IMG/VR virus record: IMGVR_UViG_3300010157_000087
Span: 1 to 52,045 of that record
Source: a virus
Reading direction: 5' to 3' (one strand)
Length of the DNA: 52,045 bases
Each line of letters begins with the position of its first letter. The first letter of the stretch is position 1. This document shows positions 1-52,045 of the stretch, in pieces. A program made the translations under genes and the position numbers. The notes below the pieces were generated by a model. It had not been told where the DNA came from and did no database searches. It saw only the letters and a list, made by a program, of their open reading frames with translations.

Positions 1-845
1 AACATATTACAAGGTAACACAAGTCCACTGGCATTGATGGCAACTTTTCGACCCGACAAAGAATCGCAACAGATTTCTGTGTTGGCAAAGTACTCTTGCA
101 TGTTTGGAAATTGCTTTTTAAGAGCAGGCAGTATCTCAATGCTCTTGTTCTTGTATTTTTTTAATGTAGTAGGCGTTAGCGCATATTCGATCTTCCCCTG
201 CCGTGACTGCACTGGCCACTCATTGAATGTGTCCATGGTCTGATGATTTAAGAATCTACCAGTGGCACGATATTTGAAATCATGAAATCCAATTTGTTTG
301 CTCAGTGCTTGCGCCTGCTCGACTTGATCTTGATTGTGTTCAAACACAATGAAATTCCAAACAGCACGGCCACCGGCTGAAATAAATGCACCAGCATTGG
401 CCATGATTTTGTTGAAGTCTGTATTTCTTCTGTAGAGCCAGTTGGTTGTTTTGAGACCGTCAATGTTGAAATCAACTTGACCGTAACCACCAATAATTTC
501 GGCCATTTCCTGCCAGTATATGGTATCGTGCGCACCACCATTGGTATGCAAGTACAACCAAAGTGTGGGGCACTTGCGTCTAAAATCTCTCAAGATATCC
601 AAGAACTCCGGATGCATAATAGGATCACCGTAACTGCCGCAAAAGAACACTTGTCGAAGCCGGTTGCATAACTCAGCATCGAAAGCAGAATCAATCACCG
701 CCCGAGGCAAGTGTTCCAAAATTAGATATGGATTTACGCCTGATCCATTGTTGTTACGAGGACATTGTGGACACGCCGCATTACAGTAGGTGGTTATTTC
801 AATTTGATACTCATCGATGGTATCAAAATTAAATTTTTCTAACAC
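1..845 (-). CDS. Radical SAM protein with C-terminal SPASM-like end (partial, cut by left edge)
   Basis: The reading frame opens at a GTG (845) preceded by an AAAGGA ribosome site and runs off the left edge, giving about 281 codons. The radical SAM 4Fe-4S motif CNAACPQC lies at residues 21-28 (C21, C25, C28), close to the N-terminus, followed by FFCGSYGDP and LHTNGG segments typical of the partial TIM barrel. Just before the edge it reads EICCDS and then GLVLPCNM, which resembles the start of a C-terminal SPASM auxiliary-cluster domain. That is the classical domain order, unlike most other radical SAM proteins in this window. The GTG overlaps the stop of the preceding gene, so translation is probably coupled. 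No in-frame ATG lies before the cluster motif and an upstream TGA limits extension. The substrate is unknown. Confidence 0.85.
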   Translation of the reverse strand, partial: MLEKFNFDTIDEYQIEITTYCNAACPQCPRNNNGSGVNPYLILEHLPRAVIDSAFDAELCNRLRQVFFCGSYGDPIMHPEFLDILRDFRRKCPTLWLYLHTNGGAHDTIYWQEMAEIIGGYGQVDFNIDGLKTTNWLYRRNTDFNKIMANAGAFISAGGRAVWNFIVFEHNQDQVEQAQALSKQIGFHDFKYRATGRFLNHQTMDTFNEWPVQSRQGKIEYALTPTTLKKYKNKSIEILPALKKQFPNMQEYFANTEICCDSLSGRKVAINASGLVLPCNM

Positions 846-1282
846 AGGTTGTCCTTTTGACGAAGATCATAATACTTGTTATACATCAGATGCCATTTAA
901 GTGCGTCAGAACTTTGAAATTTCAACAGAGCCTGCCCATTGCAATAAAAAAAAGTAGTTGGTTCAATTGGTTTACTGTCAGGAATAAATTGACACAAGCG
1001 ATGTAGAACACTTACATTAACAGGATATCTGGCCAGATATATTTGTTTTAGTTCTATGTATTTGTCTTTGACAATTTTGCCATCTTCTACCAGTGTGTCT
1101 GTATTAGGATTTTTCCCAGAAACTTTTATTTTAAGATCAAAGGGAAAATCTACCAAAGCAGTTACTGTCAAATCAGAATTTTTGATTTCTGTGTCAAATA
1201 TCAAAGTATCATTGGAATAACATTCCAAAGACATATAGCCATTGCATTCCCCACATTTAAATACTAACTTTAATTCAGTCAT
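839..1282 (-). CDS. Unknown small protein, probably beta-rich
   Basis: A 147-residue protein starting at ATG 1282, 8 nt after the stop of the B12-type radical SAM gene and overlapping the start of the next radical SAM gene. I do not recognise a named family. The first two thirds alternate short hydrophobic and polar strands and contain VSGKNPNTDTLV and GKIVKDKYIELKQI, which suggests a beta-sandwich. Cysteines near the N-terminus (CGEC) could bind metal. The C-terminal part contains several aromatic residues (FFYCNGQALLKF, WHLMYNKYYDL). Its place between two radical SAM genes suggests a partner or substrate-binding role, but that is inference. The coding sequence is visibly AT-rich compared with gene 46. 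Confidence 0.7.
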   Translation of the reverse strand: MTELKLVFKCGECNGYMSLECYSNDTLIFDTEIKNSDLTVTALVDFPFDLKIKVSGKNPNTDTLVEDGKIVKDKYIELKQIYLARYPVNVSVLHRLCQFIPDSKPIEPTTFFYCNGQALLKFQSSDALKWHLMYNKYYDLRQKDNLC

Positions 1283-1290
1283 GGATGGTA

Positions 1291-2715
1291 CTAATGAACA
1301 TTTTCTATTACACTAATTGTAGAATTTTGCCATTTGCTTGATCCTGCCAATGATGTTTCGTTTTGGTAAGGAACACAAATTTCCATCAACTCCTTCCAAT
1401 AATCTACTCGTTCCTGGGATGTAATTTTGAGATCTTGATTCATCCATATTGCAGGGTATTTGCCTAGTTGCAAGTTCAGTTGATCTTGTGTTCTCTCCCA
1501 TTCAGTTCCGGGCAAAATAGAAGAGATTGAAAGATGTACTTTGTACACTGAATTTCCAGCATATTGATAACGCTCTCTGAACCATTGTTTGGTAAATCTA
1601 TAATCTTCTCGAGTTTCAGTAGGATTACCGGTCATTATCAATAGCGAAATAGGGACCTTGTATTTTTGAGTCATTTCGAGATGGTAGTCGATGGAGGCAT
1701 TAGAAAACTTTTTGCCCATCTCATGACGCACATGTTCTATAACACTTTCCACTCCTAACATGAGTGTTCCATTGGATTTCTGAATTTGTTGGAAAATTTC
1801 TTCAGGATGCTGATTTTTTTCTCTAACAATAAAGTATCCTTGCCATCTTATCTGCTCATGATAGAGTTTGTGCTTGTTATATTCTCCGATCAAAGACAAT
1901 AATTTTCGAAACTCTTTCATGTTGCCATTGGTTAACGAATTTCTCATGGTAAAATTAGTAATTTTGTATCTGTCAATTTGACAAAGCATCTCAGCAAAAA
2001 CAGATTCTGCCGACCTATACACATACTTTTTCCAATGTTCAATTATGTCACAAAATTTACAACTGCGCACACATCCACGACTATCTGTGATGGGTATTTT
2101 TTGAACATCATAATAGTCAAAGTCATAGTCGGCATAATCCGGAAAAGGAAAATCATCTAAATTTCTTATCTCTTGCCAGGTCAATGAATTGATACCTGGA
2201 TATTCAAAATTTCCTTTTAAAAATTCTACCACTGCTATTTCTCCATCTCCGGTAATATAATGATCAATCAAATTCAAAGATTTCATCTCATCACAAAAGG
2301 CGTTGGAACTTGATGCTATAAAATCTTTTATTCCACTGCCACCAATGATAATCTTGATGTGAGGTGCAACCATCTTGAGTTTGACCAGTAACCATAAAGT
2401 AAACAGTTGAGAATTGTACGTTAATAAACTTAGTCCTATCACTTGGGGATTGTAGGATAGTATTCTATCTGAGATAAAATTGATCAGGTCAAATATCTCA
2501 TCAGACAACTCGGGTTTTTCTTCAGCAAACTCAAAAAAGTTTATGATATCCTTTTTTTTTGGATGATCTTCAATGCGATTAACAAATTCAATATTCAAAT
2601 CCAATCCAACTGAACTGTATCCATGTTTTTCTACCACCGCTTTGAGCAGGGCCGGAGACATAATAGGTTCTCTTGTTTCAATATAAGGAACAGCAACAAA
2701 AACAATATCAATCAT
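1291..2715 (-). CDS. B12-binding-domain type radical SAM protein
   Basis: The protein has 474 residues from the chosen ATG at 2715. An upstream in-frame ATG at 2751 would add 12 residues and overlap gene 46. Residues 1 to about 180 look like the Rossmann-type cobalamin-binding domain of class B radical SAM enzymes (segments MSPALLKAVVEKHGY, VIGLSLLTYN and IIIGGSG), although the DxHxxG histidine motif is not evident. The radical SAM cluster motif GCVRSCKFC gives C215, C219 and C222, followed by YRSAESV. Later segments GVESV and LLIMTGNPTET fit the barrel. Proteins of this kind methylate or rearrange unactivated carbons in lipid, peptide or tetrapyrrole substrates; the substrate here is unknown. 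A TAAATA motif lies 5 nt before the ATG. The gene is AT-rich. Confidence 0.85.
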   Translation of the reverse strand: MIDIVFVAVPYIETREPIMSPALLKAVVEKHGYSSVGLDLNIEFVNRIEDHPKKKDIINFFEFAEEKPELSDEIFDLINFISDRILSYNPQVIGLSLLTYNSQLFTLWLLVKLKMVAPHIKIIIGGSGIKDFIASSSNAFCDEMKSLNLIDHYITGDGEIAVVEFLKGNFEYPGINSLTWQEIRNLDDFPFPDYADYDFDYYDVQKIPITDSRGCVRSCKFCDIIEHWKKYVYRSAESVFAEMLCQIDRYKITNFTMRNSLTNGNMKEFRKLLSLIGEYNKHKLYHEQIRWQGYFIVREKNQHPEEIFQQIQKSNGTLMLGVESVIEHVRHEMGKKFSNASIDYHLEMTQKYKVPISLLIMTGNPTETREDYRFTKQWFRERYQYAGNSVYKVHLSISSILPGTEWERTQDQLNLQLGKYPAIWMNQDLKITSQERVDYWKELMEICVPYQNETSLAGSSKWQNSTISVIENVH

Positions 2716-2720
2716 ATTGG

Positions 2721-2726
2721 TATTTA
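2721..2726 (-). promoter_or_regulatory. TAAATA-core late promoter-like motif before the B12-type radical SAM gene
   Basis: Reading the minus strand, AATAAATACCAATATGA places the TAAATA core five bases before the ATG at 2715. It is almost the same as the signal before gp25 on the plus strand (ATAAATACCAGTATGA). The T4 late consensus is TATAAATA. If it is a promoter, the transcript would be nearly leaderless. Confidence 0.4.
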
Positions 2727-2734
2727 TTGGCCGA

Positions 2735-4498
2735 TTACTGCACTGCAACATCTGTGTTGTAACTGGTAAAGCCGTTTTCTTTGACTACCTTGAGAATGTT
2801 TTCCACACGTCCGGCCAGTTCGTCTCGATGACTAACAAGCCAGATTGATTTGTGGCGTTCTCTACTCATCTTTTTCAGCAAGGCCAGGGCATTCTCTACA
2901 CCCTGTGTGTCCAGGCCGTTGTCAATCAACTCATCAATGAACAGCAAGTTGATTGGTGAGTACAGGCTTTCCCACACGTCACGGAACGCCCAACTCATAC
3001 TTAGAATCAGTCTGTTGCGTTCGCCACGCGATAAGTTGTCAAAGTCCAATTCGCGACCCAGTTCCTCAATGCTCACAGTGAGATCGTTTTGAAACTTCAC
3101 GGTGTGCGGTAACCCAATACGATCCAGGTAGTGTGTGAGTCGGGCGTTTAAGTAACTCAAGTTCTGGTCAATGATCTTTTTACGTACAAATGAATCTTTT
3201 GATGTCAACAGTTTGAGCAGGAAGTCTTGATGGTCTTGCACTCTGGTGAGTTCGTTCAAGGCATCGTAGGACACAACCTGCAGTGCCTGCCCTTGCATGT
3301 CGGCGATTTGTTCTTCGTATGTATCCGCATCCGCTTGGCGTGAGGTCAAATCTTTGCGTAGTGTTTCCACGGTGTTGCGATGATTCAAGGCCTGTTCTAG
3401 TGAATCATAAAACACAGCGGGTGCTGTGCCTAATGTACCAATCTGGGCAATGGTATCTTCGTGCCCTTGTCGTTGTGTATCATTGGCCAAGAGTTGTAGT
3501 GCTGTTTCTTGTACCAGGGCCTGTTTGGCCTGCTTTAGTTCATCCTGCTTGTCATCATGCAAGTCTTGACCGCATGAGTGACACCGATGAGCATCCAATG
3601 TTGAAATTTCAGTCTTGAGTTTGTCTAACAGTCGTTTAAGTTTGGCATCATCAGCGTCGATTTGACGAATGTATCGAGCGGCATCATCTAAGGACTTTTT
3701 CTTCACATGGAATGCTTCTAGATCTCTATGTGCTTGTACTTCAGCATCAATGTCAATGTGTTCAAGGTCTGCAATAGCCTGCTCAAGTTTGCCCACATCT
3801 TCATCACGCCGGGCTGTCCATAGCCGCTGACGTTTACGCAGACTTTCAATCTGTTCTTCGATGCGTTTGTTGGCTTCTTGCACAGCACGTATGCGAAACT
3901 CTTCAGCCTGAATAGCATCCTTGGTCTGGCGATTGAGTTCTTTGATTGCATCAGCACGTTCACTCAGCAATGTAATGCCCAACAACTGCTCAATGATAGT
4001 TCTTTGATCATTGGCTTTTAAACTCAGGAACGGTTCTGTGTAAGTGTTTAGAGCCAGCACATGTCGGAACATGTCGTGACTCATGTTCATCACACGCTCA
4101 ATAGCATCCTGTGTTTCTCTTGAGTCACCTTGGGCTTCGTCTTCGGCGGCCCGATGCTCGTTGTTAATGTAGAAACGTAGCACATTGGGCTTACGTCCTC
4201 GTTCAATTCTGTATTCTTGTCCGTTGACTGAGAAGTCTAAACTAACCAACATGTTCTTGCCATTGGTCTTGTTTACCAAATTGTCTTTACGGATGTTTGA
4301 GAGTGCTTGCCCATACAATGCATAACTTAATGCATTGATGATTGTGGTCTTGCCGGTGCCATTACGGCTACCATCGCCGCCCAAATCCAAATTCTCTCCC
4401 AGTACAAGAGTAAGGTCTGACCGATCAAAGTCAATGCCTTGAGTGGCTGCACCCACACTCATGAAATTCTTCACGGTCAAATTCTTTATACTAATCAA
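2735..4498 (-). CDS. gp46: Recombination endonuclease subunit gp46 (Rad50/SbcC-like ATPase)
   Basis: This 587-residue SMC-type ATPase partners gp47 in resecting DNA ends for recombination-dependent phage replication. The Walker A region GSRNGTGKTT is at residues 43-52. A long coiled coil follows on both sides of a CHSC zinc-hook motif near residue 306. The ABC signature LSRGERNRL is near residue 490, and the Walker B stretch NLLFIDELID is near 515-525. The length is close to T4 gp46. The start codon is TTG at 4498, seven bases after a clear GAGGA ribosome site; no ATG is available nearby. A three-gene accessory block separates it from gene 47, whereas the two genes are close neighbours in T4. 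The identification is secure from motif content and order. Confidence 0.95.
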   Translation of the reverse strand: MISIKNLTVKNFMSVGAATQGIDFDRSDLTLVLGENLDLGGDGSRNGTGKTTIINALSYALYGQALSNIRKDNLVNKTNGKNMLVSLDFSVNGQEYRIERGRKPNVLRFYINNEHRAAEDEAQGDSRETQDAIERVMNMSHDMFRHVLALNTYTEPFLSLKANDQRTIIEQLLGITLLSERADAIKELNRQTKDAIQAEEFRIRAVQEANKRIEEQIESLRKRQRLWTARRDEDVGKLEQAIADLEHIDIDAEVQAHRDLEAFHVKKKSLDDAARYIRQIDADDAKLKRLLDKLKTEISTLDAHRCHSCGQDLHDDKQDELKQAKQALVQETALQLLANDTQRQGHEDTIAQIGTLGTAPAVFYDSLEQALNHRNTVETLRKDLTSRQADADTYEEQIADMQGQALQVVSYDALNELTRVQDHQDFLLKLLTSKDSFVRKKIIDQNLSYLNARLTHYLDRIGLPHTVKFQNDLTVSIEELGRELDFDNLSRGERNRLILSMSWAFRDVWESLYSPINLLFIDELIDNGLDTQGVENALALLKKMSRERHKSIWLVSHRDELAGRVENILKVVKENGFTSYNTDVAVQ

Positions 4499-4547
4499 CT
4501 ATAGTTCCTCATTAAATTATCTTTCCACAGCAGAATTCTTAAATTCT

Positions 4548-5324
4548 TCAAATCTGCTGCCTCTTCTGCTGATATACCTTTGTTAAAACATTCTTTATTG
4601 CTTCCTGGTAATGTCGATACAACATATTTTCTACTGCATCGATATCTCTATTGTCACGCCAGGGTAAATTGATGTTGGGCATGATATACTGCTTGATAAA
4701 ATCAAACGCCACCAATGGAGTAGGTTGCGTGATGCCCAACTCTAGATTGGCATATTTACTTTTGTGTCTAAAGCCGTTCATGCCCTTGAAAGGTTCGTGA
4801 CAAAGCCAGTTGGCATCTACGTTGATATATTCATCATCCTCGACCAACATAAAACCATAATCAATTTCTCTTTGCTCGAGCAACATTTTAGCATACTCAA
4901 CATATATTTGCGATCTCAATTGATGTTGTTTAGTACTGATGTATTGTTGATGATATTCTTTTACAGCATCAGTTTTGGAACTACTACTGAGCCAAAATCT
5001 ATCGGAGCCGCAGTCCAATACGTTGTTGTTGTAAATTGGATCACTGGCTATAACAGTGTACCAAAAATTAGGATTGTCATGAGCAAGCACTAGATCCAAC
5101 CTATTGGGTTGTGCCCATTGAATTATTGCCACATCAATCTGGTTGATTTTTTGTTTTAGTTGGTTGATCATGAACTCGTTCCCGGCACCGTATCTACTGC
5201 AATTGTCCAGTACCAGGCCTTTGGTCATCAATTTGATAATTTCTGGCCACTTCCAATACTTGAGATACCAATCGGGCACTGCAATGCTATCACCGTAGCC
5301 GTCGGATAATGTCAATAGTTTCAT
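4548..5324 (-). CDS. SGNH/GDSL hydrolase-like protein
   Basis: This 258-residue protein starts at ATG 5324, in an ATGA overlap with the previous gene. The N-terminus (LTLSDGYGDS, residues 4-13) resembles SGNH block I. CSRYGAGN (residues 42-49) resembles block II with its conserved glycine and asparagine, and VAIIQWAQPNRLD follows at the expected strand position. A second SGNH-like protein at 39291 shows the same AGAGN element and a similar MWTAPQRQD segment. SGNH enzymes remove or transfer acyl groups, often on glycans. A clear catalytic Asp-x-x-His near the C-terminus is not obvious, so activity is uncertain. It is the last of three accessory genes between 47 and 46. Confidence 0.6.
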   Translation of the reverse strand: MKLLTLSDGYGDSIAVPDWYLKYWKWPEIIKLMTKGLVLDNCSRYGAGNEFMINQLKQKINQIDVAIIQWAQPNRLDLVLAHDNPNFWYTVIASDPIYNNNVLDCGSDRFWLSSSSKTDAVKEYHQQYISTKQHQLRSQIYVEYAKMLLEQREIDYGFMLVEDDEYINVDANWLCHEPFKGMNGFRHKSKYANLELGITQPTPLVAFDFIKQYIMPNINLPWRDNRDIDAVENMLYRHYQEAIKNVLTKVYQQKRQQI

Positions 5325-6121
5325 GCCACTAGTTCCGCAATTTGTTTGGTGTTAGAAAAGAAACCAGCAAAATTGTTATGCGGAACTTCAATCCCAAAAT
5401 GCAACCAAATATAATAATATATCACAGCCTGTGTCCAGATGTCAGTGATGTGAGTCAAGTCAGCAAAACTTTTTTTAGTCACGTGGTCCAATACACTCTG
5501 GGCAGTGGTCACAGGATCAATGTATTTAGAATTTACAGTGCGCCATTTAGACCATAGATTTTCACACCATTCTATTTTTGCAAAAGAATCTAGCGTGGTC
5601 AAAAACTTGTTGTAGTTGTCATACAAGTCTTCTATGTGTATTGCATTGTGATTGTTGGGCCGCCAGGCATGTCTAAGATCATGATCGCGCAAAAATAAAA
5701 AATACTTTTCTCGTAATGTCCAGGATTGGGTGGTATTCCAATGGTCTAACGGCAGTTGCTCATTGAGAGTACTATTCATGGCCTTGTTGATCATGGCATA
5801 GGCCACAACAGGCCAACTGTGATCTGTGTAGCAAATTTTGATAACAGTCGAGTCAGGAAATACCAATTTAAACTGCTCGGATTCGTTGTTAATTCCGTTA
5901 TCTATTAACACACAATAATTTTTGTCAATTTGGAATTCCATTTCCTTGGTCCAGTGTCCATGTAGATACTTTGGTGTGACCAAATCAAGACTGTGACTAT
6001 TGCCATTCCTGGAAAATACCAATTGTTTTTTTGGCCTGACAAAATTTTCCCCGTGCAAAGTCAAAACAGCATTGACAAAATGTCCAAATCCTCCACTGGG
6101 ATACCATACGCAGTATATCAT
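5321..6121 (-). CDS. P-loop, possibly sulfotransferase-like protein
   Basis: The protein has 266 residues. The N-terminal segment WYPSGGFGHFV (residues 6-16) sits where a sulfotransferase-type P-loop would bind the phosphate of PAPS, directly after the first beta strand, and the body is rich in Trp, Tyr and His. The fold assignment rests on this segment alone and is tentative. It starts 3 nt after the upstream radical SAM gene ends and overlaps the downstream SGNH-like gene by ATGA, so the three are translated as a unit. A protein with an analogous N-terminus (YLPGSAGS) follows another radical SAM gene at 45821. I do not recognise a named family with confidence. Confidence 0.45.
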   Translation of the reverse strand: MIYCVWYPSGGFGHFVNAVLTLHGENFVRPKKQLVFSRNGNSHSLDLVTPKYLHGHWTKEMEFQIDKNYCVLIDNGINNESEQFKLVFPDSTVIKICYTDHSWPVVAYAMINKAMNSTLNEQLPLDHWNTTQSWTLREKYFLFLRDHDLRHAWRPNNHNAIHIEDLYDNYNKFLTTLDSFAKIEWCENLWSKWRTVNSKYIDPVTTAQSVLDHVTKKSFADLTHITDIWTQAVIYYYIWLHFGIEVPHNNFAGFFSNTKQIAELVA

Positions 6122-6124
6122 TGA

Positions 6125-7582
6125 TCAAAACATTTTCATGGCAATTGCCAACTCTTTGTGAGTCTTGCGAAAATCTTGATTGCGCAGTTGATCAAAATGT
6201 TTGGTTAACTTTCTAAACTCTGCGCCGTTAGACGGAATTTGTTTTTGGATTATGGCCAATATCTGTTGCATTTCCGGCCAGGTGCTGTTATAAAATTTAC
6301 CTACAATCAAGTCTTTGGCCTCTTGGGTCAAATTTGATAATGCAAACGGATCGGGGTGGTAAACATACAATGGGTTAATCGACAGGCCAAGATTGTTGCA
6401 CCAGGACAGCAGTTCATCAAGATAGTATAGGTTCATGATACTGATAGCCGGCATGATGCTAATTTTGACATTTGATAAATTTTGTTGCACTAGTTGTGTG
6501 ATGTTGCGATCAACCTCGGACCATTGACCGCCTCTTTCCAACTCAAATCTTGCACCAACATCGTCGATGCTAAATTGTATGTCTACATGTTTGAATTGGG
6601 GCCAGTATTTTATGAGTTCACTAGGATAAATGCTACCGTTGCTGTTATAATGCAATCTGATTTGAGATGCGACACCTGTGTCAACTGCATGCTTGATCAG
6701 ACTAGTCAACGGCTTTATCAAAAATGGTTCTCCGCCGTACAAGTCTAAATTCTTAATGTCAGGCAGTAGAGTTTTTATTTTATTAAAGGTCAGTGTAGAT
6801 GTTTCTGCCCAGTTGTAAATCTTTACTGGGATACCGGTGTATTTTGATTGCTCTTGTGCAAATTTTGAACTTGCTTCGGGCTCGCAAATTCTACATGCAA
6901 AATTACAAGTATTTCCAGGTTTTAAATCTAAACTTACAATTTTGGGATTTGACAAATACTTGGTTAGTAAATCTTTTTTAAGCAATCTCAGATGCCTGGT
7001 GCGATTGCTGGTTATTCCCTGGTCTTCTAGTCGCCAACAGGTATTGCACTCGACCGGACGGGTATTATTCAAAAACTGTTGTCTAAAATCCTTGATGTCT
7101 TGACTGTCAAATGCTGCCTGAAGATCAACATTACTGACATTGCCAAATGATTTTTTTGACACGCAACAGGCATGAATTTTTCCTTGATTTTTAATTTCCA
7201 AATGAGTCCAAGGCAATGGACACAATGAATCGCTGAGTTTATAAGAATCAAGCAGAGTCAGTGTGTCATAGTCAATGCTAGGTACAACCAGTGTGTCAAA
7301 AGATACACCGCTATTGGACAACTCTAACACCTGTTGTTGACTGATTTGTGGCCCTGCCAACAATACAAAACAGTTAGAGATGTCAATCAACAAAGTTGCT
7401 TGGTACAAATGCGTGATTAATTCATTGGGCCAGACATGACTACTGTACAAAACCAATCGATCGTTGGGTCCAAACTTAGCAACCCAATGTTTTTGAAAAA
7501 ACTCATAGGCCTGCTGTGGACCACTGGTTAGTGTGGCCACGTCTATCTGGCATATCACATTGTATTGACAAGCATCAATCAT
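6125..7582 (-). CDS. Radical SAM protein with N-terminal twitch/SPASM-like module
   Basis: This 485-residue protein begins at ATG 7582 in an ATGA overlap with gene 47. Residues 1-115 form an extension of unknown role. A cysteine module follows: CPLPWTHLEI, then ACC, then CNTCW near residues 117-180, which resembles the auxiliary-cluster twitch/SPASM domain. The radical SAM motif CNFACRIC (about residues 225-232) and the GGEPF loop near 283 come after it. The auxiliary module therefore precedes the catalytic barrel, as in the family labelled twitch domain-containing radical SAM protein. A FSIDD strand and a charged C-terminal tail (HFDQLRNQDFRKTHKEL) are shared in form with the plus-strand paralogues. 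The substrate is unknown. It leads the three-gene block inserted between 47 and 46. Confidence 0.88.
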   Translation of the reverse strand: MIDACQYNVICQIDVATLTSGPQQAYEFFQKHWVAKFGPNDRLVLYSSHVWPNELITHLYQATLLIDISNCFVLLAGPQISQQQVLELSNSGVSFDTLVVPSIDYDTLTLLDSYKLSDSLCPLPWTHLEIKNQGKIHACCVSKKSFGNVSNVDLQAAFDSQDIKDFRQQFLNNTRPVECNTCWRLEDQGITSNRTRHLRLLKKDLLTKYLSNPKIVSLDLKPGNTCNFACRICEPEASSKFAQEQSKYTGIPVKIYNWAETSTLTFNKIKTLLPDIKNLDLYGGEPFLIKPLTSLIKHAVDTGVASQIRLHYNSNGSIYPSELIKYWPQFKHVDIQFSIDDVGARFELERGGQWSEVDRNITQLVQQNLSNVKISIMPAISIMNLYYLDELLSWCNNLGLSINPLYVYHPDPFALSNLTQEAKDLIVGKFYNSTWPEMQQILAIIQKQIPSNGAEFRKLTKHFDQLRNQDFRKTHKELAIAMKMF

Positions 7583-8595
7583 AGCGTTTGATAGATCTTT
7601 AGTAATAATTTGTTGTCGTAGAATTCTGACTCAATGTTGGTGATTTGATCTGTCACAATCTGATCCACACTTTCAAACTTGACTTCACCGGGTGCCATGT
7701 CAGTATCTACTGCGGAGTTCTTGTTTGGTATCAATGCCATCTCTCGCAAGCCATAATTCCGGATATAAGTTTCTTTGATGAAGTTGGCTTCCTCGTAACT
7801 AATCTCAATGTCCAACTGCACTCGCACATGCATGTCCTTTGCAAGCAATGCAGGTGCGTTGTCAATAATATTGGCCAGTCCCAGCACACGATATCTTGGC
7901 TGATCTGGCCAAGCATGAAACTCTGGTTCTTTGCCCCATTCCAAAATCATCATGCCACGTTCATCATCTCCTGCATCAGCATAGTTGTGCGGAAAGCAGT
8001 TGCCAATGTAGGTAATATTTTTCTTAGTCTGGCGTTTGTGAAAGTGTCCAGTGAACACATGTTCAAAGTTGCCAAAGTCTTCTCTACGCACTTCACCGTG
8101 GTCTGGCATCTCTACCATGGCGTTCATTAGATAACCGGGCAGTTCAAAGTGCCCAAACATGTATTTGCCTTTCAGTTTTGGAATACGCTTGTGATCATCT
8201 CCGCAAAGCCAAGGTGCAATAACGACATCACCATCACTGAACCAATCGTTACATATAGTAACATTCGGAAGATGGCGGGCCCATTCCACGCTTTGTATAT
8301 CACGTTTGTCGCGATAATACAAGTCGTGATTACCAGGAATGAAAAAAACATGTTCAAAATTTGCATTCATGTGCTCCAGGGCCCTGAGGCTATAATTGAG
8401 TGTGACAATATTTAGGCTGGCACGATTGTTGTGCCAATCACCTAAGAATAAACAGGTTTCACAACCTTCTTCTCGAGCCTTGGTAGTAGCCCACTTGACA
8501 AAATTCAAGCAGTCCTCGTTGTGTTGAGTGCTGTTACTTTTCAAACCAAAGTGAATGTCGGTGAACACCGCGGCTTTACAAAATAGGTTAGTCAT
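7579..8595 (-). CDS. gp47: Recombination endonuclease subunit gp47 (Mre11/SbcD-like nuclease)
   Basis: This 338-residue calcineurin-type phosphoesterase is the nuclease partner of gp46. All metal-binding motifs of the family are present in order: TDIHFG (D13, H15), LGDWHNN (D53, H55), PGNHD (N89, H90, D91) and the GHFHKR motif near residue 187. The length matches T4 gp47 (about 339 residues). It starts at ATG 8595, 12 nt after the gp55 stop, so both are probably on one transcript. Its stop overlaps the next radical SAM start by ATGA. Nothing suggests loss of activity. Confidence 0.95.
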   Translation of the reverse strand: MTNLFCKAAVFTDIHFGLKSNSTQHNEDCLNFVKWATTKAREEGCETCLFLGDWHNNRASLNIVTLNYSLRALEHMNANFEHVFFIPGNHDLYYRDKRDIQSVEWARHLPNVTICNDWFSDGDVVIAPWLCGDDHKRIPKLKGKYMFGHFELPGYLMNAMVEMPDHGEVRREDFGNFEHVFTGHFHKRQTKKNITYIGNCFPHNYADAGDDERGMMILEWGKEPEFHAWPDQPRYRVLGLANIIDNAPALLAKDMHVRVQLDIEISYEEANFIKETYIRNYGLREMALIPNKNSAVDTDMAPGEVKFESVDQIVTDQITNIESEFYDNKLLLKIYQTL

Positions 8596-8607
8596 CTATC
8601 TATTATA

Positions 8608-9501
8608 CTACTCATCAAGACTACTTACGACCGGTCCGGACATGGCAGCCATGCTGTGTTTGCCCAAGTTCTGACGTGTCCATGAAGGATTGAGTCCGTT
8701 CATTTCTAGTATGTCATCACGGATGTTTTGGTTTTTCTTTTCGATGTTCAGGATACGAGTGAAACTATTAGTGATAGCGGCAGTATAATACGCAAAAGGG
8801 TTCTGCGATTTTGACTCATCAAATTGCAATCCGATTTGAGACAGTTGTAGCAGGGCTTGTCCCCGCATTTCTTCGTTGTAGGTGTATCCACGCCAGTTAC
8901 TCCTTGTAGCATATCTTTCGCACAGTTTCATAAACATGTTGGCTAGAGTTCGAGTCATTTTGCCATGATCTTTTGAAAACTCGCCTGTATCCAGTGTGCC
9001 ACGCCAATGGCTTTTGCCCACTAAAAAGGGTACCTTGGCATCGTCAATTCGGTAATGCCAGAACGGAGGGAAGTTAACTCTCATGTGGGTGGGATTCAGG
9101 ATTGGTTCCTCCACCAGGTCCGCTAGGGGGTCTTTAGTGACATCATCCAGTTCCAAGATGTCTTCTAACCGGCGTTTTTTGGCTTCGGCCTTGGTGATTT
9201 TTTTGGCTGCCATGGGAATGTGTTCCCAGCAGGTGACTCGGAACACAATGTCTGTGTTGGGTATCTTTTTGGGATCTACTATGACGCCTTCGCGCTTGAG
9301 TCGATCTGCACGGTTGCGTCGTGCTTCGGCTATGGTCTTCTGATTGATCTTGCTCACACTGGGCAAGATCATATCAAACTGATGATCCTGCACAGGGTCT
9401 CTAAAAGCACAGTAGGTGTTTTTGCTCAGATGAATCTCTTTGAGAATATCTCTGTTGTTGAGATAGTTAGTTTTAGGTGTGGCACGGATTGTAGCAGTCA
9501 T
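8608..9501 (-). CDS. gp55: Late-transcription sigma factor gp55 (enlarged)
   Basis: The product directs host RNA polymerase core to phage late promoters. The C-terminal half carries the sigma-like part: WRGYTYNEEMRGQALLQL, FDESKSQNPFAYYTAAITN and RILNIEKKNQ align in order with the T4 gp55 GYTQ...EMIADGI, NPHAYITQACFNAF and RIKKERKE segments. The protein has 297 residues against about 185 in T4. The extra part is mainly N-terminal and central (about residues 30-190), including a basic KKITKAEAKKRR stretch. The start at 9501 was chosen because AAAGGA lies upstream of it; an earlier in-frame ATG at 9543 overlaps the -10 region of the likely promoter. TAAATA-type late promoters that this factor should recognise occur elsewhere in the window. 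Confidence 0.85.
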   Translation of the reverse strand: MTATIRATPKTNYLNNRDILKEIHLSKNTYCAFRDPVQDHQFDMILPSVSKINQKTIAEARRNRADRLKREGVIVDPKKIPNTDIVFRVTCWEHIPMAAKKITKAEAKKRRLEDILELDDVTKDPLADLVEEPILNPTHMRVNFPPFWHYRIDDAKVPFLVGKSHWRGTLDTGEFSKDHGKMTRTLANMFMKLCERYATRSNWRGYTYNEEMRGQALLQLSQIGLQFDESKSQNPFAYYTAAITNSFTRILNIEKKNQNIRDDILEMNGLNPSWTRQNLGKHSMAAMSGPVVSSLDE

Positions 9502-9531
9502 TGACTGGGGATTCCTTTCGAATATGTACTT

Positions 9532-9559
9532 AGTGTAACACATTTGTACTAGTTGTCAA
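9532..9559 (-). promoter_or_regulatory. Sigma70-like promoter for the gp55-gp47 transcript
   Basis: On the minus strand, a perfect TTGACA (-35, plus-strand positions 9554-9559) and TACACT (-10, 9532-9537) are separated by 16 bases. Initiation near 9525 would give a leader of about 24 nt to the gp55 ATG at 9501, containing its AAAGGA ribosome site. A host-type promoter is expected for a sigma gene needed before late transcription. Confidence 0.6.
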
Positions 9560-9591
9560 CCTTTTATAAACGGACCAGTTAATTTTTTGGG

Positions 9592-9597
9592 TAAATA
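9592..9597 (+). promoter_or_regulatory. TAAATA-core late promoter-like motif before the baseplate module
   Basis: TTGGGTAAATACATG carries the TAAATA core 17 nt before the ATG of the first tail gene (9615), in the divergent 113-nt gap facing gp55. An AAGGA ribosome site lies between motif and start. The core resembles the T4 late consensus TATAAATA. Confidence 0.5.
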
Positions 9598-9614
9598 CAT
9601 GATCAAGGAAAACT

Positions 9615-11159
9615 ATGGCTAACATTTATGATTTTGGACCACCCACCGATGCTGCCGGCGATGTGCCTGCATCTGTAAACAAGTACGGCGCTGATTATGG
9701 TCAAGAAATACTAGACAACACCGGTGAACAAAATCAAAGTTTTGCCGGAGATGCCGCATTCAATAACGCTACCCGACCTGATCAGACCACCAACAATCCT
9801 AATGCAGTAACCAATTATAGCGATTACGGATCACTCACAGGTGCCGGCGCCGCAGGAACATCAACCACGGTTACCAAATCTGCCACGTCAGTAAGCCCTG
9901 CAAGTGATCCAAGTCAATTTCCTGCATATGACGACAACGGTAATCTTCAACCAGGATTCAAAATTAATGAAGAAAATGGTCTGCCATACTATGCAGGTGC
10001 GGTAACCCCCACAACCAGTGCCGCACCAATTAATACCAGAGCAGATGGCGAAAGTTTTGGAAACAGATACGATGATGGCTTTGGCGGATATGTAAACGGT
10101 GATGGCCAAGCAGTTGATGTAAATGGTTTGTTGATTCCCACTGGGAACAACATCACTAGATCAGCCGCTGCCGTGAACACACAAGATGGCCAGTCATTTG
10201 GTCCTGTGCTGCCAGACCCAAACGGCAATGGTGGATTTGTTGATGCCGCAGGCAATCCAGTCAATGCTGACGGATCACCAATTTTTCCGGCAGCACCAAT
10301 CAACACAGCCAATGAAGAGGCAGCAATTCAAACACAAGTAGGCCGTCAGTTAGCACAAAATCAAAAAGTCTACGCCGAACAAAAGAAAGCAGTCAACAAC
10401 GGTGATTGGCGTGTGCGCCTGAGTCTAGCCAAAGGAGCCAACTATCTCTACAATGATGCAGGCAATGGAATTTTATACCCACTAGCCCTGACCAGTGGGG
10501 TCATATTCCCCTACATGCCGCAGATTGAAACCAGTTACAAAGCCGACTATGATGCCTACGCACTCACCCACAGCAACTACAAAGGATACTTTTACAAGAG
10601 CAGTTACACAGATGCAGTAAATATGACGGCAATTTTCACAGCACAAGATACCGCAGAGGCCAACTACCTGTTGGCAGTGATACATTTTTTTCGTTCAGTG
10701 ACCAAAATGTTCTACGGACAAGATGCGCAACGTGGAGCACCTCCTCCTCTAGTGTACTTGACCGGCCTGGGTGAATATCAATTTGCCGCACACCCATGCG
10801 TGGTCACCAGTTTTAATTACAGTTTGCCAATTGACGTAGATTACATACGCACCAGATCAACCAACATCAACGGTGCCAACATGCTCACACGCAGAGACCG
10901 ACAGACCACTGCCACTGATCCTATATCAGGTGCTGTGGGCAGACTGCAAAATTTATTCAACAGTCAAGGCATCAGTAAAGGTGCAGAAACTTGTAGACCA
11001 CCACCACCTACACTGGGACAAAATCAACCTACCTATGTGCCCACTCGCATGCAAATGACAATTTCACTGCTGCCTATACAGAGTCGTCAGCAGGTCAGCC
11101 GAGAATTCAGCCTACAGCAGTATGCTCGAGGTGATCTACTCAAAGGAGGATTCTGGTAA
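9615..11159 (+). CDS. Tail/baseplate structural protein, possibly tail-tube initiator type
   Basis: The protein has 514 residues and an AAGGA site before ATG 9615. Residues 1-230 are low-complexity and Asn/Ala/Gly-rich, with a twice-repeated unit of about 45 residues (INTRADGESFG... and VNTQDGQSFG..., about 138-225). The C-terminal half (about 250-514) is a compact domain with WRVRLSLAKG, FPYMPQIETSYKADY, GAPPPLVYLTGLGEYQF and VTSFNYSLPIDVDYIR. That pattern fits tube-fold proteins that cap or start the tail tube, such as T4 gp48 or gp54, but the match is structural intuition rather than motif proof. Its position directly before gp53 and the hub genes supports a baseplate role. Confidence 0.75.
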   Translation: MANIYDFGPPTDAAGDVPASVNKYGADYGQEILDNTGEQNQSFAGDAAFNNATRPDQTTNNPNAVTNYSDYGSLTGAGAAGTSTTVTKSATSVSPASDPSQFPAYDDNGNLQPGFKINEENGLPYYAGAVTPTTSAAPINTRADGESFGNRYDDGFGGYVNGDGQAVDVNGLLIPTGNNITRSAAAVNTQDGQSFGPVLPDPNGNGGFVDAAGNPVNADGSPIFPAAPINTANEEAAIQTQVGRQLAQNQKVYAEQKKAVNNGDWRVRLSLAKGANYLYNDAGNGILYPLALTSGVIFPYMPQIETSYKADYDAYALTHSNYKGYFYKSSYTDAVNMTAIFTAQDTAEANYLLAVIHFFRSVTKMFYGQDAQRGAPPPLVYLTGLGEYQFAAHPCVVTSFNYSLPIDVDYIRTRSTNINGANMLTRRDRQTTATDPISGAVGRLQNLFNSQGISKGAETCRPPPPTLGQNQPTYVPTRMQMTISLLPIQSRQQVSREFSLQQYARGDLLKGGFW

Positions 11160-11458
11160 TGGCCAATTATGATTCAACCACTGCCTACTACAACACTGGC
11201 TACAGTCAGTTCTTTCTGGACGTAATGCAAAATCGTAACATACCCAAGCAAGGTGATGACAGGATTTTGTTAATAAACCAAACCTATCAGTATAGGCCAG
11301 ATCACCTGGCCTATGATCTTTATGACACTCCGACCCTGTGGTGGGTGTTTTATCAACGCAATCCCAATACCTTGACCAAACCACCTCTTGACTTCCGAGC
11401 CGGGGTACAAATTTATCTACCCAAGATCTCTACGCTACGTAATGTGTTAGGATTCTAA
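11159..11458 (+). CDS. gp53: Baseplate wedge subunit gp53
   Basis: This 99-residue protein starts within TAATG, overlapping the previous stop by one base. It shows the gp53 core: a Tyr-rich start, then RPDHLAYDLYDTPTLWWVFYQRN, which corresponds to the ELANAIYGNPQLYWVLLMCN segment of T4 gp53, and then a LysM-like end (RAGVQIYLPK). T4 gp53 is about 196 residues, so this is a short version holding only the conserved core. In T4 gp53 clamps the inner baseplate wedges together. It lies in a run of baseplate genes, which supports the call. Confidence 0.82.
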   Translation: MANYDSTTAYYNTGYSQFFLDVMQNRNIPKQGDDRILLINQTYQYRPDHLAYDLYDTPTLWWVFYQRNPNTLTKPPLDFRAGVQIYLPKISTLRNVLGF

Positions 11459-11460
11459 AC

Positions 11461-13011
11461 ATGGCCACAGCACAAGAGATCACCGCCGAAATCGCTCGAT
11501 TACGAGATAGATTGCGAATTGCTCGCAACGGACTGAAAGATCTAAATCCAAATCTATCCAGCAACCAGGCCATTCTGGCCAGATACCAAGACGAGGTTGC
11601 AAACATTCCTGGACAGATTCTGGCCCTGGAAGCAGAATTAAAATCTGTACTGGCTACAGCCAGTGCTGGCGTTACTGTGGGCAATGCCAATAAGGCCAGA
11701 GATAATAATGCCAATGCCACACGCCCAATAGTCGCGGCTGAAGTACTAACACCCACTGGGAGAATTGAACCCGAAGGCTCAGGATCGGGCACCAACGCCT
11801 CAGTGACTCCCACCACAGAAACTAACGGTAATGCTGGTACCAATGCTGAAACCAGAACTATCTCTCAAACACAGGCCACACCGCAAACACTATCCAATCC
11901 TTTTACAACAAATGTACTTGGCACAACCAATGCCACAATAAATGCTGCCACAACATCTGTAGGCGGCAATGCTGCCACAGCATCTGTAGGCGGCCCTGGA
12001 GCAGGGGCTGCGCCAGATGATCAGCGTGGCTCAGGTGGCGGGCCAACAGGCTCCAGTGCATTGAGAAACAGACTGGATCAATTGTATGCCGGCCCAACCA
12101 ATGCTATCTTGGCACAAGACAATATCTTAGACCAATATCCCAGTTACACCTACTCACTCAGTTGGTATCTCATAGATCCTGATGCCTACAACCAACTGGT
12201 TGTGAGTCCTAAAAAAGATCTCAACAGTTATTATCTATTGGCACAAAGTGGTGGTGCACCAGTATCAACTGGCATTGTTAATCCAGGCGAAACAGGACCC
12301 CTGGCCGGAACCGCTGGCCGTAATCCCTACTTCAATCTAGATTATTACATAGATAATTTCATCTGTCACACAGCCTTGAGTTCAAGCCTAGATTCGGGAG
12401 GCCCATCACAGCACACAGACGTGTCATTTACCATAAGCGAGCCCAATGGCATCAGCCTACCGCAAAATCTGTATGCCGCAATCACTGACTTGTACAGAAC
12501 CAAAGGACTGGTGAGACCCACAGACGATGTGAATTATGCATCAGGGCAATATGTCATGGTCATAAGATTTTATGGCTACGACGAATCGGGCAACTTGATT
12601 CAACCTATTGCCAGAAACACAGGTGCCACTGACAGTCGAGCAGTGGTTGAAAAATTCATATACTTTATTTTGACTGATTTGACATACTCAATATCCAATA
12701 GATTGGTAGAGTATAAAATCACCGGGGCAGCACCAGGTACTGCCACAGGACTATCATCCAATCGTGGCAGTATACCTGCAAATTATCAATTCTCAGGAGC
12801 CACAGTACGAGACATCCTGGTAGGGCAAATACAACAACAAACAGCATCACAAGCAGCCGGCGACCAAACTCGTAACGGAGTTCCGATCAAGTCGTCTCCT
12901 CCAGTCAAGGTTAGTGACTTGTCCATGCGGGAACAGGCCGCTATTGCGGCAGGAACAGATCCAAACACAGTGAATGACCAAGGCATGGCCTTTGGTGGAG
13001 GAGGACTATAA
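11461..13011 (+). CDS. Virion structural protein, probably baseplate hub-associated
   Basis: This 516-residue protein starts 2 nt after gp53. Residues 1-65 are a predicted coiled coil (EIARLRDRLRIARNGLKDL; ILALEAELKSVL). Residues of about 70-205 are a Thr/Asn/Ala/Gly-rich linker that contains a tandem repeat at the DNA level. Residues of about 205-450 form a folded domain with YTYSLSWYLIDPDAYNQL, VSFTISEPNGISLPQNLYAA and GQYVMVIRFYGYDESGN. The SEPNG segment followed by a helix resembles hub proteins of large myoviruses. I cannot assign a T4 gene number. It overlaps the next gene by TAATG. Confidence 0.7.
   Translation: MATAQEITAEIARLRDRLRIARNGLKDLNPNLSSNQAILARYQDEVANIPGQILALEAELKSVLATASAGVTVGNANKARDNNANATRPIVAAEVLTPTGRIEPEGSGSGTNASVTPTTETNGNAGTNAETRTISQTQATPQTLSNPFTTNVLGTTNATINAATTSVGGNAATASVGGPGAGAAPDDQRGSGGGPTGSSALRNRLDQLYAGPTNAILAQDNILDQYPSYTYSLSWYLIDPDAYNQLVVSPKKDLNSYYLLAQSGGAPVSTGIVNPGETGPLAGTAGRNPYFNLDYYIDNFICHTALSSSLDSGGPSQHTDVSFTISEPNGISLPQNLYAAITDLYRTKGLVRPTDDVNYASGQYVMVIRFYGYDESGNLIQPIARNTGATDSRAVVEKFIYFILTDLTYSISNRLVEYKITGAAPGTATGLSSNRGSIPANYQFSGATVRDILVGQIQQQTASQAAGDQTRNGVPIKSSPPVKVSDLSMREQAAIAAGTDPNTVNDQGMAFGGGGL
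11941..11994 (+). repeat. Tandem repeat, two 27-bp units
   Basis: Two adjacent 27-bp units starting AATGCTGCCACA and ending GTAGGCGGC differ at one base. They encode two copies of a nine-residue unit (NAATTSVGG and NAATASVGG) in the linker of the structural protein that contains them. Confidence 0.9.
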
Positions 13012-14705
13012 TGCCCGGCATAGGAAATTTAAATCCAGCACTCAATAGTAACCGTATAGCAACAGCAAATTCGGTGACCAAAGGTAGAGGAGGCTACAGT
13101 GCTATCACAGCCGAAGCAGGCTACAATGTGCCCAAGGCAACAACAACGACCAAAGCGCCTACCAAGGCCAACAATGCTCCCAAACCATCAGTCAACACCA
13201 TAGGCACAGGTTTAATTGCGGCATTGAATGCTGAACAACAGAAATTGCTTGACAACAAAGACCCTAATGGCAAGCCCAATCCCTTGATAGAGAAAGCCGA
13301 TATCTTTGAAATCAAGTTTGTGGATGACATGATTGCCACAGCCAGCATGGTGCCAGCAGGTGACTTTGACAAGACTCTGACCGGGGGATCTAGCAACCTC
13401 ACTGCCGCACAACAACTGTTGCCAAACAAACAAAGTATTGATCCCACAGTTCGCACTCGCGCTGCCAGTGCAGGGCAACAGATCATACAATTTATTGATC
13501 AAGTGATCAGAAGTAGCAACTACATTATCAATCAATCCAGAGTATTCTGGAACACTCAAACCAAGACCTGGGAATTGAATGGAAAGTCAGCACAGCAATT
13601 TGTCTGGTACAACATAGTTGTTCAGACACAATCTTTGGGGTATGATAGAAAACGTCATGACAATGCATATCGCATGACTTTTGTTGTTACTCCTTATGAA
13701 GTGCCCATGCTGAGTACTTTTTTTGCTCCGGCACAGTTCAGAGGCGTACATAAAAACTACAACTATTGGTTTACAGGACAAAACACTCAGGTACTCAACT
13801 TTGAACAGCATTTCAATCATCAATGGACACAGGCCGTGACCAATGATGTGCCTTCACAGATCAGTCAAACGCAACAGTCAAACACAAGAGAACAGTGGAA
13901 GGCACAGGTGTTTCCTGCCAGTGGTCAAAGCAGTCAGGGTGCAGAACAACGAGTGTATGAATCTGGTGCCAATGCAGCCGATTGGCTTTACAGTACTGAT
14001 TTAGATGAAGCAAAATTAACCATTGTTGGTGATCCGGCCTGGCTGCCAAGCCCACTAGAGCAAACTATAGAATCAAATTTCACTACTGCCGCTTTCTACC
14101 CTGATGGTGCCATTAACACCACAGCAAGCGGTGCTTATTTTAGTGTGGGCTGGAACAGACCCACAGACTATAATTTACAAACAGGACTGCTAGATCCAGG
14201 CACCACAAATTATTTTGCTGATAGACAAAACGGTATAGCAGGACTGTCAAGAGAGGCTACCACTTATGTAGGCGTATCAGTCACACACATATTCAAAGGT
14301 GGAAAATTCACACAAGAACTGTCAGGATCAATAGCACGTTACGATGTCAATGCAGGAACAGATGCTGGCCGGCCGGCAAAAACACCTACAGATAATCAGT
14401 CCAGAGCGGCTTCACAATTCGGAGCATTTGATTTTGGTAAACAAAATGATTCATGGGGTGAAAGTAGTACTCGTCGAGATGGCAGAACCAATCTTGCCGC
14501 AGTGGCCATTGGAGCAGCCAACAACGAAATAGTGTCAGGTAGAATAGGAGTAGCCGAGGCCCAGGCTGTGCTGGCCAATGGCAGTGAACGAGATATACAA
14601 GCCCTGGGCGGCCGTATATATTTGCAAAGTATTGCCAACAGTACTTCGGCAGCAGGCACGCCCAAAGCACCACAAACAATAGCCAAGGATGGCGGACCAG
14701 GATAA
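13011..14705 (+). CDS. Virion structural protein, probably baseplate hub-associated
   Basis: This 564-residue protein overlaps the preceding gene by TAATG. After a Thr/Lys/Ala-rich N-terminus, the core includes IFEIKFVDDMIATASMVP, YIINQSRVFWNTQTKTWEL, QFVWYNIVVQTQSLGYDRKR and AYRMTFVVTPYEVP. That pattern of paired strands around a short amphipathic helix suggests the hub or tube-like folds next to gp5. A later segment GVSVTHIFKGGKFTQELSG resembles the closing strands of such domains. The C-terminal 130 residues are polar and Ala-rich. Its place immediately before the gp5 spike gene suggests a gp27-like position in the complex. The exact family is not recognised. Confidence 0.7.
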   Translation: MPGIGNLNPALNSNRIATANSVTKGRGGYSAITAEAGYNVPKATTTTKAPTKANNAPKPSVNTIGTGLIAALNAEQQKLLDNKDPNGKPNPLIEKADIFEIKFVDDMIATASMVPAGDFDKTLTGGSSNLTAAQQLLPNKQSIDPTVRTRAASAGQQIIQFIDQVIRSSNYIINQSRVFWNTQTKTWELNGKSAQQFVWYNIVVQTQSLGYDRKRHDNAYRMTFVVTPYEVPMLSTFFAPAQFRGVHKNYNYWFTGQNTQVLNFEQHFNHQWTQAVTNDVPSQISQTQQSNTREQWKAQVFPASGQSSQGAEQRVYESGANAADWLYSTDLDEAKLTIVGDPAWLPSPLEQTIESNFTTAAFYPDGAINTTASGAYFSVGWNRPTDYNLQTGLLDPGTTNYFADRQNGIAGLSREATTYVGVSVTHIFKGGKFTQELSGSIARYDVNAGTDAGRPAKTPTDNQSRAASQFGAFDFGKQNDSWGESSTRRDGRTNLAAVAIGAANNEIVSGRIGVAEAQAVLANGSERDIQALGGRIYLQSIANSTSAAGTPKAPQTIAKDGGPG

Positions 14706-14714
14706 GGAACAGCA

Positions 14715-16220
14715 ATGGCAGAAAATCTAGAACGAAGTTCAGGTAGATCACAAAATTTTAAATTTGACCGCGGTGGGCAGATTGCAGACGTGGGTCCATT
14801 TGTGGGCACAGTCAAAAACAATGTGGATGATGCTCGTGGTGGTCAACTCAAAGTTTTCATTGAACAGTTCAATCAGGGCGAGGAAGACAGTCCCAGCACC
14901 TGGCGAACAGTCAACTACCTACCACCATTCTATGGTCTCACACCCAAGGACAGTACCAGCACAGGAGCCGGTACCTATCCAGGTAACCAGCAGAGTTACG
15001 GCATGTGGTTTACTCCTCCAGACATTGGCACACGAGTGTTGTGCTTTTTTGTCAACGGGGATCCTAACCTGGGATACTATGTGGGCTGTATTCCTGAACC
15101 AGGTCTCAATCACATGTTGCCGGCCATCGGAGCGTCGCCCAAAGGGCAATACGTAACAGACAACAAGGCACAGGCAGCATACTTTGCCAACTCAGCACAG
15201 TTACCAGTTACTGAAATCAACACAGAAAATCGAGAAACTGAACAGAATCCCAGATTCTTTGATCAACCCAAACCAGTACACTCGGTACAGGCGGCCATAT
15301 ACTTTCAACAGGGACTTGTGAACGATACTGAACGTGGCCCCATTGGTTCCACAGCACAAAGAGAAAGCCCCAGCACAGTTTATGGTATATCAACTCCGGG
15401 CAAGCCGGTGTATGCTGGCGGGCAGGATCCTGCTGCCATAAGAAAACAATTGAGTACTACCACAGTAAATCCACAAGATGTCAAGATAATTGGTCGTTAC
15501 GGCGGACACACTCTTGTGATGGATGACGGAGACCTTGACGGCAACAATGCCCTGTTCCGCATGAGGTCAGCCAAGGGTCATCAAGTCATGATGAATGACT
15601 CTGCTGACTTTATCTATATTGCTCATGCCAATGGACAAACCTGGATCGAACTGGGAGTAGAAGGCACTGTAGATGTGTACTCCACCAACTCGGTGAACGT
15701 GCGCACAGAAGGCACAATCAACTTACACGCCGACAAGGATATCAACATGTATGCTGGCGGCAATATCAGCATGAAGAGTGGAGCAGCCACCAACATAGGT
15801 GCAGTGACTTCAATGAACCTGGCTGCCGAAGCAGGCATGACCTTGTACAGCACGGCCGCACTGGGCATCCGTAGCGACGGCAGTCTGAGTCTACAAGGTG
15901 CCTCTAGTTCTTGGCAAGGCGGAACAAAACTGGCACTCAAGGCAGGACGTATCGATCTCAATGGTGGCTCAGCCAAGACAGTGACACCCCCTAAACTTTA
16001 TCCCAAACGCACTTTGGACGACACTGTGTTCAACAACACCAAAGGTTGGCAAGTCAAAGCAGGCGCACTGGAAAGCATTGTGACTCGGGCACCAACCCAT
16101 GAACCTTATAAATATCACAACCAAGGTGTTAGTGTGATAGTAGATTTTGTCGATGGACAACCCACACCGCCTCCCACTGCTGAGCCAGTGCCCGCAGGTT
16201 GGAATTTACAAGTCAAATGA
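14715..16220 (+). CDS. gp5: Baseplate central spike gp5-like, without a lysozyme domain
   Basis: The protein has 501 residues and a TAAGGA ribosome site. Residues of about 30-145 form the OB-fold of spike proteins (FVGTVKNNVDDARGGQLKVF, MWFTPPDIGTRVLCFFVNGDP, GYYVGCI). A middle domain contains GGHTLVMDDGD and RMRSAKGHQVMMND, as in VgrG/gp5 proteins. Residues of about 313-418 are a triple-stranded beta-helix ladder of short repeats (GTVDVYS, GTINLHAD, GNISMKSG, GSLSLQG). T4 gp5 carries a lysozyme between the OB-fold and the helix; none is visible here. The protein should trimerise into the membrane-puncturing spike. A perfect TATAAATA occurs inside its 3' end. Confidence 0.9.
   Translation: MAENLERSSGRSQNFKFDRGGQIADVGPFVGTVKNNVDDARGGQLKVFIEQFNQGEEDSPSTWRTVNYLPPFYGLTPKDSTSTGAGTYPGNQQSYGMWFTPPDIGTRVLCFFVNGDPNLGYYVGCIPEPGLNHMLPAIGASPKGQYVTDNKAQAAYFANSAQLPVTEINTENRETEQNPRFFDQPKPVHSVQAAIYFQQGLVNDTERGPIGSTAQRESPSTVYGISTPGKPVYAGGQDPAAIRKQLSTTTVNPQDVKIIGRYGGHTLVMDDGDLDGNNALFRMRSAKGHQVMMNDSADFIYIAHANGQTWIELGVEGTVDVYSTNSVNVRTEGTINLHADKDINMYAGGNISMKSGAATNIGAVTSMNLAAEAGMTLYSTAALGIRSDGSLSLQGASSSWQGGTKLALKAGRIDLNGGSAKTVTPPKLYPKRTLDDTVFNNTKGWQVKAGALESIVTRAPTHEPYKYHNQGVSVIVDFVDGQPTPPPTAEPVPAGWNLQVK
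16107..16114 (+). promoter_or_regulatory. Perfect TATAAATA inside the 3' end of the spike gene
   Basis: CCTTATAAATATCAC contains the exact T4 late promoter consensus about 103 nt before the ATG at 16217. It lies in coding sequence (EPYKYH), so it may be chance. Its position before the next gene makes internal late initiation possible. Confidence 0.35.
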
Positions 16221-17716
16221 ACGTTTTTAAATTTGTCACACCGTTAGGTCAAACAATCGAAATGAATGGACCAGCAGGATCTACCTACGATCAAGCCTTG
16301 GCAATTTTCAATCAACAGTCATCAACAGGCAGTCTCTCAGGACTCCGAATCGGCGATGTGTTAAACAGCCTGATTCAAGCCAAAGGCGGCTTGACCACAG
16401 CATTGGCACAGGTTACAGGATCTATCACGCCCAGCACAGTATCTCAAATTGGCAGTGTTCTGACCAAGATACCAAATCTTCCTGCACTGAATCCCACCAC
16501 AATATCAAATTTTGTAAACACTCAGGTATTGGCTGGCAGTGTTGTAGGACCATTATCAACCACACAGATACAAGGACTGCTATCGTCTACTTCGGCAGCA
16601 GTAAATCAACTGCCCACAGAAGTCACAAATCAAAAAGGTCTGGGCACATATGGACTGTCAGCCGATCAACTGCAACAGGCAGGCCTGATCAAACCTGGCA
16701 CAGCAGAATTGATCAATCAAGACCCTGCAAATTTAGTGTCAATTCTTAGTAGTCCCACAGTATGGACTGGTAAGGGTGGCGCAGAAAGCCTAGATGCTTT
16801 GTTGTCTAATCCAACTCTGCAAAACATTGCACAACAAAGCACTTTGGCCAGCAGTTACAACAATCTATCAGAATTAGGAGTTGTGTCTGACACTATAAAC
16901 AATGTGTTTGGTTCTACAACAGACCTGGGCGCTGTGGTCAACAATGCTGCCAATTATGGCCTGGAAGCCACCACGTCATGGTTGAACAATACTCTAGGCG
17001 GCAGCGACATTGGACAGTTGACCACATCTGCCATTGAATCAGTGTTTGGCATGAGTTTTGGTTCGGTAAACCAATCAGTGAGTGGAGGCGGCAATCCATT
17101 ACAGACAGGTGTTCAATCTCCTCGGGGTTATTCTCACACAGTAAATCGCTCAGTGATAGATACTGCTTTCAACAGCATAATTGGTACCAATAAAATACCT
17201 GCCAACATATTTGCCAACCCTGTACTGGGCATTGACATACGAACTCAAGTTGCTCAACTTAGCACAATTAATCAATCGTCGTCGATCTTGCTCTCTCAGT
17301 TGGCATCCACTGCGGCAGGTGTATCTTTATTGAGTCAGATACCAGGTGCAAACAGCATCATGAGCCTGTTGCAATCAGGACAAGGACTCGTAAGTGAAAT
17401 AAAAGGTGCCGCACAATTGCTGGACCAAGCAAAAAATTTACCTGGAGTTGGTGCCTTGCTGGCTGACATTCCGGGATCAGGAGAAGTATTAGGTAGTTTA
17501 CAAAGTATTGGATCAGACCTGTTTAAAAACGGCGCAGAAGCACTGGGACTAGATGCAAAAGAATTGGCTGCTGCCGGACTTGATTTGCTGGGTCTTGATA
17601 TCACTACCTTGACAGGACTTGACGCATCTGCCTTGTTGAGCGGATCAGAAACAGTCATAGCCGAAGCCGCACCCTTGGCCGAAGCCGCAGTTGAGTTCAT
17701 TGCTAGTTTCTGGTAA
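16217..17716 (+). CDS. Virion structural protein of unknown role
   Basis: The protein has 499 residues. The start at 16217 was chosen because it forms an ATGA overlap with the spike gene; an upstream ATG at 16199 would add six residues. The first 25 residues (FKFVTPLGQTIEMNG, STYDQALAIFNQQ) resemble a small binding module. The rest is Ala/Ser/Gln/Leu-rich and helical, with many segments such as GLSADQLQQAGLIKPG and LLSQIPGANSIMSLLQSGQ, and an Ala-rich end close to VEFIASFW. It could be an extended tail component loaded on the spike. The length and absence of a strong heptad pattern argue against it being the main tape measure. Function is not assigned. Confidence 0.7.
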   Translation: MNVFKFVTPLGQTIEMNGPAGSTYDQALAIFNQQSSTGSLSGLRIGDVLNSLIQAKGGLTTALAQVTGSITPSTVSQIGSVLTKIPNLPALNPTTISNFVNTQVLAGSVVGPLSTTQIQGLLSSTSAAVNQLPTEVTNQKGLGTYGLSADQLQQAGLIKPGTAELINQDPANLVSILSSPTVWTGKGGAESLDALLSNPTLQNIAQQSTLASSYNNLSELGVVSDTINNVFGSTTDLGAVVNNAANYGLEATTSWLNNTLGGSDIGQLTTSAIESVFGMSFGSVNQSVSGGGNPLQTGVQSPRGYSHTVNRSVIDTAFNSIIGTNKIPANIFANPVLGIDIRTQVAQLSTINQSSSILLSQLASTAAGVSLLSQIPGANSIMSLLQSGQGLVSEIKGAAQLLDQAKNLPGVGALLADIPGSGEVLGSLQSIGSDLFKNGAEALGLDAKELAAAGLDLLGLDITTLTGLDASALLSGSETVIAEAAPLAEAAVEFIASFW

Positions 17717-17725
17717 TTGCACACA

Positions 17726-17731
17726 TAAATA
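17726..17731 (+). promoter_or_regulatory. TAAATA-core late promoter-like motif before gp25
   Basis: CACATAAATACCAGTATGA places TAAATA five bases before the gp25 ATG, with no ribosome site between. It is nearly identical to the signal on the minus strand at 2721-2726. Confidence 0.5.
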
Positions 17732-17736
17732 CCAGT

Positions 17737-18111
17737 ATGACCACATTTGTCGGGTACAGCACCATCAATCAATACAAAAAATTCACGCTCACTGATGGTG
17801 AGTTGATCAAGCGTGATCTCTTGAATGCTTTTAATATTCGTCAAGGTACCTTGCCCGGTCGCCCTGCATACGGTTCTACTCTGTTGGATTCAATCTTTGA
17901 AAATCAGGACAACACCACAGAAACTGCCATTCTTGCTGAAATACAAAGAATTGCCGGTGGCGACCCAAGAGTTTACCTCAGTGGCGCCAACTACTATCCA
18001 CAACAAAACGGTGTGCTAATAGAACTGCAAGTACAATTGGTCCCTAGTCAATCAACCGAACTACTGAGTATATTTTTCAATCAAGAAACCCGACGTGCCA
18101 GTTACGTATAA
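17737..18111 (+). CDS. gp25: Baseplate wedge subunit gp25
   Basis: This 124-residue protein belongs to the gp25 family, which is related to sheath-initiator components of type VI secretion. The order is typical: an N-terminal strand (YSTINQYKKFTLTDGELIKRDLLNAFNI), GTLPGRPAYGSTLLDSIFE (the conserved R-G-x-x-G...L turn), then a helix (TETAILAEIQRIA), VYLSGANYYP and a closing strand. The length is close to T4 gp25 (132 residues). It joins the baseplate wedge to the first sheath ring. It is followed by gp6, the usual neighbour. The TAAATA motif five bases upstream suggests its own late promoter. Confidence 0.94.
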   Translation: MTTFVGYSTINQYKKFTLTDGELIKRDLLNAFNIRQGTLPGRPAYGSTLLDSIFENQDNTTETAILAEIQRIAGGDPRVYLSGANYYPQQNGVLIELQVQLVPSQSTELLSIFFNQETRRASYV

Positions 18112-18116
18112 CTACG

Positions 18117-18148
18117 CCGTTTATTTTTGCAATAAATAAAAGAAACGG
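18117..18148 (+). other. Imperfect hairpin in the gp25-gp6 gap
   Basis: CCGTTT (18117-18122) and AAACGG (18143-18148) are inverted repeats; with one mismatch the stem extends by four T-A pairs. The 3' arm region contains the TAAATA motif for gp6. It is not a classical terminator because the T-run is inside the stem. Confidence 0.35.
18133..18138 (+). promoter_or_regulatory. TAAATA-core late promoter-like motif before gp6
   Basis: GCAATAAATAAAAG carries the TAAATA core 16 nt before the gp6 ATG at 18155, in the only gap between gp25 and gp6. The match to T4 TATAAATA is seven of eight. Confidence 0.5.
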
Positions 18149-18154
18149 ACTACT

Positions 18155-21100
18155 ATGGCAAGAACCACAAGACAAACAGTTGTATTTGGCGTTGAAGATT
18201 GGAAACGCATCTACGAAACCTATCGAGAGGCAGACTTTCAAAGTTACAACTTTGAGGCCTTGCGCAAGAGTTTTGTAGACTACATACGTCAATACTATCC
18301 TGAAAGTTTCAATGACTACATTGAAAGTTCAGAATTTATTGCCATGCTGGATGTAGTTGCATTCATGGGTCAAGCCATGAGTTTCCGCAATGATCTAAAC
18401 ACCAGAGAAAACTACCTAGGCACAGCCGAGCGTAGAGACAGTGTGGTCAAATTGGCCGAACTGGTCAGTTACACGCCCAAACGCAACACAGCCGCCCAGG
18501 GCTATTTGAAAGTATTCTCAGTACAGACCACAGAAAACGTCACAGACTTCAATGGCGTGAACCTGGCCAATGTGACCATAAACTGGAATGACCCTACCAA
18601 CTTCAACTGGGTAGAACAATTCACAACCATTATCAATGCTGCCTTGGTCAATACCCAACGAGTAGGTCGTCCAGGTGCCAAACAAACTGTTGTGGGAGTT
18701 GACACTTCTGAATACAGTGTCAATCTAGTGCCCGGCTACCTGCCAGTGATCCCATACACTGCCACTGTGGATGGTATCAACATGCCGTTTGAAGCAGTAA
18801 ACTCAACATCTGTTGGCCGAGACTATGTGTACGAACCCAGTCCCTTACCCAATGGTATCTTTAATGTTTTGTTTCGCAACGATCAACTGGGCTTTGCCAG
18901 TGCCAACACAGGCTATTTCTTCTACTTCAAACAAGGTGTGCTACAAAATCAAGACTTCAACCTTGGTGAGCGTGTGTCCAATCAAACAGTCAACATCAAC
19001 ATTGAAGGGGTCAACAACGAAGACCGTTGGCTGTACCAACTAGATACTGTGGGCAATGTACAGTATGAATGGCAGTATGTACAAAGTGTGTATGCGGCTG
19101 CCACTGAACAACTGGCCCCGGATCAACGCAAATTGTTTTCTGTGGTCAGTAGAACCAATGATCAGATCACTCTCACATTTGGCGATGGTGTGTTCAGCAC
19201 CATTCCAGTAGGAACATTCCGTGCGTATGTGCGTGCCTCCAATGGCCTGTCATACATTATCAATCCTGAAGAGATGCAGAGTGTGGTCATACCCATCAGT
19301 TATGTGAGTCGCACTGGAAACATAGAAACAATCACATTCACATGTGGTATTACACAACCTGTGAGCAATGCACAACCACGTGAGACCTTGGACGAGATTA
19401 AACAACGTGCTCCTGCAAGATATTACACACAGGACCGCATGGTCAACGGTGAGGACTACAACAACTTCCCTTTCACTCTTTACAATTCAATCATCAAGAG
19501 CAAGGCGCTGAACCGCGCCAGCATTGGAACCTCAAGATATCTTGACCTAGTAGACAATACCGGCAAGTATTCTTCAACAAATATGTTTGGCAGCGATGGC
19601 GCTTTGTGGCGAGAAAATCAATTGCCCACATTCAACTTTACCTGGCTCACAAGAAATGACATTGCCACAGTGATTACTAATCAAATTCAACCCTTGTTGG
19701 TTTCAACAGGACTGGATCAATTCTACTATGCAAACTTTCCAAGACCCAATCTTGTGCCGACAGGCCTTACCTGGCATGAAAGCACAACACTGGCCAACGA
19801 GACCACCGGTTACTTTGTAAACTCGCAGATATATCCAGCAGCCATTGGAACCTACAGCAGTACAGTAAGCAAGTACATACAAGTAGGATCACTGGTGAAA
19901 TTTGTACCTCCTCCTGGCTATTATTTTGACAGTAACAATCAATTGAAACTGGGCCTACCTACTGTGGATAATGATCGACTGATTATCTGGGCCAGCCCCA
20001 CAGCCATAGTGTTGGATGGTACTAACCAAGGACAGGGCAACTTTGCCAACGGCACCGGACCGGTCATACTGAATAATTTTGTGCCCACTGGCGCTATTCC
20101 TGTGTCAGTGATTCCTTTATTTGTGACCAATTTACCCAGCACCACAGTCACTAGTATTACTGATCAAATGTTATTGTATCGTAACTTTGGCCTGGGCTAC
20201 AACAACCTCACAGCCACTTGGTATGTGATCACCAGCACAAATCTAGCAGTGAATGCAACTTTTAGTTTGGCAAATGCACAAAGTACAACTGGCACCAATC
20301 AAGATGCCAGTTGGTTGATTCAATTTGTTACCAATGGCAGCAGTTACACAGTGACCAGTCGTGGGTTGTTTTATCTGTTTGGATCTGTATTACAAACAAG
20401 ATTTTTCTTTGAAACAGGACAAAGAATCTATGACAGTCGCACAGGCACAGTGATCAGTGATTTTGTAAACGTGTTAAAGACCAATTCTGTACCCGACACG
20501 CATGTCCCCTTACCCGGCGACATTCGCCTGAGCATTGTGGGACAGCCAGTGGCCAGTGATGGCTTTGTGGACGACTTCGAAGTGTTTGTAAGTTACGAAT
20601 ATTCCGCCAATGATGGCGCTCCGGTTGATCCTGACTTTTTTGATGAAATTGTGGCACCTACTGTAAATCCCACTACCAAATTGGTGTTCTTTGAAAAGAC
20701 CGTGGACTTTGATAATCTACAACGATACCTCCTGGTTGAACCCGGTCGTGTGAATTCAGGTTATGCTACCAAGGATGCCATTGAAGTGGTTATGGCACAA
20801 TACATACCTGGACAAACATTTTATGCCTACAACCAGACCATCACCATTGGCCCATTGGCTGGTCAACTGGGTGCGTTCTACTTGTTGGCAATCAGTGTGA
20901 CTGGTGTGCGCAGTCTGGTAGAAGTTTCAGATCAATGGCAGGCACGTGTGGGACGTCAAAGTCTGTACTATCAATATCGTCACAATGCCTCATTGACCAG
21001 CAGAATTGATCCAGGTACAACCAACATTATTGACCTGTATGTGGTCGTTCAGGCCTACTACACAGCCTATCAAAATTGGTTGCGAGACACCACAGGCACA

Positions 21101-21595
21101 GTGCCCAAACCTGCTGTACCTACCATAGATCAACTCAGCACAGCCTATCAAGGACTTAATGATTACAAGATGATCAGTGACAATGTGATCGTGAACAGCG
21201 TGGTATTCAAACCGCTATTTGGCCCCAAGGCTGCCAAAGAGTTGCAGGCCACTATCAAGGTCATTCGTGCTGCCGACAGCACAGCCAGCGAAAGCGAAAT
21301 CAAAAATCTAGTGTTGGCAAATCTAAACACCTATTTCAGCATTGACAAATGGGACTTTGGCCAAACATTCTACTTCTCAGAACTAGCAGCCTACATTCAT
21401 TCCAACATGGGCGGCGTGGTCAGTTCGGTAGTTCTAGTTCCATTGGATCCCTTGAAAAGTTTTGGCGACTTGTACGAAATACGAAGTGGTCCTAGCGAAA
21501 TATTTGTCAATGGTGCTCTTGTCAGCAATATCGAAGTAATTGTTGCGCTGACTAGTACCAATATTAGAACTGCACCCGGCAGTGGAGTAATTTAA
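18155..21595 (+). CDS. gp6: Baseplate wedge subunit gp6 (enlarged)
   Basis: The protein has 1146 residues against about 660 in T4. The N-terminus has the gp6 signature: FGVEDWKRIYETYREADFQSY-type helix, then FVDYIRQYYPESFNDYIESS, FIAMLDVVAFMGQAMSFRND and RRDSVVKLAELVSYTPKRNTAA, which is the J-like wedge core. The central segment (FGDGVFSTIPVGTFRAYVR; ARYYTQDRMVNGEDYNNFP) is also typical. The additional length lies mainly after residue 480, and the end (FKPLFGPKAAKELQATIKV; FYFSELAAYIHSNMGGVVS) matches the conserved C-terminal domain. gp6 forms the inner dodecameric ring of the baseplate. It overlaps the giant downstream gene by TAATG. Confidence 0.94.
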   Translation: MARTTRQTVVFGVEDWKRIYETYREADFQSYNFEALRKSFVDYIRQYYPESFNDYIESSEFIAMLDVVAFMGQAMSFRNDLNTRENYLGTAERRDSVVKLAELVSYTPKRNTAAQGYLKVFSVQTTENVTDFNGVNLANVTINWNDPTNFNWVEQFTTIINAALVNTQRVGRPGAKQTVVGVDTSEYSVNLVPGYLPVIPYTATVDGINMPFEAVNSTSVGRDYVYEPSPLPNGIFNVLFRNDQLGFASANTGYFFYFKQGVLQNQDFNLGERVSNQTVNINIEGVNNEDRWLYQLDTVGNVQYEWQYVQSVYAAATEQLAPDQRKLFSVVSRTNDQITLTFGDGVFSTIPVGTFRAYVRASNGLSYIINPEEMQSVVIPISYVSRTGNIETITFTCGITQPVSNAQPRETLDEIKQRAPARYYTQDRMVNGEDYNNFPFTLYNSIIKSKALNRASIGTSRYLDLVDNTGKYSSTNMFGSDGALWRENQLPTFNFTWLTRNDIATVITNQIQPLLVSTGLDQFYYANFPRPNLVPTGLTWHESTTLANETTGYFVNSQIYPAAIGTYSSTVSKYIQVGSLVKFVPPPGYYFDSNNQLKLGLPTVDNDRLIIWASPTAIVLDGTNQGQGNFANGTGPVILNNFVPTGAIPVSVIPLFVTNLPSTTVTSITDQMLLYRNFGLGYNNLTATWYVITSTNLAVNATFSLANAQSTTGTNQDASWLIQFVTNGSSYTVTSRGLFYLFGSVLQTRFFFETGQRIYDSRTGTVISDFVNVLKTNSVPDTHVPLPGDIRLSIVGQPVASDGFVDDFEVFVSYEYSANDGAPVDPDFFDEIVAPTVNPTTKLVFFEKTVDFDNLQRYLLVEPGRVNSGYATKDAIEVVMAQYIPGQTFYAYNQTITIGPLAGQLGAFYLLAISVTGVRSLVEVSDQWQARVGRQSLYYQYRHNASLTSRIDPGTTNIIDLYVVVQAYYTAYQNWLRDTTGTVPKPAVPTIDQLSTAYQGLNDYKMISDNVIVNSVVFKPLFGPKAAKELQATIKVIRAADSTASESEIKNLVLANLNTYFSIDKWDFGQTFYFSELAAYIHSNMGGVVSSVVLVPLDPLKSFGDLYEIRSGPSEIFVNGALVSNIEVIVALTSTNIRTAPGSGVI

Positions 21596-24500
21596 TGGCT
21601 ATTCGCACTGTTGATTTTTTACCTGATATATTTCAGACCACTCCCAACAAGCAATTTTTAAATGCCACTCTGGACCAATTGGTTCAAGAACCTGCATTTA
21701 AGAAAACACAAGGTTATGTGGGTCGTAGAGTTGGCCCCGGCGTCAATCCCAATGACTATTATGTACTGGAGCCCACGGCCACTCGAGCCAACTATCAATT
21801 GGAACCAGGAGTGATCAGCCTCAAACCTGATACTAATACAATAAAAGATGCTGTGACCTATCCGGGCATTACAGATGCTCTAGCCGTGCAAGGTGCCAAC
21901 ACCACCAAGAGCGACAGACTCTATACCAGTGAATACTACACCTGGGATCCTTTTGTTAGTTTTGACAAATTTGTAAACTACAGTCAATACTACTGGTTGC
22001 CCGGTGGTCCTAACGCAGTAGATGTGTATTCGACCGGGGTGCCATTGACTGAAAATTTCACTGTCACTAGAACCAGTACAGTATATCAATTCAGTACCCT
22101 GCTCGGCAACAATCCTGTCATCACCCTGGTGCGTGGAGGCAACTACACATTTGATGTAAACCAAACTGGCGATAGTTTTTGGATACAGTCAGAGCCGGGC
22201 GTGAATGGCCGACTGCCTTATGCTCCCAACATCAGCAGTAGAGGTGTGCTGGGAGTGACCAACAATGGTGAAGACCTAGGCACTGTTTCTTTTGATGTGC
22301 CATTAAAAACCGCACAACAATTTTATTACGATCTCAACAGTATTGGCACAGTAGACTTGTTGACCAATCTACAATTTGATCAGATCAACAATGTGTACCT
22401 GTCGGACTTCCTGGCCGAGTATGGTGGCATTGATGGTATAACCAATCTCAACAATCGTACTGTGGTGTTTACCAATCAGATCGCCGATCCACAAGATGGT
22501 GGCTGGCTGATTACATCGCAGTTTGATCCACTAGAACGTAACAACAGCAACAACGGCCTTCCAGGCAGTTTTGACAGTCTCAATTTCGATCTCACTGTGC
22601 CAATCACGGATCTTGACACACGTTATAGCGTGTGGTTGATCACCTATCAATATGACAATAATGGTCAGCCAATCCTGCAACTCACGGTGCAAAGACCTTG
22701 TCCGAACCTCAACAAGTTTACTGTGCTGTTTGGTACACAATGGGCCAGCACACAATGGTATCGCGACGCCGAAGGGTATTTTGCAGAGATTCCTTTGCTC
22801 ACAGCAGCCAAAGATGTCCTATGGTACCAAGATGGGACCAACCCAGATATCTTTGGCCAAATTCAACTGATTGATCAAGCAAATGCCACAGCAATCAATG
22901 TTGTAACCGACATTCTGGGCAAGAAAAATTATACCAGTCCCAATGGTGTGGTGTTTACCAACAATCTCAAAGTGCAATTCCTTGCACCCGTAGTGCCTGC
23001 TAGTTATCAAAAGCAAGACTACTACGTGGCTGGTGTTGGCGCTGCCATTCAATTGTTGCCGGTGACCAACTATGTTACTCCCGAGACCTATACCAAGAGC
23101 GCATCGATACCATTTGATTCAACTGCGTTTGACAAAACCAATTTTGATGCCGACCTTAATCAACCCTTGATACCTGATTATCTGACCATAGCATTAGATA
23201 GTCCAGACCTCAATGCCTGGACACGTAGCAACCGCTGGTTTCACATTGATGTAGTCACAGCATCAGCCACGTACAACAACACCACACCGGTGTTGGACAA
23301 TGCGTTTAGAGCACGGCGACCTATCTTGGAATTTCGCGGCGGCACTAGACTGTATCAGATGGGCACACAGGGCAAACAACCGGTAAACATCATTGATTTT
23401 GCTACAACTGATGCATTTAGTGATATCAACGGAACTGTGGGGTACGGAGTAGATGGTTACAATTTTATCAATGGTACAAGAGTTATTTTTGCAGTGGACA
23501 CAGATCCCAACGTAAGAGACAAAATCTATGTGGTCAATTTTGTCACTCTTGTGGAAGGTGGTACTCCAGTTATAGATCTAGTGCCTGCTGCGGACACTGA
23601 TGTGCTGTTTGATCAAACAGTGGTCAGTCTCAGCGGCAATACACTACAAGGTATAAGTTTTTACTACGATGGTACGCAATGGATTCGCGCACAGGAAAAA
23701 ACTGGCGTGAATCAGGCACCGTTGTTTGATGTTTATGACAGCAATGGATATAGTCTTAGCAATCCTGTTGCATATCCCAGTAGCACATTTGCAGGATCTA
23801 AGTTGTTTAGTTATGCTCTTGGGCCCGGATTTGATGATACCGTATTAGGTTTTCCTTTACGATATCTCAGTATCAACAACATTGGCGATATTGTGTTTGA
23901 CAATAATCTTTACGCAGATACCTTTCTCTACGTCAAAGACAACGTGAGTTATACAGAAAATATCAGCATAGGGTTTGTGAGACAATATGCTGACCGTACT
24001 GTTTACCAACGAGAAATTGGCTGGCAAACTGCCGCGGTCAAGAGCAATATCTATCAGCAGTTTAGTTTTGTGTATGCCGTTGACACGCCTTTGTTATTGG
24101 ATGTGGCAGCACTACCAGTTGATACTGTTCCTTCTGTTAAAGTTTATATTGACAGCACTTTTCAAGATCCAGGAACTTATACCTATGTCACAACGAACAA
24201 TACCACAACTATAACTTTTCCTAGTACTACAGTAATTGTGCCTGGACAGGTAATCGAAGTTTTAGTTCTAAGTGATCAAGCCAGTGCGGTAGGATTCTAT
24301 CAGGTACCTATTAACCTTGAGAATAACCCGCTGAATCAGAATGCTAGTAATCTCACACTGGGCACTATTAGAAGCCATTATGATTCAATAGGACAAAATC
24401 TACTAGGACTCACAGGCAAAATCAATGGTGCCAACAACTCTCGTGACCTTGGCAACATCATACCTTTTGGCCTGAATATTTTACAACAGAGCGCACCCAT

Positions 24501-27500
24501 GACTCTGGCCGGTTATTTCCTGCGCAGTGCAGATTACAACATATTTGCCAGTCTTGAATACAACTCAAGAGAATACGAAAAATACAAAGCACAGTTGTTG
24601 AATGCCGCGGTCACTGGTGATTATGTGAACATGACTGTGCCTGATATTTTGACCACAATCATAACTGATCTCATTATGGGTCGCACCAGTTCCAATCCTT
24701 TCTACTGGTCGGATATGTTGCCAGGCAGCAACACATATACTCAATCAACCACAGTGGTCACTGCCATCTCCACACAGAGATTTGACACCACACAGGTATA
24801 CAACTACACATCAGCCAACTATCTTGGACTGTTGGCATACTTGAATGGTCGCTTGCTCACAAGAGACATTGAATACACAGTATCAACGGATGCTCCAATC
24901 TTGACCATACTCATACCACTAGCAGTTGGCGATCAAGTGGTCATACAAGAGTACGCAGAAACCTATGGCACGTTCATACCCAACACGCCTACCAAACTAG
25001 GATTGTATCCGGCATTTGTGCCCGAGATATATTTGGATACCACCTACGTTGAGCCACGTTTGGTCATTCGCGGACATGACGGTTCAATCACAGTGGCCTT
25101 TGGTGACTTTAGAGATCAGTTATTGTTGGAATTTGAAACTAGAATCTACAACAACTTGAAACTGGATGGCAATCCTGTGCCCTTGGTAGCCACAGAAGTT
25201 GGGCCTGGACAATTCCGCACAACTGATTATACCTTGGAAGAAATTACCAACATTGAAAGTCAGAGTTTTCTAACCTGGGTAGGCTGGAACAAACTGGATT
25301 ACAAGTCGCAAGACTACATGGCCACAAATGCATTCACCTGGAACTACAGCACTGCCGGAAATAAACTCAGTAATAACATTCCATTGGCTGTGGGTGCCTG
25401 GCGTGGTATCTACAATTACTTTTACGACACTATCAACCCCAACACAAGACCTTGGGAGATGTTGGGATTCAGTGTAATGCCCGTATGGTGGGAAGCCGAA
25501 TATGGTCCTGCTCCTTACACTTCGGGTAACCTGGTGTTATGGGACGACTTGGCAGCAGGCCTGGTGCGAGATCCAGTGGCCCCTTACATATTACCCCAAT
25601 TTGCAAGACCTCAACTGTCGCAAGTGATTCCTGCCAATTCTGAAGGCATATTATTACCGCCAATTGAAGTAATGGTCGGCAACTTCAACAGTAATAATTG
25701 GCAAAGAAACTGGACGGTGGGCGATGATGCTCCGGTGGAAAATGCCTGGAAAACCAGTAGTGCTTACCCGTTTGCAATCATGCGAATGTTGGCACTCACA
25801 CGCCCTGCTGAATTCTTTAGTTTGTTTGCCGATCGTGACTTATACCGACATGATGCAGAACTTGGTCAGTATCTCTACAACGGTCGTTACAGACTAGATG
25901 CCAATGGCGTTGAAGTATATGGCAACGGTGTCAGCAAGGCCAGTTATATTGACTGGATTGTGGATTACAATCGCGTGAGCGGAATCAATTCAACTAACAC
26001 ACTCACTGCTGACCTTAAAAATCTTGATGTGCGGCTGTGCTATAGGATGGCAGCGTTCTCGGCCAAAAATCTCCTGCAGATCTACACTGAAAAATCCAGT
26101 CCCAACAGTCTCAATTCAAGTTTGTTGTTGCCTGATGAAAGTTACAATCTATTGTTCTACAAGAATGTACCTTTTGACCAATTGACTTATAGCAGTGTGA
26201 TTGTGCAGTCAACTGCCAATGGCTGGGCAGTGTATGGATACAGCGCCACGCAGCCTTACTTCAATATCTTGATCAGTCAGGTCAATGGAGTATTGGGCAC
26301 CATCAGTGCTGGTGGATTTGATGTTCGTGTGCCTCTAACCTATACCAACAAAGTGGTACAGGTTCCGTATGGATACACATTTACCAATCGTACTTTGGTG
26401 GCAGATTTCTTGCTCAGTTACGGTGCATTGTTACAGCAACAAGGCATGCTGTTCACTCAACTGGAAAACAGTTACGCAATAGACTGGAATCAGATGGTCA
26501 GCGAATTCTTGTACTGGAGTGGACAAGGCTGGGCCGACGGCAGTATCATAAACTTGAACCCAGGAGCCACGCAAGTTATAGTAGAGCGACCAGGGGCTAT
26601 AGTTGATAGCATTGCTTTACAAACCACTGAAAACATAGTGCTCACCGCAGACCGTACGCCGTTTAACACAAGAAATCTTGTGGTTGAGCGATTAGACAAT
26701 ACCTTTACCTTAAAGAGTCTTAATGCTGAAACTATAAATTACTTTCATTTGAAATTTACGTCTTATGAAAACATGGTAGTGCTAGACAATCAAAGTATCT
26801 TTGCTGATTTAATCTACTCACCTGCAACAGGTGCCAGACAAAATCGAGTGCGACTGATAGGCTCTACTACACAAGACTGGAATGGTCAGTTGAACGCTCC
26901 AGGATTCATACTCAACCAAAACAACATACAAGAATGGGATCCATTGCGCAAGTACGCTCGCGGCGAGATTGTGTTGTACAAGAATTTCTACTACAGTGCT
27001 GTTGATATTGTTCAGCCTGCACCAGAATTCAACTTTAACAACTGGACACGTAGTGATTACACCAAGATTCAACAGGGATTATTGCCCAACTTATCCAACA
27101 AGAGTGATCAGTTGGCTAACAGTTACAACGTGTATCAAGCCAATTTTGAACTCAATCAAGATCTGTTTGCCTACAACTTGATTGGATTCAAACCCAGAGA
27201 TTACATGGTTGCATTGAACCTAGACAGCACCAGTCAGGTCAATCTCTATAGACAATTTATTGGTACCAAAGGCACTGTGCGTGCCGCAGAAATTTTTACT
27301 TTTGCTGACTTTGGTAGAGGTATATCAGAATACAACATCTATGAAAACTGGGCATTGCAACGCGGTACCTATGGTGCTAATGCCAACAAGAGTTTTTATG
27401 AAGTGAGATTGAACGAAGCATTACTGACTTCAAATCCTAGCCTGATTCAAGTGATCATACCTGGTGAGTCCAGTCTGGCCGAGCAAACGGTGTATGTAAA

Positions 27501-30500
27501 TGATCTCTGGGCTGAAAGTTATAAAATAACCACACCTGACATATTGACCACTACTTTGGTCAAGAAAACTGACACAGCCTTGCCATCAGCAGGATATGTC
27601 AACGTAGACGATGTCGACATCACAGTATTCAATATTGACAATACTGCTTCGTTGGCAGCCCAACTAAACAACGTGAATGTAGGAACCATAGTATGGGTGG
27701 CCAAGATCAATGATTATGACTGGGGAATCTATAGAACCGCTCAAATACCAGCACAGGTCATACAGATCAACAGCAATTTGAATGGCACAGCAGTGGTCAC
27801 ATTCAATCAGGCACATGGCCTAGTCACGGATAACATTCTATTGATCAAGTACTTTGGATCAGGTGCAGATGGTGTATACAAAGTATTGAATGTGCCCACC
27901 ATAAACCAGGTCACAGTGGCTTTTCAATTCCTGCAACAAGATCAAATTGTGGCCATAGGAACCGGAACTGCCTTCACACTACAAAGTCAGCGAGTCTCTC
28001 AAGGCAGTGACATCATTACCTTGCCTTATGCCAATAATCTAATACCTGGCGATCGTGCCTGGATCAATGACAACGGTGCAGGACTGTGGGAAGTCGTACA
28101 AAAACAAGAAGTGTTTCACACCAGTGGCCAACTGATACCAACCTCTCCAGTGGCCAATAGCAAGTTTGGTACTAGTGTTGCACAGGCTCGAGACAATGTG
28201 TTTGCATTTGTAGGCAGCCCAGGATATAATTCCAATATTGGCGCACTTTACACTTATGTAAGAACATCTACCAATCCATTTGCGCAAAATAGCATACTAC
28301 AATCTAATGCTGTTGGCACACGCGGACTTGGTACCTCGGTCAGCATAGGCAATCAAACCTGGGGTGCAGTAGGTGCACCGGCCAGTCTTGGTGCTGACTC
28401 CAGTACCAATTCTGGTTATGTAACTGTGGTCTACAGATTTCCAAACAGTGCAAGTTTTGGCATCTCAAATTTGTTGACAGTGCCCACCGCCGGTAGCATA
28501 AATTCAGCCAGTGAATTTGGAACCAGCATTGCTATCAGCGCAGATGAAAACTGGATGTATATTGGTGCACCGGGTATCAACCGAGTATTTGCCTACGGGT
28601 TGGTACCAGTTCAAAGCCAATTGACATCATATGTAACTGATGGCGTAACATATTCCTACAACTATAGCAACAGCATAGTGATCGATTCTGGAGCCTACCA
28701 ACAGTTGTTTGTGGTACTGAATAATCAACTGTTGATTTATTCAACTGATTATACTGTGACTGCAACCAGCATAGTACTGAATTCAACTCCGGTTAAAGAT
28801 CTCAAATTAACAATTGGCCGGCGAGCGGCACAGACATTTACAGGCAATGGCATTACACAGATATTCTCATTGAATGAGTATCTATACTCTGCCACCAACA
28901 TCTACAGTTGCAATGTCACAGTAAATGGCATTGTTCAAAGACCCACCATTGACTATACATTTAATAACTCCACTAGAGATATAACATTTACGGCAGCACC
29001 AACTGGCACCATTGGTGTAACAACACAGAGTTACTACACCTATGTCAACTCGCTGGCACCTGGCGGACTTGCTGCCGATGCAAGATTTGGCCAGTCAGTC
29101 AGTTGCGGCACAGATGGTCAACAGGTCATGGTTGGCTGCGCCAACAACACCTACAATAGCGTTACCTCCGCAGGGTCTGTTTACATCTATGATCGATCAG
29201 TGCAGGAATTCATTGTGACCAGTGCCACACAAACAGTGTATCAAGTGGATGCAACATTGGTCGCTCCAACGTCAGTCACGCTGAACAATCAATTCCTAAC
29301 CAATACTGCTGGCAATCCTGTAGGACAGTACACAGTAACCGGATCCAATCAAATCACATTGACCACTCCGGCCTCAGTAGGAGACATTTTGACTGTGGAA
29401 GTCAACACATTTAGTCTGATTCAACAGGTTGGATCGGTGGCACCTTTCCAAGGTGCTAATTATGGACAGGCAGTGGATCTCTGTCGCTACAATTGCAGTT
29501 TATACGTGGGTGCGCCTCAAGATGGCAGTGTGTTACCAGGTGCAGGCTCAGTGGAAAGACAAGTAAATCAAAGTCGAGTATATGGTGTAACAACTGCAAC
29601 TGTAAATGCCGTTTTGACACCCGGCGATACTATCAGAATCAACAGTCAGGAAGTGGTATTGACCGCGCCAGCCTCCTGGAACAGCAATTTGACCTACACT
29701 GTTGACACTATAGTCACAGACAGTTCTAATCTTTATGTGTCAATCCGACCGGTGCCAACAGGAGTTACCTTGAGTGATACCACATACTGGCAACCCAGTT
29801 CATGGTCAGCAAAACTAGCACAAAATATCAACAACAGCACAGTTCCCAATGTTTTTGCCTATGCTGGTGCCGTGTCGGGCACAACAACCTTTGGCCTGCT
29901 CACAGTAAGTGTCAAGAACTCCGATGCCGCTACTGTGGGCAACAAGTTGACTGTGTTGCCGGGTCTGATTGGCAGCATTTTTTCTAGTCTAGGTTTCGAA
30001 ACTTTTGTTTATACTCAAACTATTACCAGTCCATATCCTGTGCCCTACTCAGGATTTGGCAGTGCTGTGAAAATAGACACCAGTGCGCTGACTCTTACCG
30101 TGGGTGCGCCGCGTGGCAATCTATATCGTTCCAACACCTTTGATAGTGGCAACACATACTTTGACAGCAAGACCACAATATTTAATGGCCCACTTATTCA
30201 AAGCGGTGCAGTATACACATATGATTACTTTGCCAGCGCCAACAGTTCGGCCACAAACCCTGGCAAGTTTGCATTTGGTCAACAAGTATATGATCAATCT
30301 ATTCAGCAGTTGTATCAATATGGTGCATCAGTTGACTATACCAATGGCATACTACTGGCAGGCAGTCCTGCTGGTGCTTCGAGTACAGGGCAAGTGTCTG
30401 TTTTCAACAATCCAGATCTTTCACCTGCCTGGCGAGTAACGCATGTTCAACAACCAGTGGTAGATGTTGCGTTGATCAATGGAGTGTTCACATATGACCG

Positions 30501-33500
30501 CATCACTGGTGCCAAGACTGCATTCTTTGATTTCTTTGATCCACTGCAGGGCAAGATCCTGGGTGCCGCCCGACAAAACATTGACTACATCGGTGCCGTG
30601 GATCCGGCAGCCTACAATGTAGGTGCAAAAAACAACAATGGTAGAATCTGGGCAGCCACTCAAGAAGGCAAAATCTGGTGGGACACTAACTCAGTGAGAT
30701 TCATTGATCCCAACCAGGACGACATTGTGTATGCGGCTCGCAGATGGGGACAAATATTTCCAGGCAGCACAGTTGATGTATACCAATGGGTTGACAGTTC
30801 TGTACCGCCTGCCAACTACACTGGACCGGGCACTCCTAGAACTTTGACCAACTACAGCGTGACCACTGGACTAACTCCAACTGGAGTTTTTGGAACCACA
30901 TACTATTTTTGGGTCAAGAATATAGTTACAATCAATACCACTGCTGGCAAAACTCTCAGTGCCACTGGTATTGCTAGATATATTGCTGAGCCCCGCAGTA
31001 GTGGAATTCCCTATGTGGCATTTGTCAGTGCCAGTGCCACAGCAATTTACAATGCCACAAACTTGATCAGTGCCCAAGACACAGTGCTCAGCATTGAATT
31101 TGATAGACAACTCACAGACGACAATGTTCATGTGCAGTATGACCTGTTGCCACAAGATCGTGCTCATGCCTTCTTGCCTGCCAATCTCTATCAGAAATTT
31201 CAAGACAGTTTCTGCGGCGCAGATTCTCAAGGCAATCTTGTGCCAGACCCCACACTGAGTCCTGCCTTGCAGTATGGTGTGCAATTCCGTCCAAGACAAA
31301 GCATGTTTGCCAACAGATTCCTGGCCTTGCAAAACTATCTGCAACACGTGAATGCTGTACTATTGCAGTATCCCATATCAGAGATACGCAACTTTGCCTT
31401 ATTGAACAGTAGTGATCCTGAACCAGCCGCTGGTTCAGGTGCCTGGAACAAGCGTGTGGCCAATATTGAACAATTGAGTTATCAAGATCTTGTTCAGGTG
31501 CCAGTGGGTTATCAATATCTAGTGGCCAGTGACAGCACCCAAAATGGCTTGTGGACCATTTACACTGTGACCACAACCAAGACTTTTGGTACCTTGTTTT
31601 TGAACCGTGTGCAAAATTATGACACTAGAAATTACTGGCAATATGTCACCTGGTATCGACCAGGGTACAACACCAGTATCAAAATCGTTGCTCAAGTGGC
31701 TAACTATGCTGATCTTGCTACATTGAGTGTGTACCAAGCACCTGTGGGCAGTAGTGTGCAGGTAACTGCCAACAGCCAGGGCAAGTTTGAAATCTATCTC
31801 AGGACAGATATTGGATGGGATCGCGTGGCACTGCAGGATGGTACCATACAGTTCAGGGCTGAGTTATGGGATTATGCTCTGGGACGTTTTGGCTTTGACA
31901 TTGAAGTGTTTGATGCACAACACTTTGACCAGGAGCCTTTGACCGAAACACGCAAGATCATACAGGCCATCAATGAACAACTGTTGATCGACGAATTGTT
32001 AATTGAACGCAATCGTGCCTTGATCTTGATGTTCAATTTTGTGCTCAGCGAATTTGAAGCGCCTGGTTGGTTGAATATGACCAGCCTGATTGACGTTGAT
32101 CACAAGATTAGACAACTGTTGCCATACCAAACCTATCAACAGGACAATCAAGACTTTGTGTTGAATTATATCCAAGAAGTCAAGCCCTACCATGTGAGCA
32201 TACGTGCGTTCAACTTGATTTACAATGGCTTTGATACCTATCAAGGCAGCATGGCCGACTTTGATCTGCCGGCATTTTACAACAATGCACAAGTACCCAA
32301 TCAGTACATGAGTCCTATATTGACTCCTTACAACCTGAGTACAGCACAAGGTACTGGTCATGCCAGCACCTACAGTGATGTGGCATCAGATAGCACACTA
32401 TGGCAAACACAACCTTACAGTTTTTGGTTTGAGAACTATGCTCTCAGTATACAAGATGCGATCATTGTGGACGGCGGCTTGGGCTATACTGTGGCACCGC
32501 AACTTACGGTCACAGGTGTTTGTGTCACTCCAGCCACCATGACAGCCACGGTCAACAGTGCAGGGCATATCAGTCAAGTGATCATTACAGATCCTGGATT
32601 GGGTTACACTACCACTGCCACTGTCACAATCACAGGCGGCAACGGTACAGGCGGACAGATTGTGGCAGTGATGGGCAACAAACTAGTACGCAGTATTAAC
32701 ACTACCATCAAGTACGATCGCTATCAGTATGCAACCACTATTGTGCCTTGGCAACCCAATGTCACCTACACAACCGGCACACAGGTACGACATGTAAATC
32801 GTGTGTGGTCGGCCAATACCACAGTGACATCAGCCACATTTGATCCTGCCAACTGGACCACAGTGGCTGCCAGTTCACTAAGTGGAGTTGATCGTACCAT
32901 GGGATTTTATGTACCTGGCCCTAACGAACCAGGCCTAAACTTGCCATTGTTGATTGACGGAGTTGATTATCCTGGCGTACAAGTTGCCGCACCTACATTT
33001 GCACAAAACACAGGATTTGATGTGGGCAACTTTGACGTCAATCCGTTTGATAATATTTCCTATGGGCCCAACGGTGAACCCACATATGATCTGGGTATCC
33101 TGGATGCCACCTATGAAAGTTCGTTCCTGGATCCTTATCTAGGAACCCGGGCTACTGACATCAATGTTGTGGGCGGCGAGTTTGTGGGACCTTATGAAAG
33201 TCATGCACCTGAAGAACTGGTGCCAGGGTCTATATTTGACACACTCGACCTGCGTGTGTATTCACGTGCAATAACCTACTACACTGGCAATGGTACAACA
33301 ACTGGACCATATACAGTACCTGCCGGTGCTACTGGCGTACAAGTTGCTGTGAATAATGTTGTGGTTGCTCCTAGCACTTACATATTTGCTGGATCGTCAG
33401 TTACTTTTAATACTGCTCCAGCCAACGGTACTGTGATTGTTATTCTTGAAATTGAACCCAATCCGGGCATAGAGTTGCGTATTTTCCAAGACATGCGTGG

Positions 33501-34125
33501 AGTACAAGCCACCTACAGAATGACCACGGCTACCACCACCGCACTGACTCAAGACCTTGCAATTGACGACGATGTTGCGTATATAGATAATGCTGGCGCC
33601 CTTGCTGAGCCTGACTTGGCCAACAACATGTGGGGGGTGTTGACTGTAAACGGCGAACGCATCATGTATCGCGAACGAAATTTAGTCACCAATACTGTGA
33701 GCAGTCTGTTGAGAGGTACTGCTGGTACTGCCGCAACAGCACATGCCACTGGTGCCACAGTTTACAATTTGAACCGTGTGAATCTAGCACCTATTGTATA
33801 TCAAGATCACTATGTAGGATCCAATACCTTGGCTGATGGTACCACTACCACATTCACAGCCAATGTTGATCTCAGTTCTCAGGGACTGACATTTGCTCAA
33901 GACTGCGTTTTGGTCTATGTTGGTGGACTACTGCAAACCAGCGGATACTCAGTAACTGATGACAATCCTGTGACTGTGGAATTTGACACAGCACCGACTC
34001 AGGGTTATCAAGTGTCAATACAAGTTCGTCAAGGTCTGGGCTGGTATGGAACTGGAGTTTATCAAACCACTGGTACACCTTTGCAAGATAGTACCACGGT
34101 GGCAGCACAGTTTTTTAGAGGCTAA
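21595..34125 (+). CDS. Giant 4176-residue virion protein in the gp7 position
   Basis: A single open frame of 12.5 kb starts at TAATG after gp6, the place held by gp7 in T4. The N-terminus (VDFLPDIFQTTPNKQFLNATLDQLV) looks like a baseplate-anchoring segment. Visible parts: three carbohydrate-binding-like W...Y..G..V modules (about residues 1779-1826, 2693-2737, 3716-3759); a seven-bladed FG-GAP type propeller (about 2191-2950) with insertions; and C-terminal fibre-type domains including a SHAPEELVPG segment near 3865 and two G-D/N-G-T-T-T beta domains at the end. A peripheral wedge and host-contact role is likely, by inference. T4 gp7 is about 1032 residues, so a one-to-one assignment is not proven. 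No frameshift or stop was seen. Confidence 0.9.
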   Translation: MAIRTVDFLPDIFQTTPNKQFLNATLDQLVQEPAFKKTQGYVGRRVGPGVNPNDYYVLEPTATRANYQLEPGVISLKPDTNTIKDAVTYPGITDALAVQGANTTKSDRLYTSEYYTWDPFVSFDKFVNYSQYYWLPGGPNAVDVYSTGVPLTENFTVTRTSTVYQFSTLLGNNPVITLVRGGNYTFDVNQTGDSFWIQSEPGVNGRLPYAPNISSRGVLGVTNNGEDLGTVSFDVPLKTAQQFYYDLNSIGTVDLLTNLQFDQINNVYLSDFLAEYGGIDGITNLNNRTVVFTNQIADPQDGGWLITSQFDPLERNNSNNGLPGSFDSLNFDLTVPITDLDTRYSVWLITYQYDNNGQPILQLTVQRPCPNLNKFTVLFGTQWASTQWYRDAEGYFAEIPLLTAAKDVLWYQDGTNPDIFGQIQLIDQANATAINVVTDILGKKNYTSPNGVVFTNNLKVQFLAPVVPASYQKQDYYVAGVGAAIQLLPVTNYVTPETYTKSASIPFDSTAFDKTNFDADLNQPLIPDYLTIALDSPDLNAWTRSNRWFHIDVVTASATYNNTTPVLDNAFRARRPILEFRGGTRLYQMGTQGKQPVNIIDFATTDAFSDINGTVGYGVDGYNFINGTRVIFAVDTDPNVRDKIYVVNFVTLVEGGTPVIDLVPAADTDVLFDQTVVSLSGNTLQGISFYYDGTQWIRAQEKTGVNQAPLFDVYDSNGYSLSNPVAYPSSTFAGSKLFSYALGPGFDDTVLGFPLRYLSINNIGDIVFDNNLYADTFLYVKDNVSYTENISIGFVRQYADRTVYQREIGWQTAAVKSNIYQQFSFVYAVDTPLLLDVAALPVDTVPSVKVYIDSTFQDPGTYTYVTTNNTTTITFPSTTVIVPGQVIEVLVLSDQASAVGFYQVPINLENNPLNQNASNLTLGTIRSHYDSIGQNLLGLTGKINGANNSRDLGNIIPFGLNILQQSAPMTLAGYFLRSADYNIFASLEYNSREYEKYKAQLLNAAVTGDYVNMTVPDILTTIITDLIMGRTSSNPFYWSDMLPGSNTYTQSTTVVTAISTQRFDTTQVYNYTSANYLGLLAYLNGRLLTRDIEYTVSTDAPILTILIPLAVGDQVVIQEYAETYGTFIPNTPTKLGLYPAFVPEIYLDTTYVEPRLVIRGHDGSITVAFGDFRDQLLLEFETRIYNNLKLDGNPVPLVATEVGPGQFRTTDYTLEEITNIESQSFLTWVGWNKLDYKSQDYMATNAFTWNYSTAGNKLSNNIPLAVGAWRGIYNYFYDTINPNTRPWEMLGFSVMPVWWEAEYGPAPYTSGNLVLWDDLAAGLVRDPVAPYILPQFARPQLSQVIPANSEGILLPPIEVMVGNFNSNNWQRNWTVGDDAPVENAWKTSSAYPFAIMRMLALTRPAEFFSLFADRDLYRHDAELGQYLYNGRYRLDANGVEVYGNGVSKASYIDWIVDYNRVSGINSTNTLTADLKNLDVRLCYRMAAFSAKNLLQIYTEKSSPNSLNSSLLLPDESYNLLFYKNVPFDQLTYSSVIVQSTANGWAVYGYSATQPYFNILISQVNGVLGTISAGGFDVRVPLTYTNKVVQVPYGYTFTNRTLVADFLLSYGALLQQQGMLFTQLENSYAIDWNQMVSEFLYWSGQGWADGSIINLNPGATQVIVERPGAIVDSIALQTTENIVLTADRTPFNTRNLVVERLDNTFTLKSLNAETINYFHLKFTSYENMVVLDNQSIFADLIYSPATGARQNRVRLIGSTTQDWNGQLNAPGFILNQNNIQEWDPLRKYARGEIVLYKNFYYSAVDIVQPAPEFNFNNWTRSDYTKIQQGLLPNLSNKSDQLANSYNVYQANFELNQDLFAYNLIGFKPRDYMVALNLDSTSQVNLYRQFIGTKGTVRAAEIFTFADFGRGISEYNIYENWALQRGTYGANANKSFYEVRLNEALLTSNPSLIQVIIPGESSLAEQTVYVNDLWAESYKITTPDILTTTLVKKTDTALPSAGYVNVDDVDITVFNIDNTASLAAQLNNVNVGTIVWVAKINDYDWGIYRTAQIPAQVIQINSNLNGTAVVTFNQAHGLVTDNILLIKYFGSGADGVYKVLNVPTINQVTVAFQFLQQDQIVAIGTGTAFTLQSQRVSQGSDIITLPYANNLIPGDRAWINDNGAGLWEVVQKQEVFHTSGQLIPTSPVANSKFGTSVAQARDNVFAFVGSPGYNSNIGALYTYVRTSTNPFAQNSILQSNAVGTRGLGTSVSIGNQTWGAVGAPASLGADSSTNSGYVTVVYRFPNSASFGISNLLTVPTAGSINSASEFGTSIAISADENWMYIGAPGINRVFAYGLVPVQSQLTSYVTDGVTYSYNYSNSIVIDSGAYQQLFVVLNNQLLIYSTDYTVTATSIVLNSTPVKDLKLTIGRRAAQTFTGNGITQIFSLNEYLYSATNIYSCNVTVNGIVQRPTIDYTFNNSTRDITFTAAPTGTIGVTTQSYYTYVNSLAPGGLAADARFGQSVSCGTDGQQVMVGCANNTYNSVTSAGSVYIYDRSVQEFIVTSATQTVYQVDATLVAPTSVTLNNQFLTNTAGNPVGQYTVTGSNQITLTTPASVGDILTVEVNTFSLIQQVGSVAPFQGANYGQAVDLCRYNCSLYVGAPQDGSVLPGAGSVERQVNQSRVYGVTTATVNAVLTPGDTIRINSQEVVLTAPASWNSNLTYTVDTIVTDSSNLYVSIRPVPTGVTLSDTTYWQPSSWSAKLAQNINNSTVPNVFAYAGAVSGTTTFGLLTVSVKNSDAATVGNKLTVLPGLIGSIFSSLGFETFVYTQTITSPYPVPYSGFGSAVKIDTSALTLTVGAPRGNLYRSNTFDSGNTYFDSKTTIFNGPLIQSGAVYTYDYFASANSSATNPGKFAFGQQVYDQSIQQLYQYGASVDYTNGILLAGSPAGASSTGQVSVFNNPDLSPAWRVTHVQQPVVDVALINGVFTYDRITGAKTAFFDFFDPLQGKILGAARQNIDYIGAVDPAAYNVGAKNNNGRIWAATQEGKIWWDTNSVRFIDPNQDDIVYAARRWGQIFPGSTVDVYQWVDSSVPPANYTGPGTPRTLTNYSVTTGLTPTGVFGTTYYFWVKNIVTINTTAGKTLSATGIARYIAEPRSSGIPYVAFVSASATAIYNATNLISAQDTVLSIEFDRQLTDDNVHVQYDLLPQDRAHAFLPANLYQKFQDSFCGADSQGNLVPDPTLSPALQYGVQFRPRQSMFANRFLALQNYLQHVNAVLLQYPISEIRNFALLNSSDPEPAAGSGAWNKRVANIEQLSYQDLVQVPVGYQYLVASDSTQNGLWTIYTVTTTKTFGTLFLNRVQNYDTRNYWQYVTWYRPGYNTSIKIVAQVANYADLATLSVYQAPVGSSVQVTANSQGKFEIYLRTDIGWDRVALQDGTIQFRAELWDYALGRFGFDIEVFDAQHFDQEPLTETRKIIQAINEQLLIDELLIERNRALILMFNFVLSEFEAPGWLNMTSLIDVDHKIRQLLPYQTYQQDNQDFVLNYIQEVKPYHVSIRAFNLIYNGFDTYQGSMADFDLPAFYNNAQVPNQYMSPILTPYNLSTAQGTGHASTYSDVASDSTLWQTQPYSFWFENYALSIQDAIIVDGGLGYTVAPQLTVTGVCVTPATMTATVNSAGHISQVIITDPGLGYTTTATVTITGGNGTGGQIVAVMGNKLVRSINTTIKYDRYQYATTIVPWQPNVTYTTGTQVRHVNRVWSANTTVTSATFDPANWTTVAASSLSGVDRTMGFYVPGPNEPGLNLPLLIDGVDYPGVQVAAPTFAQNTGFDVGNFDVNPFDNISYGPNGEPTYDLGILDATYESSFLDPYLGTRATDINVVGGEFVGPYESHAPEELVPGSIFDTLDLRVYSRAITYYTGNGTTTGPYTVPAGATGVQVAVNNVVVAPSTYIFAGSSVTFNTAPANGTVIVILEIEPNPGIELRIFQDMRGVQATYRMTTATTTALTQDLAIDDDVAYIDNAGALAEPDLANNMWGVLTVNGERIMYRERNLVTNTVSSLLRGTAGTAATAHATGATVYNLNRVNLAPIVYQDHYVGSNTLADGTTTTFTANVDLSSQGLTFAQDCVLVYVGGLLQTSGYSVTDDNPVTVEFDTAPTQGYQVSIQVRQGLGWYGTGVYQTTGTPLQDSTTVAAQFFRG
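28165..30440 (+). repeat. Seven FG-GAP type propeller repeats inside the giant protein
   Basis: Seven units begin with F/L/Y-G-x-x-V/I at residues 2191, 2245, 2308, 2498, 2623, 2821 and 2894: FGTSVAQ, LGTSVSI, FGTSIAI, FGQSVSC, YGQAVDL, FGSAVKI and FGQQVYD. Most are followed by a GAP-like turn (VGSPG, VGAPA, IGAPG, VGAPQ, VGAPR, AGSPA) and a G-x-V-x-x-Y/F strand. Blades 3-4 and 5-6 are separated by inserted domains. Seven blades is the number needed to close an integrin-type propeller. Confidence 0.75.
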
Positions 34126-34134
34126 AGCACAAGG

Positions 34135-34140
34135 TAAATA
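34135..34140 (+). promoter_or_regulatory. TAAATA-core late promoter-like motif before the small 48-residue gene
   Basis: AAGGTAAATAAGTCATATG places TAAATA six bases before ATG 34147. The AAGG just upstream might instead act with the start as a ribosome site, but its spacing of 12 nt is long. Confidence 0.42.
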
Positions 34141-34146
34141 AGTCAT

Positions 34147-34293
34147 ATGCAAAATAGTCAACCTGTTACACAACAAGCAAATCCTGCCACACAGCCCAAG
34201 CGACCCAATGAAACTGGATCAGTTTCGGTTGAGGGTTTTGTAAAGATTTTTGATCCCGAAACCCAGGAAACTTTTGTGGAGACACGAGCATGA
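34147..34293 (+). CDS. Small 48-residue protein with an EGFVKIFDPE module
   Basis: This short frame starts 21 nt after the giant gene and ends in an ATGA overlap with the next gene. The N-terminal half is Gln/Pro/Thr-rich and polar. The C-terminal half reads VEGFVKIFDPETQETFVETRA. The ten residues EGFVKIFDPE recur exactly at the start of the next protein (IEGFVKIFDPESGEIFVD), so this is either a duplicated small structural peptide or a remnant of an older copy. A TAAATA motif directly upstream and the ATGA coupling favour a translated gene. Function unknown. Confidence 0.6.
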   Translation: MQNSQPVTQQANPATQPKRPNETGSVSVEGFVKIFDPETQETFVETRA

Positions 34294-34907
34294 TCTCTTC
34301 GGGCCTGGTAAAAATTGAAGGCTTTGTCAAAATATTTGATCCTGAATCAGGCGAAATTTTTGTGGACAAAAAGAACGCTATTCACTATGAAAACATGAGT
34401 ATCAGTCTTGCTGAAACTCTCAGCAATAGAACCAGTGCGCAGGGCGGCGGTTGGATTTACGAAATGGCATTTGGCAACGGTGGATCTAGTGTTGATCCCA
34501 CTGGTATTATCACATATTTGCCCCCAAATACCACAGGGCAAAATGCCGATCTCTATAATGAAACTTATGCTAAAGTTGTGGATGATAATTCGGTGGCTGA
34601 CTCTGATCCTGCCAACAACTACATGGAAGTGCTACACACGTCAGGCAAGCCTTATACTGATATCCTGGTCAGTTGCTTGCTGGACTACGGCGAGCCTCCA
34701 GGACAACAGGCCTTTGATAATTCAACCAATTTCAATGGCGAATATGTGTTTGATGAACTGGGGTTGAAAGCATTTACTACCAGTGCAAGCAATCTACGCC
34801 TGCTGACCCATGTGATTTTTCACCCGGTGCAAAAGAGTCTAAATCGTCAGATACAAATTGACTATACTGTGCGTATACAGACCCTGACCAACTTGACCAC
34901 AGCATAA
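34290..34907 (+). CDS. Virion structural protein with FVKIFDPE N-terminal module
   Basis: The protein has 205 residues. The N-terminus (GFVKIFDPESGEIFVDKKNAIHYENMS) is followed by a helix (LAETLSNR), GGWIYEMAFGNGG, and a C-terminal sheet (FDELGLKA, LLTHVIFHPVQKS, IDYTVRIQTLT). I take it for a small distal baseplate or collar component because of its position between the giant protein and fibre genes, but I cannot name a T4 counterpart. Its stop codon TAA is part of the TAAATA motif serving the next gene. Confidence 0.75.
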   Translation: MISSGLVKIEGFVKIFDPESGEIFVDKKNAIHYENMSISLAETLSNRTSAQGGGWIYEMAFGNGGSSVDPTGIITYLPPNTTGQNADLYNETYAKVVDDNSVADSDPANNYMEVLHTSGKPYTDILVSCLLDYGEPPGQQAFDNSTNFNGEYVFDELGLKAFTTSASNLRLLTHVIFHPVQKSLNRQIQIDYTVRIQTLTNLTTA

Positions 34908-34910
34908 ATA
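34905..34910 (+). promoter_or_regulatory. TAAATA-core late promoter-like motif before the fibre gene
   Basis: AGCATAAATACAAAT overlaps the stop codon of the preceding gene and lies 24 nt before ATG 34935. A GGAG ribosome site sits between them, giving the most conventional promoter-to-start layout of the set. Confidence 0.52.
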
Positions 34911-34934
34911 CAAATAGAACATTCGGAGTAACAC

Positions 34935-36074
34935 ATGTCATATACAATTACACTAACTGATGGCGCAATCTATGCTGTAGTAGCAGATGGTACCGTTAAC
35001 ACTAGTTCCAGCATGACCCTGGTGGGCAAAAACTGGGCAGGTTATGGACAATTTCTAGGCGATAACTTTATTCGACTCTTGGAGAACGGCGCCAATACCA
35101 CTGCACCAGGCGCACCGTTGACTGGTCAACTTTGGTGGAACAAGACTGCAGGTACCATGCAGGTGTACAATGGCACAGGATTCAAAACTCTTGGTGGTGC
35201 TACTTCTGCCTCTTCTGCTCCGAGCAACAATGTCACAGGTGATTTATGGTATGATACTGTAAATCAACAGTTGAATGTTTGGACAGGTGCTGCCTGGATC
35301 GTGGTAGGACCTGCATTCACTCCAGGTACAGGCACAACAGGTGCCATCGTGGCCACAATTGTGGACAACACAGCAACATCACACAGTGTGATTGAATTAT
35401 TCTCTAACAATACCATTGTGGGCATTGTGAGCAAGGATCAAACTTTTACTCCTGGCACTGCGGTCACCGGCGGATGGGGTGTACAAGCAGTGAATCCAGG
35501 TATCACCATGGCCACCGGCGTTGCTAACAATGCTGTATGGGGTAATGTAGTTACATCGGGCTCGTTCACTGTCAATACTGGTGGTGCCGCAACTGCTATT
35601 ATTAATGGTGCAGGCAACGCAATTGGTAACATTGGCTCAGCGGGCAGTTACTTTAACCGAATCTTTGCTCAAGCAACCACAGCACTTTATGCTGACGTTG
35701 CCGAACGCTTTGCCGCAGATGATGTGTATACACCGGGCACAGTGGTTGAACTGGGCGGCTCAGCAGAAATTACCAAGGTCAAGTCAGACGCCAGCAGTGC
35801 GGTTTTTGGTGTGATTTCTACCAGACCTGCATTTACCATGAACGGTGGTGCTGGCGAAGACGATACTCACCCTCCGGTGGCCATGACAGGTCGTGTGCCT
35901 GTTCGGGTTACAGGCGTGGTACGCAAGGGCGACAGATTGATTTCAGCAGGCGACGGCATTGCCAGAGCGGCTGGCCCCCAAGAAGCCACTGCATTTAATG
36001 TGATTGGTCGTGCCTTGGTAAATAAAACAGACGCAGGACTTGGCATAGTGGAAGCCATTGTCACAATCAAATAA
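34935..36074 (+). CDS. Tail fibre-like protein with C-terminal intramolecular chaperone (peptidase G2-like)
   Basis: The protein has 379 residues and a GGAG ribosome site. Residues 1-120 contain two copies of a G-Q/D-L-W-W/Y unit (APLTGQLWWNKTAGTMQVYNG; VTGDLWYDTVNQQLNVWTG) that is common in phage fibre and collar proteins. A Gly/Thr-rich middle follows. From about residue 252 the sequence ALYADVAERFAADDVYTPGTVV, GVISTRPAFTMN and GRVPVRVTGVVRKGDRL matches the intramolecular chaperone domain that trimerises fibres and then cleaves itself off. The candidate cleavage site would be just before this domain. It is probably a host-contact or adaptor fibre. Confidence 0.85.
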   Translation: MSYTITLTDGAIYAVVADGTVNTSSSMTLVGKNWAGYGQFLGDNFIRLLENGANTTAPGAPLTGQLWWNKTAGTMQVYNGTGFKTLGGATSASSAPSNNVTGDLWYDTVNQQLNVWTGAAWIVVGPAFTPGTGTTGAIVATIVDNTATSHSVIELFSNNTIVGIVSKDQTFTPGTAVTGGWGVQAVNPGITMATGVANNAVWGNVVTSGSFTVNTGGAATAIINGAGNAIGNIGSAGSYFNRIFAQATTALYADVAERFAADDVYTPGTVVELGGSAEITKVKSDASSAVFGVISTRPAFTMNGGAGEDDTHPPVAMTGRVPVRVTGVVRKGDRLISAGDGIARAAGPQEATAFNVIGRALVNKTDAGLGIVEAIVTIK

Positions 36075-36086
36075 CAGGAAACCGCA

Positions 36087-37076
36087 ATGACTTATTCTTC
36101 AGGATCACAGATATTAGCCTCAGACTACAACACATTTACTACCACAGCAGGTGGATTGAATGATATATGGGCCACAGGATCAGGCGACAAAGGTTGGGGA
36201 CAAACTGCTTTTGTAGCACAAACAACAGGCAATACTGTGGCAGCCACACAATGGGCCACCTTGGTCAACAACTTGGCCACATCTGGCACACAAACTAACA
36301 CAACCATTACATCAAGAACTGCTCCTGTAACAGGAAACGTTGTTGCTATTTTGGCCAACGTGAGTACTGATATTACCAGCGTAACAACCAATCGTGGAAA
36401 TGCCGCGGCCTCGGGCACAATCAGTAGTACCTGGACTGGTAACATTGCTAAAACTGCCGCCACAGGTTCAGGTGGCGCAGCCTGGACCATTGTTTGGACA
36501 CAGACCATAACATTCCCAAGTGCCGCTCAAGCAAGATATTTCTGGAATGCAGGCGGCCTAGTTCGATTGGACATGAGCAAAACATCAACCGGTACAGACA
36601 TCGACGCAGACTGGAATACCTTCGTAGGTACTGTAGGCACATTGTACATGAGTGGGCGTGTTAATTCTGCGGCTCAAACTATTGCAGGTGTAAGTTACAC
36701 AGGCTTTACTAGAGTGGGCGGATCAGGAACACCATCTCCAAACTTGACCACAACAGGTTGGTACTCACTAACTCCTGGTGCGGCTGCTACCACATTGTGG
36801 CAGTTGAATAGTACAGTAAGCCCATATACAGGCGACTTTATTCGAGTTACTGGTGCAGTCAATGCCGGGTCAACTGTGTTGACTTTAGTCACAACCTGGA
36901 ACCAAACCACCAATTCTGGTGCAGGCGAAACAGCCAACATTTCGGGTGGTACAGATACCGCCAGCCCATATACCGCTTTTGGAACGGCACCCGCTGTGCT
37001 TTGTAGATTTGTTCCACCAAGTGCCACACTAACCAACTCCTGGGGCACACCTGCTGTGGCCAGTTCCATAGCATAA
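36087..37076 (+). CDS. Probable tail fibre or distal tail protein
   Basis: The protein has 329 residues and an ACAGGA ribosome site; it is the last gene before the terminator. It is Thr/Ser/Gly/Ala-rich. The N-terminus (SGSQILASDYNTF) and DIWATGSGDKGWGQ resemble marine phage fibre proteins. The body alternates short beta strands with small residues (NAGGLVRLDMSKTSTGTDID, LYMSGRVNSAAQTIAGVSY). No receptor-binding or enzymatic motif is recognised. A fibre role is inferred from composition and position after the chaperone-type fibre gene. Confidence 0.72.
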   Translation: MTYSSGSQILASDYNTFTTTAGGLNDIWATGSGDKGWGQTAFVAQTTGNTVAATQWATLVNNLATSGTQTNTTITSRTAPVTGNVVAILANVSTDITSVTTNRGNAAASGTISSTWTGNIAKTAATGSGGAAWTIVWTQTITFPSAAQARYFWNAGGLVRLDMSKTSTGTDIDADWNTFVGTVGTLYMSGRVNSAAQTIAGVSYTGFTRVGGSGTPSPNLTTTGWYSLTPGAAATTLWQLNSTVSPYTGDFIRVTGAVNAGSTVLTLVTTWNQTTNSGAGETANISGGTDTASPYTAFGTAPAVLCRFVPPSATLTNSWGTPAVASSIA

Positions 37077-37090
37077 TTGGCAAACTCAAT

Positions 37091-37126
37091 CAGGGCAAAA
37101 GGTAGACTTTTGCCCTGTTTTCTTTT
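37091..37126 (+). terminator. Intrinsic terminator after the tail module
   Basis: A perfect 11-bp inverted repeat, CAGGGCAAAAG and CTTTTGCCCTG, with a five-base loop, is followed by TTTTCTTTT. It lies 14 nt after the last fibre gene stop and marks the end of the structural transcript. Confidence 0.92.
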
Positions 37127-37131
37127 ATAAT
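37103..37131 (+). promoter_or_regulatory. Possible sigma70-like promoter overlapping the terminator
   Basis: TAGACT (37103-37108) and TATAAT (37126-37131) are 17 bases apart. Initiation would fall at or next to ATG 37138, so a transcript would be leaderless. The -10 is perfect but the -35 matches only four of six, and it overlaps the terminator stem. Confidence 0.25.
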
Positions 37132-37137
37132 CGCACA

Positions 37138-37446
37138 ATGAATACTGACGCATTAATTGCTCATGCACGAGCACGTTTTGATCATGTGGCCGCTCGCCGT
37201 GTGCTAAAAGAAAAGTACGAAGCCCGAATGTTGTTTGCCCATGGCGGCGGCATGTGGCGAGCAGGCCCTGAACTACAATGTGTCCTGTTGAGTTGTGCGC
37301 AAGACAAAGACGTTGTGCTGTTGGACTTGTATGAAACTCCTGTGAGAGTAAACGTTCCTGAACTGTTTGCTCGATCACACAGCCATTGGCAAGAACAAAT
37401 GAATGCATGGCTTATAGAATATGAAGAACAGAGTCGCAAACGATGA
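37138..37446 (+). CDS. Unknown 102-residue protein
   Basis: The first gene after the terminator. The N-terminus is helical and charged (LIAHARARFDHVAARRVLKEKYEARM), followed by FAHGGGMWRAGPEL and a strand (VVLLDLYETPVRVNVPEL), and a Trp-rich amphipathic end (HWQEQMNAWLIEYEEQ). I do not recognise a named family. A small assembly chaperone for the fibres is one possibility suggested by position, size and charge, but there is no direct evidence. It overlaps the next gene by ATGA. Confidence 0.7.
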   Translation: MNTDALIAHARARFDHVAARRVLKEKYEARMLFAHGGGMWRAGPELQCVLLSCAQDKDVVLLDLYETPVRVNVPELFARSHSHWQEQMNAWLIEYEEQSRKR

Positions 37447-38252
37447 CCACGGGCGCATTGATATTTGCGTTTGACAATGAATCGACTGACTACATTGCTA
37501 TGGCTGGATGGAGTGCTCGAAGAATTCATAGGCACCTCAACATTCCGGTGGCCATCATCACGGACGCAGATCCAACAGATCCAAGACTTGTTGGTGCAGA
37601 TCAAGTCATTAATACAACGCCTGCATCCGGCGGAACACGTTGGTTTGAGGATTATCAAGCCACTGTGTCTTGGTACAACGCAGGTAGAACTGATTCATAT
37701 CGACTGTCGCCTTGGGATCAAACCCTAGTACTGGATGCTGACTATGTGGTATGCGGTAATGAATTACAAACAGTAATTGATAGCCCACAAGATTTTATGT
37801 GTCATAGACTGGCCTGGGACATGACCAGCATGAATGACTTTGATGGACTCAACTATTTTGGCCATAATCGCATGCCCATGTGGTGGGCCACTGTGATGAT
37901 GTTCCGTAAGAGCAACACAGCACAATACATTTTTGATTCGATGAACATGATCAAAAACAACTGGCGTCACTACAAAGATCTCTATCACATCACAGGTACC
38001 AACTATCGCAATGACTATGCACTCAGTATCGCCCTGGGTATTGTGAGTGGCCATACCATGCAAGTAGACAACATACCATTTAGATTGGCCACGGTCATGC
38101 CCGAGCATACGCTCACTCAACTAGATGAAGACTTTTTCCAAATTGAATATACAGGAGACGACAAACGTCCCAAAAAGATAGCCTGGGCAGGCACAAGTTT
38201 TCATGCCATGGGCAAAAAGCACCTGGGAGACATCATTGCCAATTCTCGCTGA
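37443..38252 (+). CDS. GT-A type glycosyltransferase-like protein
   Basis: This 269-residue protein starts in an ATGA overlap. Its layout fits nucleotide-sugar transferases of the GT-A fold: an N-terminal strand (GALIFAFDNESTDY), a helix (AGWSARRIHRHL), IPVAIITDAD, and a DxD-like LDADYVV motif (D98, D100) that would hold the metal and nucleotide diphosphate. Later segments WWATVMMFRKS and NDYALSIALG fit the acceptor half. The next gene is a diverged paralogue with the same start and an E-A-D in place of D-A-D. Acceptor and sugar are unknown. Confidence 0.65.
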   Translation: MTTGALIFAFDNESTDYIAMAGWSARRIHRHLNIPVAIITDADPTDPRLVGADQVINTTPASGGTRWFEDYQATVSWYNAGRTDSYRLSPWDQTLVLDADYVVCGNELQTVIDSPQDFMCHRLAWDMTSMNDFDGLNYFGHNRMPMWWATVMMFRKSNTAQYIFDSMNMIKNNWRHYKDLYHITGTNYRNDYALSIALGIVSGHTMQVDNIPFRLATVMPEHTLTQLDEDFFQIEYTGDDKRPKKIAWAGTSFHAMGKKHLGDIIANSR

Positions 38253-38970
38253 GCGCGGCTATCTCATACCAGCCGTCGATACTGACACAACGGACTATGT
38301 GGCTTGTGCTGAACAACTGGCTGACAGCATACGCCGGTGGCACCCTGCGGCCAACATAACCATACTCACCAGAGACCAGTTGCCCAATGGCGACCAAGGC
38401 GGGTTTGCAAATGACTGGCAGTGCTTTGCGGCCAGTCCTTATAGACAAACAATCAAACTAGAAGCAGACATGGTTATAGCCAGTCCTGTTGATCACTGGT
38501 GGACCATGCTTGAACACAGAGATCTTGTGATATCTACTGGTGCTAGAGACTTTTATGATCAACCTGCTGAAAGTAGATTCTATAGAAAAGTGTTTGATGC
38601 CAATCACTTGCCTGATGTTTACAATGCTATCACATACTGGCGTGTGAGTCAAACAGCACAAGAGTTCTTTCGACTGGTACGTGATATATTTGAAAACTGG
38701 ATCAAGTATCGAACCTTGTTAAAATTTCCTGATGAAGAGCCCACAACAGATCTGGTGTATGCAATGGCTGCGCAGATCATGGGTCCTGAACTGGTCACCA
38801 TGCCATTTGTGAGTTATCCCCGAATTGTGCATATGAAACGACACATGATCTCAACTCACTCACACAATTGGACACAAGAATTGGTATGGGAATCCAATCC
38901 GCTGAGGTTTAATACTGTGGCACAGTGGGGGGCAGTACACTATCATCAAAAGGACTGGCGACATGAATGA
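38236..38970 (+). CDS. GT-A type glycosyltransferase-like protein, paralogue of the preceding gene
   Basis: I chose the TTG at 38236 because GGGAG lies just upstream and because its N-terminus then aligns with the preceding paralogue (GYLIPAVDTDTTDY against GALIFAFDNESTDY). An ATG at 38203 would add 11 residues inside the previous gene and has no ribosome site. From the TTG it has 244 residues. KLEADMVI (E76, D78) takes the DxD place. ITYWRVSQTAQEFF and EPTTDLVYAMAAQIMG parallel the paralogue. A role in sugar transfer is inferred from fold pattern only. Confidence 0.62.
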   Translation: MPILAERGYLIPAVDTDTTDYVACAEQLADSIRRWHPAANITILTRDQLPNGDQGGFANDWQCFAASPYRQTIKLEADMVIASPVDHWWTMLEHRDLVISTGARDFYDQPAESRFYRKVFDANHLPDVYNAITYWRVSQTAQEFFRLVRDIFENWIKYRTLLKFPDEEPTTDLVYAMAAQIMGPELVTMPFVSYPRIVHMKRHMISTHSHNWTQELVWESNPLRFNTVAQWGAVHYHQKDWRHE

Positions 38971-39298
38971 GCAAGAGTTCTTGGAATTTTGGAAAGCCAT
39001 TGAGTGGCCGGAAATTAGACCTGTCTATCTTAGACTTTACTACGATGATTTGGGTCTGCCATTATTTTACAGTCACGAAGATCAACCTGGTAAGTATATT
39101 GACATTACCCCAGAACAGTTTGCATTGGGAGACCTGCAGGTGAGTGTGGTCAATGGTGTGTTGACGCCACGCAAGCGACCTGTGACACCTAAACTGGTAC
39201 CCAGTGATCAAGGAATACCTTGCGATCCCAATGATATTGCGGTTGTGGTGGGTGAGCGACAAACACATCAACGATGGAAATTACGGATACATGAATAA
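38963..39298 (+). CDS. Unknown 111-residue protein
   Basis: It starts at ATG 38963 with AAAAGGA upstream and overlaps the previous gene by 8 nt. The N-terminus is aromatic and acidic (EFLEFWKAIEWPEIRPVYLRLYYDD), followed by GLPLFYSHEDQPGKYIDITPEQFALGD-type strands and a Pro/Lys-rich stretch. The compact strand-rich layout suggests a small single-domain protein. No family is recognised and no catalytic motif is seen. It is probably co-expressed with the glycosyltransferase-like genes around it. Confidence 0.65.
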   Translation: MNEQEFLEFWKAIEWPEIRPVYLRLYYDDLGLPLFYSHEDQPGKYIDITPEQFALGDLQVSVVNGVLTPRKRPVTPKLVPSDQGIPCDPNDIAVVVGERQTHQRWKLRIHE

Positions 39299-39992
39299 AA
39301 GCATGTTGGTCAATGGTTGTAGTTTCAGTAGAGGACCAGGATCCTGGCCTTATCATCTGGGTTATGAAATTTCAAATTTAGCCCAGGCAGGAGCCGGCAA
39401 CACTTACATACACGAAACTACTATTGCTGAACTTGCAAGGCGATCATATGATGCAGTTACCATTATGTGGACCGCTCCTCAACGTCAAGACATGAGAGTC
39501 AGTGATATTGATCAATTTGCCGGTAGCAAGTATACCAGTGCATATCAGCATTTACAAAATGATTGGCTAGAAAAAATTGTTTGGCCCAAAAACGATCAAG
39601 ACTATGTTGAAAAAAATTGGGTTTTTGGTTGCGGATATATCAATGGCGAGCAGGCTTTGAAAAAAACTCGCGTGTTTGAATCAGTGTACCGATACCAAGC
39701 AACCTTAGAATTTGAGCAGGGTTTTCTAATCAAGATGATATCTTTACAGAACACCCTCAAACAAATGAACATACCATATCTGTTTACCTTTTATCATCCT
39801 TACTTTGATGGATTGAAAGAATATGATCTTTTTAAACTTCTAGATCTAGAATCAATATATAACGATACAAACATAACAGATATCATGCGTGACAACAACT
39901 GGTATGATACAGATGGAATGCATCCTGGTACACAAGCCCACCAAGCCTGGGCAGAAATTTTAAAGAATATATGGCAACAAAAATTGACGTAG
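39291..39992 (+). CDS. SGNH/GDSL hydrolase-like protein
   Basis: The protein has 233 residues from ATG 39291, chosen over the far upstream 39204 because the SGNH domain begins at once and the upstream part overlaps another gene. Block I is VNGCSFSRG (S11 or S13 is the likely nucleophile), block II is AQAGAGN (G36, N37), and the C-terminal DTDGMHPGTQAHQAW supplies the Asp-x-x-His pair (near 206-211). This is the clearest SGNH protein in the window. Such enzymes act as esterases or O-acetyl transferases/hydrolases on glycans. It sits between glycosyltransferase-like genes, which fits glycan modification. Confidence 0.72.
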   Translation: MNKSMLVNGCSFSRGPGSWPYHLGYEISNLAQAGAGNTYIHETTIAELARRSYDAVTIMWTAPQRQDMRVSDIDQFAGSKYTSAYQHLQNDWLEKIVWPKNDQDYVEKNWVFGCGYINGEQALKKTRVFESVYRYQATLEFEQGFLIKMISLQNTLKQMNIPYLFTFYHPYFDGLKEYDLFKLLDLESIYNDTNITDIMRDNNWYDTDGMHPGTQAHQAWAEILKNIWQQKLT

Positions 39993-40900
39993 CAGATTTA
40001 GACTGCATTTACCTATCGTATGACGAACCGCAACGAGAAGAATTTTGGGTCCGGATCAAGAACATGGTGCCTTGGGCTTGTAGGGTCGATGGTGTACTGG
40101 GAAGCGATGCGGCACATAAAGCCGCGGCCCTGGCTTCTGAGTCTGAGCGATTTATACTCATTGATGGAGACAATATCCCTGACCCGGCTTTTTTTAATCA
40201 AACACTTGATTTTCCCACTGGTGATTATGAGCAGGCTGTGTTCCGCTGGCGAGCACGTAATCACATCAACGGATTGATGTACGGCAACGGTGGGCTGAGT
40301 TCATGGACCAAAACACACGTGATGAACATGCGCACCCATGAAAATACAGATGGCGCAACAGAAACACAAATAGAGTTTTGTTTTGATCCGCTATATTGGG
40401 CCATGCATAACTGTTACTCAGTTACCTATCCCAATGGTTCAGCATACCACGCCTGGCGTGCCGGATTCCGTGAAGGTGTCAAGATGTGTTTGAATCGTGG
40501 AGCCAAGCCCACAGTGTCAGAGTTCAAGGACCGTGTGCATCATCGTAACCTAGATCATCTAACCATATGGCATAATGTGGGCGGCGACGTTGATTATGGT
40601 TACTGGTCAATTGCTGGCGCACGTCAAGGAACTTATATGACAATGCTCACAAACTGGGATTATCTACAGGTACAAAACTTTGCGGCCTTGGCCGAACTTT
40701 TCAATACTGTAAAAGATGATCAACCTGAAATTATTGCCAATCGACTGGCAGATGAACTGACCACACAACTGGACCTGCCCATGCACATGCTCACGGCTGA
40801 AGCCAGTCGTTTTTTCAAGCATCATTATCGTAGCAATTGGCACAATCGAGGCATAATGGCCAGAGAGATGGATGTGATCAGATTTCAAGAAGGATGGTAA
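39971..40900 (+). CDS. Glycosyltransferase-like protein (GT-A, DGD motif)
   Basis: This 309-residue protein overlaps the previous gene by 22 nt. The N-terminal half has DCIYLSYDEPQREEFW, VDGVLGSDAAHKAAALASE and FILIDGDNIPDPAFF; the DGD (D65, D67) is the likely metal-binding motif. LMYGNGGLSSW and YHAWRAGFREGVKM follow. The pattern is that of a small GT-A transferase family seen in marine phages, as far as I can recall; the donor sugar is unknown. The C-terminal 80 residues are helical. An AAGGATGG at its 3' end serves the tiny next frame. Confidence 0.65.
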   Translation: MATKIDVADLDCIYLSYDEPQREEFWVRIKNMVPWACRVDGVLGSDAAHKAAALASESERFILIDGDNIPDPAFFNQTLDFPTGDYEQAVFRWRARNHINGLMYGNGGLSSWTKTHVMNMRTHENTDGATETQIEFCFDPLYWAMHNCYSVTYPNGSAYHAWRAGFREGVKMCLNRGAKPTVSEFKDRVHHRNLDHLTIWHNVGGDVDYGYWSIAGARQGTYMTMLTNWDYLQVQNFAALAELFNTVKDDQPEIIANRLADELTTQLDLPMHMLTAEASRFFKHHYRSNWHNRGIMAREMDVIRFQEGW

Positions 40901-40901
40901 T

Positions 40902-41018
40902 ATGAATTGGAGACATGCTTACACTGATCATTACACTGTGGATCTTGATGAAAAATTCAACACCTGGAACAAAGACAAATTACACCCTGACCAGGAAAAA
41001 CTATCAAAAATTTGCTGA
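40902..41018 (+). CDS. Tiny 38-residue frame
   Basis: ATG 40902 lies one base after the previous stop and has AAGGA nine bases upstream. The product (MNWRHAYTDHYTVDLDEKF and a Lys-rich end, ending KIC) is polar and has no recognisable motif. It may be a real small protein or the truncated front of a lost gene, since a sharp drop in GC follows it. Confidence is low because of length. Confidence 0.4.
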   Translation: MNWRHAYTDHYTVDLDEKFNTWNKDKLHPDQEKLSKIC

Positions 41019-41048
41019 TTTGATATCACTCAGAATTAAAAAATTATT

Positions 41049-42026
41049 ATGATTATTATGCCAAACATTGATCAACATATTTGGAATCTAGAATTCCTAA
41101 CAGTTGATATCATATACGAATTTCAAAAAAATGGCAAAGTCGTAATTAACTTAAACAACGAAGGTCCTGACGCCAATGAGTTAGGACTATACCCTATTCT
41201 AGATTATATCACTAAAAAATTTAATATTGACAAGAAGTTAATCAGCATACAAACACGCAATCTCTTAGAGAACCATGCGGACTATCAGATAATAAAACGC
41301 AACCCTTTATATGTTACTGAGGTCCAGGAGTTTATCAAACATCACGACTATACAAAAAAGAACTTTTATCAAATAAAACATTTTGGATTGTTTATTGGTA
41401 GATCAAATTGGCAACGATTTTGGATCTCATCAGAAATGTTTGGGCGATATCGAGACAAAACATTACAAACATTTTTATATGATCCTATAAACGATTTCCA
41501 TAAATCTCATTTGGGATTCGATCAATTATACACTGAAACTAGAGCACAATGTAATCTATCATTCATGTCACAATTGTTGTCACAATCGCCTGTCAGACTT
41601 GATTTTGTAGATAAATTTCCTATTGTAACTCCAGCACATTTTGAGATCAGCAAACACTATCATAAATTTTTCTCAGAGATAGTCTGTGAAACATATTCAG
41701 CAGGGCAAAGTTTTTATCCAACTGAAAAAACATGGCGCCCTATTGCTTGTCAAACACCTTTCATGATACAGGGTCCTGTAAACTTTCTACAAAATCTTCA
41801 TAAACTTGGATTCAAAACATTTCACCAATGGTGGGACGAAAGTTATGATGAAGATGGAAGCCTATTAGGAATCAGAACCATTTTAAAAAATGTTGAGCGT
41901 CTAAGCAAGATGTCTGCGGCAGAGTTGGAGTCTATGTATAACAATATGAAACCAGTACTCGAGCATAATCATAATGTTTTGTCAGAACTTACTGATAAAT
42001 CTTTTGAGATATTCTATGACCAATAA
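41049..42026 (+). CDS. Glycosyltransferase-like protein (GT-B type C-terminal half)
   Basis: The protein has 325 residues, with ATGs at 41049 and 41058 both possible; no ribosome site is clear. The C-terminal half contains FSEIVCETYSAGQSFYPTEKTWRPIACQTPFMIQ-type sequence: an acidic-aromatic strand, the E-K-T-W-R-P-I loop, and a following GPVNFLQNLHKLGFKTF and WWDESYD. This arrangement recurs in the protein at 43379 (LRSEKIYKPIAMGHPFIAV, HHAGFQTFGHLIDESFD) and fits the donor-site half of GT-B enzymes of the exostosin or fucosyltransferase kind. The gene is strongly AT-rich compared with its left neighbour, suggesting separate acquisition. Confidence 0.6.
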   Translation: MIIMPNIDQHIWNLEFLTVDIIYEFQKNGKVVINLNNEGPDANELGLYPILDYITKKFNIDKKLISIQTRNLLENHADYQIIKRNPLYVTEVQEFIKHHDYTKKNFYQIKHFGLFIGRSNWQRFWISSEMFGRYRDKTLQTFLYDPINDFHKSHLGFDQLYTETRAQCNLSFMSQLLSQSPVRLDFVDKFPIVTPAHFEISKHYHKFFSEIVCETYSAGQSFYPTEKTWRPIACQTPFMIQGPVNFLQNLHKLGFKTFHQWWDESYDEDGSLLGIRTILKNVERLSKMSAAELESMYNNMKPVLEHNHNVLSELTDKSFEIFYDQ

Positions 42027-43389
42027 AAGTGTATTCATGGGCTCAGCAGAACTCATGAAAGACCAACTGGGCAATGCATTATGCTTGGCCAAATGGAAAC
42101 AAGTGAGTTTGCACTTGCCCACTGGACACAATAACAGTTGTTATCATCCACCCTTGCATGAGATTCCCGTAGAGAATCTTGCAACCAACCCTGGTAGTTT
42201 ACACAACACGCCATACAAAAAAGAACAACGAAAAATCATGTTGCGGCAAGAGCGGCCTTCAGAATGCTCCTACTGTTGGAACATGGAAGATCAGGGCAAG
42301 TTAAGTGATAGACACTATCGTTCAGGCGAGCCCTGGGCCGCAGTAGATTTTGAAAAGATTGCTAATTCAACAGGGGATGAAGACATAGTTCCTAGTTATG
42401 TAGAAGTCAATTTCAATCATGCCTGTAACTTGTCATGCAGTTACTGTAGCCCGCAGTTTAGTTCAACTTGGCAAGCGGAAGTTGATAGGCTGGGAGGATT
42501 TCCTACCTCAACTATGCATAATGATCCTGCGCATTTTACGGGTAACAAACGACCCATCCCAGTACGTGAACACAATCCTTATGTGGAAGCATTTTGGGCA
42601 TGGTGGCCTGAGTTATACCCTGCACTAGAACACTTTCGCATGACTGGTGGTGAACCGCTGATGGACCGGAACACTTACCGGGTATTTAATTATGTGTTAG
42701 ACAATCCCTCTAAAAAATTACATCTTAATGTTACTAGTAACTTTTCAGTAGAACCCGAATTGTTCAAACGCTATCTTGACTATGTAAAACGCATCTGTGA
42801 TGGACGCATCGAACACTTCATGCAGTATGTGAGCGTGGATTCAGGCATACCTGCACAGGCTGAGTACATACGTCATGGTCTTGATTACATGCGTATGTTC
42901 CACAATGTGGATCGCTATTTGACTCAAGTTCCTAGTTACAATAGTCTTACATTTATCATAACCATGAACAATCTTTCTGTCACAGGATTGAAATCATTGC
43001 TGGGTTGGATCCTGTTCCTAAGAAGAACACACAGCAGAACCTATCAACGAGTATGGTTTGATACTCCTGTGCTACGCACACCTGCCTGGCAGAGTCTGCA
43101 AATATTGCCGGAAAGTTACGCCGCCAAACTAGAAGAAGTCAAGCAGTTCATGCTGGAACACATGGAAGATCCAAGATATCCGCATCAAGGGTTTAAGGAC
43201 TTTGAAGTGGCACGACTGGATCGAGACATTGCCTGGATGCGTAGTGCCCAAGACCAAGATCATTCACAGGCACGTGCAGATTTTTACAGATTCTTTGCAG
43301 AACACGATCGTCGACGCGGTACTGATTTCTTGGCTACATTTCCTGAGATGCAATCATGGTGGCGAGAATGCGAATATCATGCTAGGTAA
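42016..43389 (+). CDS. Radical SAM protein with N-terminal twitch-like module
   Basis: The protein has 457 residues from ATG 42016, overlapping the previous gene by 11 nt. An earlier ATG at 41974 adds a segment with no homologous look. The N-terminal module has CLAKWKQVSLHLPTG, SCYHPP and CSYCWNMEDQG; one cluster cysteine is replaced by a C-Y-H arrangement. The radical SAM motif is CNLSCSYC (C137, C141, C144), the GGEPL loop follows MTGGEPLMDRN, and a substrate-side VSVDSGIPAQAEYIRHGL segment is shared with the paralogue at 44485. The C-terminus ends with FYRFFAEHDRRRGTDFLATFPEM, the tail motif common to this group. Substrate unknown. Confidence 0.87.
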   Translation: MTNKSVFMGSAELMKDQLGNALCLAKWKQVSLHLPTGHNNSCYHPPLHEIPVENLATNPGSLHNTPYKKEQRKIMLRQERPSECSYCWNMEDQGKLSDRHYRSGEPWAAVDFEKIANSTGDEDIVPSYVEVNFNHACNLSCSYCSPQFSSTWQAEVDRLGGFPTSTMHNDPAHFTGNKRPIPVREHNPYVEAFWAWWPELYPALEHFRMTGGEPLMDRNTYRVFNYVLDNPSKKLHLNVTSNFSVEPELFKRYLDYVKRICDGRIEHFMQYVSVDSGIPAQAEYIRHGLDYMRMFHNVDRYLTQVPSYNSLTFIITMNNLSVTGLKSLLGWILFLRRTHSRTYQRVWFDTPVLRTPAWQSLQILPESYAAKLEEVKQFMLEHMEDPRYPHQGFKDFEVARLDRDIAWMRSAQDQDHSQARADFYRFFAEHDRRRGTDFLATFPEMQSWWRECEYHAR

Positions 43390-44488
43390 TCGCAGACTAG
43401 TATGTGATACTTCATGCGAAATCTATCCCGAAATTAAACATCTGGTAGATGAAACATTTTGGGATTTTGAGCAGTATGTATCTCAGTCCAATGACATTGT
43501 GATACTTGCCAGGCAAACTGTAAATCGTCACTCAGATCGAGTAAAACAACTGGCCGAAACTTGTTTGCCTGTGTTGGCCAATCCTACCGAAGGTTCTATA
43601 GTTCTCAAACTACAATGTCAACGATTAGGATTACTGAATTATATCCGAGATCAAAAAATGCTACTGGTTGGTTGCGGAGAAATGGAGCCAGATCTTAATT
43701 GTTTAGTTTATGATCAGTATGCTTACAAAGCCACATGTTACATCAGTAATAACGAACAATGTGCTCGTGTGGATGAAATTTATAAAAAACTTCACAAACC
43801 CTACCTGTTCTTGTTTTTGAATGGACGCACAAGGCCGCACAGAAAATACATGATAGAAAAGATGCGTGACGCTGGTCTACTAGAACATGCACTATGGACT
43901 AATCTAGACACAACTCCAGTATATCATCACACTTATGTAACAGACTTGTGTGAAAGACCCAGTGCAATACAATTGCTACCCTTAGAATACGAAGTAGAAC
44001 AATTTCACGCAGGGCAGAAAGATCAGTATCAATACGCTTTTGTCAAGGATGAACTGTTTGATAACAAATGGGGAGACATATATATTCGATCCGAACCCTA
44101 TATTGATACCTATTTTAGCCTGGTATCAGAAACTGTGTTTGATTATCCTTACAGCCTGCGTAGTGAAAAAATATACAAACCAATTGCCATGGGGCATCCG
44201 TTCATAGCAGTGGCCAATTGCGGGTTTTATCAAGACTTACATCATGCAGGATTTCAAACCTTTGGTCATCTAATAGATGAATCATTTGATAGGATAGACA
44301 ACAATCAAGATCGCCTGGATAGAATTGCACAAGTGGTGCAAGACTTATGTAGGAGTGATCTGGCCGAATTTCTGGTTGCAAGTCAGGCAGTAACTAAGTA
44401 TAATCAACAACACTTGGCAGCAGAAGGCGTTCGAGTTTTTCGAGAATTTCCTGAGCGATTTGCCAATTTTATTCAAAGCAATTTGTGA
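43379..44488 (+). CDS. Glycosyltransferase-like protein (GT-B type)
   Basis: The protein has 369 residues from ATG 43379, which overlaps the previous gene by 11 nt; an upstream ATG at 43202 lies deep in that gene and is rejected. The middle contains YLFLFLNGRTRPHRKYMIEKM, a motif seen in capsule and LPS transferases, and the C-terminal half has the SLRSEKIYKPIAMGHPFIAVAN loop with GFYQDLHHAGFQTF, like the protein at 41049. It is probably a second sugar transferase of the same broad fold. It sits between two radical SAM genes and overlaps the next by GTGA. Confidence 0.62.
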   Translation: MLGNRRLVCDTSCEIYPEIKHLVDETFWDFEQYVSQSNDIVILARQTVNRHSDRVKQLAETCLPVLANPTEGSIVLKLQCQRLGLLNYIRDQKMLLVGCGEMEPDLNCLVYDQYAYKATCYISNNEQCARVDEIYKKLHKPYLFLFLNGRTRPHRKYMIEKMRDAGLLEHALWTNLDTTPVYHHTYVTDLCERPSAIQLLPLEYEVEQFHAGQKDQYQYAFVKDELFDNKWGDIYIRSEPYIDTYFSLVSETVFDYPYSLRSEKIYKPIAMGHPFIAVANCGFYQDLHHAGFQTFGHLIDESFDRIDNNQDRLDRIAQVVQDLCRSDLAEFLVASQAVTKYNQQHLAAEGVRVFREFPERFANFIQSNL

Positions 44489-45816
44489 ACGATTTAGATT
44501 TTAAACACACAATATTAGACACATTATCTCAAAGTTTTTGTGCAGCCAAATGGTACAACGCTACCATCTGGTTAGGCTCTGGCATGACCACGTCATGCCA
44601 TCATCCGCCGGCCCATTTGATTGACATTGATAAAGTCTCTAACAACCCTAGGCTGTTGCACAATACTGACCAAAAGAAAGAAGACCGCAGAAAGATGTTG
44701 GCCGGCGAGCGTCCTGCAGGTTGCGAGTATTGCTGGAAGATTGAAGACATGGGCAAGGATGCTATATCAGACCGTGTGTACAAATCAAAGATATATCCTA
44801 TAGAGGCACTAGATGAGGCTTATAATACTCCTGCCGACGATGACGTCAATCTCCGTACATTGGAAATTGCTTTTGATCGTACTTGTCAATTTGCTTGCTC
44901 TTACTGCAACCCTGCTTTTAGCACAACTTGGGCTAACGATATCAAACGTAACGGACCCTACCACAATCTTGTTAGTGACGGGCGCAATCACTTTACCCAC
45001 ACCCATGATAGTGCTCAGTTGTTTAAGATCACGGAGGCTAATCCCTACATTGATGCATTTTTTGCATGGTGGGAAACGGATCTACATCATACCCTCCAGG
45101 AACTCAGAATTACCGGAGGCGAGCCCCTTATGTCTGCCCACACTTGGCGACTTATTGACTGGTTTCGAGACAACCGGGGACGTAGTAGCACACGCCTTGC
45201 TATCAATAGTAACCTGGGAACCGACGTTGACATTGACCGATTGCTTGCCAGCACACGAGGAATGGCTATCGACCTATACACAAGCAATGAATCAATCTCT
45301 ACACAAGCAGAGTACATCCGCGATGGGCTGGTCTGGGACGATTGGGCCAACAACGTAGAACGATTGTTAGATTCAGGGCAGTTCCGTGGCATACATGTGA
45401 TGTCGACCATTAATGCACTATGTTTAAGCACACTAGATCAATTGCTGGAATGCATAATGAATTGGAAACTGGAATATGGTCGAGATGCTATCAGTTTCAC
45501 ATTAAATATCCTGCGCTTTCCGTCATTTCAATCACCGCTAGTATTGCCCGATGCCCAGCGCCGAGTATATCAACAACGCTTGGAGACATGGCTTGAGCAC
45601 TGGGCTGACAGTGAATTCATTCATGAACACGAGGTCAATCACACACAACGCCTAATAGACTATTTGGATGTGGTAAAGACTCCACACTCGGAAGCATTTG
45701 ATCGCCCTAAACTATTGAATGATTTCCGACAGTTCTATACACAGTACGATCAGCGTCGTGGCAAAGACTTTGTCCAAGCATTTCCCGAATTGGCAGATTG
45801 GTACAACACAATCTAA
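44485..45816 (+). CDS. Radical SAM protein with N-terminal twitch-like module
   Basis: This 443-residue protein starts at GTG 44485 in a GTGA overlap. The N-terminal module (CAAKWYNATIWLGSG, SCHHPPAH, CEYCWKIEDMG) closely follows the paralogue at 42016. The radical SAM motif CQFACSYC gives C134, C138 and C141; RITGGEPLMSAHTW is the GGE loop. ISTQAEYIRDGL is shared with the paralogue. The C-terminus LNDFRQFYTQYDQRRGKDF and FPELADWYN carries the group tail. Part of that tail is copied, almost base for base, at 47210-47250. Substrate unknown. Confidence 0.88.
   Translation: MNDLDFKHTILDTLSQSFCAAKWYNATIWLGSGMTTSCHHPPAHLIDIDKVSNNPRLLHNTDQKKEDRRKMLAGERPAGCEYCWKIEDMGKDAISDRVYKSKIYPIEALDEAYNTPADDDVNLRTLEIAFDRTCQFACSYCNPAFSTTWANDIKRNGPYHNLVSDGRNHFTHTHDSAQLFKITEANPYIDAFFAWWETDLHHTLQELRITGGEPLMSAHTWRLIDWFRDNRGRSSTRLAINSNLGTDVDIDRLLASTRGMAIDLYTSNESISTQAEYIRDGLVWDDWANNVERLLDSGQFRGIHVMSTINALCLSTLDQLLECIMNWKLEYGRDAISFTLNILRFPSFQSPLVLPDAQRRVYQQRLETWLEHWADSEFIHEHEVNHTQRLIDYLDVVKTPHSEAFDRPKLLNDFRQFYTQYDQRRGKDFVQAFPELADWYNTI
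45715..45755 (+). repeat. Copy 1 of a dispersed repeat (radical SAM C-terminal tail)
   Basis: The first 26 bases from TTGAATGATTTCC are identical to 47210-47235, and the next 15 differ at three bases. In this copy it encodes LNDFRQFYTQYDQR in the tail of the radical SAM protein. Confidence 0.85.
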
Positions 45817-45820
45817 TCCC

Positions 45821-46453
45821 ATGTTAAAAGCAACCATTATCTATTTGCCCGGGTCAGCAGGAAGCATGCTATACAAAACATTAACGTTGAGTGAAAAAAC
45901 AATCACAGGTACCAAGGGGCAGGATCTTGAAGAGTATAACAAAAAGTTAACTGCTCAGGAAAAATTTACCCGTTACATGACCTGGGATAGTACAGACTGG
46001 AAAACACAAGAAAGAAAAGATCTGTTGAGTTATGCAGATGGTCAAATTGATTTTTACCACTATGAAGATTGTGATCTATGGACCATAGACAGTTGGCATC
46101 CACAGGAGTTTTTCAATCAATATACACAAAAAACCTTGTGGGGAGAAAAGTTTTATGAAAATGTTATTTTGATACAAGTGAGTCTTGAGCACAAGGAATT
46201 TTTACTGGTGAATCAAACTGCCAAAGAGTATAGTCTTGATTTTGACCAAGAATATCAATGCCTTGACCTGCTAACTGGCATGTTTGGCAATATTTTATTG
46301 ACAATACCTTTTGACAGTTTTTTTGTCAAGAACCAATATCTAAATGAAATCGCTCGACTAGACACAGAATTGGATTTGGAATTAGATCTAGATCTAGTGG
46401 GAGATTTGTGGGACCTTTGGTTCAAAGAAAGTTCATTGATATGGAAAAAATAA
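45821..46453 (+). CDS. P-loop, possibly sulfotransferase-like protein
   Basis: The protein has 210 residues from ATG 45821, 4 nt after the radical SAM stop. An upstream in-frame ATG at 45719 is rejected as inside that gene. YLPGSAGSML (residues 8-17) directly after the first strand resembles the PAPS-binding loop of sulfotransferases, and the N-terminus parallels the WYPSGGFGHF protein at 5321. The middle is aromatic and acidic (ADGQIDFYHYEDCDLW). The C-terminus has a striking Leu-Asp run (LDLELDLDLVGDLWDLW). Assignment is tentative because only the loop is recognisable. Confidence 0.5.
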   Translation: MLKATIIYLPGSAGSMLYKTLTLSEKTITGTKGQDLEEYNKKLTAQEKFTRYMTWDSTDWKTQERKDLLSYADGQIDFYHYEDCDLWTIDSWHPQEFFNQYTQKTLWGEKFYENVILIQVSLEHKEFLLVNQTAKEYSLDFDQEYQCLDLLTGMFGNILLTIPFDSFFVKNQYLNEIARLDTELDLELDLDLVGDLWDLWFKESSLIWKK

Positions 46454-47151
46454 AAATACTTTGCCTGGGCAACAGTTCAACTGATACAGTTATTCGATCA
46501 GATCAGGTGGCTCAGCAGTATGCAACTGAATGCAACGGCCTGTTGACTGAACAAGATAACAACATTCAATCTGGATGCTATTATACAGATATCGGAACAG
46601 TCAGAGTAGATTATCTTAGATCAATATGCAAAAGTTTTGATTTGATTGTGTTGTTGGACCAAGATCCTGTGAGTTATGGTCATATAGATTCATTTTATCA
46701 GTCGATGACCACATGTTTATTTTTACAGCATCAACAGCAGGTAATAATTCAATCTCAAAAGCCCTGGTTCTACATAGTCACACATCTTGAACCAACGCAA
46801 CCCAACAGTTCAATAGTACGAGTCAGCAACAATCAAGAACTGTATCAACAGGTAATGATTGCTGATGTGTTCAAAAGAAATCTAGTCCTACAACTGAGCA
46901 AAATTTCCAGCAATACATTTGATGATTTTACAACGTATGTAAATAACATGGTGCAAAAATGCAGAAGTTTAGACTGTAGGTTTGTGATGTTCAGAGCAGA
47001 CCCCCACGAACCAGACCCTGAACTACACTATCATGTGACTAGATTTCTTGTGCAATTTCCTGAATTTGTTTTGTTGACTCCTGATGCGTTTGGAGTGGAT
47101 TCCAATTTAGAAAAAATAATTTTACGACACTGGACAAATCTCTATGAGTGA
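46441..47151 (+). CDS. Unknown protein, possibly SGNH-like
   Basis: The protein has 236 residues from ATG 46441, overlapping the previous gene by 13 nt. It opens with ILCLGNSSTDT, an N-terminal strand and Gly-Asn-Ser-Ser turn that resembles SGNH block I, and contains FDLIVLLDQDPVSYGHIDSF. No block II glycine-asparagine or terminal Asp-x-x-His pair is clear, so enzymatic activity is doubtful. By position it is the third member of a radical SAM, P-loop, SGNH-like series, echoing the block between genes 47 and 46. It is AT-rich. Confidence 0.55.
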   Translation: MEKIKILCLGNSSTDTVIRSDQVAQQYATECNGLLTEQDNNIQSGCYYTDIGTVRVDYLRSICKSFDLIVLLDQDPVSYGHIDSFYQSMTTCLFLQHQQQVIIQSQKPWFYIVTHLEPTQPNSSIVRVSNNQELYQQVMIADVFKRNLVLQLSKISSNTFDDFTTYVNNMVQKCRSLDCRFVMFRADPHEPDPELHYHVTRFLVQFPEFVLLTPDAFGVDSNLEKIILRHWTNLYE

Positions 47152-47311
47152 TTACAAATACAACAGCACATATCTAGTGCGACCTACAGAACTTACTGAG
47201 CGTGAGCGTTTGAATGATTTCCGACAGTTCTATACTCAGTATGATCAACGTAGATCAAAAGACGTTGGCTCAGCATGGTCCAAATTGAAAGAATGGTCCG
47301 ACATATTATGA
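47144..47311 (+). CDS. Small 55-residue protein carrying the radical SAM tail motif on its own
   Basis: ATG 47144 overlaps the previous stop and the frame ends in an ATGA overlap with the next radical SAM gene, so both ends look like coupled real gene ends. It begins MSDYKYNSTYLVRPTEL and then has RLNDFRQFYTQYDQRRSKD, almost identical to the C-terminus of the protein at 44485, followed by a different end (GSAWSKLKEWSDIL). It may be a free-standing docking or substrate-like peptide for the radical SAM proteins, or the remnant of a recombined copy. The sequence cannot decide. Confidence 0.55.
   Translation: MSDYKYNSTYLVRPTELTERERLNDFRQFYTQYDQRRSKDVGSAWSKLKEWSDIL
47210..47250 (+). repeat. Copy 2 of the dispersed repeat
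   Basis: Same 41-bp segment as 45715-45755 with three differences, here inside the 55-residue gene. The copies are in the same orientation 1.5 kb apart, enclosing the P-loop and SGNH-like genes. Confidence 0.85.
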
Positions 47312-48972
47312 AAACACTAGGCACAATAGACCTTGAGCATTTTTCAAAACAAGATTACGATACCGGCAAAAAATGGTTGCGTGATCAATTAAGAAGTTTA
47401 CGAAAAGACCCGTTTGAAACGGATGAAAGAATTGTGGTTGTTCATACTTGGGATTACTACGTAAAAGAACATGAACAAGCAGGGTTGATATTGAAGAATT
47501 TACAAGTGTTACTCAATGAAGAAGATATCTCCTGTTGTTTTGTTCAGTTACAAACCACCAATCCTGACATTGCACAAGAACTCACAGCAATACAAAAAAT
47601 AAATGTAGATTCTAATGCAATAGAATGTGAGATAATCCCCGGCCCATATCATCGGCAGCAGTTGAACCGTTATCCCTACAGTAGAGAGGAAGAATATCAA
47701 TATGGTTCAGCCAATCCAGTCAAAGTAAATCTCGCCAGTTTGTCGCCTGAACAACAGCATTTGTTGAGCCAAAGCAAAACTTTCTGCATGTACCCCTGGA
47801 TACATTTACACGCTTGGCCCAATGGTCAGGCATACCCCTGCTGTCACGCTGAAGGAAATCCACAGTTTGGATCCACTAGAACACAAACACTGGCAGAGAT
47901 TTGGAATGGTCAGCCTATGAAAAAACTACGTCAAGACATGCTGACAGAAACGCCCAATCGCTCATGCACACGCTGTTATGAACAAGAAGAGTCAGGGTTC
48001 TTTTCCGGCAGACAAAGTGCAAACAAGCATCATGGTCATCACGTTGATCGAATTGCACAAACCTTGCCCAGTGGGCAGTTTGACCAGTTTGCAATGACCT
48101 ATTGGGACATTCGTTTCTCAAACCTGTGCAATCTAAAGTGTCGCTCATGTGGGCATATCTTTTCAAGCCAGTGGTATCAAGATCAAGCCAAGTTGGCAGG
48201 TCCTGCATGGAAGGATAGTAACACAGTTCTCAACTACGCAGGACGCACAGAAACAGACATGTGGACACAACTGGAGCCACACCTGGACTATGTGGAGCAA
48301 ATATACTTTGCAGGTGGCGAACCCCTGTTGATGGAAGAACACTACAATATTCTTGAAGAACTTGTGCGGCGCAAACGCTTTGATGTCAGACTGATATACA
48401 ACACAAACTTCACACACACTGATCTTAAAGGACGCTCAGTATTTGAATACTGGCGACAGTTTGAATCAGTGGCAGTGGGTGCCAGTCTAGACGCCATGGG
48501 CACGCCTGCAGAATATATTAGAAAAGGCACACGTTGGTCGGATGTGGTAAAGAATCGTCATAGAATGATTGCCACATGTCCCAACGTAGACTTTTACATA
48601 AGTCCTACACTCAGTATCATGAATGCCTGGCACTTGCCTGATTTTCACAAGGAATGGGTAAGTGCTGGCCTAATTCGGGCGCAGGATTTGAATGTAAATA
48701 TCTTGCAGGATCCTGCATACTACAGAATAGACATTGCACCCGCCGAATACAAGCAAAGATTGGAAGCCAAGTACTTGAAGCATCTAGACTGGATGAGTGA
48801 TCGCGATCCGCTACAACGTGCTACACAGGGATTTCGAAGCGCCATTACCTTTATGAATGCCACAGACAACACACAGTTGATTGATAAATTCTGGCGTAAA
48901 ACACATGAATTAGATAGCATTAGAAATGAATCGTGGCACCATGCTGTGCCAGAATTAGAGGCATTGAAATGA
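47308..48972 (+). CDS. Radical SAM protein with N-terminal SPASM/twitch-like module
   Basis: The protein has 554 residues from ATG 47308 (ATGA overlap); the upstream 47275 ATG is rejected as inside the small gene. Residues 1-160 are an extension with RIVVVHTWDYYVKEHE. The auxiliary module is the clearest here: CMYPWIHLHAWPNG, YPCCHAEGN, TLAEIWNGQPMKKLRQDM and CTRCYEQEESG, that is, the Cys pattern and EIWN element of SPASM domains. The radical SAM motif CNLKCRSC is C274, C278 and C281, with AGGEPLLMEEHY later. The tail ELDSIRNESWHHAVPELEAL ends it. The auxiliary module precedes the barrel. Confidence 0.9.
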   Translation: MKTLGTIDLEHFSKQDYDTGKKWLRDQLRSLRKDPFETDERIVVVHTWDYYVKEHEQAGLILKNLQVLLNEEDISCCFVQLQTTNPDIAQELTAIQKINVDSNAIECEIIPGPYHRQQLNRYPYSREEEYQYGSANPVKVNLASLSPEQQHLLSQSKTFCMYPWIHLHAWPNGQAYPCCHAEGNPQFGSTRTQTLAEIWNGQPMKKLRQDMLTETPNRSCTRCYEQEESGFFSGRQSANKHHGHHVDRIAQTLPSGQFDQFAMTYWDIRFSNLCNLKCRSCGHIFSSQWYQDQAKLAGPAWKDSNTVLNYAGRTETDMWTQLEPHLDYVEQIYFAGGEPLLMEEHYNILEELVRRKRFDVRLIYNTNFTHTDLKGRSVFEYWRQFESVAVGASLDAMGTPAEYIRKGTRWSDVVKNRHRMIATCPNVDFYISPTLSIMNAWHLPDFHKEWVSAGLIRAQDLNVNILQDPAYYRIDIAPAEYKQRLEAKYLKHLDWMSDRDPLQRATQGFRSAITFMNATDNTQLIDKFWRKTHELDSIRNESWHHAVPELEALK

Positions 48973-50228
48973 CAGACCTTGACAAGATAATATCACCAAA
49001 AGATTACAAGACATTTGCCGGTCCAGACTGGCCCAGTTATCAAGACATTCTGTCAGGAATAACTGTTGATGATGTGTCTATTCAGGCCGAAGTGACAGAG
49101 TTTGTGGAAATGATGACACAGACCTATCAAGAAACTGTGCAGGATGGGGCTTTATTAGCACAACGAAATCAACAGCGCCAGGGACAGATATTTTTTAATA
49201 AACAACTACAGGTCTCTCAACGTTGCAATGAACCTTGGGATACAATGAGCATCAATCACAACGGTGACATTTATATATGTAGTTGTTCAAGTTGGCTGCC
49301 AAAACTGGTAGGCAATCTACAACGCACACAGTCAGTATTTGACGCATTGAATTCAGAAATTGCACAGAAAATACGACAAGAAATACACGCCGGTAGATAT
49401 TTTTATTGTAACAATGAGATTTGTAGTTTTTTTCAAAAAATAGACCCCAGCACCTATCAATCCAGACCAGTCGACACCAAACCATTGCCATTTGTGGCCA
49501 ATGATCAGCAGTTGTCAATTGCACAAATACCCAGAAATCTAATTTTTGAATTTGATTATACTTGTAATTTTCAGTGTCCTAGTTGTAGGACGGAATTGAT
49601 AAATCACAACAAACATCATGTGATCAGACCTATCAACAATAACATTGTGAACTGTATCAAGCACCAGATAATTGACCAAATACAGGACCAACCGGTGGAA
49701 ATTCGCTGGTGCGGTGGCGAGCCTTTCATCAGTGAGGCATATCTTGAACTGTTGGAGTATATTATGCAGACTGGTAAATCAAATATTCAGCACATCATAC
49801 AAACCAATGGCAGTTATCTACAGAAAAAATCTAATCTAATTGAAAAACTATTGCCCACACTTGCAGAACTCCGAGTGAGTTTTGATGCAGCCACACCCGA
49901 AACCTACAGTAAAACAAGAGTAAATGGTCAGTGGGACGCACTGTTGGCCAACGTCAGTTGGATCCGAGAAACAATTGACACTGGGCATACCAGCACAGTG
50001 CTCTCTGCGGATTTTGTAGTGCAGGCCGACAACTACAAAGAAATACCCAAATTCATCGAACTCTGTAATAGTATAGGGATTGATAGAATAAACTTTCAAA
50101 AGATGTGGAATTGGGGAACTTGGCAACCAGACATATTTCAAAGTAAAAATATAAATCACAGCAAGCACCCTGATTATGCTGAACTAGTGGCAATACTTAA
50201 ACAGGCCAATATCCCATTGGGATTTTAA
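48969..50228 (+). CDS. Radical SAM protein, variant N-terminal cysteine module
   Basis: The protein has 419 residues from ATG 48969 (ATGA overlap with the previous gene). The N-terminal module differs from its neighbours: CNEPWDTMSINHNGDIYICSC followed by a long gap and CNNEIC, giving five or six cysteines. The radical SAM motif is CNFQCPSC (C199, C203, C206). RWCGGEPFISEAYLELLEYI and LRVSFDAATPETYSKTRVNG are close to classical SPASM maturases and viperin-like barrels. It lacks the group's C-terminal His-Asp-Arg tail and ends shortly after the barrel. It may act on a different substrate from its neighbours. Confidence 0.87.
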   Translation: MTDLDKIISPKDYKTFAGPDWPSYQDILSGITVDDVSIQAEVTEFVEMMTQTYQETVQDGALLAQRNQQRQGQIFFNKQLQVSQRCNEPWDTMSINHNGDIYICSCSSWLPKLVGNLQRTQSVFDALNSEIAQKIRQEIHAGRYFYCNNEICSFFQKIDPSTYQSRPVDTKPLPFVANDQQLSIAQIPRNLIFEFDYTCNFQCPSCRTELINHNKHHVIRPINNNIVNCIKHQIIDQIQDQPVEIRWCGGEPFISEAYLELLEYIMQTGKSNIQHIIQTNGSYLQKKSNLIEKLLPTLAELRVSFDAATPETYSKTRVNGQWDALLANVSWIRETIDTGHTSTVLSADFVVQADNYKEIPKFIELCNSIGIDRINFQKMWNWGTWQPDIFQSKNINHSKHPDYAELVAILKQANIPLGF

Positions 50229-50230
50229 TC

Positions 50231-51442
50231 ATGAACGCACCACATACAAAATTTTGCGTCCTACCGTGGATCAGTCTGGAAGCCAGTCCCATTGGCACTG
50301 TGCGTCCTTGCTGTTTGGCCGATGACGAGATAGTTGACAGCAATAGTGTTAAGTTTAACTTAAAGTCTGCCAATTTCCGAGACATTCAAAACAGTGAGTA
50401 CATGTATCAATTGCGGCAAGCATTCTTAGCCGGTCAACAGCCAGAGACTTGTAGAAAATGCTGGAATGAAGAAGACGCTGGGCGTACCTCAAAACGCATG
50501 CACACGCTAGACAGACTCAAGCACATGGGTATTAGTTCTGAATGGACACAAGAAGCCAAGCCACTCATGTTCTTGGATCTCAAACTGGGCAATATTTGCA
50601 ATTTGAAATGTCGTATATGTGGATCTTGGTCCAGCAGTAGTTTTGCTGTGGAAGAAATAGCCAATTCTTCAGAAGAACACAGTAAAACAAGTTTTGCCTA
50701 TCAGATGCTAAAAGCCGGACGCTGGCCCAGAGAGAATGAGAAATTCTGGACACAAATTGAGTCAGTGGTAGATGACATACGCTATATTGAATTCACTGGT
50801 GGCGAACCATTCATGATTGCGGAACATTTTGAAATGTTGCAGGGCATAGTGGATCGTGGTATTGCACCGCAAGTGGAAATACACTACAATACCAACGGTA
50901 CTCAATGGCCAGTGGCCGCAGAACACATCTGGAAGCATTTCAAAACAGTAGAAATAGCATTTTCAATTGACGACTTGTGCGAAAGATTTGAATACCAACG
51001 CACCGGTGCAAAATGGACAGACGTACAAGAAAATATACAAAGATTCCGTGATTTAAGAAAACGCTACCCCAATATTCAACTGCAATGTTGCTCCACAGTA
51101 AACATATTCAATGTACTATATATTGATCAATTGGCCAACTGGATCGGTGTGCAAGGATTTGACTTTGTGTACTGGAATATCATGCATGATGCACCATATT
51201 TTTCCGTCGCTGCCTTGCCCGACACAGCAAAACAAGTGATTGCTGATCATTTGAATACTGCATTCATGCCAGGCATGTACAAGAAAGATTTTTCAGGCAT
51301 TGTGGATTTTATGATGCAAGGTGAATCAACCGACGGAGTTGAAACATGCAGACAAATGCAAAAACTAGATCACCGGCGTGACCAAAATTTAGCAGATGTT
51401 GCTCCTGAACTAGCCCAATTATTAAATTATGTCAAAACCTGA
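50231..51442 (+). CDS. Radical SAM protein with N-terminal twitch-like module
   Basis: This 403-residue protein starts 2 nt after the previous stop. The module CVLPWISLEASPIG, RPCCLADDE, FRDIQNSEYMYQLRQAFL and CRKCWNEEDAG is at residues of about 9-80. The radical SAM motif CNLKCRIC is C123, C127 and C130, with EFTGGEPFMIAEHFEML and EIHYNTNGTQWP afterwards. FSIDDLCERFEYQRTGAKW is nearly the same as FSIDDVGARFELERGGQW in the minus-strand protein at 6125, making these two close paralogues. The tail QKLDHRRDQNLADVAPELA carries the shared motif. Substrate unknown. Confidence 0.89.
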   Translation: MNAPHTKFCVLPWISLEASPIGTVRPCCLADDEIVDSNSVKFNLKSANFRDIQNSEYMYQLRQAFLAGQQPETCRKCWNEEDAGRTSKRMHTLDRLKHMGISSEWTQEAKPLMFLDLKLGNICNLKCRICGSWSSSSFAVEEIANSSEEHSKTSFAYQMLKAGRWPRENEKFWTQIESVVDDIRYIEFTGGEPFMIAEHFEMLQGIVDRGIAPQVEIHYNTNGTQWPVAAEHIWKHFKTVEIAFSIDDLCERFEYQRTGAKWTDVQENIQRFRDLRKRYPNIQLQCCSTVNIFNVLYIDQLANWIGVQGFDFVYWNIMHDAPYFSVAALPDTAKQVIADHLNTAFMPGMYKKDFSGIVDFMMQGESTDGVETCRQMQKLDHRRDQNLADVAPELAQLLNYVKT

Positions 51443-52045
51443 CACCATGTGCCTAGCACCCTGGGTGCATACATATCTAAGCCCGCAAACCGAGCGCAGA
51501 ATGTGCTGTGCCAGCCGTGAACCTGCACAGAACTTTGAGCAGTACATAGATACTGCATCGGGCACAGGACGTTATATACCCGTAACTCTTGAACAGCACT
51601 GGAATTCAGAACATATGAAATCCGTGCGTCGTAGAATGATGGCTGGAGAAACCTTACCAGAATGTGAAGTATGCAATGACAGACTCCTTAACACTAGCGT
51701 TTACCGCACCTACTTCGATCATTTATTTCAGCACAAACTGCCAGAAGTTTACAGCACAACACTGGAGGATGGTTTCACGACTATGGCTCCTGTATCGTGG
51801 GATTACAGGTTCAGCAACCTGTGTAACTTTAAATGCCGTACTTGCGGAGACATGCTCTCCAGCGCCTGGGAAAGTGAACAAAAAACTCACAACATGGTCA
51901 ACTGGCATGATCCTAAAAACAATTGGATGCGAAACGACATACGCGGAGCAATACAATCATTCCAGCAAGACCAGGTTGAAGCCGAATTCAGTCATGCTGT
52001 GGAACAACACCTGGTAGAAGAAGTATACTGGGTAGGCGGCGAACC
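51429..52045 (+). CDS. Radical SAM protein with N-terminal twitch-like module (partial, cut by right edge)
   Basis: The frame opens at ATG 51429, overlapping the previous gene by 14 nt, and is open to the right edge (about 205 codons). A second ATG six codons on (51447) is also possible. The N-terminal module has CLAPWVHTYLSPQ, RMCCASREP, HWNSEHMKSVRRRMMAG and CEVCND. The radical SAM motif CNFKCRTC is C132, C136 and C139, and the last residues seen are GGEP of the GGE loop. The barrel end and tail lie outside the window. It is the sixth radical SAM gene of the plus-strand series. Confidence 0.85.
   Translation, partial: MSKPDTMCLAPWVHTYLSPQTERRMCCASREPAQNFEQYIDTASGTGRYIPVTLEQHWNSEHMKSVRRRMMAGETLPECEVCNDRLLNTSVYRTYFDHLFQHKLPEVYSTTLEDGFTTMAPVSWDYRFSNLCNFKCRTCGDMLSSAWESEQKTHNMVNWHDPKNNWMRNDIRGAIQSFQQDQVEAEFSHAVEQHLVEEVYWVGGE

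Follow-up and report, generated by a model that had tools for sequence, protein, structure and literature searches.

A fixed array of five twitch-type radical SAM genes in T4-like jumbo phages, a candidate core for glycan modification in the tail-fibre region

Why would a phage carry nine radical SAM (rSAM) genes within 52 kb, six of them in near-tandem, and do they act together? The question is raised by a stretch of viral DNA of 52,045 nt (IMG/VR record IMGVR_UViG_3300010157_000087, positions 1 to 52,045), the whole of which is referred to here as the window, and for which an initial annotation had proposed a single dedicated modification pathway. The source is a T4-like jumbo phage, and the window is only a 52-kb fragment of its genome: gp46, gp47, gp55 and gp5 were recognised by PHROG matches, gp6 is homologous (around 33% identity) to that of the jumbo phages Phosso, Atu_ph07 and PBECO4, and we also assign gp25 by our own reading. 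The genes for gp46 (2735-4498) and gp47 (7579-8595), normally adjacent in T4-like phages, are separated at 4548-7582 by three genes, one SGNH-like, one sulfotransferase-like and one encoding an rSAM, and an ORF of 4176 aa (21595-34125) immediately follows gp6. Related contigs of 150-350 kb hold 7-21 rSAM genes each. A-type Fe-S carriers (PF01521) were found in 12 of 24 large related contigs, including all six of those of at least 250 kb, and the jumbo phage contigs G001, G002, G003, G724 and G733 have two such genes apiece. Record numbers give the impression that the relatives, which are uncultured, come mostly from lake samples.

All nine annotated CxxxCxxC ORFs are present, each with the motif, and at the places described; four of the reported starts (2715, 42016, 47308 and 48969), however, are ATGs that lie in frame inside slightly longer ORFs, whose listed starts are 2751, 41974, 47275 and 48933, respectively. 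Profile searches confirmed every one of the nine proteins as an rSAM and sorted them into three types: seven carry an N-terminal twitch domain, one is of the B12-binding type and one is SPASM-like (Table 1). PF04055 matches eight ORFs; for the ninth (51429, truncated where the window ends) Pfam gives only a sub-threshold SPASM match. The NCBIfam model NF033640 (N_Twi_rSAM, twitch domain-containing radical SAM protein; curated cut-off 170 bits) returned E-values of 1e-46 to 1e-122 for six of the nine. The ORF at 6125 and those named A, B, C and D score above this cut-off; the truncated E, with 158.5 bits over the first half of the model, and the divergent X, with 93.5 bits, fall below it, and the 845 and 2751 proteins belong to other families. 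The 845 protein has relatives next to Bdellovibrionota arrays (1e-67), and the 2751 protein has one in the bacterial locus L183 (5e-68). No RiPP maturase cut-off was reached by any ORF, the closest being the 2751 protein with 78.5 bits against 282 for TIGR03975, its nearest model, and the remaining ORFs scoring lower. A viperin-type antiviral rSAM was likewise rejected, given NF038283 scores of at most 44.7 bits against a cut-off of 180. The C protein is extended at its N terminus by about 160 aa (47275-47760), a feature found in only some relatives, and a similar-looking extension is seen in the 6125-7582 gene.

Table 1. Radical SAM genes of the window and the genes surrounding the array.
Feature	Position	Strand	Support and occurrence
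rSAM, SPASM-like, cut by contig end; accessory	3..845	-	PF04055 38 bits
rSAM, B12-binding type; accessory	1291..2751	-	PF04055 39 bits; B12-binding 22.8 bits (sub-cut-off)
rSAM, N-terminal twitch, between gp46 and gp47; accessory	6125..7582	-	NF033640 298 bits
Virion/tail-fibre-like protein, upstream of module	34935..36074	+	PHROG virion structural match, residues 2-75
GT37443, glycosyltransferase-like by motif, upstream of array	37443..38252	+	In 27 D-selected loci
GT38203, glycosyltransferase-like by motif, upstream of array	38203..38970	+	In 34 D-selected loci
g39971, GT-A-like, DGD motif; core gene	39971..40900	+	Associated with rSAM arrays of phages and of Bdellovibrionota
EXT protein, putative glycosyltransferase; variable	41049..42026	+	Paralogue family
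rSAM A	42016..43389 (ORF open from 41974)	+	NF033640 315 bits
EXT protein of the A-B interval, putative glycosyltransferase	43202..44488	+	In most relatives
rSAM B	44485..45816	+	NF033640 296 bits
Two variable B-C inserts (45719, sulfotransferase-like by eye; 46408)	45719..47151	+	Window and three relatives only
rSAM C	47308..48972 (ORF open from 47275)	+	NF033640 410 bits
rSAM X, divergent twitch rSAM; accessory	48969..50228 (ORF from 48933)	+	NF033640 93.5 bits
rSAM D	50231..51442	+	NF033640 344 bits
rSAM E, cut by contig end	51429..52045	+	NF033640 158.5 bits

An IMG/VR search with D returned 55 loci, 34 of which fully cover the region, and in all 34 the genes A-B-C-D-E occur in identical order and on the same strand, with g39971 upstream of A. 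The same array was observed in 79 further loci selected with C (some on contigs already counted), wherever the contig was uncut, and E is whole in relatives (e.g. L001:12088-13377). Contigs selected with gp6, and therefore chosen blind to rSAM content, hold all five genes where their length suffices (G008, G009, G010 and G014). A distant set of loci at about 30% identity (L044-L054) displays four rSAMs beside g39971, GT38203, GT37443 and fibre genes, in inverted orientation. The conserved co-occurrence expected of a common pathway is thus complete for A-E, and contiguity with phage genes is seen in more than 100 contigs; an assembly chimera is ruled out, the array adjoining the same phage genes in many of them. 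The near-tandem group of six consists of these five conserved genes and a sixth (X, 48933) that is confined to the window and three related array loci (L009-L011). Since only A-E are fixed, a single pathway of nine enzymes is rejected, and the genes at 845, 2751, 7582 and 48933 are best described as variable accessories.

To assess the relationship among the five enzymes, a tree of 183 sequences was examined, in which A, B, C, D and E form one clade each with SH-aLRT values of 99-100 (A 100, B 99, C 99, E 100). The three cysteines of the SAM cluster and the four of the N-terminal auxiliary cluster are invariant in 29 of 29 sequences per clade, and the GGEP motif is invariant in an alignment of 16 rows that includes E from relatives. 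Each clade shows one extra invariant cysteine (C275 in A, C313 in B, C435 in C, C287 in D and C260 in E, the last in 28 of 28), and these occupy different alignment positions, which suggests, at the sequence level, that the active sites differ. Comparisons with close relatives gave dN/dS values of 0.04-0.16, rough figures with several pairs near dS saturation, and by this measure A-E are evidently under purifying selection. Together, the clade-wise cysteines and the low dN/dS uphold the earlier view of maintained, distinct copies. Recent tandem duplication in place was rejected, since A-E are separate lineages of old standing, each of which also has bacterial relatives. One could still regard the genes as a selfish build-up of rSAM paralogues lacking a common pathway, as the differences in accessory copies between phages and the single occurrence of subfamilies in bacteria would allow; for A-E, whose order and content are fixed in all covered loci, whose dN/dS is low and which occur together in a bacterial array, this is strongly disfavoured and highly improbable, although it is possible for 845, 2751, 7582 and 48933.

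The partial TIM barrel anticipated for these proteins was seen in the structure model of D (pLDDT 90, with strand-helix repeats), the sole one of the nine modelled, which matches rSAM folds at low TM. Foldseek returned SkfB, viperin, BlsE, anSME and CteB as its best PDB matches, all at low TM, and uncultured phage proteins and KVP40 Q6WHP4 as its best viral matches.

The surroundings of the array are also ordered. In relatives, the fibre gene g34935 is followed by g36087, g37138, GT37443, GT38203, g38963, g39971 and variable genes; then come A, EXT, B, C, D and E, with variable genes between B and C, C and D, and D and E; and after E a protein of 345 aa, a carbamoyltransferase and two EXT genes (opposite strand). 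The carbamoyltransferase lies beside the array in 37 loci. The protein of about 345 aa (e.g. L001:13370-14407) is conserved in 38 loci and has no Pfam match. Among 63 variable inserts, Pfam identified DegT, epimerase/GDP-mannose dehydratase, hexapeptide transferase, Stf0 sulfotransferase, UDP-glucose dehydrogenase, RmlD, GT25 and additional rSAM proteins, and GFO/IDH/MocA proteins also occur among the array neighbours. In the window itself, the glycosyltransferase, sulfotransferase and SGNH labels of the initial annotation could not be confirmed: they rest on motif reading, as Pfam gave no match over threshold for the neighbours, GT37443, GT38203, g39971 and EXT included. The model of g39971 (pLDDT 68) weakly matched GT-A-like folds, including that of the PBCV-1 capsid glycosyltransferase (E 0.006). 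The region therefore presents the features of a host-recognition cluster, namely a fibre gene, putative glycosyltransferases and sugar-enzyme inserts, with a weak identity for the core glycosyltransferases. A modification context is retained through the nucleotide-sugar, carbamoyl-, amino- and sulfo-transfer genes of the relatives, without the nine-gene pathway.

Considering that five distinct twitch-rSAMs in fixed order are accompanied by sugar and transfer inserts, and that the link between rSAMs and glycosyltransferases recurs in unrelated phages and in bacteria, we propose, with a probability of roughly 0.5, that a phage pathway has the array as its fixed core and either makes or changes an unusual glycan or adds a glyco-modification to a protein, in the tail-fibre region of this T4-like jumbo lineage. 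Each rSAM would use SAM and its 4Fe-4S cluster to generate a 5'-deoxyadenosyl radical, which would abstract a hydrogen from a single site on the substrate, a sugar or glycoprotein, while the N-terminal auxiliary cluster may hold the substrate or accept an electron. The outcome could be a redox-neutral epimerisation or a two-electron oxidation, as in BtrN-type enzymes; glycosyltransferases would then put together or attach the product, and accessory enzymes would alter its decorations.

The fold neighbours count against a glycan product, since the solved structures nearest in fold include peptide maturases and viperin no less than sugar enzymes. For this reason we take seriously a less likely explanation, in which the rSAMs act on virion proteins, either tail fibres or adhesins, whose residues they would crosslink, epimerise or methylate, with the glycosyltransferases as a layer of their own. 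SkfB, CteB, SuiB, anSME and EpeE are among the fold and profile neighbours, the B12-rSAM (2751) is closest to a RiPP C-methyltransferase model, and the array adjoins fibre genes; on the other hand, the inserts are sugar enzymes, and no small precursor ORF recurs within the array among ORFs of at least 90 aa.

As for the location of a glycan product, the fibres or virion of the phage itself are the most likely, and the host surface the next. An altered host envelope glycan could serve superinfection exclusion, acting against competing phages with the pathway being no part of the virion, a role proposed for the glycosyltransferases of pelagimyophage host-recognition clusters (PMC7029224). We find this quite unlikely given the invariance of A-E across diverged phages, unlike a fast-changing trait, though the variable inserts could still serve it.

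Glycosyltransferases and carbamoyltransferases also serve DNA modification in phages, and one bacterial glycosyltransferase near an array gave a weak TAGT match. That the module alters phage bases against restriction is nevertheless very unlikely: it lies by fibre genes and not by replication genes, the same families occur in bacterial chromosomes, and Tet_JBP was found in 0 of 15 large relatives, in a search that had no working positive control.

The array family extends to bacteria, where it is linked to Bdellovibrionota: in the two phyla sampled, NF033640 occurs in 94 of the 291 genomes from Bdellovibrionota, compared with 2 of 398 from Pseudomonadota. The g39971 family occurs in 18 of the 291, all within the 94 (hypergeometric 4e-10, kinship ignored), and at nine places it lies 0.8-3.1 kb from an rSAM. 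At L191, a locus with obgE (Pfam GTP1_OBG) as a flanking gene, all five enzymes A-E have orthologues within a single array, the weakest call being D with 304 bits; a second locus, L194, has A, B, B and E. Elsewhere E and other subfamilies stand singly among housekeeping genes, so the five enzymes are separable, and a single product need not require them all; an obligate five-step set is not upheld in bacteria, where E stands alone in other genomes. The 139 bacterial array neighbours include 34 other rSAMs and 13 GT2 proteins. A lone E (L282, G190:C24) was noted by eye between a GlmU-like nucleotidyltransferase and glmS, both amino-sugar genes. L138, a contig filed under a Pacearchaeota MAG, carries clamp-loader-like and lysozyme-like genes, looks as if it came from a T4-like phage and is possibly mis-binned.

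Some bacterial loci bear on the modification of peptides. In a Bdellovibrio MAG (L137), a fibre-like ORF of 1424 aa (3-4277) directly precedes four twitch rSAMs, and pilin-like ORFs lie close to the L178 and L179 arrays, both of which would suit that explanation. Most of the other sampled bacterial arrays have no adjacent fibre gene, which speaks against it, and fibre modification as a bacterial rule, hinted at by L137, was rejected. Returning to a glycan product, we consider it an unlikely, speculative extension that the five-enzyme set, present in jumbo phages and also in at least one chromosome of Bdellovibrionota, makes a novel radical-modified sugar or glycoprotein coating adhesion fibres, a shared chemistry by which phages and predatory bacteria would grip Gram-negative prey.

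The rSAM genes of phages are usually single or scattered, whereas here five are invariant in more than 100 contigs. Such a set, often accompanied by Fe-S carrier genes, implies that the phage relies on a multi-enzyme radical pathway. NF033640, a concrete family lacking an assigned function, is here divided into five subfamilies and tied to glycosyltransferases in three independent settings, and related enzymes in the cultured phages KVP40, K566 and nt-1 make it experimentally accessible.

T4-like phages with many rSAMs were already known; the invariant A-E array, of which we found no earlier description, is new relative to the open-access literature searched. The annotated generalisation that phages carry none or one has exceptions in print, such as the marine T4-like genome TARA_ERS488813_N000010, which encodes 12 rSAMs along with Fe-S proteins (PMC5332604). 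That genome shares with the array phages its many rSAMs and a phage A-type Fe-S carrier, but in the passage concerned it is framed as Fe-S metabolism, without array, subfamilies or a glycan link (PMC5332604). NF033640 is a model name without function, whereas the array phages split the family into five fixed subfamilies and the divergent X. The BtrN and twitch-SPASM rSAM dehydrogenases of aminocyclitol pathways are alike in their twitch auxiliary domain and in their aminotransferase and carbamoyltransferase neighbours, and the C-terminal part of BtrN aligns weakly with the N-terminal domain of the array proteins (E 0.03); the auxiliary domain, however, lies at the opposite end of the chain, and the sugar chemistry of the array proteins is putative. 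Vibrio phage K566 has an rSAM-GT8-rSAM-rSAM-GT4 block and an rSAM-GT8 block, and in KVP40 the PF00534 glycosyltransferase.0274 lies two genes from the rSAM.0272; the two are independent repeats of the rSAM-glycosyltransferase link. Both phages (Schizotequatrovirus and relatives) are cultured and, like the source of the window, T4-like with twitch-type rSAMs beside glycosyltransferases, but their rSAMs (five in the stretch of K566 examined, three in KVP40) share about 24% identity with the array proteins and include no A-E orthologues. The closest parallel in setting is the host-recognition cluster of pelagimyophages and cyanomyophages, a T4-like region that likewise combines tail fibres with glycosyltransferases and rSAM cassettes, the last two lying within the cluster in pelagimyophages (PMC7029224). 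That cluster is hypervariable and its rSAM cassettes come and go (PMC7029224), whereas the array phages keep an invariant core of five rSAMs and vary the inserts.
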